Shown here piece after piece: positions 1 through 64,000 of a stretch of 64,000 nt of DNA. The stretch comes from Lobosporangium transversale (lineage: Eukaryota; Mortierellomycota; Mortierellomycetes; Mortierellales; Mortierellaceae). The translations under genes and the position numbers were made by a program. Numbering within the stretch: position 1 is the first letter of the stretch; each line of letters begins with the position of its first letter. The stretch lies in contig NW_019028980.1 of assembly GCF_002105155.1 (NCBI RefSeq), positions 1,723,511 to 1,787,510 of the forward strand. The letters are read 5' to 3'. Below the pieces are notes generated by a model. That model saw only the letters and a program-made list of their open reading frames with translations, had not been told where the DNA came from and did not search any database.

Positions 1-612
1 AAAGTAATCTAGGCTACATGTACTACCATGGCAAAGGAGTCCTCAGTGCCTATCCGAAAGCCAGAGGTTGGTATCTCAGGGCAGCCGCTCACGGCATCAC
101 CACCGCTCAGAATAACGTAGGCTATATATACTCTCTCGGAAAAGGAGTTGCACATGATTATCTTAAAGCTGTTGAATGGTATCAAAAAGCAGCCAACCAA
201 GGAGATGCCACCGCTCAAAGTAACCTAGGTTACATGTACCTTGTGGGAAAAGGGGCTCCACAAGATTATTCAAAAGCCATCGACTGCTACCTCAAGGCAG
301 CCAACCAAGGAAATTCCGCTGCTCGGACTAACCTAGGCTATATGTACGAACACGGCAAAGGGTATCCACAGGACTACTCGAAAGCTATCGAGTGGTATCT
401 CAAGGCAGCTGATCAAGGAAATGCCACCGCACAGACTAATCTAGGCAACATGTACCATCATGGTAGAGGAGTTTCACAGAACTATCCGAAAGCCTTTGAT
501 TGGTATCTCAAGGCAGCAGAGCAAGGATATGCTGATGCTCAGTTCTTTGTCGGCTCTATGTACCGAGATGGAAAGGGCATCCCTAAAGACCATGATAAAG
601 CAAAACAACAAT

Positions 613-614
<2 letters not shown>
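1..614 (+). CDS. Sel1-repeat protein, 5' end outside window
   Basis: The reading frame is open from the left edge (codons start at base 3) to a TAG stop at 612-614. It contains about five and a half Sel1 (TPR-like) repeats of 36 residues, each with the pattern LGYMY..GKGV.QDY.KA..WY.KAA.QGNA.AQ. Sel1 repeats form stacked helical hairpins that act as protein-binding scaffolds; the partner here is unknown. The gene ends in a Lys/Gln-rich tail (KAKQQ) followed at once by a long poly(A) tract. It is a close tandem paralogue of the Sel1 gene ending at 3541. The true start lies outside the window, so any ATG inside is an internal Met of a repeat. Confidence 0.85.
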
Positions 615-646
<32 letters not shown>

Positions 647-2009
647 AACGGAACAAATGCTGGACCTGTTCAAGCGTCCATGGCTCTTAGATGTTTTTAA
701 TCTAAAGTGCTGCTAGGTATCGCACTTATTTATAATTATGATAGAAAATTGGTATTCACTATCGTTCACTTGCCTTGATGATCAAACTAATGACCATTGC
801 AACTATTCCTTCAACCATAAGGTATAAGACCATTAGGTCGAGAAAGCAACAAAGCCTTACGTAAAGTCATACAAGTCCTGTTTTTCCATTTCCTCTATTC
901 TGCGCGATTTGGATTTATGAATTCTAGGAAAAAAAAAAAAAAAAAATACTCGGCATTTTATTATAGTCCCAAGCTTTGTTGCCCAACTGAAAATTATTGC
1001 TATGCTTTCAAATGTGTAAAGTTAGCCTTTTAGGTAATTTACTCTCTTTATTAAAGTTGATGGATGGACTCCTTGTTTATCGTGAAATGCATCCAACATT
1101 GTATACCTTGAGTGTCCCTTCAAGTCCTCTAAGGATAGATGTTTAGGCTTTGAGAGTGCAAATTGCACATTTCTACTGCCTCTTAAAACTATATGCCTTA
1201 TATCAATATGATACTTCTGATAGATCTCTGCTCTGCCATCTGCATCCGATGTAATTACTTCACCCAAAGCAGTTGCTCTAGGCGTCTCTTGCTTTCTGTA
1301 TCTGTTTTGTCTCTCATGGTGAGTATGGTAGAGGGCACGCTCTCCAGATACTGGGCCTTACCATGGACAAAAGTTTGAGAGAATTTTTCAGACTGAGGAC
1401 TGGAATGAATCATCCCTTCAATAAAACCTTCATTAGAAGCATGTTATTCGTTTCACTCGCTGCTTTAAGCTTTGGGGTTAACATATACTCAGGCCCATGC
1501 GACAACGATGGCGATGGTGCGGCTGCTGTTGTAGTAAGGCTGGTTATCCTAGTGCCGGGATATTTAGGGTTTACTGTTCTTAACATGGATTGCGAAGCCG
1601 GCCACTTCCGGCTACTGTGATAATAAAATAAATGCACATACATACGAAAGCAGTAATATCGGCGAAAGTTATCAAGCACTCGACTTGACTCGTGCGGCTA
1701 TACGTGAGGAAACATCACGCTAATTGCGGATGATTTGAAGATTTTTCACCCCAATGGGCCTCTTGCTGCTTGGGGTCTTACTTGCTTTTTAGAATAGTCA
1801 AGACAGTGGTTTACTTATTTATTCGTCCGTTAGCTGCGCGTGTTTTGTTTTTACTTTCGCTGTTCGTCTCGAAATAGCGCGTACGAGGAAAAAAGGAGAG
1901 TAGCGAAGAGGGGACGTGCCATTTTTTCTTATACATGGACTTTGCGACAACCTTCGGTTCTCTCTTCTTTCTCTTACTTTTGCCATCCTCCCATATAAAA
2001 CCACGATCA
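615..2009. other. Spacer between tandem Sel1 genes; no firm gene
   Basis: There is a poly(A) tract just after the first Sel1 stop and another near 930. A minus-strand frame at 1022-1267 encodes 81 residues containing HIVLRGSRNVQFALSKPKH; I do not recognise it, and it stays open without an ATG further upstream. Two overlapping frames at 1363-1679 on opposite strands look like chance. The promoter of the second Sel1 gene should lie near the right end. Confidence 0.4.
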
Positions 2010-3541
2010 ATGACAATGACATCCACTGAAAAAAAGTTCCAGGCATTTCGCCTCGCCACCTCGAATGGGTCAACTCTAACATCAGATATCCAATTTATTG
2101 AGGCTCGGTTTAACCATAGGACGCAGCAGTACATCATCCTGTGGAGCGATGTTGTATCTGCTTATAGAGATGCAATTCATATAAAAGATGGAAAGGTAAT
2201 CCTTTCCTTTCTCGCGGACGATAAGTTTAACTAGTAAGAATAATAACAATTAAGCGCTACGATCGCCCCTCACATTGTGACATGACATTAACCGTTCTGA
2301 TGTTGATGATATTTGATGCAACTCAACCATTTCAATATTGTAAAACTGCATGTAGTATAAAACCTCTTCAAATCCGTGCAGAAGTTAACACCATACTGAA
2401 TATAGTTATATCCCAGGCAGGTAATTCAAGAGAACCATACCCAGATCCAGCAATAACTCAAGGAGTAATAAAGGGAAAAGCAGCTGCAGCATATATGTGT
2501 GAAGTGACCAATCTTAGTTCTGTCTAAATAGATTACAGCTATGACTGCAAAGGCCTCAAGACAGAGGCGAACGCTCTATTCGAAGAACAGGATGCCACGC
2601 CTTCCTCAACAGTTGCTGGACGCCACTCAGAGACTGCTCCAAGTTATGAGTCTGCGATTTCAACACTATCAATTGTTACAGAGAGTGCAGAGTCGATAGC
2701 AGCGCCGCATGGTTGGGAGGCTCGGCGAGATCCCGCTACTCAACCCAGAGGTGGCTCACCGGATTATTCGAAAGCTAAAGACTGGTATCTAAAGGCTGCC
2801 GCCCAAGGAAATGCCGCCGCTCAAAGTAGTCTAGGCTACATGTACTACTATGGTAATGGGGTCCCACAGAGCTACCAAAATGCTCGCGAATGGTATCGCC
2901 GTGCAGCCAGTCAAGGATATGCTGAGGCTCAGACCGCTCTAGCCTTCATATACGAACAGGGTAAAGGAGTTATACAGAGCTATCGGGATGCTGTCACCTG
3001 GTATCTCAAAGCAGCCGACCAAGGAAATGCCACCGCTCAGAATAATCTAGGCTACATGTACTCTCATGCCGAAGGAGTTTTGCAGGACTATCCAACAGCT
3101 GTCAATTGGTATTCCAAGGCAGCTAATCAAGGAGATGCCACCGCTCAGGGCAACCTAGGCTATATGTACCTTGAGGCCAAAGGGGTTCCACAGGATTATT
3201 CGAAAGCCATTGAGTGGTTTCTCAAGGCATCCAACCAAGGAAATACCTGTGCTCAGACTAGTCTAGGCCACATGTACGAACATGGCAATGGATTTGCACA
3301 GAACTATTCGAAAGCTATCGAGTGGTATCTCAAGGCATCCAACCAAGGGAATGCCTCTGCCCAGAATAACCTGGGCAACTTGTATTCTCAGGGAAAAGGA
3401 ACTTCACAGGATTATTCGGAAGCCTTTGGTTGGTATCTCAAGGAAGCTGACCAAGGATATGCTGATGCTCAGTTCACTATTGGTTCCATGTATCGAGATG
3501 GAAAGGGTGTCCCTGAAAATAATAATAAGCCAAAGAAATAA
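2010..3541 (+). pseudogene. Second Sel1-repeat gene, broken by a frameshift and a nonsense codon
   Basis: The N-terminal part starts at an ATG at 2010 (MTMTSTEKKFQAFRL) and runs to about 2230. It matches, from memory, the conserved N-terminal region of the Mortierella Sel1 proteins (for example QYIILWSDVVSAYRDA). The frame then shifts by one near 2228-2231 and continues as KRYDRPSHCDMTLTVLM to EVTNLSSV. A TAA at 2525-2527 interrupts it, and the same frame carries on as IDYSYDCKGLKTEAN into seven or so Sel1 repeats ending at 3541. The gap of about 20 bases at the frameshift is too short for an intron. The stop may be a CAA-to-TAA change. The downstream repeats are fully open, so a shortened protein could still be made. 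The family assignment is solid; non-function is inference. Confidence 0.65.
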
Positions 3542-4174
3542 TAGTAAAGAAGTTGCAGAGTAAGTTGATGCTGATGCCAAGTAAAGTTGGGCCAGTTCAA
3601 GCACTCACGGCTCTTGAATGTATTGAATTTAAAGCGCTGTTAAGCACACCATCATTTTCAGAGCAACGTCAGATTTTAATATCCATTACTGTCCGTTTGT
3701 CTTGATGATCAAACAATGACCATTGTAACTATGAGGCCGCTAGGTCTAGAAAGCGACAACAACTCATGGAAAGGCTACTTTCCTTCATCTTGTGCGATTT
3801 GAATACGATGGCATGCCTATTGGTTATGCATTTGCATGACAAAATTAAAAACAGAGTGAACAATTGAGCGTGGACCGCGTCCAACGTCATGTTAACTACT
3901 TTAAAGAACCAATTACTAAAATCGCTCAATCGGGTCGTTATGACCTTTTTTTGCAGCATCAGCTCAAGAACGTAGCCCAAGGAGATTTTGAATAACAACA
4001 ATGCGTTTCGTAAAATTTAATGCCTTTTTAATTTTACGGCAACAGACAGACTATCCGTGCTATAATTGTTCGTACAAAGGGTTGTGTGCTGTTATAAGCT
4101 CTAATATTGCTACTGCCCTTGCACTCCTAATCCTTCTCCCTTCTTTGTGCACTCGTAAACTCGCAATTCTTTTT
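3542..4174. other. Spacer between Sel1 gene and NDUFA2
   Basis: This stretch holds the 3' ends of two converging genes. Bases 3600-3740 resemble the region after the first Sel1 gene (660-830), so the tandem duplication extends past the stop codons. I see no coding region. Confidence 0.5.
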
Positions 4175-5147
4175 TCACTTGACTAAGTCAGCAAGCTTTT
4201 GTGCAACCTCTTTTTCACTCAGTCCATCCAAGAGAACTTTCTTCTCCTGGCCGTGCTCTAATGAAGAAAAAAGAAGAAAAGTCCGTGTGCATATTTAGTT
4301 TTATGAATCATTATAACTGATTTTGAACGACTCCACATACGGTGAAACATTGTAAGTTCATTAAATGAGCTAAATGGGCTAAATGGGCTAAATGGGTTTA
4401 TGTTTCCCTTCATTGATCCAAAATTCTAGAGTAAAAAAAAAAGGATGGCGAGCAAGTTGCCTCGGATCAAATACTCTTCATCTATCGAATGTTTGTTTCT
4501 CCAACTGTCCTGTCCTGTCCTGTCCTGTCCTGTCATATCCTGTTCTATTCCTGTGTATTTTCTTTTTTTTTTTTTTTTTTTTTTTTTTCATAAAGACGTT
4601 TTGTAAATGATATACTAAATTAAAAATTAATTTGATCAAATTACCGAAGCGAGCAAAGATCTTGGCCTCTGTACCCTTGGCCTCACGAATAAGAATAGGG
4701 AGATTAGGATTGGCAGCTTTGACAGCATTGTAGTTAGAGGCAACAAATTGCCTACAAATTGATAAAAAAAAAGACATTTTTTTCGAATCGACTTCAGTAC
4801 TTTTTCTTTTTTTTTTTTCTTTTTCTTTTTTTTTCGGAAGCTTATGGCGAGTTATCCATGATTAAACCATGTCGACGAATTATTATAAGAAAGTTCCCAT
4901 AACTAATCAATAGATTGATGATCTCCACCTCTAATCCTTTAGACTAGACTTGATTCCGGCACTGTCCTGATTAGTCAAGAGTCCGGAATAACCTCCTTTT
5001 CTTTCCTCTGAGCTGTTGTTTCTCTATCCTAATGCCCTGCATTAAACTAAATCAGAGATGCAAATTTTTGAAGGTAACTTCGGGATCCATTCTTTTTTTT
5101 TGTTCCTTCCTCTTTGTAAGGTCGGATCCGACCTCCTCTAATAAAGG

Positions 5148-5182
<35 letters not shown>

Positions 5183-5278
5183 AAGGTGGGCATTAATTTA
5201 CCTGAGCCCATTGCTGGCAGGTGATGTCTGACACAGGTGAACACGAAGTTCCTTGAGGCTTTTTGTGAAGGCAGACAT
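4175..5278 (-). CDS. NDUFA2: NADH:ubiquinone oxidoreductase subunit A2 (B8 subunit), three exons
   Basis: Exons on the minus strand: 5278-5202, 4751-4645 and 4257-4175, giving 88 residues, the usual length for this family. The protein starts MSAFTKSLKELRVHLCQT, continues NYNAVKAANPNLPILIREA and ends QKLADLVK. This is the small thioredoxin-fold accessory subunit of mitochondrial complex I, located on its matrix arm. Both introns have GT donors and AG acceptors with matching phases (AG|G and G|AG). The first intron carries long A/T runs and the second a CCTGT repeat. The gene looks intact and reads away from the large gene at 7262. Recognition is by sequence pattern from memory and is strong across all three exons. 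Confidence 0.93.
4505..4536. repeat. (TCCTG)n pentanucleotide repeat in NDUFA2 intron 2
   Basis: About six tandem copies of TCCTG are visible, followed by degraded copies and a long T run. All of it lies inside the second intron of NDUFA2. Confidence 0.85.
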
Positions 5279-7261
5279 TTGATTATGAGAAAATAGAAGG
5301 AGTGTGAATGTGTGATGAGCGAGAAATCTGAGGAGCTCGGGGTAAATCCTAAGGAATCCGTAGATTTGTATCTGAAACTACGTCACACGGTGGTTACTAA
5401 CCACGTGATTAGTAAACCAGGCTCCTGTGTGTGAGGAAAAAAAAAAAAAAAAAAAAAAAAAAATGGTCAAAGCGGAAACAAATGGATACCTAAGGTGTTG
5501 TACTCGATTGTGATCATCGTTGTACTCGGTTGTGATCATCGTTGTCCTCGCAAGGGCCCCGTAAAAATTAACTCATTCAATATTGACTAATATGAACAAA
5601 AACCACATCCAATAAAGCAAATCTTCCTTCAGCTCATCATTGAGAAATAAGCCAACACGGCATCTTTAAGACTACTACTTGTCCACCATTGCTTCTACCA
5701 TCAACTTTGATGTCTGTCCCTATGCCTTTTTTTTTTTAATGTATGAGTTAGCATATAATTCGAAGCTGGAGTGTAGGTGCTATGAGCTCAAGAGGAAAGA
5801 AGAATAAAGAATGTTGGATCACTGCATGGTATATTTATATGGAACATTACACACAAACCCCCTTTTTGCGTGCTGCAGCTGTAATCTGTGCGACTAAAAT
5901 AGGTGTGGCGCTTTTGCATGGGCTTCTGGAGGCAAAACAGAGCTATTTAATGGAAGAGCTACAACTCATTTTAAAAAAATAACCAACATGCACAGGAATC
6001 ATCCAGGGACGATATGCAGCTTTTTTTAATATGCGAGTATGCGAGCAAACGGTTATTCAGGATGCTCTTTGTAACGATGCCAACGCTCTCTTGCTTATCA
6101 TGATCTTCCTACTTTTTTTATTTTGCATCAGGCACTTTATTCTTATCGAACAGCAGTAATATCCATAGCAATCTCTTAATTATTCACAAATGCATCCTAC
6201 AACACGACGAAGATCCTCGCTCCTGATCGAAAAGACAGACACACATATCGAAGCTTCCTCCATCCGCTTAGATGGGCAAATAAGATGTAAAGCTTTTTTT
6301 TTCCTTCTTTCGTTGCCTCCTGATTTTCTTTTTTACCTGCGCACTGATAATAAAAGAAGGACTGTGGTTTACAGAAAAGTTCCTCATGGCCTTTCCGTTG
6401 AATGCTCTCCTCTTCGTGTTCTGCCATTCCACCTTTCCTTTTTCCCTCCCTCTCTCTCTCCTCCTCTTTCTCTTTCTCTCTCTACCCCTTCTCATTTCAT
6501 CGATCTGGCATCGCTAGAGGTAGGGCTGGGTAAAATATTTCTACTCCTTCCTTTTTTTTCATCATCATCCTTGCCTTCTTTCCTCATCTCCTTCAATATA
6601 TATAACCGCGCGCGGAATATGTTTATAGGGGAGACAGAAATCGAGAAAGAGAAGAGCTCATGGATATAGGACGAGAGCGAACCAAAGCAGGTCGGGTAGA
6701 CTAGCCCCCCGATACAACCATGCAGTCATGTCGCTCCAATCTGTGCTCTTTTCTTTTTTTTTTGCTTTTTTTCTTTCTTTCTTTCTTTCTTTCATTTCCG
6801 TATGGTTTATCACCCTAACCCTTTCCCTCTTCCTTGCTACATCCATGCTCTAGCTAAAGCATTACTTCGCTTTTTATCCTGATCTTTAGGGTGCCTTTTT
6901 CTTCAGTCGACCGTCGACTACACTTGTATTTGTATACCCCTAACTCGGCTATCCTCAATCACTCCTTGTACTTTTATGCCCTCTCCATCTAATACCAAAA
7001 CCATTTTTCCCTTTCTCGCCCACCAAGCCGCAATACGGAGAATATCATTAAAACTCTTCGTACACCTCAACCTTGAACCTTGGAACGCCCATTTTCTTTT
7101 TTATTTCATCAGATTTTACCACCAACTGTTCCCCTCGTGTCAGGTACGAGATGATATGAAGGCCTTCACTGGATAAGATACATCAGTTGCAGTCATTCAT
7201 TTGCTAAATGCAGGTCCCACCCTCTTTTTTTTTTTTGCTGTTGTTGTTGTTTTTCACAGCC
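5279..7261. other. Intergenic region with promoter and leader intron of the 7262 gene
   Basis: The left part is upstream of NDUFA2 and includes a 21-base imperfect tandem duplication near 5500-5540 and A/T runs. Bases 6420-6560 are a CT-rich tract. A good donor (CAG|GTACGAG at 7144) pairs with a pyrimidine-rich acceptor (TTTTCACAG, ending 7259), which suggests a 5'-UTR intron just before the ATG at 7262. Frames at 5782-5982 and 6190-6669 have no recognisable content and are probably not genes. Confidence 0.45.
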
Positions 7262-10200
7262 ATGTCGCTTCAACGTTTTAGATCCAATTCTTCGTCCTTA
7301 GTATTAGATGCTCCGTCATCGCCCACCTCCTTCTCGTCCAACGTCCCCCAACTAGACGACATATCTATCCTAACTCGATGCGAGCCCATTAATGTACCAC
7401 TGCCCTCTTCACCAAACTGGTCACACGAGAGACTGTTCCAAGACCCTAGTCCTTTATCTAATAGCTCACGGCTATCCTTGTCCCCAATGGTTGGTGCAGC
7501 CGGAGTCATGAAAAAGCTACTAAAGATGCGGCGAGGCTATACCAATAGTACTGGCGGGATAGGTGTGGGGCTAGCAGGTGCTCCATTGAGCCCAACGGCA
7601 ATGCCATCTTTTGTTATTGTTGGTGGCCAGGGCGCGATGGCTGCAGGCTCTACGGTTTATGATGTTGATCTATTTCAGTCCCTCCCTCCTTCACCCCGCC
7701 ATCCTCCTTTCATGGCGGCCTTGAGCGCAACTCATAGCTCCATAAGTCCCTCTAGCCCTAAGAGCCCCACATTCCCTCACTTTATGCTCACACGTTTCAC
7801 TGGGCGCGACCATCGCCCACCACCTATGCAAATATCGAGTCCTCTTATGACGCCCATACGAAGTCGGTCCCCTCTAGGTTTAAGTGGCAGTGACTCCATT
7901 CATGAGCCCCCAGCTATATTACCCACGAGAAATAACAGAAAGAAGTTGAACAGGCGATCACTTTCTGCAGATAGTCTGTGGGCAGCAAAAGGTCAAAGAC
8001 CTCCTATGGAGCGCAGCATTGGTTCGGATGGTTCTATCGAGAGGGCTTCTCGCCAATGGAAAGGCCGCATATTGGAAGCAATAGCCGATGATGACGATGG
8101 TGATGGTGATAGCAAGCAGAGTGTCGAAAGTGGCTTATTGTCAGCACAGACTCGCCATAAAAAGCAGCTGCAGGATCAAAATGATCCTGAGCTTGATTTC
8201 TATAAAAATCCTGTAGACTTTTTAAAAATGCACCATAATCTCAATACAATCCCAGAAATCTGGCCCAGCAGAAGTAAGCGGGAATCGAGTGTTCCATTCA
8301 GGCGCCAAAGTGAATCTTCTTTATTAAGTAGGGTCCTTGAAATGAAAAACAACCATTCTGAAACTCTCAGTACCAAGGATCTTGTACCAGACTCTACTCA
8401 AGGGGACGACGACGAAGTAAACCCTTTTGGTCCAGGTAGCTGTTGGAAAGATTTAGATCCCTCTTCATGTCCTACAGAGTTGGATGTAGATGCTGAGTAT
8501 CGCTCTCTTCTTTCCTCAGTCGACATCATGCTGGTCCCAACAATCTCATCACCGACCAAGTTTTACGATTGTCCCAAGAGTCGACAACTGGTCAGGACCT
8601 ACCTGACGGCTGGAGAACGTGAATTCGATGAGGTGGTCGAATATGGGTTCCCATCCAATGCCGTTATTGAGGATAGAGATGGGAGGGTCAAGGATTGCAG
8701 ATTCCTTACCCTGAGGCTTACTTTGACTCCTTGGCATGCACGAGCAGATGAATCCAAGCTCTACGGCCCAGGAGATGCTGAGAAACACATGGCACTCAAG
8801 GAGTTGGTTAACAGATTTTTTTTAAGGACATCATCATTATTGTCTTCTTCCCCGCCTCGTGCAACATCTGACCAAAAACACCCTACTGGAAAGGGACGCA
8901 AGTCCCCTGCACTAACGTTATCAGACAACTCCAACTCACATTCACAACCAACTATGCATTCAGCTGCACCTAACCATGCTCGTTCGACACAGGAAGTGCA
9001 TCCATTCGACAACATACACACAGCGTCTCCGTCTTTGTCTCTATCCTTGTCTTCGCCCTTATCTTTATCTTTTCCCTCGTCCATGTCAACGGTGAACCAT
9101 ACAGAAGAGCCTGAATCAAACCCTTTGTCTCCAACAACCCCAACTGCATACAGTGGAAAGCAAACTATGAGCAGTTCACCACCCAAGAATACTGTTAGGA
9201 ACAGGACCACATCTATGCCTCGAAAAGACAAAGGATTCCGTATTCTAGACCCTTCTGCCTCACCAACAATCCGAAGCGTGCGGTCAACAGGGCTTTTGAG
9301 TAACAGAGATCCAGCAGAGCTCTACTGCACCTCACCCCCTTCAACCCCTTCTCCGACTTCACCAAAGTATGGCGGATACATTCATTTACTCCAACAACCG
9401 CTTACACCTCCACGGAAGGGCTCTCTCTCTGCCTTTTCTCTCCCTTTAAATATAAATGCATCCAATCATTTGAATGCAGTGCCAGCAACAGCTACAGCGA
9501 CCCTTGCGCATGAAGACTACCAGACTGCACTTGCCCCCGTTATCCCGCCGCGCCGCAAAGCCTCCTCACCCACCATTCTATCAAATGAGGCTGAAATACA
9601 TCAACATCGTCCTTTAAAGGTCGATGCAGTCCCTGTTCGTGTAGGATCTGCACGGTCTAGAACGGCCCCTGCGCTCTTTACCACTGCAGCAGTAAAAGCG
9701 AATGCAACACAATCCCAATCACCATCGCACGCACATTTTCGATCTCTACAGGCGGTTACTACTACCAATACTACTGGAACTACTGCATCAGTAACGACAG
9801 GAACAACGACTCTTCCAATCCCTATTCCTGGGGCGAGAAATAGTGTTAGGGCTAGTACCAGCACTATTGGCAGATATCCTCATCAGCAATTATTTATAAA
9901 TGGAATGGTAGATGTGGATAGGCATAATTCATCTGTGACTACGACTTCAACTACGGGTTCAAGGATCCCAAGAGCATCCTCAAAAAAGAGGTTGAATCGC
10001 TCAGCGAGCAGTGCAAACAATATCAAGAGCACAATGGAGGTTGCTACTCGACGACCTATTATAATGTCAACTTCAACTTTAACTTCATCCGCAGCATCAT
10101 CTCCAACGTCTATATCCACATCTACATCCCCACAGGGGTATGAGAATCCTCTAGTGACATCTAAAAAGATAAGAACAAGGACAAACTCAAATTCGAACAC

Positions 10201-10423
10201 AAACATACAAACAAGAACAAGAACAAGAATCAGAACATCATCACAAGAGTGCAGTGCTGCTTCATCCATCCATCCTCTTCACACGAATAATGATCATAAT
10301 ATTAATAATAATAAGAAAAATAATAATAGCAACAGCAACAGCCATGTCAATGCTGCTCCAGATGCACATCATCATCTATGTATTCAACGAACTCAGTATA
10401 TCCCAACTGTCAGTACTCATTGA
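7262..10423 (+). CDS. Large Ser/Thr/Pro-rich protein of unknown function
   Basis: This is one uninterrupted exon of 1053 residues, starting MSLQRFRSNSSS. An ATG at 7208 in the same frame would fall in the probable leader intron, so I chose 7262. Most of the protein is low complexity: many SPSSP, TPP and SPT motifs (candidate proline-directed kinase sites), a Thr-rich stretch near residues 835-860, and Asn-rich and His-rich runs at the C terminus. One compact region at about residues 400-520 looks folded, with DVDAEYRSLLSSVDIMLVP and KSRQLVRTYLTAGEREFDEV. I do not recognise this domain. The pattern of one small ordered core in a long disordered scaffold suggests a regulatory or adaptor protein, but that is inference. 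Confidence 0.85.
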   Translation: MSLQRFRSNSSSLVLDAPSSPTSFSSNVPQLDDISILTRCEPINVPLPSSPNWSHERLFQDPSPLSNSSRLSLSPMVGAAGVMKKLLKMRRGYTNSTGGIGVGLAGAPLSPTAMPSFVIVGGQGAMAAGSTVYDVDLFQSLPPSPRHPPFMAALSATHSSISPSSPKSPTFPHFMLTRFTGRDHRPPPMQISSPLMTPIRSRSPLGLSGSDSIHEPPAILPTRNNRKKLNRRSLSADSLWAAKGQRPPMERSIGSDGSIERASRQWKGRILEAIADDDDGDGDSKQSVESGLLSAQTRHKKQLQDQNDPELDFYKNPVDFLKMHHNLNTIPEIWPSRSKRESSVPFRRQSESSLLSRVLEMKNNHSETLSTKDLVPDSTQGDDDEVNPFGPGSCWKDLDPSSCPTELDVDAEYRSLLSSVDIMLVPTISSPTKFYDCPKSRQLVRTYLTAGEREFDEVVEYGFPSNAVIEDRDGRVKDCRFLTLRLTLTPWHARADESKLYGPGDAEKHMALKELVNRFFLRTSSLLSSSPPRATSDQKHPTGKGRKSPALTLSDNSNSHSQPTMHSAAPNHARSTQEVHPFDNIHTASPSLSLSLSSPLSLSFPSSMSTVNHTEEPESNPLSPTTPTAYSGKQTMSSSPPKNTVRNRTTSMPRKDKGFRILDPSASPTIRSVRSTGLLSNRDPAELYCTSPPSTPSPTSPKYGGYIHLLQQPLTPPRKGSLSAFSLPLNINASNHLNAVPATATATLAHEDYQTALAPVIPPRRKASSPTILSNEAEIHQHRPLKVDAVPVRVGSARSRTAPALFTTAAVKANATQSQSPSHAHFRSLQAVTTTNTTGTTASVTTGTTTLPIPIPGARNSVRASTSTIGRYPHQQLFINGMVDVDRHNSSVTTTSTTGSRIPRASSKKRLNRSASSANNIKSTMEVATRRPIIMSTSTLTSSAASSPTSISTSTSPQGYENPLVTSKKIRTRTNSNSNTNIQTRTRTRIRTSSQECSAASSIHPLHTNNDHNINNNKKNNNSNSNSHVNAAPDAHHHLCIQRTQYIPTVSTH

Positions 10424-10628
10424 CGCTAGACACTAGATACTAATGCTTTTTTAAAAAAAACCCCCCTGTAATGAATTCTCTTCAAATATTATAAAAATAA
10501 ATGTCCATTTATTCAACATAGAGTGATTGCCACTCGTGCTCGTTATAATCATAGAAGAGTAAATGGAGTATAAAATGCATGATGGATGGAATCGTATGTT
10601 GGTCATACAAAACTGATGCAAAAGAAAG

Positions 10629-10700
10629 CTCTTTGGCCGGGAATTGAACCCGGGTCTTCCGCGTGACAGGCGGAGATACTGACCACTATACTACCAAAGA
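10629..10700 (-). tRNA. tD(GUC): tRNA-Asp (GUC)
   Basis: It is 72 bases with a fully paired 7-bp acceptor stem (TCTTTGG with CCAAAGA) and discriminator G. The D arm begins GTATAGTGG, the anticodon loop is CTGTCAC with anticodon GTC, and the T arm contains GGTTCAATTCC. There is no intron. A TTTCTTTT run follows the 3' end and may act as a Pol III terminator. An identical copy lies on the other strand at 20968-21039. Confidence 0.96.
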
Positions 10701-10824
10701 ATTTCTTGTTGGGAAGTCTTCAAATAAATACTACTTTAACTAGACGAATTAGTATTCTATAAGTGCATAAGGTAAATTTGTCACGTGGATTCCTGAATAT
10801 ATGGAATGATCATGCAAATGAATT

Positions 10825-11550
10825 AATCTATTTGACAACCCGGGTTGTCACTCTTATTTGACAACCCCCCCCTTAATTATTTTTCTCAATTTTTTTTCTT
10901 TGCGTGACAACCCGGGGTTGTCAAATAGTAAAATATCTAATTTGACAACCCCAAGCTCACTATTATTTGATAACCCTTTTTTATTGGCAAGATTATTATG
11001 TGAAAATCGTTTCTATTGCTATCCCTCAGCAACATGAAATCCCTCCAGCAATCTAAAAGCTTCCATCAAATAACAAACTTTTTTTTTTTGGTTACGAGGT
11101 GTTGTTTTTTTATTACAACTGATTTCTAAAACAAGGGTTTGCTTTTATAGAAAATGTGCCTATACGGGTAACATGCACTAAGGGGTTTTTTTTGGATAAA
11201 TAAGCATGCATAAATTCGGAGTGGTTATGCGACGCTTGATGGCGCATGCGTAAGACGCGGAAAGGAAAAAAAAGAGAGACAGAAGAAGCTATAACCACAG
11301 TCATGATAATGGAGTGTTGCCACCATTTTAGAAATCCAGCTGAGAAAGGTCCTCCATAAGTACAAGAGGGTGAAGACTTGTCATGTGACAGGTTGAAAAA
11401 GACAATTTTTCTTCTTTTTTTGACAACCCGGGTTGTCAAATAACAAAAAAGTGAAAATTGAAGACCTGGGTTGCCAAATAAGCCGGTGTGACTGCTAAAT
11501 TAGGGAGGGGTTGTCAAATAAGAGTGACAACCCGGGTTGTCAAATAGATT
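10825..11550. mobile_element. Fold-back element with TTTGACAACCC modules (about 726 bp)
   Basis: Both ends carry inverted copies of AATCTATTTGACAACCCGGG. The terminal modules are themselves palindromic (TGACAACCCGGGTTGTCA), and further TATTTGACAACCC modules lie just inside. An 11-base direct repeat, CATGCAAATGA, flanks the element at 10811-10821 and 11556-11566, a few bases outside the visible inverted repeats. No coding region is visible inside. This looks like a non-autonomous MITE. The duplication length would suit a Mutator-like transposase, but that is inference. Confidence 0.7.
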
Positions 11551-11566
11551 CACCCCATGCAAATGA

Positions 11567-11982
11567 CCCTGTGGGGCCTAATTAATAGGGCAGCCCATTT
11601 ATAAATTCTATTTCTAATAAATCTCATGACCTTGTGGGCCCCAGTTAATAAAAAAAAACCCTTGTGGGGCCTAATTATCAAATGCTAGGTAAGTGCGAGA
11701 GAACTTTAAGAATTTAGATCCTACATGACCTCGTGGGTCCTTGAGAATTTCTTCTTGTTATGCTTGTGAAGTAATTGGCCACAATATATATTTACATGTA
11801 TCAGTCAACATGTTATATCTATCAATTTAATCGTCATTGATAAATGGGTAAGCACAGTTATCTTTACACTTTAATGTTTAGAATCATTGATTATTTAACA
11901 ATAGGACCTTTCGAGCAGATCGAGGGTATGAGTATTTATAAGGATATATATAAAAGTGCCTGACTCAGGCGTTTCTGGTTTT
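11567..11982. other. Downstream flank of paraoxonase gene A
   Basis: It contains several GACC-TGTGGGGCC-like degenerate repeats. The part nearest the gene (about 11730-11982) matches the region after paraoxonase gene B (18321-18500) in inverted orientation, so it belongs to the duplicated segment. No gene is seen. Confidence 0.5.
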
Positions 11983-13446
11983 TTAAGCCCCCTTGGGAAG
12001 TGGACAACGGAAAAAACTTTGTGCAGTGAAAACTGTGCCAACCAACATGGTCTCATGTTTGCGGTCAATAGCTGCCACCGTGCTTGTCGAGATGAAATGT
12101 CCATCATCAGCTAGTACAGTTTCAATGAGATATTTAGGTGCGGTAGATGAAGTCTCTGGGTTCTTGTACATTCTTACGACTTTGGATGGCCCGATGATAG
12201 GTTTTCCGGGCTCAGGAGAGACCAAAACTATCTTGTAGGGCTGGACATGGCCCGCAACAAAGATATCACCAGACACAGGGTCATATGAAGGATTATCAAC
12301 GTAGAAGTCAAACTTGACAAACTCTTCTTGGCTAAGTGTGTGGTCTGCTTGAGGCTTGAGCACATGCATGCCAGCACCATGGCAGGCTGAGAGGAAGATA
12401 AGCGAATTGTCTTTGTTGCTAGTCATACCATTGGCACTTGCGACGCCTGTAAAGGCAACGAATGTCTTCTCAGGTGAATAGTAGATCACATTACTCCATT
12501 GGCGTCGAAGCAGCTCTTTTTTTTTTTGAGGAAAAAGAGAAGTATATATAACAGCAAAATTAGGAGAAACATTTTAACATTGCCAATGTTACTTAAAAAA
12601 AGAGGATAATTAGTCTACCTTCAACACGTCTTATGGGGCCAGTTAGATACTTATGGTCATTGGAAACATAAAATTCGCGAGGCCCCAATGCAACAATGTC
12701 ATTTGGAGTGCGAATGAGCTCATGCTGGATAGTCTCCTTGTACTGGACGGCCTTGTCACCAATAGAGTACTCGAGTACCTCAACGACGCTTCCGGTACGG
12801 CGATGGTTGATGGCAAAAATGGTGAGGTCTGTCGCAGATCGCTCATGGATCCCTAATCCATGGAACACACGATCAGCTCCCTCAGGAAAGCCAACCAAGT
12901 CCATTACTTGATGCTTTCCAGACTACACATTGAATCAGGAGAGGAGAATAGAAGAATAAAAAAAAATAGAAAAGAAAAAATAAGAGCATGTAAGCATAAA
13001 GATAAAGGATAAACTAAAATCTGCCATATGCAACAATAAATAGGGCTTACAGGGATGTCATAGATCACAAACACATCTTGGAAAGCATTCTCTGTCGAAG
13101 AATTAAATTTGTCAATAGGTGGATACCAGCCCTTTCGAGCCTCTGCGTTTCCACAGGTTGTAAACGCAAGACTAGAGGCATGATGGATATGAATGTCCTC
13201 ACAGGCTTCAAGACCTTCAAGAGGCTTGCAACCCTCTGTGTTGAATGGTTGTATGTCACCCAGGAGAACACCACTATCAACCACTAGGTCTTTGATTAAG
13301 TTGTAACTCAAGGCAGCAATGAGAACTATGACCAATAGGAGATCTCGGAAGAGAGTTTTGACACTGAATCCACCTGTGGCCTTTGGAGAGGTAGGCTTAG
13401 TGTGTGTTTGCGGAGTAGCCGAAGTCTTGGCGTTATTCTTGGCCAT
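11983..13446 (-). CDS. Paraoxonase/arylesterase family protein A, three exons
   Basis: Exons: 13446-13051, 12922-12619 and 12515-11983, giving 410 residues. The start is the MAKNNAK Met; an upstream in-frame Met at 13482 would add 12 residues. A hydrophobic segment at residues 35-50 is probably a membrane anchor. The rest is the six-bladed calcium-dependent paraoxonase fold. Candidate equivalents of the paraoxonase metal and active-site residues are E83 D84 (ACEDIHIHH), H153 (FHGLGIH), N206 D207 (TPNDIVA), N262 (SANGM) and D307 N308 (YVDNPSYDP). Family members hydrolyse lactones and aryl esters; the substrate here is unknown. It is intact and highly similar to gene B at 16860-18320, with identical exon lengths of 396, 304 and 533 bases. 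Confidence 0.92.
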
Positions 13447-14875
13447 TGTGTGGAGCAAAGTTGTTGTTTTTATTTCTTTCAAATGAAGATGAGATCTGAA
13501 TTGAGAAATGGAGGAATGAATGGGGTGCTATTTAAGCTGTAAAAATAAGCTACGCAGTTACGCGCCTCAGTATCGAAAAAAGTACTTAATAAATTTTGCA
13601 TTAATAATACCTATGAAACAACAGCCTTTCCTATTGTCTTAGAGTTGCCACCGAAGACGTGTTTTAAATCTTAGGCGTCCTTGCTTTCACAAAGAACGAA
13701 ATTATTAATCACAATAAGTTCTATGACCCTGGAAGGTCCTTATTATCAAAAAAAAAAAAAAAAAAAAAAAAAAGACAGGATTTGTAATCCTTATAATTCG
13801 TAAAGATCTCTTCTTTTCTCTGTACACCAGTGTTTTGTTAACAGCCCGCTGAAGTGCCCCTTGTTGAGATTTTTTATATTTTAAAGAAGATTTCAATTCA
13901 AACTTCCCTCCACTTTCTATTCAATAATCATTCAATTAGCAATATGGTTATCTGAGTGCAAGTTAATTGGAGGAAAACTTGAGTTGAAATCTTTAAGCCA
14001 ATAGTTATCTCTAAAATATAAGGAAACTCAACAAGGACACTTCATCAGGCTGTTAACAAAACATTGGTGTAATTGGGCGAGTTCGAGCGGACCTATAAAC
14101 AGTGATCTGCATTGGAAGAAGCGAAGCGGCTGTGATTTTGCAGACCAAGCACGCCTGCTTCAGTAGGGTTGTTTTATTTATCAGTCAGCTTGAGCGAGTG
14201 CTCTGCCATGCACAGCTACCTTAGACATCTCGAGTATCAATATAGGATGGAAAATACACACAAATGAGTTCTGGATATGTACATCTTAAAAAGAGATGCC
14301 TGCCAAAGTCATCCTTGATTGCTTCCTTCACGAAAAAAAAGTAGTGAAATGGCGTGCTTGCTGCAAATAGGGGAACAAGGTTTTCGTGCTACAGAAAACC
14401 AAACCAATTGAATGTCACAACAGCATTTTTTTCTTTTTTCATTGTCATCCGTTGACAAATGCTGTACTGTACATAAACAGGCTTATAGTAGTATATAATG
14501 TTCTTGATATGTCTTTGATAACAACTTCAATAAAACCCCATGGGTGTGGTTGTGGACCAATAACTTATCTCACTTACTTGACTGCCTTTGGTAATTAGGG
14601 ACACAAGGTCATGAGAGTTTACTAGAAATAGGGCTCTATTGCCCTATCATTAGGGGCGCGGGCAAAGCAGTTTTTAATCGACCACACATTGCCATACTAG
14701 CATTGTATAACATCCTATCTTTTTTTGATAACATCCCGTGACGTCATGCAGAATTCATTATTAATACTGTACATTATGTTCATAAGCCACGTTAGCATGA
14801 GTGGTAACCCTTGAGGCAATGCTCCTGGTGCCTGGACTATCTGTCTGCCCGCCTATCTAGTGTTTATCACACGCC

Positions 14876-14920
<45 letters not shown>

Positions 14921-14971
14921 CCCTAAACGAAATTTGCCATAAACTGATAAACTACACTAACACGCGGAACT

Positions 14972-15311
14972 GAATGTTTTACTTTTTTTTTCTACTTTTA
15001 CTTTAATCTCCTAGGGGACTTGCCGCATCATCATGGATGTTGACTGCATGATACCCTTTGACTTTGGTAGAAGAGCTGCAACTAGGAGAATATGATCTTG
15101 TATTGTTATTGTAGTATTGGTAAGAAAAGTATACCTAGCCATTTGCTCAGTTCTAGAAGTGAAAATCGGAAAAATCAATCTTTTTGCTTTCTATTAGCTA
15201 TGACCCGCTTGTATAAAAGCTCATGCTCCATAGATGCTTCAATGCATGTACTGTAGAGTAAGCTTTCTTCTTGAGGCAGATATAGAAAGCAAGAGCCGTT
15301 AAAAACCATGG
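14972..15311 (+). repeat. Left arm of a 340-bp inverted repeat
   Basis: This arm matches the reverse complement of 15711-16049 almost base for base. Shared landmarks are GAATGTTTTAC at the outer edge, GGACTTGCCGCATCATCATG, and AAGCTTTCTTCTTGAG near the inner edge. Few mismatches are seen. The loop is about 400 bp. No open frame spans it. Confidence 0.9.
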
Positions 15312-15710
15312 ATATCGACAGCGGCGACCCAGCTTTATGATCTAAGTATCAGATTTTGTAGGAGACATGGTGCTGAGCTACATACTTAAATTTCAGGTCA
15401 TCAACTTTCCACCTGAAGCCAATATCAAGTTAAGAGATATCGTTCCTATTGAGTTGACTATAGTATCATAGGGAAGTACAGGTATTTTACAGTTGTCGCT
15501 TCGCTTAGCGTCATTGTAATAGGTAGTGAAGGCAAAAAGTGATTTATTAAACTATAATATTATTATTATAAGCCTTTTTAAAGACTTAAGACTATATATG
15601 TACTTTGATAATCATAGTATTCGATAGTTCGGGATCTGAAGTACCTTTCGCAAGCAGGGAATTGCTGGTTAGTATGCCAAATGAAGAATAAAATGCAAAA
15701 CATTTTCCAT

Positions 15711-16049
15711 ATGGTTTTTAGTGACTCTTGCTTTCCATATCTGTCTCAAGAAGAAAGCTTACTCTACAGTACATGCATTGAAGCATCTATGGAGCATGAG
15801 CTTTTATACAAGCGGGTCATAGCTAATAGAAAGCAAAAAGATTGATTTTTCCGATTTTCACTTCTAGAACTGAGCAAATGGCTAGGTATACTTTTCTTAC
15901 CAATACTACAATAACAATACAAGATCATATTCTCCTAGTTGCAGCTCTTCTACCAAAGTCAAAGGGTATCATGCAGTCAACATCCATGATGATGCGGCAA
16001 GTCCCCTAGAAGATTAAAGTAAAGTAGAAAAAAAAAAGTAAAACATTCA
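15711..16049 (-). repeat. Right arm of the 340-bp inverted repeat
   Basis: Reverse complement of 14972-15311. A folded single strand would form a stem of roughly 340 bp. Confidence 0.9.
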
Positions 16050-16099
16050 TCCAGTTTTGCATGTTAATGTACGACGGCAAAATTATTTTTAAGGACATC

Positions 16100-16400
16100 T
16101 AAGCAAGGACGAATGTAAAGCATAATGGAAGGAAAGAAAAAAAGAGAGACGAAGACCTTAGTCACAGTCATGGCAGTGAAGTATTGCCACCATTTTGTAG
16201 TTGTAGAGAGCATGAAACCAAACTGTGCGAAAGGTTCTCCATAAGTGCAAGATACATGTGTCAGATTGAAAGGTAATTTTCTTTATTAACAACCCGAGTT
16301 GTCAAATTACAAAAAAGATCAGAGTTGCCAAATAAGCTTGCGTGGTTGCTAAATCGAGGGGGACTGTTAAATATATTCTCCCGTACGGCAATGGATGCGC
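16100..16400. repeat. Degenerate copy of the 10825-11550 element interior
   Basis: Bases 16130-16385 share long blocks with 11255-11525 in the same orientation, for example AAAGAGAGAC, CACAGTCATG, TTGCCACCATTTT and CTCCATAAGT. The terminal modules have decayed (AACAACCCGAGTTGTCAAAT). Confidence 0.65.
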
Positions 16401-16859
16401 ATCATAGATAATAAATCCCGTCCTTGTTATCAAAAAAAAAAAAAAAAAAAAAAAACGGTAATAGATGTGCACTGTCCAGGAGAGCAGCCCATCTATAGAC
16501 TCCAGTACTTATAAGTCCACTCGGGCTCGTGAGTCCCTGTTACAAAGAAAAGGAAATGTTGATTGATTACCATTATGGCTATGGCTATGATCTTTGCGAA
16601 TCATTGACAGTAAGGACCCCCTAATTTAAAAACGCGTCTTTAGTGACAACAGAATATAAAAAGTCAGGGATATTGAATGGTTGTTGTTTCACCGAAATTA
16701 AAGCAAAACTTACTAAACACTAAACTTTCTTTTTTAATACTGAGGCGAAACTTTATTTTGTAGTTAAATAGCGCCCCATTCAATTTCATTTCATCCATTC
16801 CTCCATCCAGATCTCATCTTCATTTGAAAGAAATAAAAACAACAACTTTGCTCCACATA

Positions 16860-18320
16860 ATGGCCAAGAATAACGCCAAGACTTCGGCTACTCCGCAAAC
16901 ACACACTAAGCCTACCTCTCCAAAGGCCACAGGTGGATTCAGTGTCAAAACTCTCTTCCGAGATGTCGCATTGGTCACAATTCTCACTTCTGCCTTGAGC
17001 TACAACTTTATCAAAGACCTAGTGGTTGATAGTGGTGTTCTCCTGGGTGACATACAACCATTCAACACAGAGGGTTGCAAGCCTCTTGAAGGTCTTGAAG
17101 CCTGTGAGGACATTCATATCCATCATGCCTCTAGTCTTGCGTTTACAGCCTGTGGAAACGCAGAGGCTCGAAAGGGCTGGTATCCACCTATTCACAAGCT
17201 CAATACTTCGACAGAGAATGCTTTCCAAGATGTGTTTGTGATCTATGACATCCCTGTAAGCCCTATTTATTGTTGCATATGGCAGATTTTAGTTTATCCT
17301 TTATCTTTATGCTTACATGCTCTTATTTTTTCTTTTCTATTTTTTTTTATTCTTCTATTCTCCTCTCCTGATTCAATGTGTAGTCTGGAAAGCATCAAGT
17401 AATGGACTTGGTTGGCTTTCCTGAGGGAGCTGATCGTGTGTTCCATGGATTAGGGATCCATGAGCGATCTGCGACAGACCTCACCATTTTTGCCATCAAC
17501 CATCGCCGTACCGGAAGCGTCGTTGAGGTACTCGAGTACTCTATTGGTGACAAGGCCGTCCAGTACAAGGAGACTATCCAGCATGAGCTCATTCGCACTC
17601 CAAATGACATTGTTGCATTGGGGCCTCGCGAATTTTATGTTTCCAATGACCATAAGCATCTAGATGGCCCCCAGAGAGTTGCTGAAGGTAAATTAGTTTT
17701 TTTTTTTTTTTTTTTTTTAAGTAACAATGACAATGTTCCTAATCTTACTGTTACATATACTTCTCTTTTTCCTCAAAAAAAAAAAAGAGCTGCTTCGACG
17801 CCAATGGAGTAATGTGATCTACTATTCACCTGAGAAGACATTCGTTGCCTTTACAGGCGTCGCAAGTGCCAATGGTATGACTAGCAACAAAGACAATTCG
17901 CTTATCTTCCTCTCAGCCTGCCATGGTGCTGGCATGCATGTGCTCAAGCCTCAAGCAGACCACACACTTAGCCAAGAAGAGTTTGTCAAGTTTGACTTCT
18001 ACGTTGATAATCCTTCATATGATCCTGTGTCTGGTGATATCTTTGTTGCGGGCCATGTCCAACCCTACAGGATGGTTTCGAGCCTTGGCGTGCATGGGAA
18101 ACCCATCATCGGGCCATCCAAAGTCGTAAGAATGTACAAGAACCCAGAGATTTCATCTACCGCACCTAAATATCTCATTGAAACTGTATTAGCTGATGAT
18201 GGACATTTCATCTCGACAAGCACGGTGGCAGCTATTGACCGCAAACATGAGGTCATGTTGATTGGTACAGTCTTCTCTGCACAGGGCTTTTTCCGTTGTC
18301 CACTTCCCAAGGGGGCTTAA
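16860..18320 (+). CDS. Paraoxonase/arylesterase family protein B, three exons
   Basis: Exons: 16860-17255, 17384-17687 and 17788-18320, giving 410 residues. It is the inverted twin of gene A with the same anchor segment and candidate catalytic residues. Differences cluster in three places: the anchor (VALVTILTSALSYNFIKDL), the end of exon 2 (HLDGPQRVAEG versus YLTGPIRRVEG in A), and a short stretch in exon 3 (YRMVSSLGVHG versus YKIVLVSPEPG). The second intron starts with a T run of about 20 and ends in a run of 12 A directly before the AG acceptor. The gene is intact. Both copies may be active, and the changed loop could alter substrate range; that is inference. Confidence 0.92.
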
Positions 18321-18847
18321 AAAGTAGAAATCTCTGAGTTATATCTATCTTTATAAAAACTCATATTCGTACTTCAATCTGCTTGAAAGGTCCTATTGTT
18401 AAATATTCAATGCCCTTAAACATAAAGTCCAAAGATAACATACATCAATGATAATTAGATTGGTAATATGTTGACATCTTGATTAAGAGGACCCACGAGT
18501 TGACATATATAATAATAACCTCATATGGATTTTCCACTACTGTCACAATTTTTTTTTTGACAACAAGGAGGTCATGTTCCACTACTCCCTTTGGTATCAT
18601 CTCGGGAAATTTTTAGCCGGTCAGTGAGTCACGTGAAGAAAATCAAAATTCATACACTTATGGAATTTTATTATTTCTTTAAATAGTTGTCAATGAAAAA
18701 TTACTGCTTAAGGACTGGGGGCTATACTGAATACCAGTAAGAGCCGTAATAAGACGTAAATATATAGAACACACTGAAGTGTTATACCAAGATAAAGGTC
18801 TTTATTAGTTTATGATACAATGCTATACAAGTAACTAGTGCTGAGGT
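18321..18847. other. Downstream flank of paraoxonase B
   Basis: The first 180 bp or so match the flank of gene A inverted. A 35-bp micro-insertion lies at 18542-18576, flanked by TTCCACTACT. The region ends with the first copy of an 18-base direct repeat (18830-18847). No gene is seen. Confidence 0.6.
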
Positions 18848-20651
18848 TTTTTTTTTTTTAGAAAAAAGATATTTGCACGGGCCCGTACACCTCTTATTTG
18901 CACGGGGGCCGTACAAATATTTAAAAGATCTATTTGCACTGCCCCGTACACACCTTATTTACACCGCTCCCCCCGTGCAAATAAAAAAAAGTTATTTGCA
19001 CGGGGGTCTTTTTTTTTATTTGTACGGGGTCTTTATTTTAGCCCTAAACACCATAACCAGGAAGCCTTCCATGACACAGGCTTAGATCTAGAGCCGCTGC
19101 CTAAGCATCAAATACTGACCAGAATATCTTATCAAGTTCGTATGTAGCTCAGAGTAGATGTTGGCATTCTTTATGCGACTGGGACTAAATACAGAATTAC
19201 AAATGATTTATCTATAGTTGAAATATACTATGCAGCTTTACTTTGCACTTTTGTTGGTTGCATTGTTATGGTTCCCCGATGCTTAACGCGTGCATACATC
19301 TTAGGTATTTCCGTACACTATTAAGCACACAACGATGAATTCAGTTATTAGGAATCTCTAACGTGTAGTTTGTGTCGGTAGATGTACAAACAATCATACA
19401 ATCATACTCATTTCTACGATGTATAGCGTGCCGTGTTACTACCTACTCTCTTTCTTTTCCCTTTCTGTTTATCAAATTCATCAAAATACAATGGGTAGAC
19501 CTCAGCTTATTTTGTGGAATATCTATCTTCTTACCCGATATTACTTGTCTTTTGATAGTTGGTGACAGTTCGCACTCAAAACCGAACGTGCACAATCACC
19601 TATATCTCTATATCTTAGTGGCTAAAATACTTTAATAGCATAACCGTGACTAATAGTGATAGAAAAGAGACATAAATATTCTTTTCTGTTATTGAAATAT
19701 GCCAGGGTCATAATAAGTAGCGAGAACGAAAGAAAGGTGTCTTTATTATGATCCAGGGATCTTCGTTAAATAAAAAGGGTAAAAACCTTAGCTATAGTAA
19801 AAACCCATATAAATGACTGCTAATCGCAATAATCCTTAGTTTTGTCTCATTACATTCCAAGTTTATTATCATAGCCAACTTACCTTGGTTCGTCTTTAGC
19901 ACGCAGTATTGCATACTCAGCACATGTAGATGCTCACTGCGTCTAAAGGACCAGCTTCATATTGTACAATCACTTGAAATGGTAATGAAGAGAAGCACTG
20001 TCTTCAATCTTATTTCTTGCCGTTTTCCCTCAGCCTGTACTGCCCAAAAACTTCAGTGATTATCCACATTGCCTCATTAATAAAAGGGTAAATTTATTGA
20101 ACTTTAGCTCCATATTACATACATAGTAAGTTATATCAGTTAGGTTAAAACAGTGCACCAACTAAGAAGGAGGACAAAGAGAGGGTTCTTGTCTGCCCCA
20201 CGTGAGTGGTAATTTAAATCATCGTATACGCTATATGGGTCTAATGGTAGTATTTTTGTATGTCACAAATGAGCTGTTTGGCAGCTCCCACGGCGCTGCA
20301 ACTTCCACCAGTAGACCCCTCTCTACTCTAGACTCACCTCCACTTATTTATATAAAGCCAGAATCATGTAGTCTGTAGGATACACGTTGCTGCTTGTAGA
20401 TGAAAAAGAGACCCCGTGCAAATAACTTTTTTTTATTTGTACGGGGGGAGCAGTGTAAATAGAGGTACGGGGCAGTGCAAATAATTTTTTTTATAAGTAA
20501 AAATTTATTTGCACGGGGGCCGTACAAATAAGAGGTTTTTTTTTTTTTTTTTTTTTTTTTTGATAACAAGGACCCTCAGGGGGGCCGTACAAATAAGGGG
20601 TGTACGGGCCCGTGCAAATAACTTCATCCTTTTTTTTATAACAACCCTCAC
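18848..20651. mobile_element. Composite insertion: fold-back element copy A inside a poly(T) tract
   Basis: The 18-base sequence AGTAACTAGTGCTGAGGT flanks this block at 18830-18847 and 20652-20669. The left edge is a T run. Next come modules of the TATTTGCACGGG...CCCGTACAAATA type (18871-19030), an AT-rich interior of about 1.3 kb without a gene, inverted modules at 20400-20625, and finally a T run plus ATAACAACCCTCAC. The interior is about 80-90% similar by eye to 22110-23190. A second poly(T) insertion at 20533-20579 has its own 18-base duplication. The interior frame at 19372-19635 is not recognisable. Confidence 0.7.
20515..20597 (-). mobile_element. Micro-retroposon with 18-base target duplication
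   Basis: GGGGGCCGTACAAATAAG is present at 20515-20532 and again at 20580-20597. Between them lie 47 bases: AGG, a T run of about 28, GATAACAAGGACCCTCAG. Read on the minus strand, it is a short sequence ending CCTTGTTATC followed by a poly(A) tail. Confidence 0.75.
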
Positions 20652-20967
20652 AGTAACTAGTGCTGAGGTGAATGAGGCTGCATACCTGAAGTGATATATC
20701 AAGATAAGGTAAGGAACACTTCAGGGAAGGGGGTTGCCCTGACAAGTATACTACTCAGCCATTGGGCTGCTTCACTTTATGTGCCTTAACCAGGACTCGA
20801 ACCCAGCCCCTGGGCTAGACAGGGGGTGCCCTGACGAGACGGGGTGGGTTTGAGAGTACCGCTATAGGTATACCTCTGGCTCTGCCTACCAAGACGTCAC
20901 TTATTATTGATGTGGCTTAAGTAATCTCTATTTAGAATATTTAATTGCAACCCTCACAACAAGAAAT

Positions 20968-21039
20968 TCTTTGGTAGTATAGTGGTCAGTATCTCCGCCT
21001 GTCACGCGGAAGACCCGGGTTCAATTCCCGGCCAAAGAG
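20968..21039 (+). tRNA. tD(GUC): tRNA-Asp (GUC), second copy
   Basis: It is identical over its 72 bases to the copy at 10629-10700. The same AACAAGAAAT precedes the 5' end in both, and CTT follows both 3' ends. A T5 run a few bases downstream (ACTTTTTG) can serve as Pol III terminator. It sits between two fold-back elements. Confidence 0.96.
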
Positions 21040-21198
21040 CTTACTTTTTGCCTCCCTATTAGGCCTTGGGGAAGCAGTGAGAATAAGGTGTGGTGTGTGG
21101 GCCGTGCAAATAGTTTTTAGACATTTATACGGGGGAGAATTCTCTGTATTCCGTTGCAACATATCAAATCGACAAGAGATGACCCCTGTTTTTTGAAA

Positions 21199-21785
21199 GG
21201 ATTAATCTATTTGGCAGCCCAGTTGCCAAACATTATTTGGCAGCCCATACCAAATATAGTAATTTTTGCCTCTATTTGGCAGCCTACTTCTGGGGGCTGC
21301 CACTTAACTTCGCACTCTTGGGTGGCAGCTGGGCTGCCAAATACATTACTTTTTTTTTTTTTTTTTTTTTTTTTATAACAGTGTCATAACATCAATGGTA
21401 AAACAGGCAGCGTTCTGTGGATACATTGCCTTGCACAGCTAATGCCGCCGGAGGTACTAAGGGCAGCGGCGATGACATCTTCACAAAACAGCCTTCAATG
21501 TACACGGTTAGGGAATGATTTATTGAAGACGTCTAGGTAGCAGGTGAGACGCGTTTGCTCCGAGCGAAAACCTCTCATAGGCATTGATCTCCAAATGGCA
21601 CCTCCAAAACTGTATGAGCGACCTACTTGAAAAAAAAAAAAAAAAAAAAAAAATAAATAGTTAGAGGCCAAATAGCCCTGGGTAGGCTGCCAAGTAAATA
21701 ATGAATGTTATTTGGCAACTGGGCTGCCAAAGAGAGTCTTGAAAGTTGATTATATTTGGCAATGGGCTGCCAAATAGATTAATCC
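21199..21785. mobile_element. Fold-back element with TATTTGGCAGCCC modules (587 bp)
   Basis: The ends are inverted copies beginning GGATTAATCTATTTGGCAGC (23 bp perfect). Inner TATTTGGCAGCCC modules occur at both sides (21225-21340 and 21680-21760). A 9-base direct repeat, TTTTTGAAA, flanks it exactly (21190-21198 and 21786-21794). It contains a T run, an A run and no coding region. The 9-base duplication suits a Mutator-like superfamily; that is inference. Confidence 0.8.
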
Positions 21786-21977
21786 TTTTTGAAATAAGAG
21801 TTACCTTTTGACGATTATTTTCCCCTGAGAAGTGTCTGCTTTTTCTCGATTGGTGTCTACTTTTTTTCCATTGGTATGTCCCCCTTCCTATCCTGGCTAT
21901 ATATATTTTTTCTCGACAAGTCCCTTCCTGATCTCCAACAGCAGTAATGACAGTAAATCACAAACCAATTTAATAAG

Positions 21978-24090
21978 GATGAAGTTATTTGTACGGCCCC
22001 TCGTGCAAATAAAATTTCATTTAAAAAAAATTTATTCGCACTGCCCCGTAGATACCTGCTCCCCCCGTGCAAATAAATAAAAAAAAAAAAAACTATTTGC
22101 ACAGGGTAGGTCTTTATTTCAGTCTTAAATACCACTACCAGGCCAGGAAGCCTTCCATGATACAAGCTCGAAAGCTAAGCATCAAATACAGACCAGAATA
22201 TTTATCTTATCAAGGTCGTACGTAGCCCAGAGTAGATGTTGATATTCTTTATGTGACTCTAGGATTGAGTAAAGAACTACAAATGGTTTATCTATAATTG
22301 AAATATATTATGCCGCTCTACTTTGCACTTTTGTTGACCGTGTTGTTATAGATTGTGGATGGTTCCCTGATGCTTTCTTTCATTTAGTGCGTGCATACAT
22401 CTCTGGTATTTCCGTACACTATTAAGCACACAACGATGAGTTCAGTAATTAGGAACCTCTAACGTGTAGCTTGTTTCGACAGATATACAAACAATCATAC
22501 TATCATACCCATTGCTACGATACATAGCGTGCCGTGTTATTACTCTCTTTCTTTTCTCTCTCTTAAATGTCTTTATCTCTGTCTTTCTTTATTAAGAGCT
22601 CAAGCGTCCTCGATACTAAATTTCGTTTATCAAATTCACCAAAATACAATGAGTAGACCTCAGTTTATTTTGTGGAATGTCTATCTTCTCGCCCGCTTGT
22701 AACCCGAGAGGTTACTTATCTTTTGATAGTTGGTGACAGTTCGCACTCAAAGCCGATCGCGCCATAATTACCTATATCCCTATATCTAAATAGTTAAAAT
22801 ACTTTAATAGCATAACCGTGGCTAATAGTGATAGAAAAGAGACATAAATACTCTTTTCTGTTACGTTAATAAAGATCCTTATTTCTGTTCAATCAGGGTT
22901 GATTTTTCACCAATAAAATAGCCAGAACTTGCCTTGGGTCATCTTTAGGACGCAGTGTCGTATACTCGGCAGCACATATAGATGCTCACTGCATCTAGAG
23001 ACTAGCTTCATATTGTACAATCACCTGAAAGGTTATGAAGAGAAACACTGTCTTCAATCCTATTTCTTGCCGTTTTCCCTCAGCATGTACTGCCCAAAAA
23101 CTTTAGTGATTATCCACATTGGTCTCATTAATAAAAGCGTAAATTTCCATCTTGGTTGGTGAAGTATTTTTGTATGTCACAAATGAGCTGTTTGTCAGAG
23201 ATTCGAAATAAAAAAAATAATGAATAACCCACTTTGACCAGACTTTTTTTCGGGTGACTGTAGAGTGGAATAGAGCGTGAAAAATATTTTGTAGATAGAT
23301 AGTAAGCAGTAGAAAAGTAAGTGAGAATAAGATATGGGTTCACACACCACACCCATGGGGGTATTTATTCATTTTCTGGTAGAGAGACTTGTACCAGGTA
23401 ACTACGTATCTATCTATAAGATGACAAAGATTCGTTCTAAAAACTTCATACCAAAGATTTATCGCGTCTATGTGTGGCGCGTTATTGCCACTAATTTCTA
23501 CCGCTAATCTTTTTTAGCGCATTAGTGTTATTTTTACTCTAATTTTTTTCTAACTAGGCCCCATCATAATATTGCATACTGTGAAATATGCAACAGAGCG
23601 CGATGAGTATCGCAGCTCCCATGGCGCTGCAACTTCCAACAGTAATAATCCGTTTGTGAATGTCGACTCCGATTGCCCTTTCCTTGATAAAGAATTTTGT
23701 TCTGCTGTTGAGAAGGAACGCAGAGCGCTCAACAAGAACGGTTTCTTCGGACAGCTCCTTTGTGATAGTGATTAAGTAATTAAGGGTTCGAACATCTACA
23801 ACAAGTTCCTTGGGGCCTAGTTGTCATTCAGATGGGTAGTTTTTTAAGTAGTTCATATATTGAGTCGACTGCCATTCCACCCTATTGAGATACTCGAAGG
23901 GATTGTTCTGCCTGTGGATTTGAATCCCATTCATAAAATCTGTAAGACCTGTCATAAGGCGGTTTTGAACAGATGATTTTTTTTTTTTTTATTTTTTTTT
24001 ATTGCACGGAGGTGCCAGAGTAAATAACTTTTTGTATGGGGGCCGTACGAATAAGGCGCGTACAAGCCCATGATGCAAATATCTTTTTCC
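21978..24090. mobile_element. Fold-back element copy B
   Basis: The left end has TTATTTGTACGGCCCCTCGT-type modules (21985-22110). The right end has inverted, decayed modules (24000-24082), including GGGGGCCGTACGAATAAGG. The interior at 22110-23190 follows copy A in the same orientation; shared blocks include GGAAGCCTTCCATGA, TTTCCGTACACTATTAAGCA and TTGCCGTTTTCCCTCAGC. Bases 23200-23610 have no match in copy A, and similarity resumes at 23613 (GCAGCTCCCATGGCGCTGCA, compare 20282). A 67-residue frame at 23572-23775 (DSDCPFLDKEFCSAVEKERR) is unrecognised and may be a captured fragment. Confidence 0.6.
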
Positions 24091-24976
24091 ATGAAGGAGA
24101 TGTTCTGCAAGATAGTTTTTTTCTTCTCCTTCTTCTTGTTTTTAACTTCTGGTGCACCTGTACATTCGTTTGCATATGATGTTCTCAAAGAAGATACAGC
24201 AGGATTTAACGCTTGTTGCTCATGAATGTCTTTACTGAAGACAATGTTATGCTGTTGAGAAGTATAAGAGAGTTCATATTGAGCTTGCTGTCTGACCTCT
24301 GAATTATATCCATACACTGTTGTAAATATCATTTATACCGAAAAAAATAAAAAATAAAAAAAAAATAAAAAAAATAAAAAAAAAAGGCTCGCCACTATAC
24401 GAATGCAGTTTTTTTTGATTATGATATCCAGTTTCGATTCAGTTGAAGCAATGGTCTAGAGACGCATAGACATAATCTCCCGATCGCATTGTTTTCTAAT
24501 TGTTGCCCGAGTTTGTTTTATTTTATTTTATTTTATTTTTATTTTTTCACTTGATCGAAATTGAAAGCCTGAATTTCGGCCAATATGGCCAGGCTTTAGA
24601 TGGTTGCAAGCAATATAAAATTTTATAACATGTCCAATACTGGCTGCGAATTAGACACTCTTCACCAATCGCCAGTCTTTTCATATTAAAACATCGTTTT
24701 CACTAAACAAAGATAGTAATGCGCTTGGTTTGGAAAAGTCGGCATGAAAGTGATGCATTCATTTTTTTTATTTTTTTTAAAAAAAAAAAAAAAAAAAAAA
24801 CAAATTTCATTGGGAAATTCATGGGAGGAAGAAGATGGTCTATTGGTTTCTTTTAATGACATAGTTAATTGCAAGCAAGAAGGAAAATAAAAAACAACTA
24901 CAAACTAACTAAGCATGCTATCCGCTTTCTCACGTCAAAGCTAAACTGCAGGCAAAATAAAAGAAAAAGGGAAGGT
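24091..24976. other. AT-rich spacer right of the repeat island
   Basis: It holds several A/T tracts, including an AAAAAT-type repeat near 24340-24385 and a T8-A20 junction near 24772. The minus frame at 23952-24332 and the other short frames here are dominated by homopolymer and have no recognisable domain. Confidence 0.4.
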
Positions 24977-25195
24977 TCAAATAACGATCTCGTCTTCAAT
25001 GGCACGAGGTTCCAATCCTAAGCGATCAAGACATGTATGGTAGCGATCTGGGTTGGATTTCTTGAGATATTTAAGGACAGTCTGACGTTGATGGACCAAC
25101 ATGCGCAAACGACGATAGTTGTGTTTATCCTTCTTATTATTGAGGACGTGGTTGTTCAAGTTTTGAATCCTGACAGTCATAATGGCAGCTAATCG

Positions 25196-25226
<31 letters not shown>

Positions 25227-25276
25227 TTGGAAATAAGAAAACAAGTTTCATTGTTTTTCAAAAGAAAAAGAGAAAA

Positions 25277-25322
<46 letters not shown>

Positions 25323-26134
25323 GCCATGAGAATAAAGATTACCTTGAACTTCAGGGCTTCCAGTGTCACCTTCAAAGCGTTGGAATGCTTCCTTGGCTCT
25401 CCTGATGTTTTCCAATATGATCTGTTTTGCATTTCCATTCTCAAGGGCAATGATGCGGCGGACCAATTCTGCCTTCTGTTTCTCAATAGGGAGCTGAAGC
25501 TTGTCACTGACAAGTGTGGAGCGGTTCATGAGTTCTTCCAGGTGGATATGGGGGACCTTATCGAAGATCAATTCTGCTTCCTGATTAGTTAAGAAATGTT
25601 GGTATCCAGAAGGTTCAGATGTCGAAACTACCAAGGGCGCCCTAGATGATGAAAAGATGGAGGATGATAATGGTGAGGCTGAAAAAGAAAAGTTGGATCT
25701 TGAGGATGATGTTGATGATGATGATGATGTGCTGTCAGACTCGGTATCAGTAGTCGTGGGAGGTTTGATAGAAGCGAGAGGAGCTTGGAACAGAGTCTGA
25801 GGCTGAAGAAGCGAGCGCGTGAACTCTGTTTCCTTTCCAATGATATAGTCTGGTGTTGATTCTTCAAATTCACGATGTTTATCTTCCTGTTTCTTTAGGT
25901 TAGCCTTCCGGGTCTGAATGGCAATGTCCTTCCTTGATCGTCGAGCTTTAGCCAAAACAGCGGTTGATGTGTGGAAGGTATTGCATGGTGTTGCCTTGGT
26001 TGAAGCAACTACATTTTGAGATCGGAAAAAAAATAAAAATAAAACATTGTATATTAGCAAATGAGTCCACTGTGAATGTGTGGTTGCATTAAGGAGTCAA
26101 CTCTTCTGATCAGTTTTGCTGCAGTCATGTCCAT
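24977..26134 (-). CDS. MRPS15: Mitochondrial small-subunit ribosomal protein uS15m, three exons
   Basis: Exons: 26134-26071, 26008-25343 and 25188-24977, giving 313 residues. Exon 1 (MDMTAAKLIRRVDSLMQPHI) is basic and amphipathic and fits a mitochondrial targeting peptide, followed by a cleavage-like region (CNTFHTSTAVLAKA). A Ser-rich linker of about 40 residues precedes the S15 domain. The domain contains QRFEGDTGSPEVQ, then, after the second intron, AAIMTVRIQNLNNHVLNNKK and HNYRRLRMLVHQRQTVLKYL, the conserved S15 signature that binds small-subunit rRNA. Intron 1 is only 62 bases with a TGCTAAT branch-like motif. Intron 2 carries two long (ATT)n runs. It shares a 414-bp upstream region with POP5 on the other strand. 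Confidence 0.93.
25197..25322. repeat. Two (TAA)n microsatellites in uS15m intron 2
   Basis: There are uninterrupted AAT/TAA runs at about 25196-25224 and 25279-25322, both inside the intron 25189-25342. Confidence 0.95.
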
Positions 26135-26214
26135 TGATCGTGTATTGCAACTTTTTCCTGTTAAGCTCGCTTTGTGATAAAAAAAAAGTAACTTCGGCTT
26201 TTTTCCTTTTCTCT

Positions 26215-26248
<34 letters not shown>

Positions 26249-26548
26249 GTATAGCCGTACCCAAGGAACGTGCTCCAGGTAAGACTGTGCGCAGACCAAA
26301 CATGATAAGAACAGAATACGATGGACAAGATGTAGGAGTCAAGTGAGGATGGGGCAGCAACGTCTCCGAAGTCAGTGTGGCTAGTCTCACAGGAACTTCC
26401 TACGAAAATAATAAACATTTTTTCTGATCCGTTCATTTGTGATTTACGAATAAGCCACCATTAGCTGAGGGCAAGGCCAGCTAAGGCACAAAAGAAAAAA
26501 GACATTTCTTTCATTCGCGAGAAAAAAAAAAAAAAAAAGGAAAAAGGC
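26135..26548. promoter_or_regulatory. Shared divergent promoter region of uS15m and POP5
   Basis: This is the only sequence between the two divergent starts. It contains a T run of about 28 at 26217-26245 and an A run of 17 just before the POP5 ATG. No TATA box is evident. Frames running through it are homopolymer artefacts. The promoter role is inferred from position only. Confidence 0.4.
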
Positions 26549-27054
26549 ATGGTCCGCTTCAAGAACAGATACTTGCTATTCGAGGTCGTCTATGCGAACA
26601 CGCCATTACGATGGGCTTCGATTCCAGCTTCCAATACATTAGAACTGTCTTCGACAGCTGATCAAAATCCTTTTGGAGATACTGGAAGAAATAACTGTCA
26701 ACTACCACAAATCAGCAACAAAGACCTGATGGTTGCTCTTAAGGACTCGATAGCAGGGAACTTTGGAGATTATGGAGCTGGGCTAACACAGAGGCCATTG
26801 ACATGTATGTATTAGGGTTGATCTCCTTTTCATCATATGTGTTGTCTCTACCCAGGAATTTGATTTAAGGATTTCTTTTTTATTGTATTTATCATTGGCA
26901 GTAAAATATTTTTCACCACACACAAACATTGGGATTCTCAGGATATCGAGAGAGGAATTGCATATTGTATGGGGTGCACTCACCTTTATTACACAGCTGA
27001 AAGGAAACCCATGCATTTTCAGAGTCCTTCATACTTCTGGTAACTTTACATTTT

Positions 27055-27088
<34 letters not shown>

Positions 27089-27342
27089 GTTTAAAGCCCC
27101 TGAGGAGATCTGAATTGAATGATCAAGAATTGACTATGGTATGTAATCCTTATTTCATATTTGCTTTTATTGAATTGATAGGTACGATCCGACATTGTCA
27201 ATCACGGACGATTGCCTACGATCGTGACCGGATTATGGCCCTAAGGAACCAGGCACAGCTTTTGAAAGACGATCAGGCGTTTACACAGCTTGGCCTTGCG
27301 CTTAAGGACTCATTAGACGAAGTTAATGCGCTGGAGCTTTAG
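26549..27342 (+). CDS. POP5: Ribonuclease P/MRP subunit POP5, three exons
   Basis: Exons: 26549-26804, 26902-27039 and 27182-27342, giving 184 residues. It begins MVRFKNRYLLFEVVY, the hallmark start of Pop5, then FGDYGAGLTQRPLT. Across the first splice it reads TLKYFSPHTNIGILRISREE, and across the second HTSGTIRHCQSRTIAYDR. Pop5 is a shared protein of RNase P (tRNA 5' processing) and RNase MRP (rRNA processing) and acts in the nucleus and nucleolus. Phases match at both junctions (T|TA and G|GT). It is slightly longer than typical relatives because of a loop at residues 31-53. It lies 357 bp before MBF1 on the same strand. Confidence 0.92.
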
Positions 27343-27699
27343 AGTGGGGGATTTGATTAGGACTTGTTGTCTTTTTTCTTTTTTGTAATAGTATATATTT
27401 TTTTATTTATCTGTATTACTGTAATTAAGGAAAATGTAATCATAAATTAAAAAAAAAAGGCAATCTTTGCCAATGATCATGTGATCTGTACAAAAATGGC
27501 AAAATTTCGTACGTGAATGATTAATCACAGCTTTTTAAGTTCTGAAAGAATTGCCTGGAAGCTCCTTTTTTCCTGATCTGATCACTTTAACATTCTTTAC
27601 ATTCTTTACATTCTTTACATTCATTCTTCAGAAGAGTTCATCTCTCAGCCCCATACGACAACAACACACACCTCTACATTCACTCGCATATAATTCAAA

Positions 27700-28369
27700 A
27701 TGTCTGGAAACATCGGTTGGGACGATGAGATTGTCCTTCGTAAGCGTGCTGAGCATACCAAGGTCACCCGCTCCTCTGCTGACATCAACGCTGCCCGCCG
27801 TGCAGGTGCTGTTGTCTCTACAGAGCGCAAGGCTGTCACTAATGCTGGACATGTTGGTGAAGATTTCCGACGCATTGCCAAGTTGGCTGAGACTGATGAG
27901 ATTGTTGCACCCAAGGCCGTCTCCATGGATGTTGGAAAGGCCATTGCAAAGGCTCGTATTGAATTGAAGATGAACCAGAAGGAGCTTGGTGTCAAGGTTA
28001 ACGAGAAGCAGACTGTCGTAAGTTTTTTTTTTTTTTTTTTTTTTTTTCTAAGCCCATCCCGCTTCTCCTTCCCCCCTTCCCCCTTTCCCCCTTCGTTGTT
28101 TTTTTTTTTTGTGTACAGGATCTTGCAGTTTTATTTTGCCTGCCGCAGTCAGCCCTAATTATTATCGTAATCCTAATCATGATTGTTTTTTTTTTTTTTT
28201 TTTTTGCCTTCGCCCTTTCATCTATTAATAAATTGATGAATAGATCAACGACTATGAGGCTGGGCGTGCTGTTCCTAACCAGCAGATTCTTGGAAAGTTG
28301 GAGCGTGCTCTTGGAGTCAAGCTACGTGGCAAGGATATTGGCTCTCCCTTGACCTTCGGAAAGAAGTAA
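27700..28369 (+). CDS. MBF1: Multiprotein bridging factor 1, two exons
   Basis: Exons: 27700-28017 and 28244-28369, giving 147 residues, the family's normal length. The N-terminal MBF1 domain starts [19 protein letters not shown]. The C-terminal Cro/C1-type helix-turn-helix spans about residues 81-140 ([20 protein letters not shown] and [12 protein letters not shown]). MBF1 is a conserved coactivator that links activators to TBP and also guards against ribosomal frameshifting at collided ribosomes. The 226-base intron has a T run of about 24, a C/T-rich tract and a second T run. Codon use is strongly biased to C-ending codons (GTC, ACC, AAG), as in highly expressed genes. TTCTTTACA occurs in tandem about 100 bp upstream (27590-27620). 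Confidence 0.96.
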
Positions 28370-28391
28370 ACTCTGGTCGCTGATCGACCCT

Positions 28392-28427
<36 letters not shown>

Positions 28428-28936
28428 CAGCCTCCATGGAGAACCTCTTCTTTTTTTTGTTTTGTTTTTGCTTTCCTTCAAGTCCACCGAAGAACAAGAT
28501 ATTTAAATTTACTCGACGGTTACTTTGAGAGTTTGCATGCCAAAGATTCAACCTCCCTAAAGCCATCCTTAGACACCCTTTCTTCTGAATGCAACTAGTA
28601 GATGTATATAATAAATTTCCAAAAAAAAGTAATTGTGTCTACGTTTATAGTTCTTGAAGATTATCTGTGCCATTCATTTTATGAAAGTAATAATGCAAAT
28701 GTAAAAAAGTACAAGGTTGTCGTCCGAGCGACCGAGGTCGGGCCAAATGGCTCTGAGTCTGATCTCCAAACTCAATAAAAAAAAGCCACAGAATAGTCCA
28801 GCCTTTTTTTTTTTTTTTTTTTTTTTTTGATAGAGGAAACGGATGCATGTGTTGTGTTGATGAATGAACCCTTTTTTGGGAGCCAGCCAATTGCATTTCG
28901 CACCCCCCTTTCACTTCTTCTCCTATATACACGATA

Positions 28937-29045
28937 ATGAGTATAACAAAAAGGACTGTTTTAATACTGGACCATAGTCCACATGCGCGCAGGCGAGCAT
29001 GTCATGAATATGAGGAGAAAGCCATGGCTTCAAATGAGTGTAATG

Positions 29046-29076
<31 letters not shown>

Positions 29077-29983
29077 TATCATGGATTTGTGGTGTGCTTT
29101 TGAAACTTCAGTTACTGTTTTTTTTTTTTAAAAAAAAAAAATCCATCATCTCTTAATAAAAATAATTAAAAAAAAAAAGTTCCGGACAATGATGAATTCG
29201 ACTTGGAGCCATGTTCGATGTGGTCGAGTTTTGTTCATGCATGCCTGCATTACACCCGTTTAGCATGGGATTTATCACCTGTTGGTCAAAGAACACAGGT
29301 TAGTAAAAAGACTTTTTTTTTTTTTTTTTTTTTTATTGTCTTATCATGTAGATCAGAGCATTGTATTGGATACTCTGTCTTGACATACTCTTAATTTCAT
29401 CACTAGGTATCCGTCCATGTGGCACCAGGATCAGGACAAACGTCCGATAGTATAGTACTGAATACCTGGGCCAATCAAGATCAGAGCTTAGGGAGCGTAA
29501 GAAGGAGGCATTATGTCCGTTTGCGGAAGAAAAGAGAGAAAAAAAAAAAAAAAAAAAAAAAAAAGCGCTCGATATCCATCCAAATCATAATTTTTACTCT
29601 ATAGATTACTTCTCAATTGAGGGAACTGCAACTTCGGGATGATGACATGGAGTCCGTTAACGCAGAGAGCGATGACATGGATGATTCTGGCGGCTGGATA
29701 GAGCATGCATTGAAGGGCGCAATAGCTCATGCATTGGAACCCATACCAGTATATTCAACACCATTAAACACTATATCTACTCCATCAAAGATGACAATCA
29801 ATGTCATAATGCTTCTTGCAGACCTCAAAGAAGAAACTAAGATGGATGACGAAGACACAGAGATGGGGGATGAGGATGATGAACGCGCATGGATTTATGG
29901 CGATCTGGATCTGCGAAAGCTTCTCATGGATGCCCTTTACAGCCTACAGGAATGTGTCAGGAATAGCAGGTAGGTTTATAAGC

Positions 29984-30014
<31 letters not shown>

Positions 30015-32846
30015 CTATTCAGGTGGTATAGCATGGACAGGATTGCAGGACACTAACTTCTAAATACATCCCTATCATCATTTTTGACACATTTGGAAGG
30101 GTCTCGGCTATTAATGTAGAATTTATAAGGGTATCGACACAATCAACAGCACCAAGACCAGATATCTTAAAGGAAGATGTAAGTAATCTCATGCTATTCT
30201 TTGATGGATGAGCACCTCAAGCTAATGCATTTCATATAGGATGAAAAAAAAAAAAAAAAAAAAAACACTTTGACTTGACTTGCAAATATGTTCATTGGTA
30301 GATTTCGAGAGTTTGTTCGTCCTCTGTATATACAATCACCACAAAGGATGAGACTACCGTGACAAGTGGACTCATCAATCATTATTTGCGACAAAACAGA
30401 GGTGTACAGCTTCTACGTCTTCACAATTTGCCTTTAAAGCGCCAGGACAATGATGAAGATAACAGTAATAACGCCCCAGTGGAATTGTTTTACAGATCGG
30501 ATCACATCAGAGCTTTGGCTTGGAAGAAGGCAGACATGAATACTGGGAACAGGATATCCGCCGTCCTTCATGATACCCCCCAAAACCTCCGTGAAATAGC
30601 AGAACTAGAATATGGCGTGGAATGTACAGAGTTGTCCAGTAAGTACTAAACTCGTTGTTCACACATGTGCACTTTTCTTGGATTATCATCAAAAGATTCC
30701 GATGAATTTTGATATATAAAATCTTTTTTTTTTTTTTTTTTTTTTTATAATAGATGTTATACCGACTGAATGTACACATCTCGCATCAATATCCCCTTCA
30801 ACATTTACTGCATCATTCTTCCCTTTCATCAATGGTAGGGCTATACATGTATATAAAGATGCAATACATGTAGTGTTTGATGAGTATGACATGATATGAA
30901 CTGCAATTTGGATCATTAGGCAAAGTTCACCTCCTGAAGCATCCTGGCCCTGGTGATTTGGCCTCAAAGGCCCTCTTTGATCATGATGGACAGCTTTTCA
31001 TCCACTGTCTCCAGTCAGAACCAGATCCATTAGCGTTTTCAATGCAAGCAGCCCAACACTTTGATACCAATAAGAAGGTCAATGTTTCTTCAAGTAATTA
31101 TCATCTTGAGGTTTGTGCTGAGGACCCTGCCGCTGAGTATTTTCTTTCTTCCTTTTTTCCTTTCTTTTAAAAAAGGGGAGGGGGGGAAAAGAATATAGGG
31201 GCCAAAACATGCTAACGTACAGTGATGTTATGTACTATTCTAGGAGTTTGTGGACGCTATTCTTTATCCCAATCTGATTGTGCCTGGCGCCGACTCATTT
31301 TCTCAGGAAGGAAACATATTTACAGAGATCGTCCCACCTGCTTTGAAATCAATAACTTGTAATCATAAGGAGAGTGAGGGTGAAGATGACTACAAGAGTG
31401 AGGAGGGAGCAAGCTCAAGAGGTGTACATATGACGCTTGTCCACACGACCTCTAAACTAGACTTGGAAACGCGATGGCTGGTCCAATGGGAAGGAGAGCG
31501 TACACATCCCATTCTGGTATGACATTTTTTTTTTTTTTTTTTTTTTTACGGCTTCATAAAGTTTTACCTTTTTCATTTCATTCTACTCTAGCGACTATAG
31601 CAAGTAACATGTTTCTATTTTTGTTTTCGTTTTTATCAATAGCCTGCTCATAATACACAGATTCAGAGATTTAAAAGTGCTATATGCAAAAACAGTGTGG
31701 ACACAGCAGGAGTTGCTACTATAAATTCAGTCTTGGATAACTTGATTGCGGACGCACGCCCATTAGCCCTACCAGGCGAATCAACACCATCAGGACAGGG
31801 AATGGCGTCTCAACAGCAACAACGATATCGTGAAAGCGCTCAGGCCATTCTGGCGGATTTGTGGATGATTGGCCAGCGCTTCAAGTCTGTGTCGCCAAGT
31901 CATGCTGAGGTGAATAGTTATCACGTCATCACGCTTTTTCTGTGGCAATATCATGTGTTAAAAACATATGCTTATTTTTTTTTTTATTTTTTTTTATTTT
32001 TTTTTAATGTTACTGTTTTTATCTGGATTTGGGTTTTATACATAGGCGGCACGACTTATTGCCACCAAGGTAACACCCAAGGGATTAGACCATCAGACGG
32101 TGAGGCTAACACTTGTACCACCGAGTAGGCGAGCTGCTTTGATCAATGCAGAAGCTCAGGGGGGAAGTCCCATGTTCGACAACGGAGACATGGGAAGTGA
32201 TGGATGGAGCCGGAATAAGGGTCAGCGCGGAGGTAATAATCCAGGTGGTATTATTGGTCGCGGGGGAAACCGGGGAGGTCGATTCGATAATCGTGGTGGT
32301 AGAGGGGGAGCGGGTGTCAACAACGCTGCAGGACGCGGCAGAGGAGGTTTCCGAGGAAGTCATAATACAAATAGTCCTGGTGGTAATAACAGTAATGCAG
32401 CCATTTCTGATGATATGAGTTTTAGTGGAATGGACTCTTCAGCAGGGCCTAACAACGACATTATGTTGAGTATGACTGGAAAGACACAGCCGGTTCCTTA
32501 TTTGATCACACAGCCGCCTACACGAGAGGAATTAGAGGAGTCGGAACAAGAATACCTTGCACAGCTCGGTGAGGATGGTTGTTTGCTTAAAGCCTATTGG
32601 GGTTCACGGGGCGCACAGGGCTCTGCAATTGCAAGTGTGCTGAATTCGGTCACGTCGCTTGATGCTCCTTCTGCCAATGCATCGAGTTCAGATATACAAC
32701 AACAACAACAACACCAACCAGATCCTATTGTTGCAGTGGCATTAGCAGCACAACAAAAGATGAAGAAATTGCCGACGAAGCGGCTGAGATTACAGGATTT
32801 TGCAGGCCGGACACCGTCTGCAGAGAACGGAGGTTTCAGTAAATAA
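28937..32846 (+). CDS. INTS13: Integrator complex subunit 13 (Asunder) homologue, eleven exons, with RGG box
   Basis: Exons: 28937-29039, 29180-29298, 29407-29496, 29605-29969, 30049-30178, 30302-30638, 30754-30834, 30920-31110, 31244-31516, 31643-31909 and 32046-32846; 918 residues with phases consistent throughout. The N-terminal VWA-like region starts TVLILDHSP, then SMWSSFVHACLHYTRL and IVLNTWANQDQSL, matching animal Asunder in order. The middle has STFTASFFPFINGKVHLL and FDHDGQLFIHCLQS. The C terminus keeps the short conserved KRLRLQDFAGR motif. Between them, about residues 710-760 form an RGG/RG-rich stretch (GRGGNRGGRFDNRGGRGG), which I do not recall in animal INTS13 and which usually binds RNA. 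Integrator cleaves snRNA and paused Pol II transcripts. Exon 5 depends on an internal acceptor at 30048 and is the least certain. Confidence 0.85.
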
Positions 32847-33224
32847 GATAGAGCTCCGATTTTTTTTTTTAGGAAATTACGCTAGATTTTGCATGTGAGA
32901 ACGAGGTGTAGCTTCTGGATCAAGGAAATACGTTCTTTGATTATTTCTGATTATCCAATAAAATCAATCTTTCCGTTTATTTTTATTTTTTAACGTCGTC
33001 GAACCATTATAGAATATCTTTTTCAAAGAAGCATACCATGGAGAGCATAGGAATCTGGACTTTATTTGTTCTATTTGCAGATGCGCATGATACATGAACG
33101 GGAGATCATTCATATTTTTATACACACGAGTTATTGTGCATTGCAGTACAGAAGGGAGACGACAGATACGCGTCGTTTTTTTTTTTTTTTTTTTTTTTTG
33201 CTCACATTTCTAATTTACTTGTTA

Positions 33225-33256
<32 letters not shown>

Positions 33257-33641
33257 GAAGCAGTTGAACGTCAGTTGGCATATGAATGCTAAGGATACAT
33301 GTAGATAGTAGGAAAAGCTTAGCGGGAAAGGTCTAACTACGGGAGGTAGAACAAAAAAAAAAGTTGTTCTTTGTTCCTTGGTGTAGATGAATCTGAAGGA
33401 AAACATAAACTTGTTTGTGAGGGACAGAGACGGTTGAAGACCTTTTACACATGTCTTTTCTATATACTTTTATTCAGTTGTTTTTGTTTGTCCTCTGATA
33501 GTGTGGAGAGAAAGGTTTCTCCACATAGTCTAGTTCAACATGCAGCAATAAAAAAAGATAATCTTGGATGATGAAAGCGAGGATTTTCTTCAGGGTCATA
33601 TATATATATATACATCTGTATCGTATCTTTATTAACTACAG

Positions 33642-33687
<46 letters not shown>

Positions 33688-36011
33688 AACGCGTACATGT
33701 ACCGTTCATTTTGTATTGTAAAACAAGAAGTCTTTGCTAGCTAATCAAACCATACAAAGAGAGATTCTCGAGTATTCATCCGGAAACTTTTATTGAGAGG
33801 GATTTTTTTTTTTTTACTTTTCTATCGTTTTGTGGAGGACTGAATCATGTGGGGTCTTGACTTGAATTTTATCGTCGGACTAGATATGTAATGAAAGAGA
33901 CTTTTTTGTGGAGAAATAATGGGCTCAAATAGGTTGAGGGTGAGGCCAGCACAGTCCAACATGAACGGAAGTTAGCTTGTTGCGTCCTATAAAGTTCAAT
34001 CGTAGTCTAGGAAAGGGAGTGCAAGGGGGAGGGAAGTACGTGTGGTATGTATTCTGAGTGTAGTATTCAAATGGCTCCAAATGTACTATGTAATAAAATA
34101 CCGAATGTCCAAACTAGGATGTTTTTTTTTTTTGCGGAGCATGTGAATGTGTCTTTCTCTCCTCTCCCCACCGAATCGTTTCCATGTACTTTTATTGGCC
34201 TCTGTGATTCTCACCTATGCATAGATACTTTATAATATATACAATTCAAACAGAACTGAGGATCGCTGCTTGGCCTGCTCTCTAACAGACAAAAAAAAAA
34301 AAAAAAGAAAAAAAACCATCAACGACAACAACAACAAAGTACTCCCGGGGCGCTCATTTGACCTATACTTTTCATGCTTTCAGGACCCATCAATAACACC
34401 CTGCAGGAAAACTCTGGCACTAACTCAAGGATCCCTTACAATAGAACAAACAAAAGAGTTTATCGGTTGTTTATCGGCTGCCCATCAATCGATCTCTCCT
34501 TTCATCCTTTCCGCCTCAACTATGGTTATATGTTTGTATGTTGGTGAATAAAAGCAAGAATGCCTTATACACGTCAATACAGACATATATATATCTATAT
34601 AATGATTATCATCTGTTTGTTTAGAAAGAATTCCAGAGGAAACAGAGCAAGGGAACATGTGCAGTCCTTTCAGCTGTTGTGGTTTCGCCCCTCTCCTCTG
34701 TCTCTCCTCAATCCAATTCTCGTATTCTTTTGCTAATATTTCTATTGTCATATGTCTCTTGTTGGATCTTAGTATCCATTCAACCGAATCACATTCCCAA
34801 GTCTGGTTACTGCAACCTATCCTATGGCACATTTTTCATCACCATGAGGCTCATTGGCCATTGACATTTTTTTTTTTTTTTTTTTTTTTTTTTTCCGTTA
34901 TTGTTCAGTAGCTCAGTAGCACATGTGCATGTGTACACTAGACCATCTGTGGGGAAGAAGAAAATGACACGACCCACGCAAACGTTCATGCGAAGAAAGA
35001 CAGAAAAAAAAAAAAAAAAAAAAAAAAGCAAGAGAAGGAACCATTTGGCCTTTTTCCTTTTTTTTTTTTGTTTGCTTTTCGTACGCCGAAAACGAAGGCA
35101 TCAAAAAAAAAAAACACAATTTCACACGCAAGTATTCGAGCTGACAGAAGGGGACCCAACGGGAAACAATAAATGCACGATGTGTGATATCACATAGACT
35201 GCTGGGTTCTTTTTTTTTTTTTTTTTTTTACAAACAACCGATGAAAGAGTCAGAGAGGCTGTGGGAAGAAAAAAAAAAAAAAAAAAAAAAAAAGAAAAGG
35301 TAAAGGTAAAGGTATGGATGGATGCGGGCATCTGGTTGTAATCAATATCGCCCTTTTGTCCATGCCAACTTTAATACGTAGATGGTGATATTTATTTTTA
35401 TTACTATTGTTGCCGTTGTTGGTGATAATGGTGGATACATCTTGCTTGGCTGTTTTATTGTTGTCGGTTACTGAGGTCTTCGGTTTCCGGCCCGTCTTGT
35501 TTGGTTCGTTGTTCTTTATCTCCAAACCCCACAAATTTACCTTCCACTCTCACATCCTCCACCCTCTCTTTCTCTCTTTCTCTTTTGTCAAACAAAAAAA
35601 AGCTCACTCGACAATTAATCTATCCTTTTCTCTTTTCTCTTTCTCTTTCTTTCTATTTCCTAGCCTTCCCTTCCACCCCTTCTTTCACTCCTATTAATCT
35701 TAACCCCCCAACATTAGACAAACAAACACATTCTCTCCATTCATCCTCATCCATTCTTCTTCTCCTTCACAGAGTCGAACCATCACTCTAGTTCTTCCTC
35801 ACTCTGACCTCTTCTCGTCACTCAATCACTTTTAACTTCAACAGATCAGCTCCCAAACAAGAATTAATATTTCTCGAGATACCTAACAACACAAATTTTA
35901 ACTCTTCGATCTTTACCATCAATTATCTTTTTTTCCTGACAGTTACTTTCGCTACTTTTTTTTTTTTCTTCAACCACACCCGCTTTCAATTCTCTTAAAC
36001 TGACAACCAAT
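32847..36011. other. Long spacer between INTS13 and OPI1
   Basis: It contains a (TA)n run at about 33643-33685, many T and A runs (for example T22 then A29 at 33177-33248), and a pyrimidine-rich leader at about 35530-35700 before OPI1. Frames here consist of homopolymers and simple sequence. The TATAA-like AT-rich sequences are too many to pick a promoter. No RNA gene is recognised. Confidence 0.5.
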
Positions 36012-38455
36012 ATGCCACCAGCTCCTGCAAGGGATCAAGTTAAGGCGCAGCCGATGTCTATATCACAACTCTGCCAGCAATCCGAACCGGATGACGACTT
36101 GAACCATGATGTCAAGCAGGACCTTGAAGAGGATCCCCTTGACCTCAATTCTAGTGATCATCCTCACAATGTCCATTACAACGGCTATAGCAACGGTAAT
36201 GGTCATACCAATGGTCATATTAATGGCCATAGTCGCTATTCCTCTGATGAGTTTGAAGAGGTCGATGACATAACACGATCCAAGTTGGCATATGATGACT
36301 GTGAGCGTGATGCTGATGAGCGGCTCGCAGCAGAGGTTCTTGAAGATATGGCCAATTCTGCTCGAACATCAACTTCAGCATCCGTTGGCCCAGATTCTTC
36401 TACAGCCCCTGCTACGCCATTCATCTCTAGGATGTCGAGTTTGCCTTTGGTAAACTCTGCACTTAAGGCTTACGAGTCAGGAAAGCAGAACAGCAAGGTC
36501 ATGAAGGTAAGAAGACCCAAAACATCGTCTTTATTCCATCTTATCTTCCAAACCTTCACATCCTATTTCATATTTCATATTTCCATTTTCATTTTTCATT
36601 TTTCATTTTCATTTTTCATAATTCTCTTGGCAAAGAATGACAGAAAGGGAAGAGCCGATGGAATGAAAGTTTGTGTGTGCATATGATGAATTGGCTGTAT
36701 CGCCACAACAACGGATTGCCATTCGTTTTTTGGGGGGTGTGCCCAGAGCATGACATGCTCAGTTCACATTCACATATTACCCAAATGCTCATATACACAT
36801 GCGCAACTTATCCCTAAACACATGCTCAATTTTTGCCCTGAACCTGTTGCCCATGGCCTGGCGTGTTTGTGTGCTTTGGCCCTCCTCCTCATTCTATTCT
36901 AATTTCACAACTTTGCCATGCCATCTATTGTCTTCATTTGCTCTCGGATTGTACATCAATCTATACATCGCACAATATCATCATTTTGTCATACTATCAC
37001 GCTACGCCCAACTTGCCCTAGGCGTGATGAACCCATGTTGATCCAAGCAGAGCCAAGCAAGTGTTTGGGAAGGGATCTCTAGCCTACTTACCATGCATCT
37101 TCCATCTCACACTTCTCCACGTTGCTGTCACATTTCGTTATACCCTACCTGTTCTCTCATGCTCTCATATTTCTGTGGTATTATTCCGTGGGGTTGAAGC
37201 TGGACCTTTTTTTTTTTTTTTTTTTTTTGTTTTGATTTGAGAGCAATTCGCTGTAGCTGAATGACAGACATCTGAGATTGGAGATGGGGGAGCCAAATAT
37301 CGTTATCTCTCAGTTGTATTGTGAATTTGTACCCTCCACTCTCCTGTCCATGTGTTGCTCTTCATTTAATTATTTGTTTGGAAATTGTTGCATGTCTGTG
37401 TTTATGTAGTGGAACAGGGCATGGACATGTGTTTGATGTGTGTCGCCTTTCCCCAAATAGCCCCAATGACAACCTCTAATAGCTAATCATCCTTAATTAT
37501 GCTCTCATACTAATTTAATGTTTGAATGTTTGCCTACTTGATCGTTTTCATCAACATAGTATGGTGCAGAGATGGTTGAATCCGGTGTAAAGACGCTTTC
37601 TAAACCTGTATTTGATAAACTGGAACCCAAGCTTGGTCAACTTGACGATTTCGCTTGCCGTCAATTGGATAGGGTATGATACTAGCCAATGCTTATATTC
37701 TCCTCTCGTCATTTTATTTTTATTTTTATTTTTTTTTATTTTTTTTTTTAATCCTAACTGAATTTGGGTTGATGATGTCAAGAGCTTCTATCCCCCCACT
37801 CCCATTTCCAACTATTATTCCATTCAGATCAGCGGATCCATGATGAATACATGGTATCATTTGATCCTTGTAGCTTGTATTAGACATACTTCACTGTGTC
37901 CCTACCCCTTTCATCTATTCTGCCCTTTCATCCCTTTGTTGTGCAGTGTGTACTACACAAGTGTGGCTTCATGATTCGAACTCAATCTAATGCCAAGTTA
38001 CCTTTGGATATTTAATTGTGTAAAATTCAGGTCTATCCAAACAAGCCAGAAGTGCAAGTGCTTCCTTCGCCAACAAACTCCGCTCGATCATCGATATCAT
38101 CTGGCGATAATTCTCGCCTTGAGAATGGACATAATGGTCCATCTAATGGACCCGAGCCTTATCTCGCATATCGATCACGAGGCGACAGCATTGATAGCAG
38201 CACCTCGTCCACCAGCTCAAGACCCAGCTTCGATGTTTTGCGCTCTCGAAGTACTAGACACGAAGAAGGTATGAATTGAGTTTGGCTTGTTCTTTGTACT
38301 GTTTATCATGACTATCTTGATGCAGGTTTTAAAAGTCTAACTCCATTGGACTTTGGTTCTTGTTTATCTTAGTCACTCTGAGACAACGATCAGATTCACA
38401 ATCTAGCCAGAGAAGCTTCCAATACTCTGGAGCAGCAACCAATGGGTACTATCCC

Positions 38456-38490
<35 letters not shown>

Positions 38491-39775
38491 ACAAGTCGCC
38501 ACTATGTCTGCCCCGTCACAACAATTTTCAGGCTGGAGAGGTGTTGTGGCCACTGTTGGTTCTGCCTCGGCTGCGGGTGTAGCTATATTTAGTGAAGAGA
38601 GCATGAAGAGCTTAAAATACTGCTTGCAGTGGTTACAGGTATTTTTCTTTTCTGTTTCTTCAAAGTATCCAAGCATCCAAGCATGATACAGAGTTGATAG
38701 CCATGAAACTTCGACGCTAACTTGAGCTCCGTACGATCTTTTTTGTTTACTTTTAAAGTATGCGGTTCATCATATTGATCATCAGATCGGTCTTCTGAGA
38801 GCGTTCTTGGTGTCCCTTGCCAGTCCATCTCAAAGCACAGCTATGGTTCCATCCAATGCTGCGTCGACATTAGCTTCGATCAAGAAGGAGGTAGTTGATA
38901 CACTCCGCAAGGTCATCAATGTTGTTTCGCGTTACGCTGGCGCCTGTTTACCAGACCAAGCCAAGATCAGCGTCCGTCAATTCATTCTCTCTATGCCCGG
39001 TCGCTGGGCCTCGATCAACAATGAGTCAGTCCCATCCACACCTGTTGGATCTCCTTCATTACGACCTCAGTCTGACCGCAGTCCTGAACAAGTTGCGGCT
39101 TTGAATGAGACATCTGAGCGCGCCACCAAAGTCTTGGTTCTTGCTCATGAGTCGTCTGACATGCTCAAGTCTGTGGCGTCCATCTTCAAAGATTCTGTAG
39201 ATAAGGCCGAGAATTGGATGGACAAGCTTCGTTATGTTGGAATGAACCCTCAGCACAACAGTGATGGTCTTCCAAGCTGGGCTCCCACAGGATTCCCTGG
39301 TCAAACTAATAATGGGGCGATGCCAGGATGCTTCCCTGGTCCTGAAAATGGAAGTGGATCCAGTGCTGGGCTTGCACAGTATTCTCTGCGCCAGACACAA
39401 CATCCAAACACTAATGGTAACGGCCATGCTCACTCTTCGGGATTGGGATCGCCCACGCGAAGCCTAAAGACTTCACCGCGGATGAATAGTCGCGAGAATC
39501 TTAATCATCGTCACGCTTACCGTCAGAAAAGCACCATGTCAGGAGATGAAGATTCTGGAAGCGAAGACGATAATGTCCCAGTAGCCATGGATGATAGCGA
39601 TGATGAAGCGACTCGCAGCCATGCGCCTTTGAAGCGTAGCATGGGGTCTGCGATCTATACCCAAGAAAGCGCCGTTCGCCGCCGCAAGAAGAGAGGCGAG
39701 AGTGCTGAAGAGGTCGCTGGACTAGGACAGAGCAATGGAATGGAAACTCAAGAAATTAAGCAGGAGTCCAACTAA
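36012..39775 (+). CDS. OPI1: Opi1-type transcriptional repressor of phospholipid synthesis, five exons
   Basis: Exons: 36012-36506, 37560-37673, 38031-38268, 38373-38638 and 38759-39775, giving 709 residues. Family features in order: ISRMSSLPLVNSALKAYESG, YGAEMVESGVKTLSKPVFDKLEP, LGQLDDFACRQLD, WRGVVATVGSASAAGVAIFS and, at about residues 365-540, the conserved helical block VHHIDHQIGLLRAFL to DKAENWMDKLRYVGM. In yeast, Opi1 is held at the ER by phosphatidic acid and represses inositol-responsive genes when released. Here the block next to MVESGVKTLSKPV is recognisable, but the yeast PA-binding basic stretch was not located with confidence. A Gln run of 13 is encoded by mixed CAG/CAA at about residues 310-323. 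The first intron is over 1 kb, long for this window. Confidence 0.88.
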
Positions 39776-40203
39776 GCGCCCTCTATTTATCTTGACCCTC
39801 TTCCAGCAAACGACTCTAGGGTCTTGCTTGGCAACAAAAATATCCCATCACCATCATTAATGTCACTTTTTACTCATCCAAAAAATTAATCAAACTTTCG
39901 AATGGTGGATGGAATGAATGTGACGGATGAAACTATCAAGGTCATATTGTGCATCTTTCCTCCTTTCCCTTTCTCTGCTCTTTTTGCCCCTTTCTGCCCT
40001 TTCTGCCTTATCCTTGGAGCTGGCTCATTACTTTATATTTTCTTTAGTTTTGATATTATGACTCTTGTATTCTAGTCCAAATTTTTGATGTACTCTATTG
40101 TTCATAGCCCTATTTCTTTATTTATCGAGCAAACTATGTTTTTTGAAGAATCCAAATAAATAAATAAAAAAAGATGTTTTGATTGATGGTAAATCCGTTG
40201 TGA
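39776..40203. other. Convergent 3' region
   Basis: This holds the 3' untranslated regions of OPI1 (plus) and the orphan gene at 40204 (minus). AATAAA-like signals occur near 40150-40170 (AAATAAATAAATAAA). No gene is seen. Confidence 0.5.
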
Positions 40204-42234
40204 TTAATCAGTGGTGGCAGTGCGCTGAAGAATTTCATCCAGTTCATCACCCCAGGTCTCTATGCATCGTTTTGCGTTTAAATTCAGGGCTACGATTTTG
40301 GCTGTATTCGAGTCAGTCTTGTTCATGGACAACATTGGCAAAGCGTTGGGCCCAGTCTTGGACGCCAACAGTGTAGGTGGGGCGCCGCAGAGCATCTCGG
40401 AGGCCATCATGACGGTGGCGATGGCCTTATCCAGGTTCCAAGACCAGTGCCGTTGGTCCGCAAGGGGTACATTTTCGTCCTGGATGACAATCTGATTCAT
40501 ATCGTTCAAAGTCTGGGTCGCAAGGGTGTGAGAAAGGATCAATATTTTGGTGTGATGAACCCAATGAGCGATCCAGCGAGACCATTCTTGACGCATGAGT
40601 AGTTTGTCAGCAGAGAGAAAGACTTTGCGAGGTGTTGTTGTTGATGCATTAGGTGTGTGTATAATATCACGCTTACGATGGGTGGACTTGCCTTTGCTTT
40701 TTCTTTTTCTATTGTCTTTGGGTTGTTTACTCTTCTTATCAGAGTATGTTGTGCCAGCTCCAGATTGGGGGAAAGAAGCGATGTCATCCTCATGGTCCTC
40801 ATCATCATCGTCATCATCCTCATAGGTCAGACTTGCGATATGGAAGCCCTGGGTATCACCCTCGTCTTCCTCGTCGTAATTGTCTCCAGCAAGGAAGGCG
40901 CCTACGGAATCGGCACTGACTTGTCTCGCCTCGTTTTGGCCGCCGTCTAATCCTGATCCTGATCCTGATCCTGATTCTAATTCTGCTTCTGATTCCGAAG
41001 TAGAAGAGGAGGTTGTGGCAGCTTTGAGAGGTGTGGTACCAGGTGTTTTACCTCTCGAGCCTTTGCGTCTGTTCCGACCCATTACCCAATCATTCAGATC
41101 CTTCACTATACGGTTTTCCAGGTCTTGAACCAGTTCTTCCTGTGCAACTATAAGCTTATCCTTTGTCTGAGGAGCTGTGGAGGCCATCATGTAGATAAGT
41201 AAATCTCGATTTCGAAGATGATTCATGACATGGTGAATCTGAACAGCAAGTTTAGAAAGGATAGCATCTCGAAGACTAGGGAGGCAGGTTTCAGAGGAAC
41301 AGAGTAAGATAGGGCCATTACCACCAGTGCTTCCCAAGTTGTTATTGTCGCTGTTGGAATTGAGGGTATTCTTTTCCTTATTATTCTTGTTAGGATTATT
41401 GTTTCCATCATTAGCGTCGTTGTCATCATCTATAGTGTCATCATCCATATCCAAAGGGAAATGATCGTCTTTATCTGGATCATTGTCTTCGTAGCCGTCG
41501 TCATTGATTTTTTGCTTTTTGTTATCGTTACCATTGCCTCCTTCATCGACGCTGGAAGATTTTATGGTTTGCTTTTTGCGGTGGCGAACAAGAGACATGA
41601 CTTCAAGAGCGGCAGCATTATTATTGCCATTGTTATCCCCGACGATGCTAGTGTCGGCTTCGTCCACAAGAGGCCTCTTGAGTGGATGAGGGGGTTCCAA
41701 GCTTATGCCAAGGGACTTGATGGTATTCATGAGAGGTTCGAGAATCCTAGAAGTCTGGTCCATTACTTTTTCTGTAATATCCTTGATATCATCTAAAATC
41801 TCATCTGTCAGGTCAGTTTCAATTTTGAATAGCCCATCCCTTTCATCTCTATCCTCATCACTGTCGCTGCCACTGCCATCATATCCATCACTATATATGC
41901 CGCCATCGCTCTCGTTGTGGTTGTGGTTATTGTTGCAAGCCCTTTTCGCATCGGGTTTATTATCTTGTTCAAATTCTTCTCCATCTTCTGTCATAGCCAC
42001 TAAAATTTCGATTTCACCCAATGATAAGGGTCCGCTGTTCTCGTCCTTGCCTTTAATAACGGTCTTGGCATCATTTCCGCCTTGTTTCAAGATCGGGTCT
42101 GGGGCAGTTACTGCTCCTTCCTTGGAAAAGAATCCTTCATCCTCGACATTAATGACTCTTTCGAAAGGGAGCCTTGGCCAAGAAGGGAATGAAAGGATGT
42201 TGCTAATCCATATGGTATCCCCAACTATAGTAGT

Positions 42235-42266
<32 letters not shown>

Positions 42267-42594
42267 GCCGTCGCTGCTGCTGTTGTTGATAATCAAGTGC
42301 TTGAATACGTGGAGGGAGCTGAAATATATCTGGTCCAAAGAGAAGATAGACACTTGTAGAAACGAGAACACCAATAGACACGGAAAGACTGAGAAACGCC
42401 CAGGATTTACGACTTGAAGGAAAAGTAGCATTAGTAGATCCTGAGGATGAGGATGAGGATGATGATGATGTTGCAAAAACTGTTTGTGAAGGTGATTTGG
42501 GTTCTTGGAGAGTACCGGCCTCCAGGTCGAAGCCTGGAACCAGGTAATAAGGCGAGGATGTGGGATGCATTGTTTGTCGGACGTGTTTAAACAT
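40204..42594 (-). CDS. Single-pass membrane protein with acidic low-complexity regions, unknown function
   Basis: This is one exon of 796 residues, starting MFKHVRQTMHPTSSPYYL. A hydrophobic segment at about residues 63-86 (LSLSVSIGVLVSTSVYLLFG) follows a Ser-rich basic N-terminal tail and has no cleavable signal look, so a type II anchor is likely. After it come a poly-Gln run (residues 102-120), Asp/Glu/Asn/Ser-rich stretches, and a Lys/Arg patch near residue 660. Two regions seem ordered: about residues 440-500 (HHVMNHLRNRDLLIYMMAS) and the C-terminal 130 residues (QEWSRWIAHWVHHTKILILS). I recognise neither. Frames on the other strand are shadows of the low-complexity codons. It converges on OPI1. 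Confidence 0.85.
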
Positions 42595-43012
42595 AAAAAT
42601 AGATAAATCGATAAATAAAAAGAAAAGGCTTTATAAATAATGTTAAAAAAGACCTTGGGCTTGTCCAAAACGCGCCTATTTTAGTCGAGTGTGTATCGGA
42701 ATAGATCGACGAGAACAGGGTCTTATTATCCTAGGCTTTTTTTTTTTTTTTTTTTTTTTTTTTCTCTTCTTTAATCAACACGTCAAGAATCTAGGGTGAA
42801 CCGAGCGTAATTATAACTGGACCGTTATTCCTTATCCATCTTCATTTATTAACAATTCTTAAACTGGGTATTTATTTTTATCGTTGGATGGGAAGAGACA
42901 ATTCTTAGTGAAGTAACAGCTTCTTTTTCACTATTTTCTTTTATTCTAAATAGTCTACACTTAGAGGAAGAAAAAAAGGACACAGAAAAAATAATAATAG
43001 TAGTAATAATAA
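42595..43012. other. Spacer upstream of the 42594 gene
   Basis: The upstream region of the orphan membrane protein (with a T run of about 29 at 42738-42764) meets the 3' end of the ceramidase gene. No gene is seen. Confidence 0.5.
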
Positions 43013-43260
43013 CTAATTCTTCTTCTTGGATGAGGATGTTGTGGCGGCAGACGCACCCGCACCCGCACCATCAATTTTACCAACTATGGTTACGGTCGGT
43101 AACCACCCACCGGCTTTCATTTCAATTTTTGGCTTCCAACCTTGAACAATCAACCCATCCAACATGATGACAGTAGAGAGGAGATACAGGCCTATACTGA
43201 CAAATGTATGCCACCATGCATGAAGGTATAGATCCTTAACAATCCATTCTTTGGTCGATA

Positions 43261-43300
<40 letters not shown>

Positions 43301-44186
43301 CGTTGTTGACGTTGATGTTGGAAATGACCATGGCCATGGCCACCATGCCAACAAGGATGTTTCGCAGAAATTCAAATCTGTCATCCAAACAGCCACAGCC
43401 ACGGCATAGAATGCGATTCCAATCTCGAAGGTTCGTTTCACATCTGGATATTCTTGTTTACGGACACTGTAAACTTTGTAGATCAAAAACAAGGCAGCAA
43501 ACTCCAGGGATCCGAATGTGGTATGGAATACAAAAAACTGGGTCTTTCCTGATGTGAAGGCCACTAAAAAAGTCACCAGGATCCCATGAGCGGTCAAAAG
43601 GAGAGGAAACCATTTGGGTTGTGGACCTAATCTGGATTCGATGAGACAGTAAAATAGAGCCAGGACAGAATAGAGCATTGGAAGTTCATCCAACATCTGC
43701 ATCTTGTGGAGGAGAGTGGCGTGGAAGAGGAAGGAGCCGATGCCCACTACTGTGATGGTACGGAAGGCTAATTTGAAACGGAAGAGACTTGGGGCTGAGT
43801 TTACGTTTGAGGTGGAGGAGGAGGAGGAGGAGGATGAAGATGAAGATGTTTGGGGGTTGTAGATCATAGATGACTCGAGACGGTTGATGGAGTAATAGGC
43901 AGCTTCGCCGAGCAGGATCATGGCAAAAGACGAAAACGAGTTGAAAAACTCTGCGATGTAGTACGAAATCACGTAGTTGTCTATAGTAATAATAGTAGTA
44001 AAAACCAATCAATTAGACGCGTAAAACAAATGAACGTGTTGACAGGTCTTATGAACGTCTTGAGCACTTTGGACATGTTTGAAAAACATTACTAGTTCAA
44101 ATATTGTTTTTCTTTCCTGTACCTTCGCACCAGTCAATGGAGGATGTGGGTGGTCCCCAGTGACCAATGTGATTGTTCTTTCCCAT
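43013..44186 (-). CDS. Alkaline ceramidase family protein, two exons
   Basis: Exons: 44186-44123 and 43980-43013, giving 343 residues. It begins MGKNNHIGHWGPPTSSIDWC and joins across the intron as WCEDNYVISYYIAEFFNSFS. These are the ceramidase-family start and first helix. Metal-site motifs are present: GIGSFLFHATL, MLDELPMLYS and LYLHAWWHTF, which carry the His, Asp and His residues that bind zinc in alkaline ceramidases. About seven membrane helices can be traced. The enzyme hydrolyses ceramide to sphingosine and fatty acid in ER or Golgi membranes. Two Ser runs (residues 57-67 and 245-257), coded by trinucleotide repeats, sit in loops. The gene looks intact. Confidence 0.93.
43261..43301. 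repeat. (ATG)n trinucleotide run encoding poly-Ser in the ceramidase
   Basis: Thirteen consecutive ATG units are seen on the plus strand. On the coding minus strand they read as Ser codons (TCA) in a loop of the ceramidase. Confidence 0.95.
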
Positions 44187-44668
44187 GAGAGTGATGATGA
44201 GAGGATGCTTTGCAAATGAATGTTTTGATTAATTCAGAAATGGTAAAGAGAATCGTATTTTTAAACAGGTTTCTGTGACAGTTCAAGACAATAAGTCCGA
44301 GCGACTTTTTATTTTGGGCGCTGCTTTTCCCTGTCAAATTAAGGCGACAAAGAATGACCTCTGAAAGGGTCTTCCGACTCTCTAGAACCCTATTTTAGCA
44401 GTCTCCACTGTCAACTCTCTGTAGGGTGGATGCCTGTGACTCAACATGCAAATGGGCTCATTTGTGCTCCTCAACTTCTCCAATCCTTGCGTTTTCACTT
44501 TTTCTTTCCTTACTTCCCTCCTACCCACATCAGATAATACACTCTTGAAAACAACAGTATGTAAAAGTACTCACTGAACCTAAAAATCCAATTCATCACA
44601 ATAATGTAGGCTCGACCCAGCCCTCTCTATCTTGAAGTGGCCTTTTATGATCATCTAAGATTAGGAAA
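44187..44668. other. Spacer between ceramidase and the large transposon-like element
   Basis: This is the upstream region of the ceramidase gene. No coding region is recognised. The element's AT-rich outer edge begins near 44669. Confidence 0.5.
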
Positions 44669-44815
44669 GACACAACAAAATAAAAAAAAAGGGAAAAATA
44701 AAAAACAAAAAAATAAAAAAAAAATAAAATAAAAAAAAGAAAAAAAAAAAAAAAAAGAAAATATAAAAAGTATAAGAAAAGAAACATAACAAAAAAAAAA
44801 AAAAAGGACAACAAT

Positions 44816-45052
44816 GCCTATCATCAATGATCAGAATCGAAATCTCATATAATCCCACCTTCTGCCATTTCAGCGTTCATTAAGCATCCCTTGGAAGCCC
44901 CTGGACGAAAAATGAATAAATACCCATGGGCATGGTATGTCAAACCCACATCTTACCTTCACTTACTTCCCTATCCCCTAATTTCCTCAGCAAAAGCTCT
45001 TCACTTCTTCCAAATCCTCACTTGATATCTATCTCAAGTCTCAATCTCAGGT
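44816..45052 (+). repeat. Left terminal inverted repeat (core)
   Basis: It starts GCCTATCATCAATGATCAGA and ends TCTCAATCTCAGG. It matches the reverse complement of 54222-54458 at nearly every base (one clear change, ATCTATCTC to ATTTATCTC). It contains AATGAATAAATACC, a possible promoter element pointing inward. Confidence 0.92.
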
Positions 45053-45322
45053 TAATATTTACATTGATTGAAGGAATATCAGGCGAACTGTTCCACATAT
45101 ATACCTTGTTCAGATAGGGCATAGACAAAGCGTTCATGTTCGGTCATTTGATCCTTCTATGGCCAACCTATTTTATGAGAAGTGAATGGGAAACGTTCAT
45201 CTCTTTACACTCCCGTTCTGTTGCCTATAATTGATCAAATTGCTAACTTGCATGTGGTTAATTTGCCACAATGATCGGTTCCTCCTTTCTCGCTGTACTT
45301 TCCATATAGAAATCCTTTTAAA

Positions 45323-46675
45323 ATGGAGATTCCAATGGATGCTTCAAAGAAGTGCAGCGAAGTGTTTGGGTTCGAACCGAAGGAGAAGCAATTGATGGTT
45401 ATCGACTGTAATGCCAAAAGAAAGGACTGTATCCTTATTGCCCCATGCGGATGGGGTAAAACGCTTGTATATTTCCTTCCTCTTGTCCTCTGGCCAAATA
45501 GGATTATCCTTATAATAAGCCCTTTGAAGGCGCTCATGTGGGAACAGTCGAATAAGCTCGCTGAAAAAAACATCGAAAGTATAGCGCTATCCTCCGACAA
45601 CGATATTTTAAACAACAAGGAGCTTTTGATCGAGGAGCTTTCAATTGGTTCTTACAGGGCTGTGTTCGTCACCCCTGAACTTCTGTTTAACAGTAAATGT
45701 TTAAACGTACTTTGGAGGAAGGATGAATGGAAGCAGCGCCTTCTGGCCGTGATTGTAGACGAGGCCCATTGTGTGAGTACTTGGGGCGGCAACTTCAGGG
45801 AAGCATACTCACAAATTTTCAGGCTTCGACTTTTGACCCAGAATACACCCTTCATCGCCATTTTCAGCTACACTTCCAACTGCTGTTCAAACTGAGGTCA
45901 TTAAAGGGGTAGGAGTAGGACTGAGGCAACCTACGGTCATAAATGTTGGAAATGATCGCCCCAACATCAGGTTCGAACTGAAGGAATTGTTACGTACCGA
46001 GGCTTGGGAGTGCACCTCAGGTGCACTTCCATTTTTATTCATAAGGTCAGAATATCATGTGACGGTCATAGAGAGTCCTTGATAAAAGGCTCTCGTTTGA
46101 CAACAATAATAAAAACAACTTTTGATCTCCTTGACTTCTAATATCTGAAAAACATCTCAGGAATACAGGACAAAAGCCAACCGCAGCAGGACTGGCTACC
46201 CAGCTTTCGACTTCCTCTTGGATTTCAAAAAGACTATTGTTTATTTTGATACCAAGGATGAATTGATGAGTGTTTGCAAGTATCTGATGAGAAAAGCCGC
46301 TGAGAGATGTTTTTCATGCTCACTTGTCCGAAAAGGGCAAAATTCACCATATGGAACGATTCGAACAAGGTGATACCTTGATACTTCTATCAACAGAGGC
46401 GGCAGGAATGGGGTGCAATATAAGGGATATTGATCGCGTTGTTCAAGTCGGTATGCCTGAGTCCATAACGTCACTTGTTCGGCGGCTCGGGCGCGTAGCT
46501 CGCGATCCATGTCGGAAGGGGACCGGTATTGTCTTGATAAACTGACAGTATGATTGAAAAACTAGGGGAAAATCTTGGGAAGGTCACGGATACTGTATCG
46601 GTTTTAGAATTAACAGAATGGACACCATTCTTTGATTTTTTCCCGGTTCAAGTCGCAGAAATCTTAGGAAATTGA
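45323..46675 (+). pseudogene. RecQ-like superfamily 2 helicase, decayed
   Basis: The first frame (45323-45895) starts MEIPMDASKKCSEVFGFEPK and carries Walker A (LIAPCGWGKTLVYF), SPLKALMWEQ, FVTPELLFNS and the DEAH box (VIVDEAHCVSTWG). An extra T in the run near 45863 shifts the frame; the expected SATLPTAVQTEV continues in the next frame. A 172-bp LTR interrupts the gene at 45988-46159. Beyond it YRTKANRSRTGYPAFDFLLD resumes, then a second frameshift near 46300 leads to HLSEKGKIHHMERF and the helicase C-terminal motif SLVRRLGRVARD. A TGA at 46543-46545 follows, with residual coding to 46675. RecQ-like genes of this kind are typically repeated near telomeres or in transposons in fungi. Confidence 0.82.
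45988..46159 (+). mobile_element. Solo LTR inserted in the RecQ-like gene
   Basis: The 172-bp insert begins TGTTACGTACCGAGG and ends CATCTCA (TG...CA ends). It is flanked by a perfect 5-base duplication, GGAAT, at 45983-45987 and 46160-46164. Removing it and one GGAAT restores the helicase frame (ELKE then YRTKANR). It has a CATGTGAC box and a TGATAAAAGGC TATA-like stretch, and it contains a short palindrome, GTGCACCTCAGGTGCAC. A Ty3-like origin is inference. Confidence 0.88.
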
Positions 46676-48619
46676 ATGCAGACATTAATGCTCATCAGCC
46701 CATGCCTAAAGAAGTGTACCTAGAGGTACAAGATGGAGACAATCAGTCTGGATTCGTCCATAGTCCGGTTGTAGGTGGGGTGCAAGCGTGGTCACATAAT
46801 TGCGATTGCAAGAAAAAGAAAGAAGAGGAAAAGCCCAAAGCTGGGAATGTCCTACCACTCTTTGGAGGCATATATTCACAACCAGACCCCGAGCCATTTC
46901 GCAACTTTTTCATGGACTTCTCTCAATTGCCGAATTTTCCGACCCGCCGACTTTCGGTATCACCGGATGCACCTATAATCCCGCCATTTATTCCAGCTTC
47001 ACCTGGATGTGCTCCATCCCAACTTCTTCGTCGTCAAGCTTCCATTCCAAGGCTGCGATGGACAACTGTCCGCTATGGATAATAAATTTGGTCAAAAAGA
47101 ATCCCAAACATTGAAATGATATGGATCCACTTAACATTTAGCTTAGAGACACCTTAATTCATTTTGAAAGAGGACGATTGATATAAATGTTTGATTTTTT
47201 TTTTTATATATATATATGCAAATGTATCACTGTTACTGCGGCATTGGTAATAACGTGTAATTATCATTTATTCAGTATTGGGGGCAAGTTTTGAAAAATT
47301 CAACCCTGTCTGTTGTCCATGCCTCCTAGATGATGCGGCTACGATTTTGTAGGGCGTACTTTTTCCTGGAGGCAGAAATGTTAAGTTAAAGTCGCTAAAA
47401 TAATATAGCAGGCAGGTTTTGTATGCCCCATAACCATAAATATGCCAATGTCAGCCTGCTTGATCTCCAATTAGAGTCAGTATCTGGTGAATATTGCTGC
47501 TTCTACACTGAGATCACCCATCAGCTTATTTTTCTTAAGAACCATCTCTGTAGAGCCTGATAGTAAATAAAACTATCATTTACATCATTATCGCGTATGG
47601 CTCAAGCTGGTCATGGGTTCATTTTTGGAGGAAGCTGGCTGCTTGTTCGTGGCCATCAAACGGAACACAAATGGTTGATGACAAACGCAATCTTTGAAAG
47701 GTTGCAGCGATGTAAAAGCGCAATTCCTGGACGAAACACTGGCCTATAGAGATGAATATAGCTTGTATTTCAGGAATTTGGTAAATATAGGCAATGCAAA
47801 GGTGAAAACATATAATCTGACTTACATGAGAAACGTGACACCAGCACTTGAACAACAGACGAGCAACTAAACCATGCAGCAGGCACTTCAAAGGAAAGTA
47901 TCAAGCAATTGTCAATCTCATCGGCAAGCCGCTAACTAAAAAACAAGACGTCTGCATCACTGCCCTCATGAAGAGAAAAGACATTCTGCAGGGCTTGTTC
48001 CTTGTCTGGCTTTGAGATGGCTTGTAATCTACACAGAGCCTCGCTGAAGAGACAATGCATTCCACAGCTGTTTCCTCGGTCTCATGAGAATATTGCAGCC
48101 AAGCCTATACTGGATGACTAGATTCAAAGCTTTAATATAAAACGTAATCAATTCGCCCATACCGGGACACAAGTAAATACAAACGTCATCAGCCATGTTT
48201 AGCATTTCTAATTACATTGATATCATTAAGATCGTCTGACAAATACAACAAGCACTAGAGAGGCATCAATCAGGTTTTTTTTTCGTTGGTATGGGTAGAG
48301 AGAGGATTGTGATGATTGTGATTGGATGAGAACTGTTTATATTGTGTTATATACGTCATCGAAACGACTGACCGTGTATGCTACTGTATAATGGATAGCG
48401 AAGACGACAAAGGAAGTCTTACGCTCATTATCCGTACCAGCGACCCTTTCCTGCCCCGCCCACGGCCACCCAAGGAGCATACGATTCTTAGCGGTCGAAA
48501 AAGAAAGATGTAGTACCAGATCAGCCAGCAGAGAGAATTTAAAAAAAAAAAAAAAAAAAAAAAAGTTTATTTTTAGTTTAAGGGTAGTTCTGTAGCTCGA
48601 GATTTATTAAAGAGAAAGA
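46676..48619. other. Inner spacer of the large element
   Basis: A frame at 46672-47082 (136 residues, GNVLPLFGGIYSQPDPEP) may be a remnant of the helicase tail, but I do not recognise it. The rest shows no convincing coding region; short frames at 47619-47891 (minus) and 48322-48513 have no known features. An A run of about 24 lies at 48541-48564. Confidence 0.4.
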
Positions 48620-50167
48620 TTACACAGGAAAGGGTCGCTGGACTATGAAGGATAACGTCCTATTTATTGACTCGTGGACTCGTGTTCTGAAGGCGACCAT
48701 AAGCCTAATCACTTTTCCAAGTTCCTTCATATTCTGGGGGTTCTTCGGGATTGTTCCATGGCCTACCTGATACACCAAAACAATTTTGCCCTCGAAACGT
48801 GCTTCCAGGAAAGTAACTTCATCCAAACCAAAGAATACGCCGAACGAGCGAAAGTTCAAATGATTACCCTTGAAAAACTTTCGCATACGCACAAGTGCCT
48901 GTCCCATTGTAATCTCAAGTTTGCGAATATCTGAATCTTTGGAGCTCTGGTGGTTGTTCTTCTTCACTTCAACGGTCATCATGGCTATAATCAGACCATT
49001 CCGAAGACCCATCTTTATATTGAGGATATAGTCATGCGTCATATCTCTTTCCTTCCTCTCCTGCACTCGCTCCTCCCCCCTCTCCTCCTCTCCCTGCGAC
49101 GAACCAGTCTCTTGCTTCGCACTGCCTTTGGGGTGAGGCTTTGCCTCAGTAAAAACCAGCCTAGCACCCTCGATATCCCGAAAGCAAGCCAGCAAAGGAG
49201 TGGAAATAAGGGAAGTAACCCAGCCCTCCAAATTTCCCAGAGGCCTTTCGAGTTCGTTATTTTCCCAAAGCCAATTCCTGATTCAGACATTACGGACAAA
49301 TTAATAAACTAGTCGCATTTATGAAGGATTTTGTTGACCAACAGCTTAGGACATTCATTCACTTACAGATGACAGTATACGCTTCAGACGTATCTAGCCG
49401 TCCTTTGTTCAGGTGTGGCTGGTTTAATACACCGCATCTTTGGAGACATTTCCATGTCGATCATGAACACGGCCTCGACGCTCGTGCAACAATCAAAGTT
49501 ATTTGTCCATCGAGCTGCTTTAGAATATTGGTCATCCTCAATAAGCCTGACACCTTGAACCACTTTTTTAAGGTTGGCTTTGTGTTCGCTTGTTAGAGAC
49601 CTGTTGTACTCGAACCTATATGCATTAAATTGCTTATATTGCACACCGTCAAATACTAGCATTTCTGCAAAGTCCTGCCAGCTGTTATCGGACTCTTGGT
49701 CATCTATCCTCACTCTCTTATTTTGACCATCGTCCTTATTTTAACCAGGGATATATAAAGCAGGGTCAGTAAGAAAGTGATGTATTCAGTTACTACCATG
49801 AATAATGACTTAACAGGAGATCTTAGCCCGCATAGAAAAGCTGTCAGCGCTTTACCTGGTTACTGTTAGAGGGCTCCGCCGCTCTGGTACCATTGAAATA
49901 TTCACGGCATTCTTCGGTATCATTGATTTGCTCAAGCAGCTTTCTACACGCCGTAGTCACTGCTTGGGGAGTCAATCTATCGTGGATGATCTTCTTAATG
50001 CCATCCTCCCAGAGTGCCACCGCCGTATCAAGGTCCGAGGATACGCTGCGAGTTTTGCAGAAGTCCAACAAAGCCCAATTTCTGAGTATATTGGTTCTAA
50101 AGAATGAATCAACCTCCAGATGCGCAGGCGCGCTCCAAAGCAAAGCGTAACGAGAGCTAGTGTCCAT
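48620..50167 (-). CDS. Protein of unknown function inside the large element, three exons
   Basis: Proposed exons: 50167-49856, 49734-49433 and 49277-48620, giving 423 residues with matching phases. It starts MDTSSRYALLWSAPAHLEVD. The C-terminal half contains RDIEGARLVFTEAKPH, a Lys/Glu-rich linker, VEVKKNNHQSSKDSDIRKLE and LDEVTFLEARFEGKIVLVYQ. The EAK and EVK motifs, each after a hydrophobic strand, recall PD-(D/E)XK nuclease-like folds, but the match is weak and I make no functional claim. The second donor (ATGCG|GTGTAT) was chosen because it alone keeps the frame open. It reads in the same direction as the DUF6589-like gene and has no disabling change in the chosen model, unlike its two neighbours in the element. 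Confidence 0.6.
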
Positions 50168-51810
50168 GTTGTGAAGATGCGGAGAGGAAATTGGATATGC
50201 TGAGAAATTCTAGAATGTGTTATAAAGTGTGAAGAGAGTTTTCAGATTAGAGGATCAAAATGTGTTGGGAACGTTGACATTCTTGCTTGAAACGAGTTGC
50301 TTTTATACTTGTCTTCGTTCCAAGCAAGCTTATAAGGAAGAAATTTCTGAAAATGCTCTCAGCTATCATTGAAAGTATAAATATACTACGATGGTGAATT
50401 GCTTCGGTGGCGTCTCACTACGTGACGAACTTGCAACAAGACCTGCAACAAGCGAACGAATTGGCTGCCAATACACTCGAGAGTACTCAAAAAATATAAG
50501 AGATCGCGACCAAATGAAATGGATTATGCTTGATGTGGGCTCGCCAGAACATTTTGCTGTGCCTCTTTCTGCACCAAGTTGTAGCAAGAAGAGGCAAACC
50601 AAAATAAAAAACATCCCAATGAGGCCACATCAAGCATAAACTATACATTCAAGGCACTACTTGGAGAGGGAAGTTTTAGAGGCGGGTTGACAGATAATTA
50701 CATTCCCTAAGAGCCCTTGACTTTTTAAATATTTGGTCAATGATTCAGCTAAATCAATTCAACCATCGTTTTTGACCAAACAAGCCAGAGTATACATTTC
50801 TACATGTAATTATTGAATTGTTTTGGTCGGCTCAGACTTTTGAAACTTAAATGAGTTGGTGGCCAAAACTAGCCACACATTTAATACTCAAATCCCATTC
50901 AATGTGGCGCGCTTTTTTCTGGGGGCAATTCAATCAAATTATTTTTATAATATGTACATAGGACAACATGTATTTCTATGTTATGTAAAGTTTTGCGCCC
51001 CTACAAAGAGCTCCTAGTTTCATTAAAAACTTTATCAAAGGAATCCTCATGGCAAAGTTGGAGAATCCGCGAGTTTGAATTCAGTTGCATCCAAGCTGAC
51101 AACTGCTGGTCCCGATGATTCTTGAAAGAACCTAGTCACGGGATTGGAAATGATGACTGTACCTCGAATAATGTATTACCCAATCCATGTGGCACTGGCT
51201 GCCTGTATGTGGATCCTGCCGTTCATATACGGGCTTTTCTTTCGTTGACCATGTATCCAGTAACAGAGAGCTTTCTCTAAAGTCGGGCTATTGCGATCAA
51301 CGATATAATGTGAATCTCGGAATATCTTGAATGCAATACGCATTTTATTTTCATTATTAAAATAAAACCCTGTCGAGTGCCATATTGCCTTGGAAGGTTT
51401 GGCTGTAAAGCAACACTTCCTTTGCTCAGGATAATGAAAGATATCTAATCTAACTTAATATTCTTTCCCAGAGGGCGGGAGGCCTACATAGCATCGAATT
51501 CTCTCCTTAGTAAGATGATCCTCCGACAGAAATCAAACTTTCAGTATGGCCTTGAGCGATATTCTACGTTTTATTAATGGACCAAAGGCTTTTACTAGAA
51601 AAGCGGAAGCTTTTTCGGTATTTTGTTTATAAGATATTTATTTAAAAGTAAGAAACAAAGAGAGAAGGATGAGAAGGAAGTGAAAGGTGAAAAGGGAGAA
51701 AGGAGAAAGTACTGCAGTAAAATTGACTTTGAAGTAAAGAAAGGTGCTAGTAATCGGAGGAGCCAGGACAAAAAAAGGAAAACAAAGATAATTTTTGTCT
51801 TCGCAACTGC
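50168..51810. other. Spacer inside the large element
   Basis: A plus-strand frame at 50391-50639 (82 residues, MVNCFGGVSLRDELATRP) has no recognised relatives. The remaining 1.1 kb shows no coding signal. Bases 51623-51800 are A/G rich and precede the 3' end of the DUF6589-like gene. Confidence 0.4.
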
Positions 51811-54210
51811 CTATAGACTCTCATCCTCTACGTTCTCGTCATCTGCACCCTCGTCATTGAGACGGTTGGCACCTCCTGAGATCAATTTTAACATTCCTTC
51901 TATAAAGAGGTTTCTGACAGGTTGTATACCTGAAATGATGCCTTGAGGTGACTGGTGCTCGAGAATGCCTAAACGCCGTATTTCATTTATGACAAGAACT
52001 ATATCGCTTTCCTTGGATACCTCAGAATGAAAATAGCTGTCGAAGGATAGGTCAAATTCAGAATCGATCCTCGTGTCGACCTCCGCGAACAAATGCGCAT
52101 TCATTGAAATTGATTTCGCAAGGTAATTCCAGCTCATATTACTACCTGTAGCTGCATGAACAGATTTGATTAGACGGTTTGTATGTTCCTGAAACATGTC
52201 TGTTGGAATCCATCCATCATTTCTACCAGAGGTGTTAACTAACCACGAACGCATAACGGCTCTTTTGACCTTAGGTGCCCAAAGCCGTCGAATCCCATAT
52301 GTCAGTTTCAAGAGCTCTTTTCCATAGTTCTTTGTACCTTTCGCTTGAAACATGATAGTAATCGAACTCAGCACTCGCTCGATACGTCCAATGTCTCCTT
52401 CCTTAATAGCCGCACATAACTCAAGGTAAAATACCATATCCCTAATGAATTGGAACACATTTCTTGCCCCAACCCAAAGATTTTCTGAACTCCTTGGATC
52501 TGTCAGAGTTTGTTCACAAACATAATCTAATCCAGATCGAACAAGGTGGTCCATTTCATGCACACACCTTTCCTTGAATTGACGTTGGCTACCTCCACCT
52601 CCTTCAGTCTCAGCCTCAGGCACGCTCTCTGCTGTAAAGGGCCGCCTACCATCAGACAGATCTTCGGCATTCAAATGCCGCATCCAAAGCGTTCTGACCA
52701 TTGCATCAAAAACAATCCGAAGGAACTCATCCAGGGTGCGATAATCTTGTGATTGAAACGCCAAGCGTCTTCGATCTAAACAAGCCACAAAATGCGCCAA
52801 CGAACCTTCGGTAGACTGAGATCCATAATGTGCCTTAAATATGGTGGATGCAAGATTCATCTGAAGATGGAATAGTTGCATCGCTGGAAGTGCCCACTCC
52901 AAACGATCGAACCTGGTGATATCCGTCATGCGCCACTCTTGAGCGGAGTTTATACGAGAGATAGTACGCTGGTCGCCTCCGACGATGACCAACTTACCCT
53001 CAAACCAGCTCCTTTCCAGTTTAAGCATCTTCACACAAACCGTCTCTACAATCTCGATGTTCCCCGCGGTCGAGGATTGATCTATGTTCATCGTTGGTAA
53101 TGGAAACGTTACTGATGGCCTTACTTCGAGGACGTCGATTTTGTTCATATGAACTGCTTGCTGGCGAAACTTGTCCGAATAGCGCTGCAAGACCTCAGAG
53201 ATATGAAAATGATGCATGGCTTTCAGATGATTGTTATCCGGTATCAGCTCATGCAGTTTAAGGGGAGTGTTATCATATATCGTCGAGGAAAGCTCATCAA
53301 GCTGCTCATCTATGATGATTGTCGCTGTCATACCGCTCTCGAATGTGTCTTGATTGTCCTTTCGTTGATCCTCTTTCCGGTTTGCGATATTGATATTGTC
53401 GTATACCAACATCCATGGATTATTGAGAACTTGTTCACGAACGGTCTCCAAGGCAACTTTGGTCAAATACTTGAGCATGTTTGACGTTGTATCATAAGAG
53501 ACGCACACGCAAGCGGATGAGAGCATCCTGATAGTCCTCTTACTGCACCCATTTCCACGGAAGAAAAGCCCTAAAAATGTCTGCAATAAATTTGCCTGCT
53601 GATTCTTATGGAACATCAGCATACTTGCGATAAATGGTACTAGATCCCTCGCTGCCGCGACGAGCGCCCATTGCTGCTGGAAAAACCTGCCAACGTCGAC
53701 GTCAAAATCGGTGCATGCTCTTTCAAAACCTCGGTCATGCGACCAAATAAGAAACATTTGAAAAAATCAGGAGTAAGTCCTTCCTCCGGACAATGAAAAC
53801 ATTTCTTTGTAGACATTTGTTGCATTTCCTTCGCGACGTGTTCAGTAACAATCTCCATTGCCGACCAGACAAAAGATCCATCCCTTGAGACAGTCCTGTT
53901 AGATTTCCAAAGGCCCATCACCCTCGCTGGACCACCTTTGCTTTCGAATAAGCCAACCCTGTGCTTGACGAAGGGATCGTTTGAGTTGAACGCTAACTCA
54001 AGGAAAGTCGACAGTGACATCTTTTCATTATTTAGTATCTGGAAGATCTCGCGAACAGCTTTCCCGCGCTTTTTATCGTTTGAAGAGTTTTCGTTGATAA
54101 AGTCATGAAAAACATGTTTGATGGTCTATTTTCTAACATAGAAAGAGATCGGTTTAGTTACCTCTTGTTTAAAGCCTGAAACCTTATCAACGATTGACGA
54201 AGTACATCCG
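51811..54210 (-). pseudogene. DUF6589-like protein, candidate transposase, one frameshift
   Basis: The main frame (53757-51811) gives up to 648 residues. The N-terminal part lies in another frame: 54020-53640, open back to about 54126, probably after an intron with donor GTAACT and acceptor AAATAG from an exon at about 54210. The two frames must join near 53650-53740, where GLTPDFFKCFLFGRMTEVLK hands over to RDLVPFIASMLMFHKNQQAN; no fitting intron is visible. The core resembles, from memory, fungal DUF6589 proteins: NPWMLVYDNINIANR, LVIVGGDQRTISRI and RLEWALPAMQLFHLQMNLAS. The Asp residues in YDNIN and GGDQ could belong to a DDE/RNase H-like site. The protein ends DDENVEDESL. Transposase activity is inference. 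Confidence 0.7.
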
Positions 54211-54221
54211 GTTTAACATTT

Positions 54222-54458
54222 ACCTGAGATTGAGACTTGAGATAAATATCAAGTGAGGATTTGGAAGAAGTGAAGAGCTTTTGCTGAGGAAATTAGGGGA
54301 TAGGGAAGTAAGTGAAGGTAAGATGTGGGTTTGACATACCATGCCCATGGGTATTTATTCATTTTTCGTCCAGGGGCTTCCAAGGGATGCTTAATGAACG
54401 CTGAAATGGCAGAAGGTGGGATTATATGAGATTTCGATTCTGATCATTGATGATAGGC
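54222..54458 (-). repeat. Right terminal inverted repeat (core)
   Basis: Reverse complement of 44816-45052. Its inner edge touches the 5' end of the DUF6589-like gene. Its outer T-rich continuation runs to about 54588 and is read through by the frame that leads into the NACHT gene. Confidence 0.92.
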
Positions 54459-54588
54459 TGTCGTTATTGTTGCCCTTTTTTTTTTTTTGTTATGTTTCTT
54501 TTCTTATACTTTTTATATTTTCTTTTTTCTTGTTTCCTTCTTTATTATTATTTTTCTTTTTTTTTTTTTTTATTATTTTCTTTGTCAC

Positions 54589-57500
54589 ACCGCCGCCGCC
54601 CGCATTTCCATCATTACTCGATCGTATACAGGGTAAGCCTGATATCGAGAAGAGCCTGCGCCTACTCAAGCGTCAGCGGATGGAGACTAGAGAGGACCGG
54701 GGCTTTTATATCCAGCAGTATGCCAAAGCAAGTCCTCAAGCAAGTGATGGCAATCTGTTTTTGCTGATGGACAAGGTGAAAAAATTCCTGGACAGCGACC
54801 AGAAAGTGCTACTTGTGCAAGGTGATTCAGGGGCAGGCAAGTCGACATTCAACCACGCTCTTGAATCCACTCTGTGGGAAGTGTATCAAAAGAAACATGG
54901 TCGGATCCCATTGCTCATCAATCTACCATTAATCGATAATCCTGCAAAGGACATGATCGTAAAGCAGCTGCAAACATACGGCTTCACAGGGGCACAGATT
55001 AAGGAGCTGAAGAAGACACGGTCATTCCTCTTGCTTTGTGATGGATACGATGAGACCATGCAGACCAACAACCTGTATGTCGCCAACCGTCTTAACCAAC
55101 CTGGCGAATGGATGTGTTAGATGGTGATCAATTGTCGTAGTGAGTACCTTGGAGTAGACTATCGGGATCGCTTCCAGCCTATGGACCGTAACCACCAAGC
55201 AGATTCTGGATTATTCCAGGAAGCTATGATTGCACCATTTTCTGAGGCTCAGATCGATGAGTACACTGAACAATATGTCAGTGTCATGGACCTAATGTGG
55301 AGCGTGGATGACTATCAGCGAGCGTTTGCGGTAGTCCCTAGTCTGCGCGATCTTGTGAAGAATCCATTCATACTCTCACTCTCGTTGGAAGTGTTGCCGC
55401 GGATGGTAGATCCGCATCAAGATAGCACTAAAACTCTGATCAAGCGCATCACACTGTATGACAAATTTGTTGAGCTGTGGCTCGAGCGAGGCAAGAAGCG
55501 ACTAAGCGAGATAGTAGTATCAGAGGATAAGAGGATGTTCCGGACATTGTGTGATGAAGGGTTTGCACTGAATGGGATCAGATATTTGGCAGATCTGGCT
55601 GTGGCAATCTACAAACACCAAGATGGCAATCCGGTGGTGGAATACACCCCATCCAAGGACAAGGGTACATGGAAAGAGGAGCACTTTAGCAGGGAGAGCA
55701 GGAAGAACCTCCTCCGAGAAGCATCACCTCTGAACCGCACAGGTAGCCAATATCGGTTTGTCCATCGGTCTATACTGGAGTACTGTGTAGTGCGAGCGAT
55801 GTTCGAGCCACAGAAAGAGATGAGGGTGATTGCAAGTGATAGAGAAGCGCCAGCGGCACCAAGTTGTCGTAGAGGGAGTACCAGCTCCGTATACAGTTTT
55901 GAGGCGGAAGGGGGCAATATGGTTGAGCAAGATAATGATTCAATGGATCCTGATGAAGCCTCACCATTAGTGTGGAGAAGCTTTGTAAACGAGCCATCTA
56001 TTCTCCAGTTCCTTGTAGACCGTATCCAACTGGAAGCAAAGTTCAAAAAGCAATTGTATGAGTATGTAGAACTCTCAAAGAGCGATAGCAAGTGGCGAAC
56101 AGCAGCAGCCAATGCAATGACAATCTTGGTTCGAGCAAGAGAATCCTTCATCGGAGCAGACTTACGAGGCATCCAGATCCCAGGAACCGACCTTAGCCAT
56201 GGGCTTATAGATTGAGGAGCCCCACGAGCCTTTTCAGCGCCGTAGTATACTCGCCAAGTGGTGGTCATCTCGCCACAACTAGCGTGGATGGGTCAGTGCA
56301 TGTGTGGGAAGCCAGATCTGGCATGGGAACAGATTGCAAGTGGAGGTAAAGACAAGACAGTACAGCTATGGGATGCTGCATCAGGAGAATTAATACAGGA
56401 GCTTCAGGACTGTGAGTCCGAAGTTGAACGAATCATATATTCGCCTGACAGTCAGGAATTCATCATTTATGACGACAATTCCCACTTGCTGAGCGTGTGG
56501 GATGCTTGGTCTGAGCAGAGGGTTTGGCTCTTGGAGCATAAGAAGCCTGTCAGGGGTGTCCAATACTCTCCTTGTGGGAAATTCGCCACTTCACTTACCA
56601 CGTTCAGGGCATATCAGTGGAACATGCAGACAAGAGAGGTCATCCATACTATTATAGGCAATTCTGGTTTTGGCTATGAAATAAGATATTCACCAAATGG
56701 GGAACAGATAGCCATTTGTTGTTACGGCAGAAGAGTGCAACTTTGGGATACCCAATCCGGACAACTGATCAACCCATTACATGGCCACACTAATTTTGTA
56801 TTCCGTATAGCATATTCACCCAATGGCCACCAGATTGCGTCGTTTAGCCGAGATGGAACGATACGTCTGTGGGACACACAATCACAACAGTCTAGCCATG
56901 GCTCATATGGGTATACAGAACCAGTCTTCCGAGCAAAGTTTTTAGGGGATGGACAACATATCGCATCATTCAGTTTGGATTATACAGTTCGTGTGTTGGA
57001 CAGTCGAACAGGGAAATGTATCCATACTTTACAACAGTCTACATGGGACATCAGGTATTCATCTGATGGTCAGCTTGCCTATCGTGGCAAAGGGAATGAC
57101 CCATACATTTACCTTTTGGATACTCAATCAGGCAAGGTTGCTCATGCTGTGAAACCACCAAATTCGGGTGATAGCATCAGCGGCTTTGTTATTTCATCCA
57201 TTGACCATCAAATTGCCTGTTGCTACTCTAATGGAGATGTGAGTATGTGGAACACGCAAACGGGACAACTCATACGCACTCTACAAGGAAATGGCAGTAG
57301 AATGAAGCAAATGTTATTCTCGCCTAATGGCCGCCAAATTGCTTTATATGATGAAGACAAGAGGATCAGAGTCTGGGCGACACATTCAGGAGATCCACTG
57401 TATGAGTTAGAGGATCTGGACTTGACTGCCTTGTTTGGCGAGAAATATTGCGTTTACTCACATGATAGCCAGAAGATAGCATTCATCCAGGACAAAAAGG

Positions 57501-58664
57501 TGCAGCTACGGACTGCAGATACAGGAGAGATCTATTTCGAAATAGATTTCAAGGAGGCTCAGAGAGTGATTGCATTTTCACCATCCAGTCGACAGATGGT
57601 TGTTGGAAGTGATGAAGGGAAAATCAGTGTAGTGGATACTGAATCAGGGAACGTGTTACATGTACTTGAAGGCCACACTGAGAGTATACATGACATGTCT
57701 TTTTCTTGTGATGGCCAGTATATTGCCTCTGCCAGCATGGATATGGCTATACGACTGTGGGATGCAGAGTCAGCCAAGTGCCTAATAGTATCCCATTTGT
57801 CGGGACATATGTTTGAACTCTTGACTGGAATGTTTCTGAAGAAGGTTACTTTCTAGCACTGGCTCTGTTCGTATGTGGCAGATCAGCAAAGAGGAGGATG
57901 GCCAGTGTTATGCCCGCCTGAGATGGAGCACGGAGCCAACAGGTCTTCATGCTAGCAGTGCAAGGATTCAAGGTGTTTCTGGCTTGAGTGAAACGAATAG
58001 AAAACTGTTGGAGCAACATGGAGCTGTTGGCAATATAATACAGTGTTCGATCTTCCAAGAGGCAGGTCAGGAGAAGACAATGAGCTCCGCATCAACCAAG
58101 TTTAAAATACCAGAAAGCGATGGTTTGGATACAAACGCAATGAATAGTAATCCCAGAACAAGACCATTGATTGCTAAAAGTAAAGTTGCTAAAGGGCATC
58201 GATTCGTTTGCAGCAAATGTAGTGAATGTAGCGAGTATGAGCCTGTGCATTTTATTCTGAACTGCAGTTCTACTAGTCAGCATTATTGGAAGGAGAGTAT
58301 CCACGTGGATTTAGCACAGCGAACATCCCAATTTTTCTTTTTTCCTTGTTCTCTTAATAAAGGGTTAATGGATCAACCTGTTAGGAGGCATTTCCTGGTC
58401 GTGTTGCCATGCCTTAACCGGCCATACAAACATCTCATGAAATGTTTTTTCTTTGTACTCCCCCAAATGGACAGAATAATTAAAAGCCTGGTGTGTGTGT
58501 GTGTATGTGTCCCTGCAAGCTATGATGCACATATTGTAATACTTGTCATTAATTCCCCTCTTTTACTCTATTTGCTGAAATGCAGAGAATTGTCGTTTGT
58601 AACAGAATCATTTCTAGAATTGAATAGCGCGTTCCAACTTGATCTGATGTGGATGGATATTTAG
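54589..58664 (+). pseudogene. NACHT-WD40 (NLR-like) gene, decayed
   Basis: Coding similarity starts right after the transposon edge (PPPPAFPSLLDRIQGKPDIE). The NACHT domain has Walker A GDSGAGKSTF and Walker B FLLLCDGYDE. A TAG at 55118-55120 interrupts it in frame; the frame goes on as MVINCRSEYLGVDYRDR, so a CAG-to-TAG change is likely. A TGA at 56213 and a frame change follow, where the linker and the first WD blades are shortened. Frame 56258-57856 then encodes about nine WD40 blades (KTVQLWDAASGELIQEL, GTIRLWDTQS, MAIRLWDAESAKC). Two more shifts near 57815-57870 lead to RMWQISKEEDGQCYARLRWS. The end is uncertain; the frame stays open to 58664. Fungal NLRs act in self/non-self recognition and cell death; this copy should be non-functional. 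Confidence 0.8.
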
Positions 58665-58952
58665 TAAATTAAAGAAATTCTGGACCTGAATCCCCCTTTG
58701 TTTTTTTTTTTTTTTAATTTCTTTCTTCAGGACCGATGAATACTTGGAATCTATGACAAATTCTTGTTATCATGCGGCATAATGAATATCTGTAGAGAAG
58801 TAGAGAATGTACACATATATATAAAGCATTTTCTTTTTTTTTACCAACACCTCTTCTTTATTATAATAATATTAATAATATTAATTTTTTTTTTTTTTTT
58901 TTTTTGTAAAGAAACTCAAAGACCTTCCTTTTAAAAAAAAAAAAAAAAAAAA

Positions 58953-59201
58953 ATGGTTTCGTCCTTGCTAAGCTTTATAGCTTTGAGTCTTATCCTCTTA
59001 ATATTCCCTTCACCAAGTTCTTCAGCAAATGTAAAACCGGCGATTACTACAGATGGTATGGCCATTATCAAAAGTGCGAGCTTTATTGAGCCGCTCCTAC
59101 ACCGAGTTGATCTTGAAAAAGCCAAGGCACAGAAAAGAGACAGTATCTTTGTTGAAGATAGAAATAATGATGGAAAAAGGAACTGCAGTTCTTTTTTATT
59201 C

Positions 59202-59246
<45 letters not shown>

Positions 59247-59258
59247 TTGTCTATAGTA

Positions 59259-59311
<53 letters not shown>

Positions 59312-60811
59312 TCAGAAGCTTAATCTCGTCACTTTTTCTTCACGATCTTATTAGATATAAGCCAGCTTCTGTCACTAAAGGCGGATACAGGTCTCACAGA
59401 GCTTGAAAACTGGATCGAGAGCAAGGTGGATGAACAAGCAGTAAAGTATCAAGATGATCTCATCAAGGTTATGACCAATCTCCTCAATAATTCAGAGGCT
59501 GCTCAATACCTTGATGTACTTGTGAAAATGGCTAGTTCATCCGACAACCAAAAAGAACAGCAGCAACAAATAAAACGTAGGTTTATCCAGTCATCATCTA
59601 AAGAGCAGCAGCAAGGGGATCAAGAAGAAAGCTTTGAAAGCAGTTCAGTACCCAAGTCAAGAATAGCATCTAAAACATCGTCCGGACAACAGGACCATCA
59701 ACCACTCTTAAAACGGGCTCCTAATCAAGACATGAACATGACCGCCGCAACTATGAATTCGCTTATGGAGCCATTTATCCTTCAATTACGACGAGATATC
59801 CGAAATATCCTCATTTGGCTCTGCGCTGGCGCTCCCGGTTCCAAGATTGATGGAAAAGTTTATGGAGATGATGAGTTTTCAAGACGAGCAACAAAGGCGG
59901 ACATCACGGCCATCAGACATCCTAAAGGAGCTCATTATCTTGCTGACATTATTGACCCAAACACTTCCACGTTGATCTTGGCATGCCTCAAGAGTTATTA
60001 TCAGGATTTTGGAGAGCAATTGTATTCTTTGGCAATAGAGCGATCTCAACAAGCCAAGGAGGCGATATTGTCCAAGTTACAAGAGTTGACAGGAGTTCCA
60101 AAGTTCCTTCTTCCGTTCTCTATAGAGAAGATGCTTGGACAATCAGAAGGATTAAAGAATATACTTCCGATAATAAGCCAGAGTTTGCAGCTAACTGAAC
60201 AAGCACCAGGTGTAGTGAGAGAAGAAACAGAAGCAGAAGGAGGGGCCTTGCATTCAAAACAGTTAAACAAGGCAGGCAGTTCCGATGATGGCCGTGTAGA
60301 TGACAGTGGTAATGACAACGCCACTGAGGGCAATAGCGATGCTCAGAAACCATCAGAGGCGCTTAATTGGGTAGTCGATAATGTATTGAACGAGTTCAGG
60401 AAGACTTTTGTGGAGACCACTCAAGAGCAAGAAGGAGACCAAACGGAAGAAGTGAAAACGGACAAGGCATCGGAAGATGGAGCGGATGCTGATGCTGATA
60501 CTGATGCCGTTGCTGATGTTGATGCTGATGTGGATAAAGCCGAGAATGTTGATGCCAAGGAAGGAGGGCCTTCACGTGGAAGGAAACCTTCTGAGCCACG
60601 ACAACGTGGTAGTGGTGGTAGATCTGCGCAACATGACAACAAGGACAAGGACAACGACAAAGTGGAGGCTTTGGGAAAGGAGCGTCTGCAGATTCCTTCG
60701 GTAGAATGGGTCCCTGAATTCCTTTCTTCTCCTTTTTCTTCTTCTCCAAAGGAAGGAAAGAAAGGGAAAGGCCATGCCAGGTGCGGCTGGATCCAAGATC
60801 GGCTTGGCTAA
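58953..60811 (+). CDS. Secreted or secretory-pathway protein of unknown function, two exons
   Basis: Exons: 58953-59187 and 59355-60811, giving 563 residues. The start is the first ATG after a long A run. A clear signal peptide spans residues 1-25 (SLLSFIALSLILLIFPSPSS, then SSA). The splice joins as RNCNISQLLSLKADTGLTEL with phase 1. The middle region (residues about 180-300) looks ordered and helical, with MEPFILQLRRDIRNILIWLC, DFGEQLYSLAIERSQQAKEA and GVPKFLLPFSIEKMLGQ. The C-terminal 180 residues are acidic and repetitive (DADADTDAVADVDADVD). I do not recognise the family. The 167-base intron holds an (ATT)n run and a T22-A28 junction. It is unrelated to the decayed NLR upstream. Confidence 0.8.
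59205..59309. repeat. (ATT)n microsatellite followed by a T-run/A-run junction, in an intron
   Basis: An ATT repeat at about 59205-59246 is followed by a T run of about 22 joined to an A run of about 28 at 59261-59309. All of it lies inside the intron 59188-59354. Confidence 0.95.
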
Positions 60812-60972
60812 AAATGGGGTAGTCATCCTCACCCTCCTCTTCTTCTCTTCCTTTTTCTTCCTCATCAAAAATCGTCCATGTGCAAATGAAAGTTCGTTAC
60901 AAATTTACAATAAATAAAAAAAAAAAAAAAAAAAAACCAAACTGGTCTCCCTCATGTGTTTGTGTTTTTTGT

Positions 60973-61003
<31 letters not shown>

Positions 61004-64000
61004 GAATCTCAATTGACAGCTGCCGTGCTGTGCACATTTTTCAATCGGTAGGTTTGTCTGTCTAGAAAAAAGTCCATTAGCTTCAAGCTTTACATCGGAT
61101 TAGATGAGTAAAGGAAATAAAAATACAAAATCCTAAGGACAAAGGACAAAGAACAATGCATGCACAGAGGAAATATGGATTGTAGTCATTACGATAAAAA
61201 TAAGAGAACGCATCAGCTGATTTATTGTTATCAGATCTTGAGGGCAGATCATCTTTCCAAAAGGTGAAGGGCTTGGTTGACCTACGGAAACTCTTGTTTG
61301 TTTTATCAGATCCACCCAATCAAAACAAAGCCATCTCTATCCTTTTTTTTTTTTTTTTTTTTTTGGTTGTCATATTGATAGCCATCGGTTGTATGTATAA
61401 ATATGCATAGATATATATACATGTATGTATCATTTTCATTCATCTTTAGGAGTAGAGATGGAGAGGTTGACAGTGAGCTATCTTTGACCCCCATACTTTC
61501 TCTTTCATTCCTTCTGAGTAATACAAAGATGCAAACACATGTGAGAAAGCTAATGGCTTTTTATTATTATTATTATTATATATTATTTAAATAAAGTGAC
61601 ACAACTTATAATACAAAGCTGCTGTGCTGCGCTGCAAAGCACATCTTTACAAAAAAAGAATTTTGAGAGTTGGCTTTAGATGGTTTGTTTCAAAAGAAAA
61701 AAAGAAAAGCATGAGATTATTGTTACGGGAATATACGAGTAATCTTTTTAAAAGATTGATCGGAAAATATATCTATCCTATTATATATATTTATATTTAT
61801 ATATATACATACTTACATTATCTATCTTTGCTATCCTATCATTTATCTTTTTTAAAGGATTCAGTTAGATAGCCAATTTGTGAGACAGTAAAAAGATTGC
61901 ATACATTCATTACAGCCTACATGTACATGTTTGAAGCATTCATGTGCTAAAACAGGATAAATGAAAATCAGCCGGACAGAAACACAAGGCGGAAAGGGTT
62001 CACAAGGAAAAAGCACCAGCCACCTCTAGAAAAACGTCTATTACTTAACCTACCCCTCTTCCTTTCCTCTATACTAAACATGTGAAGGAAAGGGAAAAAA
62101 AAGACATGATAAGCAAACGCTTTTTCTTTTCTTTACTTTTTGACGTCCAACATGTACATGTACATGTACATATACGTAGATAGTGTGTAGTGCAAGTGTG
62201 CAGAAACAATAAGTGCGGATAACGTGTTTTGCATATTTTTATTTTTCTATTCATCATCTATCAATGTCTCTTTTTGCAACACGAAAACTACGCTAAACTG
62301 CAACAGCACTGGCCTGTCAAGCAGAAAAAGTAACAATAATAATATATAATAATATATAATAATAAAAAAAAAGCGTTAAAGAAAGATATATCTATTTTCT
62401 TTGTGAAAAGATTTTTCCCCCTCGGAACATTTATTTTCTCTTTTTTGCTTGGCAAACACCATTGATAAATATTGGGCTATTGTTGTCAACAAGCGATGGA
62501 TTACATTTATCTTTTAGGACATTTAATTTTTATCTTTTACTGAAGCGTATATAAATGTGAATGGATGTTCATCTCATTCAACTTCAAGGGAAACCAGTGT
62601 CCTGGTACCTTCTTTCATCCCTTCTCCTACCTCCTACGGTCCCTTTTTTTTGACTCCCCCCTCAACTCCTCCTGGCCATACCGTGCTATCTTTACTACAT
62701 AATACGCTTCTCGTGCCTGACAATCGCTCGGTCAAGTAGTTACATCGTAAAGAAAAGAAAAAGAAAAAAAAAAAATACTCTCCTTTCTCTTTTCATGCTT
62801 TCCCCCCCCCCCCCTTTTTTTTTCCGCTTTTGATTTATGAGAAAAGGGGGACCCTAACCATACAACGACGCATGGACCACGACTTGTGGACTTGTGGAGA
62901 AAAAGAAAGATGATTAGGGGAAAGAGACTGGTCCATCTAGACCCCAAACTTGGGATCTTTTTAAAAATAAAAAATAAAATAGTTCATCTTAAGGTATATA
63001 CATATACCAAGAGCAAAACAAAATAAAAAAAAATAAAAAAGTGCACGACCCTTTCCAAGGAACTGAAATGGACCGATGATGGATGGAGGAGGATCTCTAT
63101 TATTGAAGACCACATCTCAATTGATCAAAAAGCGAGAAAAGAGCGTTTTGACCAGTTAGAGCAGCCATTTCGATTTTTTTTTTTTTTTTTTTTTTCAATG
63201 GAGCTTTGTGGTTTTTTTTCTTTTTAACCTTTAAAAAAATAAAAGGTCCAAACGCGTACATCTGTTATGCCGACATATACATATGCTTTGTAGCGGAAAA
63301 ATAAGCATTAGATGCTGCATATTTGTGCGATGTACGTTATGTATAGATGTGTATATAGGAGTAAGTGAATTGTATACGTGTAATGTCCACAGGGTTCATT
63401 GATCATGGGTTGTCAACTGAATATGAACAACCTTTATTTATTTTTTTCATGGGTAACAAATAAGTTCTTCTTCTATCTGTTCCTTCCGCCCCCTCCATTC
63501 CCCCATTCTCTTACATGTGTGTGGCTCTGTAGTTGCTGTGACCCGATTCAAACCGCGTTGAAAAAGAAAAAAAAAAAAAAAAAAGTCTGAGCCCTTTCAT
63601 GTTTTACTTTGTGCGATTTTGTCGAAAGGGCCAACTTTAAAGTCATTTCTTAATTTGTTAGACATAAACAAAAAGACGTGGCGATGAGATCACCCTAATA
63701 GGCAAGTCAAAATAGAGAGAGTCCCATTATCTCATTTCCCCCCAGCCAGTTTACCCATTTCTCATTTCTTTTTCATCGATCATTTATCATTTTTATCATG
63801 GTCATAGGGCTCATGCATTTTGGCAATGAATAATTTGATTATATATATATATATTATTATTTATTATTCAGGTTACATGGTGATATGCATGGCACATATA
63901 CATGTGTTGTTAGACGCATGTAAAATTAAAAAACGTGGGCTGTAGGATGAATAATAAGTAATAAGAAAAAAAAGAAAGACTATGCAGCATGGAGACATGG
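60812..64000. other. Terminal 3.2 kb without a recognisable gene
   Basis: It contains A/T runs (60917-60936, 60979-61002, 61343-61364), a C13-T9 tract at 62802-62823, TACATGTACATG palindromic stretches at 61919 and 62150-62170, and many TATA-like AT-rich stretches. The first part should be 3' UTR of the secreted protein gene. Frames such as 62557-62739 are short and lack recognisable features. The right end may be upstream or downstream sequence of a gene beyond the window. Confidence 0.45.

Follow-up and report, generated by a model that had tools for sequence, protein, structure and literature searches.

A decayed Lobosporangium transversale transposon copy that pairs a RecQ-like helicase with a probable DDE transposase of the DUF6589 family

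RecQ-encoding Academ transposons have already been published, and the available portions of these reports describe AcademH as having a RecQ/SF2 helicase, a DDE-type transposase and 9–10-bp target duplications, and as occurring in fungi, including Mucoromycota (PMC3627910; PMC10045372; PMC10799480). Hence, a RecQ-bearing transposon as a kind is already known and not new. KolobokH, as far as its description is available, likewise encodes a RecQ helicase and is confined to fungi, with RecQ lying downstream of the transposase domain, TTAA duplications and a C/DxxH motif in the transposase (PMC9587614). RecQ genes repeated within a fungal genome are also reported, as telomere-linked RecQ helicases (PMC4522978, in part). 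Crinkler (CRN) genes have been linked to mobile DNA, namely helitrons and retrotransposon hot spots, in the portion available of a further report (PMC5289972).

The window analysed here is a stretch of 64,000 nt from contig NW_019028980.1 of the soil fungus L. transversale, and it contains an element extending from 44607 to ~54588 (Table 1). This element is best explained, with a probability of about 0.85, as a TIR DNA transposon copy in decay, with two essential genes, one for a DDE transposase of the DUF6589 family and one for a RecQ-like helicase. The first-pass annotation had described 237-bp core repeats as near-identical, equal in length and inverted, and this was borne out: the left core and the reverse complement of the right core differ by a single mismatch, at 45029, a likeness far beyond chance. 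A repeat search returned an inverted match of 244 nt at 99% and a looser A/T-rich outer part, 86% over 111 nt. The left-arm core contains a TATA-like AATAAATA.

The ends that had been proposed at 44669 and 54588 required correction. The left terminus at 44607 reads TAGGCTCGACCCAGCCC, and a left-flank search found the identical end at L059:429; as sister copies end in the same way, 44669 lies ~60 bp inside the element. The terminus TAGGCTCG is also present in families B and C. The right end is a truncation, as the outermost ~60 bp of the arm and its terminus are missing beyond ~54588, where the arm adjoins a truncated gene that we take, judging its ORFs by eye, to be of the NACHT/WD40 type. The three best paralogues of this gene extend further upstream than the window copy, and comparison with them did not reveal the missing 5' part within the window. 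Because the right end was lost together with the target duplication, flank comparison and a genome search found neither a duplication nor an empty site for the window copy.

Table 1. Features of the element and its right flank (window positions).
Feature	Position	Strand	Details
Left terminal inverted arm	44607..45052	+	terminus TAGGCTCG at 44607, A-rich outer part, core 44816-45052
RecQ-like helicase pseudogene	45323..46986	+	PF00270; tblastn with L059, C62 and L056 RecQ proteins
Solo-LTR-like insertion	45988..46159		172 bp, TG...CA, 5-bp duplication GGAAT, inside RecQ pseudogene
Nested repeat	48388..48600		~210 bp; copies elsewhere, some in inverted pairs
Third gene (cargo, no assigned function)	48623..50167	-	ORFs 50167-49847, 49713-49387, 49231-48623
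Nested high-copy repeat	50388..50531		~145 bp
Nested repeat	50802..50959		~158 bp; 7 more copies among those scored
DUF6589 gene, probable DDE transposase	51871..54101	-	PF20231, tblastn, residue conservation, fold of a relative
Right terminal inverted arm	54222..54588	-	core 54222-54458, T-rich outer part up to 54588
NACHT/WD40-type gene (presumed) without 5' part, outside element	54587..57856	+	exon from ~54587

The helicase and DUF6589 content proposed from the first reading was confirmed by a DEAD-box domain (PF00270) at 45323-45892 (E 4e-20) and a PF20231 match at 51814-53757 on the minus strand (E 3e-95). Both outer genes read inward from just inside the repeats, as had also been noted, with RecQ homology beginning at 45350 (+), ~300 bp inside the left core, and DUF6589 homology at 54101 (-), ~120 bp inside the right core. 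The RecQ pseudogene retains DEAD (45350-45862) and helicase C (46306-46539) parts and a C-terminal remnant (46544-46986); it is disrupted by a stop, by shifts of frame and by an insertion, and part of it is missing. For the RecQ-type SF2 helicase of the group, the best family match is TIGR00614, at a score below the family cut-off. With RecQ broken, the window copy is hardly a source of working proteins. The DUF6589 gene has one frame change, near 53645, and retains all seven conserved residues examined (D, D, H, D, D, E, E). The solo-LTR-like sequence has many copies across the genome. The third gene gave no Pfam match at E ≤ 0.05; its sole relative found is P0054 (BX616_004916) of L. transversale itself, and the ORFs 49713-49387 and 49231-48623 are partly present in the sister copy on C103 (L060).

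RecQ lies within 11 kb of 16 of the 37 DUF6589 loci of the genome, compared with ~0.7 expected by chance on the assumption of uniform placement and with repeat clustering ignored. The loci were merged from all 53 DUF6589 rows, and 49 of 76 RecQ rows (E ≤ 1.7e-9) were taken, leaving out 24 weaker rows and dropping C85:103210, C87:193842 and C84:801536 as other helicases. Thirteen of the 16 pairs are convergent, as is that of the window. The other 21 loci, many of them fragments, lack a RecQ within that distance, which counts against the proposed unit. Better-kept copies have 0.5–0.6-kb inverted arms beginning TAGGCTCG, and two near-identical sister copies retain open frames. Exact 9-bp target duplications surround 8 of the 13 copies with both ends in the retrieved stretches; four show none in register, and in one 8 of the 9 bp agree. 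This count covers neither the remaining genome match sites nor the one-ended L080, L081/L082, L083, L084 and L087 and C84/L062, which has no left end. The group thus shows inverted repeats, target duplications, a transposase and repeated units, as is general for TIR DNA transposons, and the sister families support the suggestion of a class in which helicase and transposase travel together.

The only other close copy of the window repeat (98%) lies beside a DUF6589 gene on C103. Linkage of the repeats to genes for RecQ and DUF6589, as suggested at first, was borne out. In a list of 17 places matching the core, only the window arms and C103 are close (98–100%). The other 14 loci share 56–98 bp around AATGAATAAATACCC at 77–85%, the part of the core that recurs in them being 44909-44968; by eye, most of them share further sequence with each other that is absent from the window, and hence they look like another repeat. 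An A-rich query gave 53 matches, which beyond the window's own two arms are just A-rich stretches at 74–91%.

As the two genes read inward from starts at, or a little inside, the inner edges of opposite arms, each arm would supply the transposon end, the promoter and the 5' leader of a gene. One gene likewise starts at or just inside each arm in the sister families, which makes a promoter role of the arm a reasonable idea from gene position. The transposase would cut at the termini and insert the element with a 9-bp stagger, the helicase would help in end processing, copying or repair, and the arms would be homogenised by copying of one onto the other.

For the near-identity of the arms, gene conversion and recent spread with help from another copy had both been suggested at first. 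Homogenisation from arm to arm is favoured by the arm comparisons, and spread through a helper copy is not. In family B, the arms of L057 show no difference and a single indel separates the arms of L058, whereas the arms of the two elements are 2 bases and 5–6 indels apart. The window arms show 1 difference against 5.5 expected, in a weak test (P ~0.03). Family C provides counter-evidence: the C62 arms differ from each other at 3 of 603 positions, and from C37 one arm differs at 3 of 603 and the other at 6. Arms could also be alike with no arm copying, through recent insertion or because their promoter or transposase-binding sequence is under selection, and the weakness of the window test and the C62 arms, as different from each other as one is from C37, speak for this explanation. 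It is nevertheless somewhat unlikely, as family B arms are more alike within than between elements, and mirror elements, which hold RecQ twice, have 3.6–3.9-kb arms at 99.9% that include genes and so reach beyond any terminal signal.

The mirror element on C103 has both termini and differing flanks, and a target duplication looked for at its two ends was not found. The mirror on C84 also has differing flanks, and on the right it is without the outermost 55 bp. The flanks of L056 are 100% identical inverted copies for 2.4 kb or more; the inverted arms may have been misassembled there, and L056 was therefore not used as proof of arm copying. A tentative and rather doubtful extension of arm homogenisation is that copying forms part of the life cycle, perhaps aided by the element's own RecQ, and that run-on copying makes mirror elements. 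One arm would template the other during repair or copying after transposition, and over-extended copying would leave each half with RecQ and with cargo, for instance Crinkler genes. Such renewal of transposon arms may be likened to that of the LTRs of retroelements. If true, this DNA transposon would have end renewal built in, and a way to capture cargo genes and double them.

Between RecQ and DUF6589, L059 has a Crinkler header (PF20147) and a 552-codon ORF that matches no Pfam family. Among 150 of 228 candidates scored, a Crinkler header occurs within 7 kb at at least 8 of the 37 DUF6589 loci, compared with 1.8 expected if placement is uniform and with repeat clustering not controlled. Three of the eight, C12, C114 and C82, look like copies of one arrangement. 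L059 alone is claimed as a Crinkler-carrying element.

DUF6589 is very probably a DDE transposase, as the modelled relative has a predicted RNase H-like fold, for which VIA-align, which only re-ranks Foldseek's own list, gives Hermes, P, Tn5 and RAG/Transib as matches. Foldseek alone gave no match to the model at E ≤ 0.001, the best being the P element at 0.03. D227, D372 and E611 are conserved among DUF6589 proteins and would form the catalytic triad; Q404-L-F-H407 is conserved as well. Sequence searches gave no solved structure chain at E ≤ 1 and nothing above a cut-off in NCBIfam, viral contigs gave 136 pattern matches and no relatives of DUF6589, and no paper in the literature collection searched names DUF6589.

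The RecQ-type SF2 helicase, the modelled fold with its conserved D227, D372 and E611, and the 9-bp duplications of the sister copies agree with published descriptions of AcademH. RecQ and the duplications in particular point to AcademH, and by content and duplication length the group works like AcademH and probably belongs to it. It is unlikely that the group is a separate superfamily outside Academ, in which a DUF6589 transposase lineage acquired RecQ independently: the likeness to AcademH is drawn from descriptions in citing papers, the best structural neighbours of the model are hAT (Hermes) and P, and the gene order is convergent with one gene per arm, but helicase type, duplication length and presence in Mucoromycota all coincide with AcademH as reported in the portions available. 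Membership of KolobokH, the other fungal lineage reported to carry RecQ and confined to fungi (PMC9587614, in part), is very improbable, since the length of the 9-bp duplications already contradicts TTAA, Q404-L-F-H407 stands where C/DxxH is expected, between the second D and the last E, provided that D372 and E611 are those two catalytic residues, and RecQ and DUF6589 lie on opposite strands. That there is no unit at all, but a segmental inverted duplication or two unrelated genes that happen to be flanked by copies of one promoter repeat, might be suggested by window flanks that do not fit one target site and by the recurrence of 44909-44968 in 14 other loci, yet it is scarcely credible given the sister units, which have both termini and whose 9-bp duplications already contradict it, and the pairing with RecQ at 16 of 37 DUF6589 loci.

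These results suggest a likely function for DUF6589, a family of unknown function, namely that of a DDE transposase. The near-identical copies whose frames are open, all within a single fungal genome, provide working material. The role of a transposon-borne RecQ can be tested in this system, as can the way in which long inverted arms remain similar. Mirror elements, together with the Crinkler-carrying element, offer a concrete route by which such genes might be moved and doubled.

Compared with known systems, the group shares with AcademH, as described in the portions available, the RecQ/SF2 helicase, DDE-type transposase, 9-bp target duplications and occurrence in Mucoromycota. Genes starting at 0.5–0.6-kb arms, RecQ/RecQ mirrors and Crinkler cargo are found here and are unmentioned in those portions. 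A RecQ helicase with a DDE transposase in fungi is also common to KolobokH, of which neither reported hallmark, TTAA duplications or C/DxxH, was found here. With the hAT (Hermes) and P transposases, its best structural matches, the DUF6589 model appears to share an RNase H-like fold with a helical insertion; unlike them, DUF6589 elements have 9-bp duplications, no C/DxxH and a helicase partner. Unlike the telomere-linked RecQ helicases, as partly described, many RecQ genes here adjoin a transposase gene within inverted repeats. Finally, the CRN links reported in the available text concern helitrons and retrotransposon hot spots, whereas the carrier here is an element of the cut-and-paste type.

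The genome searched comprises 42.7 Mb on 127 contigs, and the window forms the end of contig C40 (1723511–1787510). Pairwise comparison revealed an inverted pair of 237-bp core repeats at 44816–45052 and 54222–54458 with one mismatch, in agreement with the near-identical repeats of the first-pass annotation. Outward of the cores lies an A/T-rich part, in which the arms match more loosely.

Features inside the window copy (window coordinates)
Feature	Position	Strand
RecQ-like DEAD-box pseudogene	45323–46986	+
Solo-LTR-like insertion (172 bp) within the RecQ pseudogene, GGAAT on both sides	45988–46159	
Further repeat	48388–48600	
Third gene, function not assigned	48623–50167	-
Further repeat	50388–50531	
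Further repeat	50802–50959	
DUF6589 gene	51871–54101	-

The RecQ gene is disrupted by a stop codon closing its first ORF, frame changes, an absent stretch and the 172-bp insertion, and the DUF6589 gene has a single frame change near 53645 and retains all seven of the seven conserved residues checked. A 0.8-kb stretch within the copy (47337–48170) has a 91–94% copy at C39:412034–413010, near which the PF20231 profile search of the genome gave no DUF6589 match.

The window copy is a member of a repeated transposon group. PF20231 (DUF6589) has 53 matches genome-wide, which merge into 37 loci. An element-type RecQ gene lies within 11 kb at 16 of these 37, as compared with a mean of 0.71 pairs (maximum 6) on random placement in 20,000 trials, with pairs counted up to 13 kb and a model that ignores repeat clustering. 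RecQ and DUF6589 are convergent, as in the window, at 13 of the 16 paired loci, which represent 14 distinct RecQ loci, three loci on C112 sharing one. The transposon proposed in the first-pass annotation is real, and its nature had been well guessed. L060 on C103 is the nearest relative, 97–98% identical to the window copy over three interior stretches with deletions in between. Across 61% of its length, the DUF6589 protein of sister copy L056 matches BX616_007517 (partial, 477 residues) of Lobosporangium transversale at 100% identity; the host is accordingly this Mortierellaceae species or one very closely related to it.

The ends previously placed at 44669 and 54588 required revision. In a genome search with the left flank, 44607–44664 was found to have a 97% copy on C38, and copies of the first 33 of these bases occur on C117 and C62. 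From 44607 the sequence reads TAGGCTCGACCCAGCCC. Copy L059 has the same terminus, and the ends of two other families have TAGGCTCG in common with it. The left end is accordingly assigned, by sequence comparison, to 44607. The right arm halts at ~54588 without the TAGGCTCGACCCAGCCC terminus. The gene that follows (54587–57856) was named by eye from its ORFs and is presumably of the NACHT/WD40 type; its 5' part is gone at the transposon end, and at least 39 further loci belong to this family at 76–83% identity. Its exon to the right of ~54588 is 82–83% identical to three paralogues, which extend further upstream, the extension being open in L065 and L067. Comparison with these paralogues did not find the missing upstream part in the left flank of the window copy. 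Since the terminus and the upstream part of the neighbouring gene are both lacking, the element has lost its rightmost ~60 bp and a target duplication, either along with a piece of the NACHT-type gene or in a swap for it. Owing to this loss, neither a target duplication nor an empty site was found for the window copy.

Target duplications were also sought at other copies. Among the stretches examined, 13 copies have both ends readable, six of them gene-bearing (L056, L057, L058, the C62 and C37 elements, and a C103 mirror element with RecQ in both halves) and seven short and non-autonomous (L077, L078, L079, L085, L086, L088, L089). An exact 9-bp duplication flanks 8 of the 13, and L085 matches at 8/9 positions. 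No in-register duplication was present in L056, L077, L089 or the C103 mirror, L077 having a 7-bp match out of register.

Family B includes L056 (~5.6 kb, arms of 550 bp), L057 (~5.6 kb, 527 bp) and L058 (~7.1 kb, 506–507 bp). The interiors of L056 and L057 differ at 12 of 4529 bases. In L056, 7 bp separate the inner edge of an arm from the start of RecQ, and DUF6589 likely starts at the edge of the other arm. L058 on C46 (L058:1–135 and 7280–7320) apparently lies inside or beside a family C-type terminal repeat and has its own 9-bp duplication there. Family C includes a 12.5-kb element on C62 with 603-bp arms, a 10.9-kb element on C37 (608 bp for the one arm measured) and a third, partly decayed element at C84:857–869 kb.

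The first-pass annotation attributed the likeness of the arms to recent spread with help from another copy or to gene conversion. The two arms of L057 show no difference over 527 bp and those of L058 are one indel apart, whereas family B arms from different elements differ by 1–2 bases and 3–6 indels. Except for the single L058 indel, each element's sequence states are common to both its arms. The simplest explanation is that arms were copied onto each other once the elements had diverged. The window cores point the same way, with one difference against 5.5 expected from the divergence of L060 (44/1913; P ~0.03). Likeness without such copying would fit family C, in which the C62 arms differ at 3/603, the same as one C62 arm against C37. 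Gene conversion is therefore favoured by family B and the window, and family C speaks against it.

Arm-to-arm copying receives independent support from two mirror elements, which are the product expected if one side was copied onto the other, overrunning the arm. That at C84:60360–71266 has 3.58-kb arms that are 99.92% identical and both include TIR sequence and RecQ; at its right end the arm's outermost 55 bp are missing, and the PF20231 profile search gave no match between the arms. Within it, C84:61000–70700 (L071, L072) contains two near-identical convergent RecQ genes and central ORFs without assigned identity. The C103:15928–33367 mirror, read outside 24501–29499, has arms at least 3869 bp long and 99.97% identical; RecQ lies in each of them, and Crinkler headers occupy mirrored positions. 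Both sides begin exactly at the TAGGCTCG terminus, and the flanks differ. At L056 with L074 and L075 (C40:772000–782500), an open-frame RecQ–DUF6589 element lies between flanks that are inverted copies, 100% identical over at least 2.4 kb, and may represent an assembly error rather than a real palindrome.

Between RecQ and DUF6589, L059 includes a Crinkler header (PF20147, 4e-16) and a 552-codon ORF with no Pfam match. The database search with the third gene of the window gave a single relative, which belongs to L. transversale. In L056 and L057, RecQ and DUF6589 take up almost the whole interior, leaving no space for cargo. Crinklers occur near DUF6589 at 8 of the 37 loci genome-wide against 1.8 expected, an excess that is suggestive only; the genome of this soil fungus has at least 150 Crinkler header domains (PF20147).

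The core repeat also holds a promoter-like stretch of ~60 bp (AATGAATAAATACCC...) at 44909–44968 and 54306–54365, present too at 23315–23375 (-). Matches of 77–85% occur at 14 loci other than the core repeat, apparently another repeat family; among them are two inverted pairs, one on C39 with 15 kb between its members and one on C59 with 20 kb.

Searches of open-licence papers gave no report of DUF6589 as a transposase, of each long arm serving as the start of one gene, or of arm homogenisation, mirror derivatives or Crinkler cargo in RecQ–DUF6589 elements. These features may be new, though weakly so indicated, the literature covered being open-licence papers.

KolobokH has RecQ too, but target duplications of TTAA and the signature C/DxxH are described for Kolobok (PMC9587614); the present group shows neither, which makes this identity very unlikely. 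RecQ helicases are reported in Academ transposons (PMC3627910), with target duplications given as 9 or 10 bp for AcademH and 3 or 4 bp for AcademX (PMC10045372), and AcademH is recorded in Mucoromycota (PMC10799480). The group resembles AcademH in all three respects, RecQ, 9-bp duplications and Mucoromycota. Given this agreement and the absence of the KolobokH features, it works like AcademH and, judged by RecQ, duplication length and host phylum, probably is AcademH. As a kind, the transposon is thus probably already known as AcademH.
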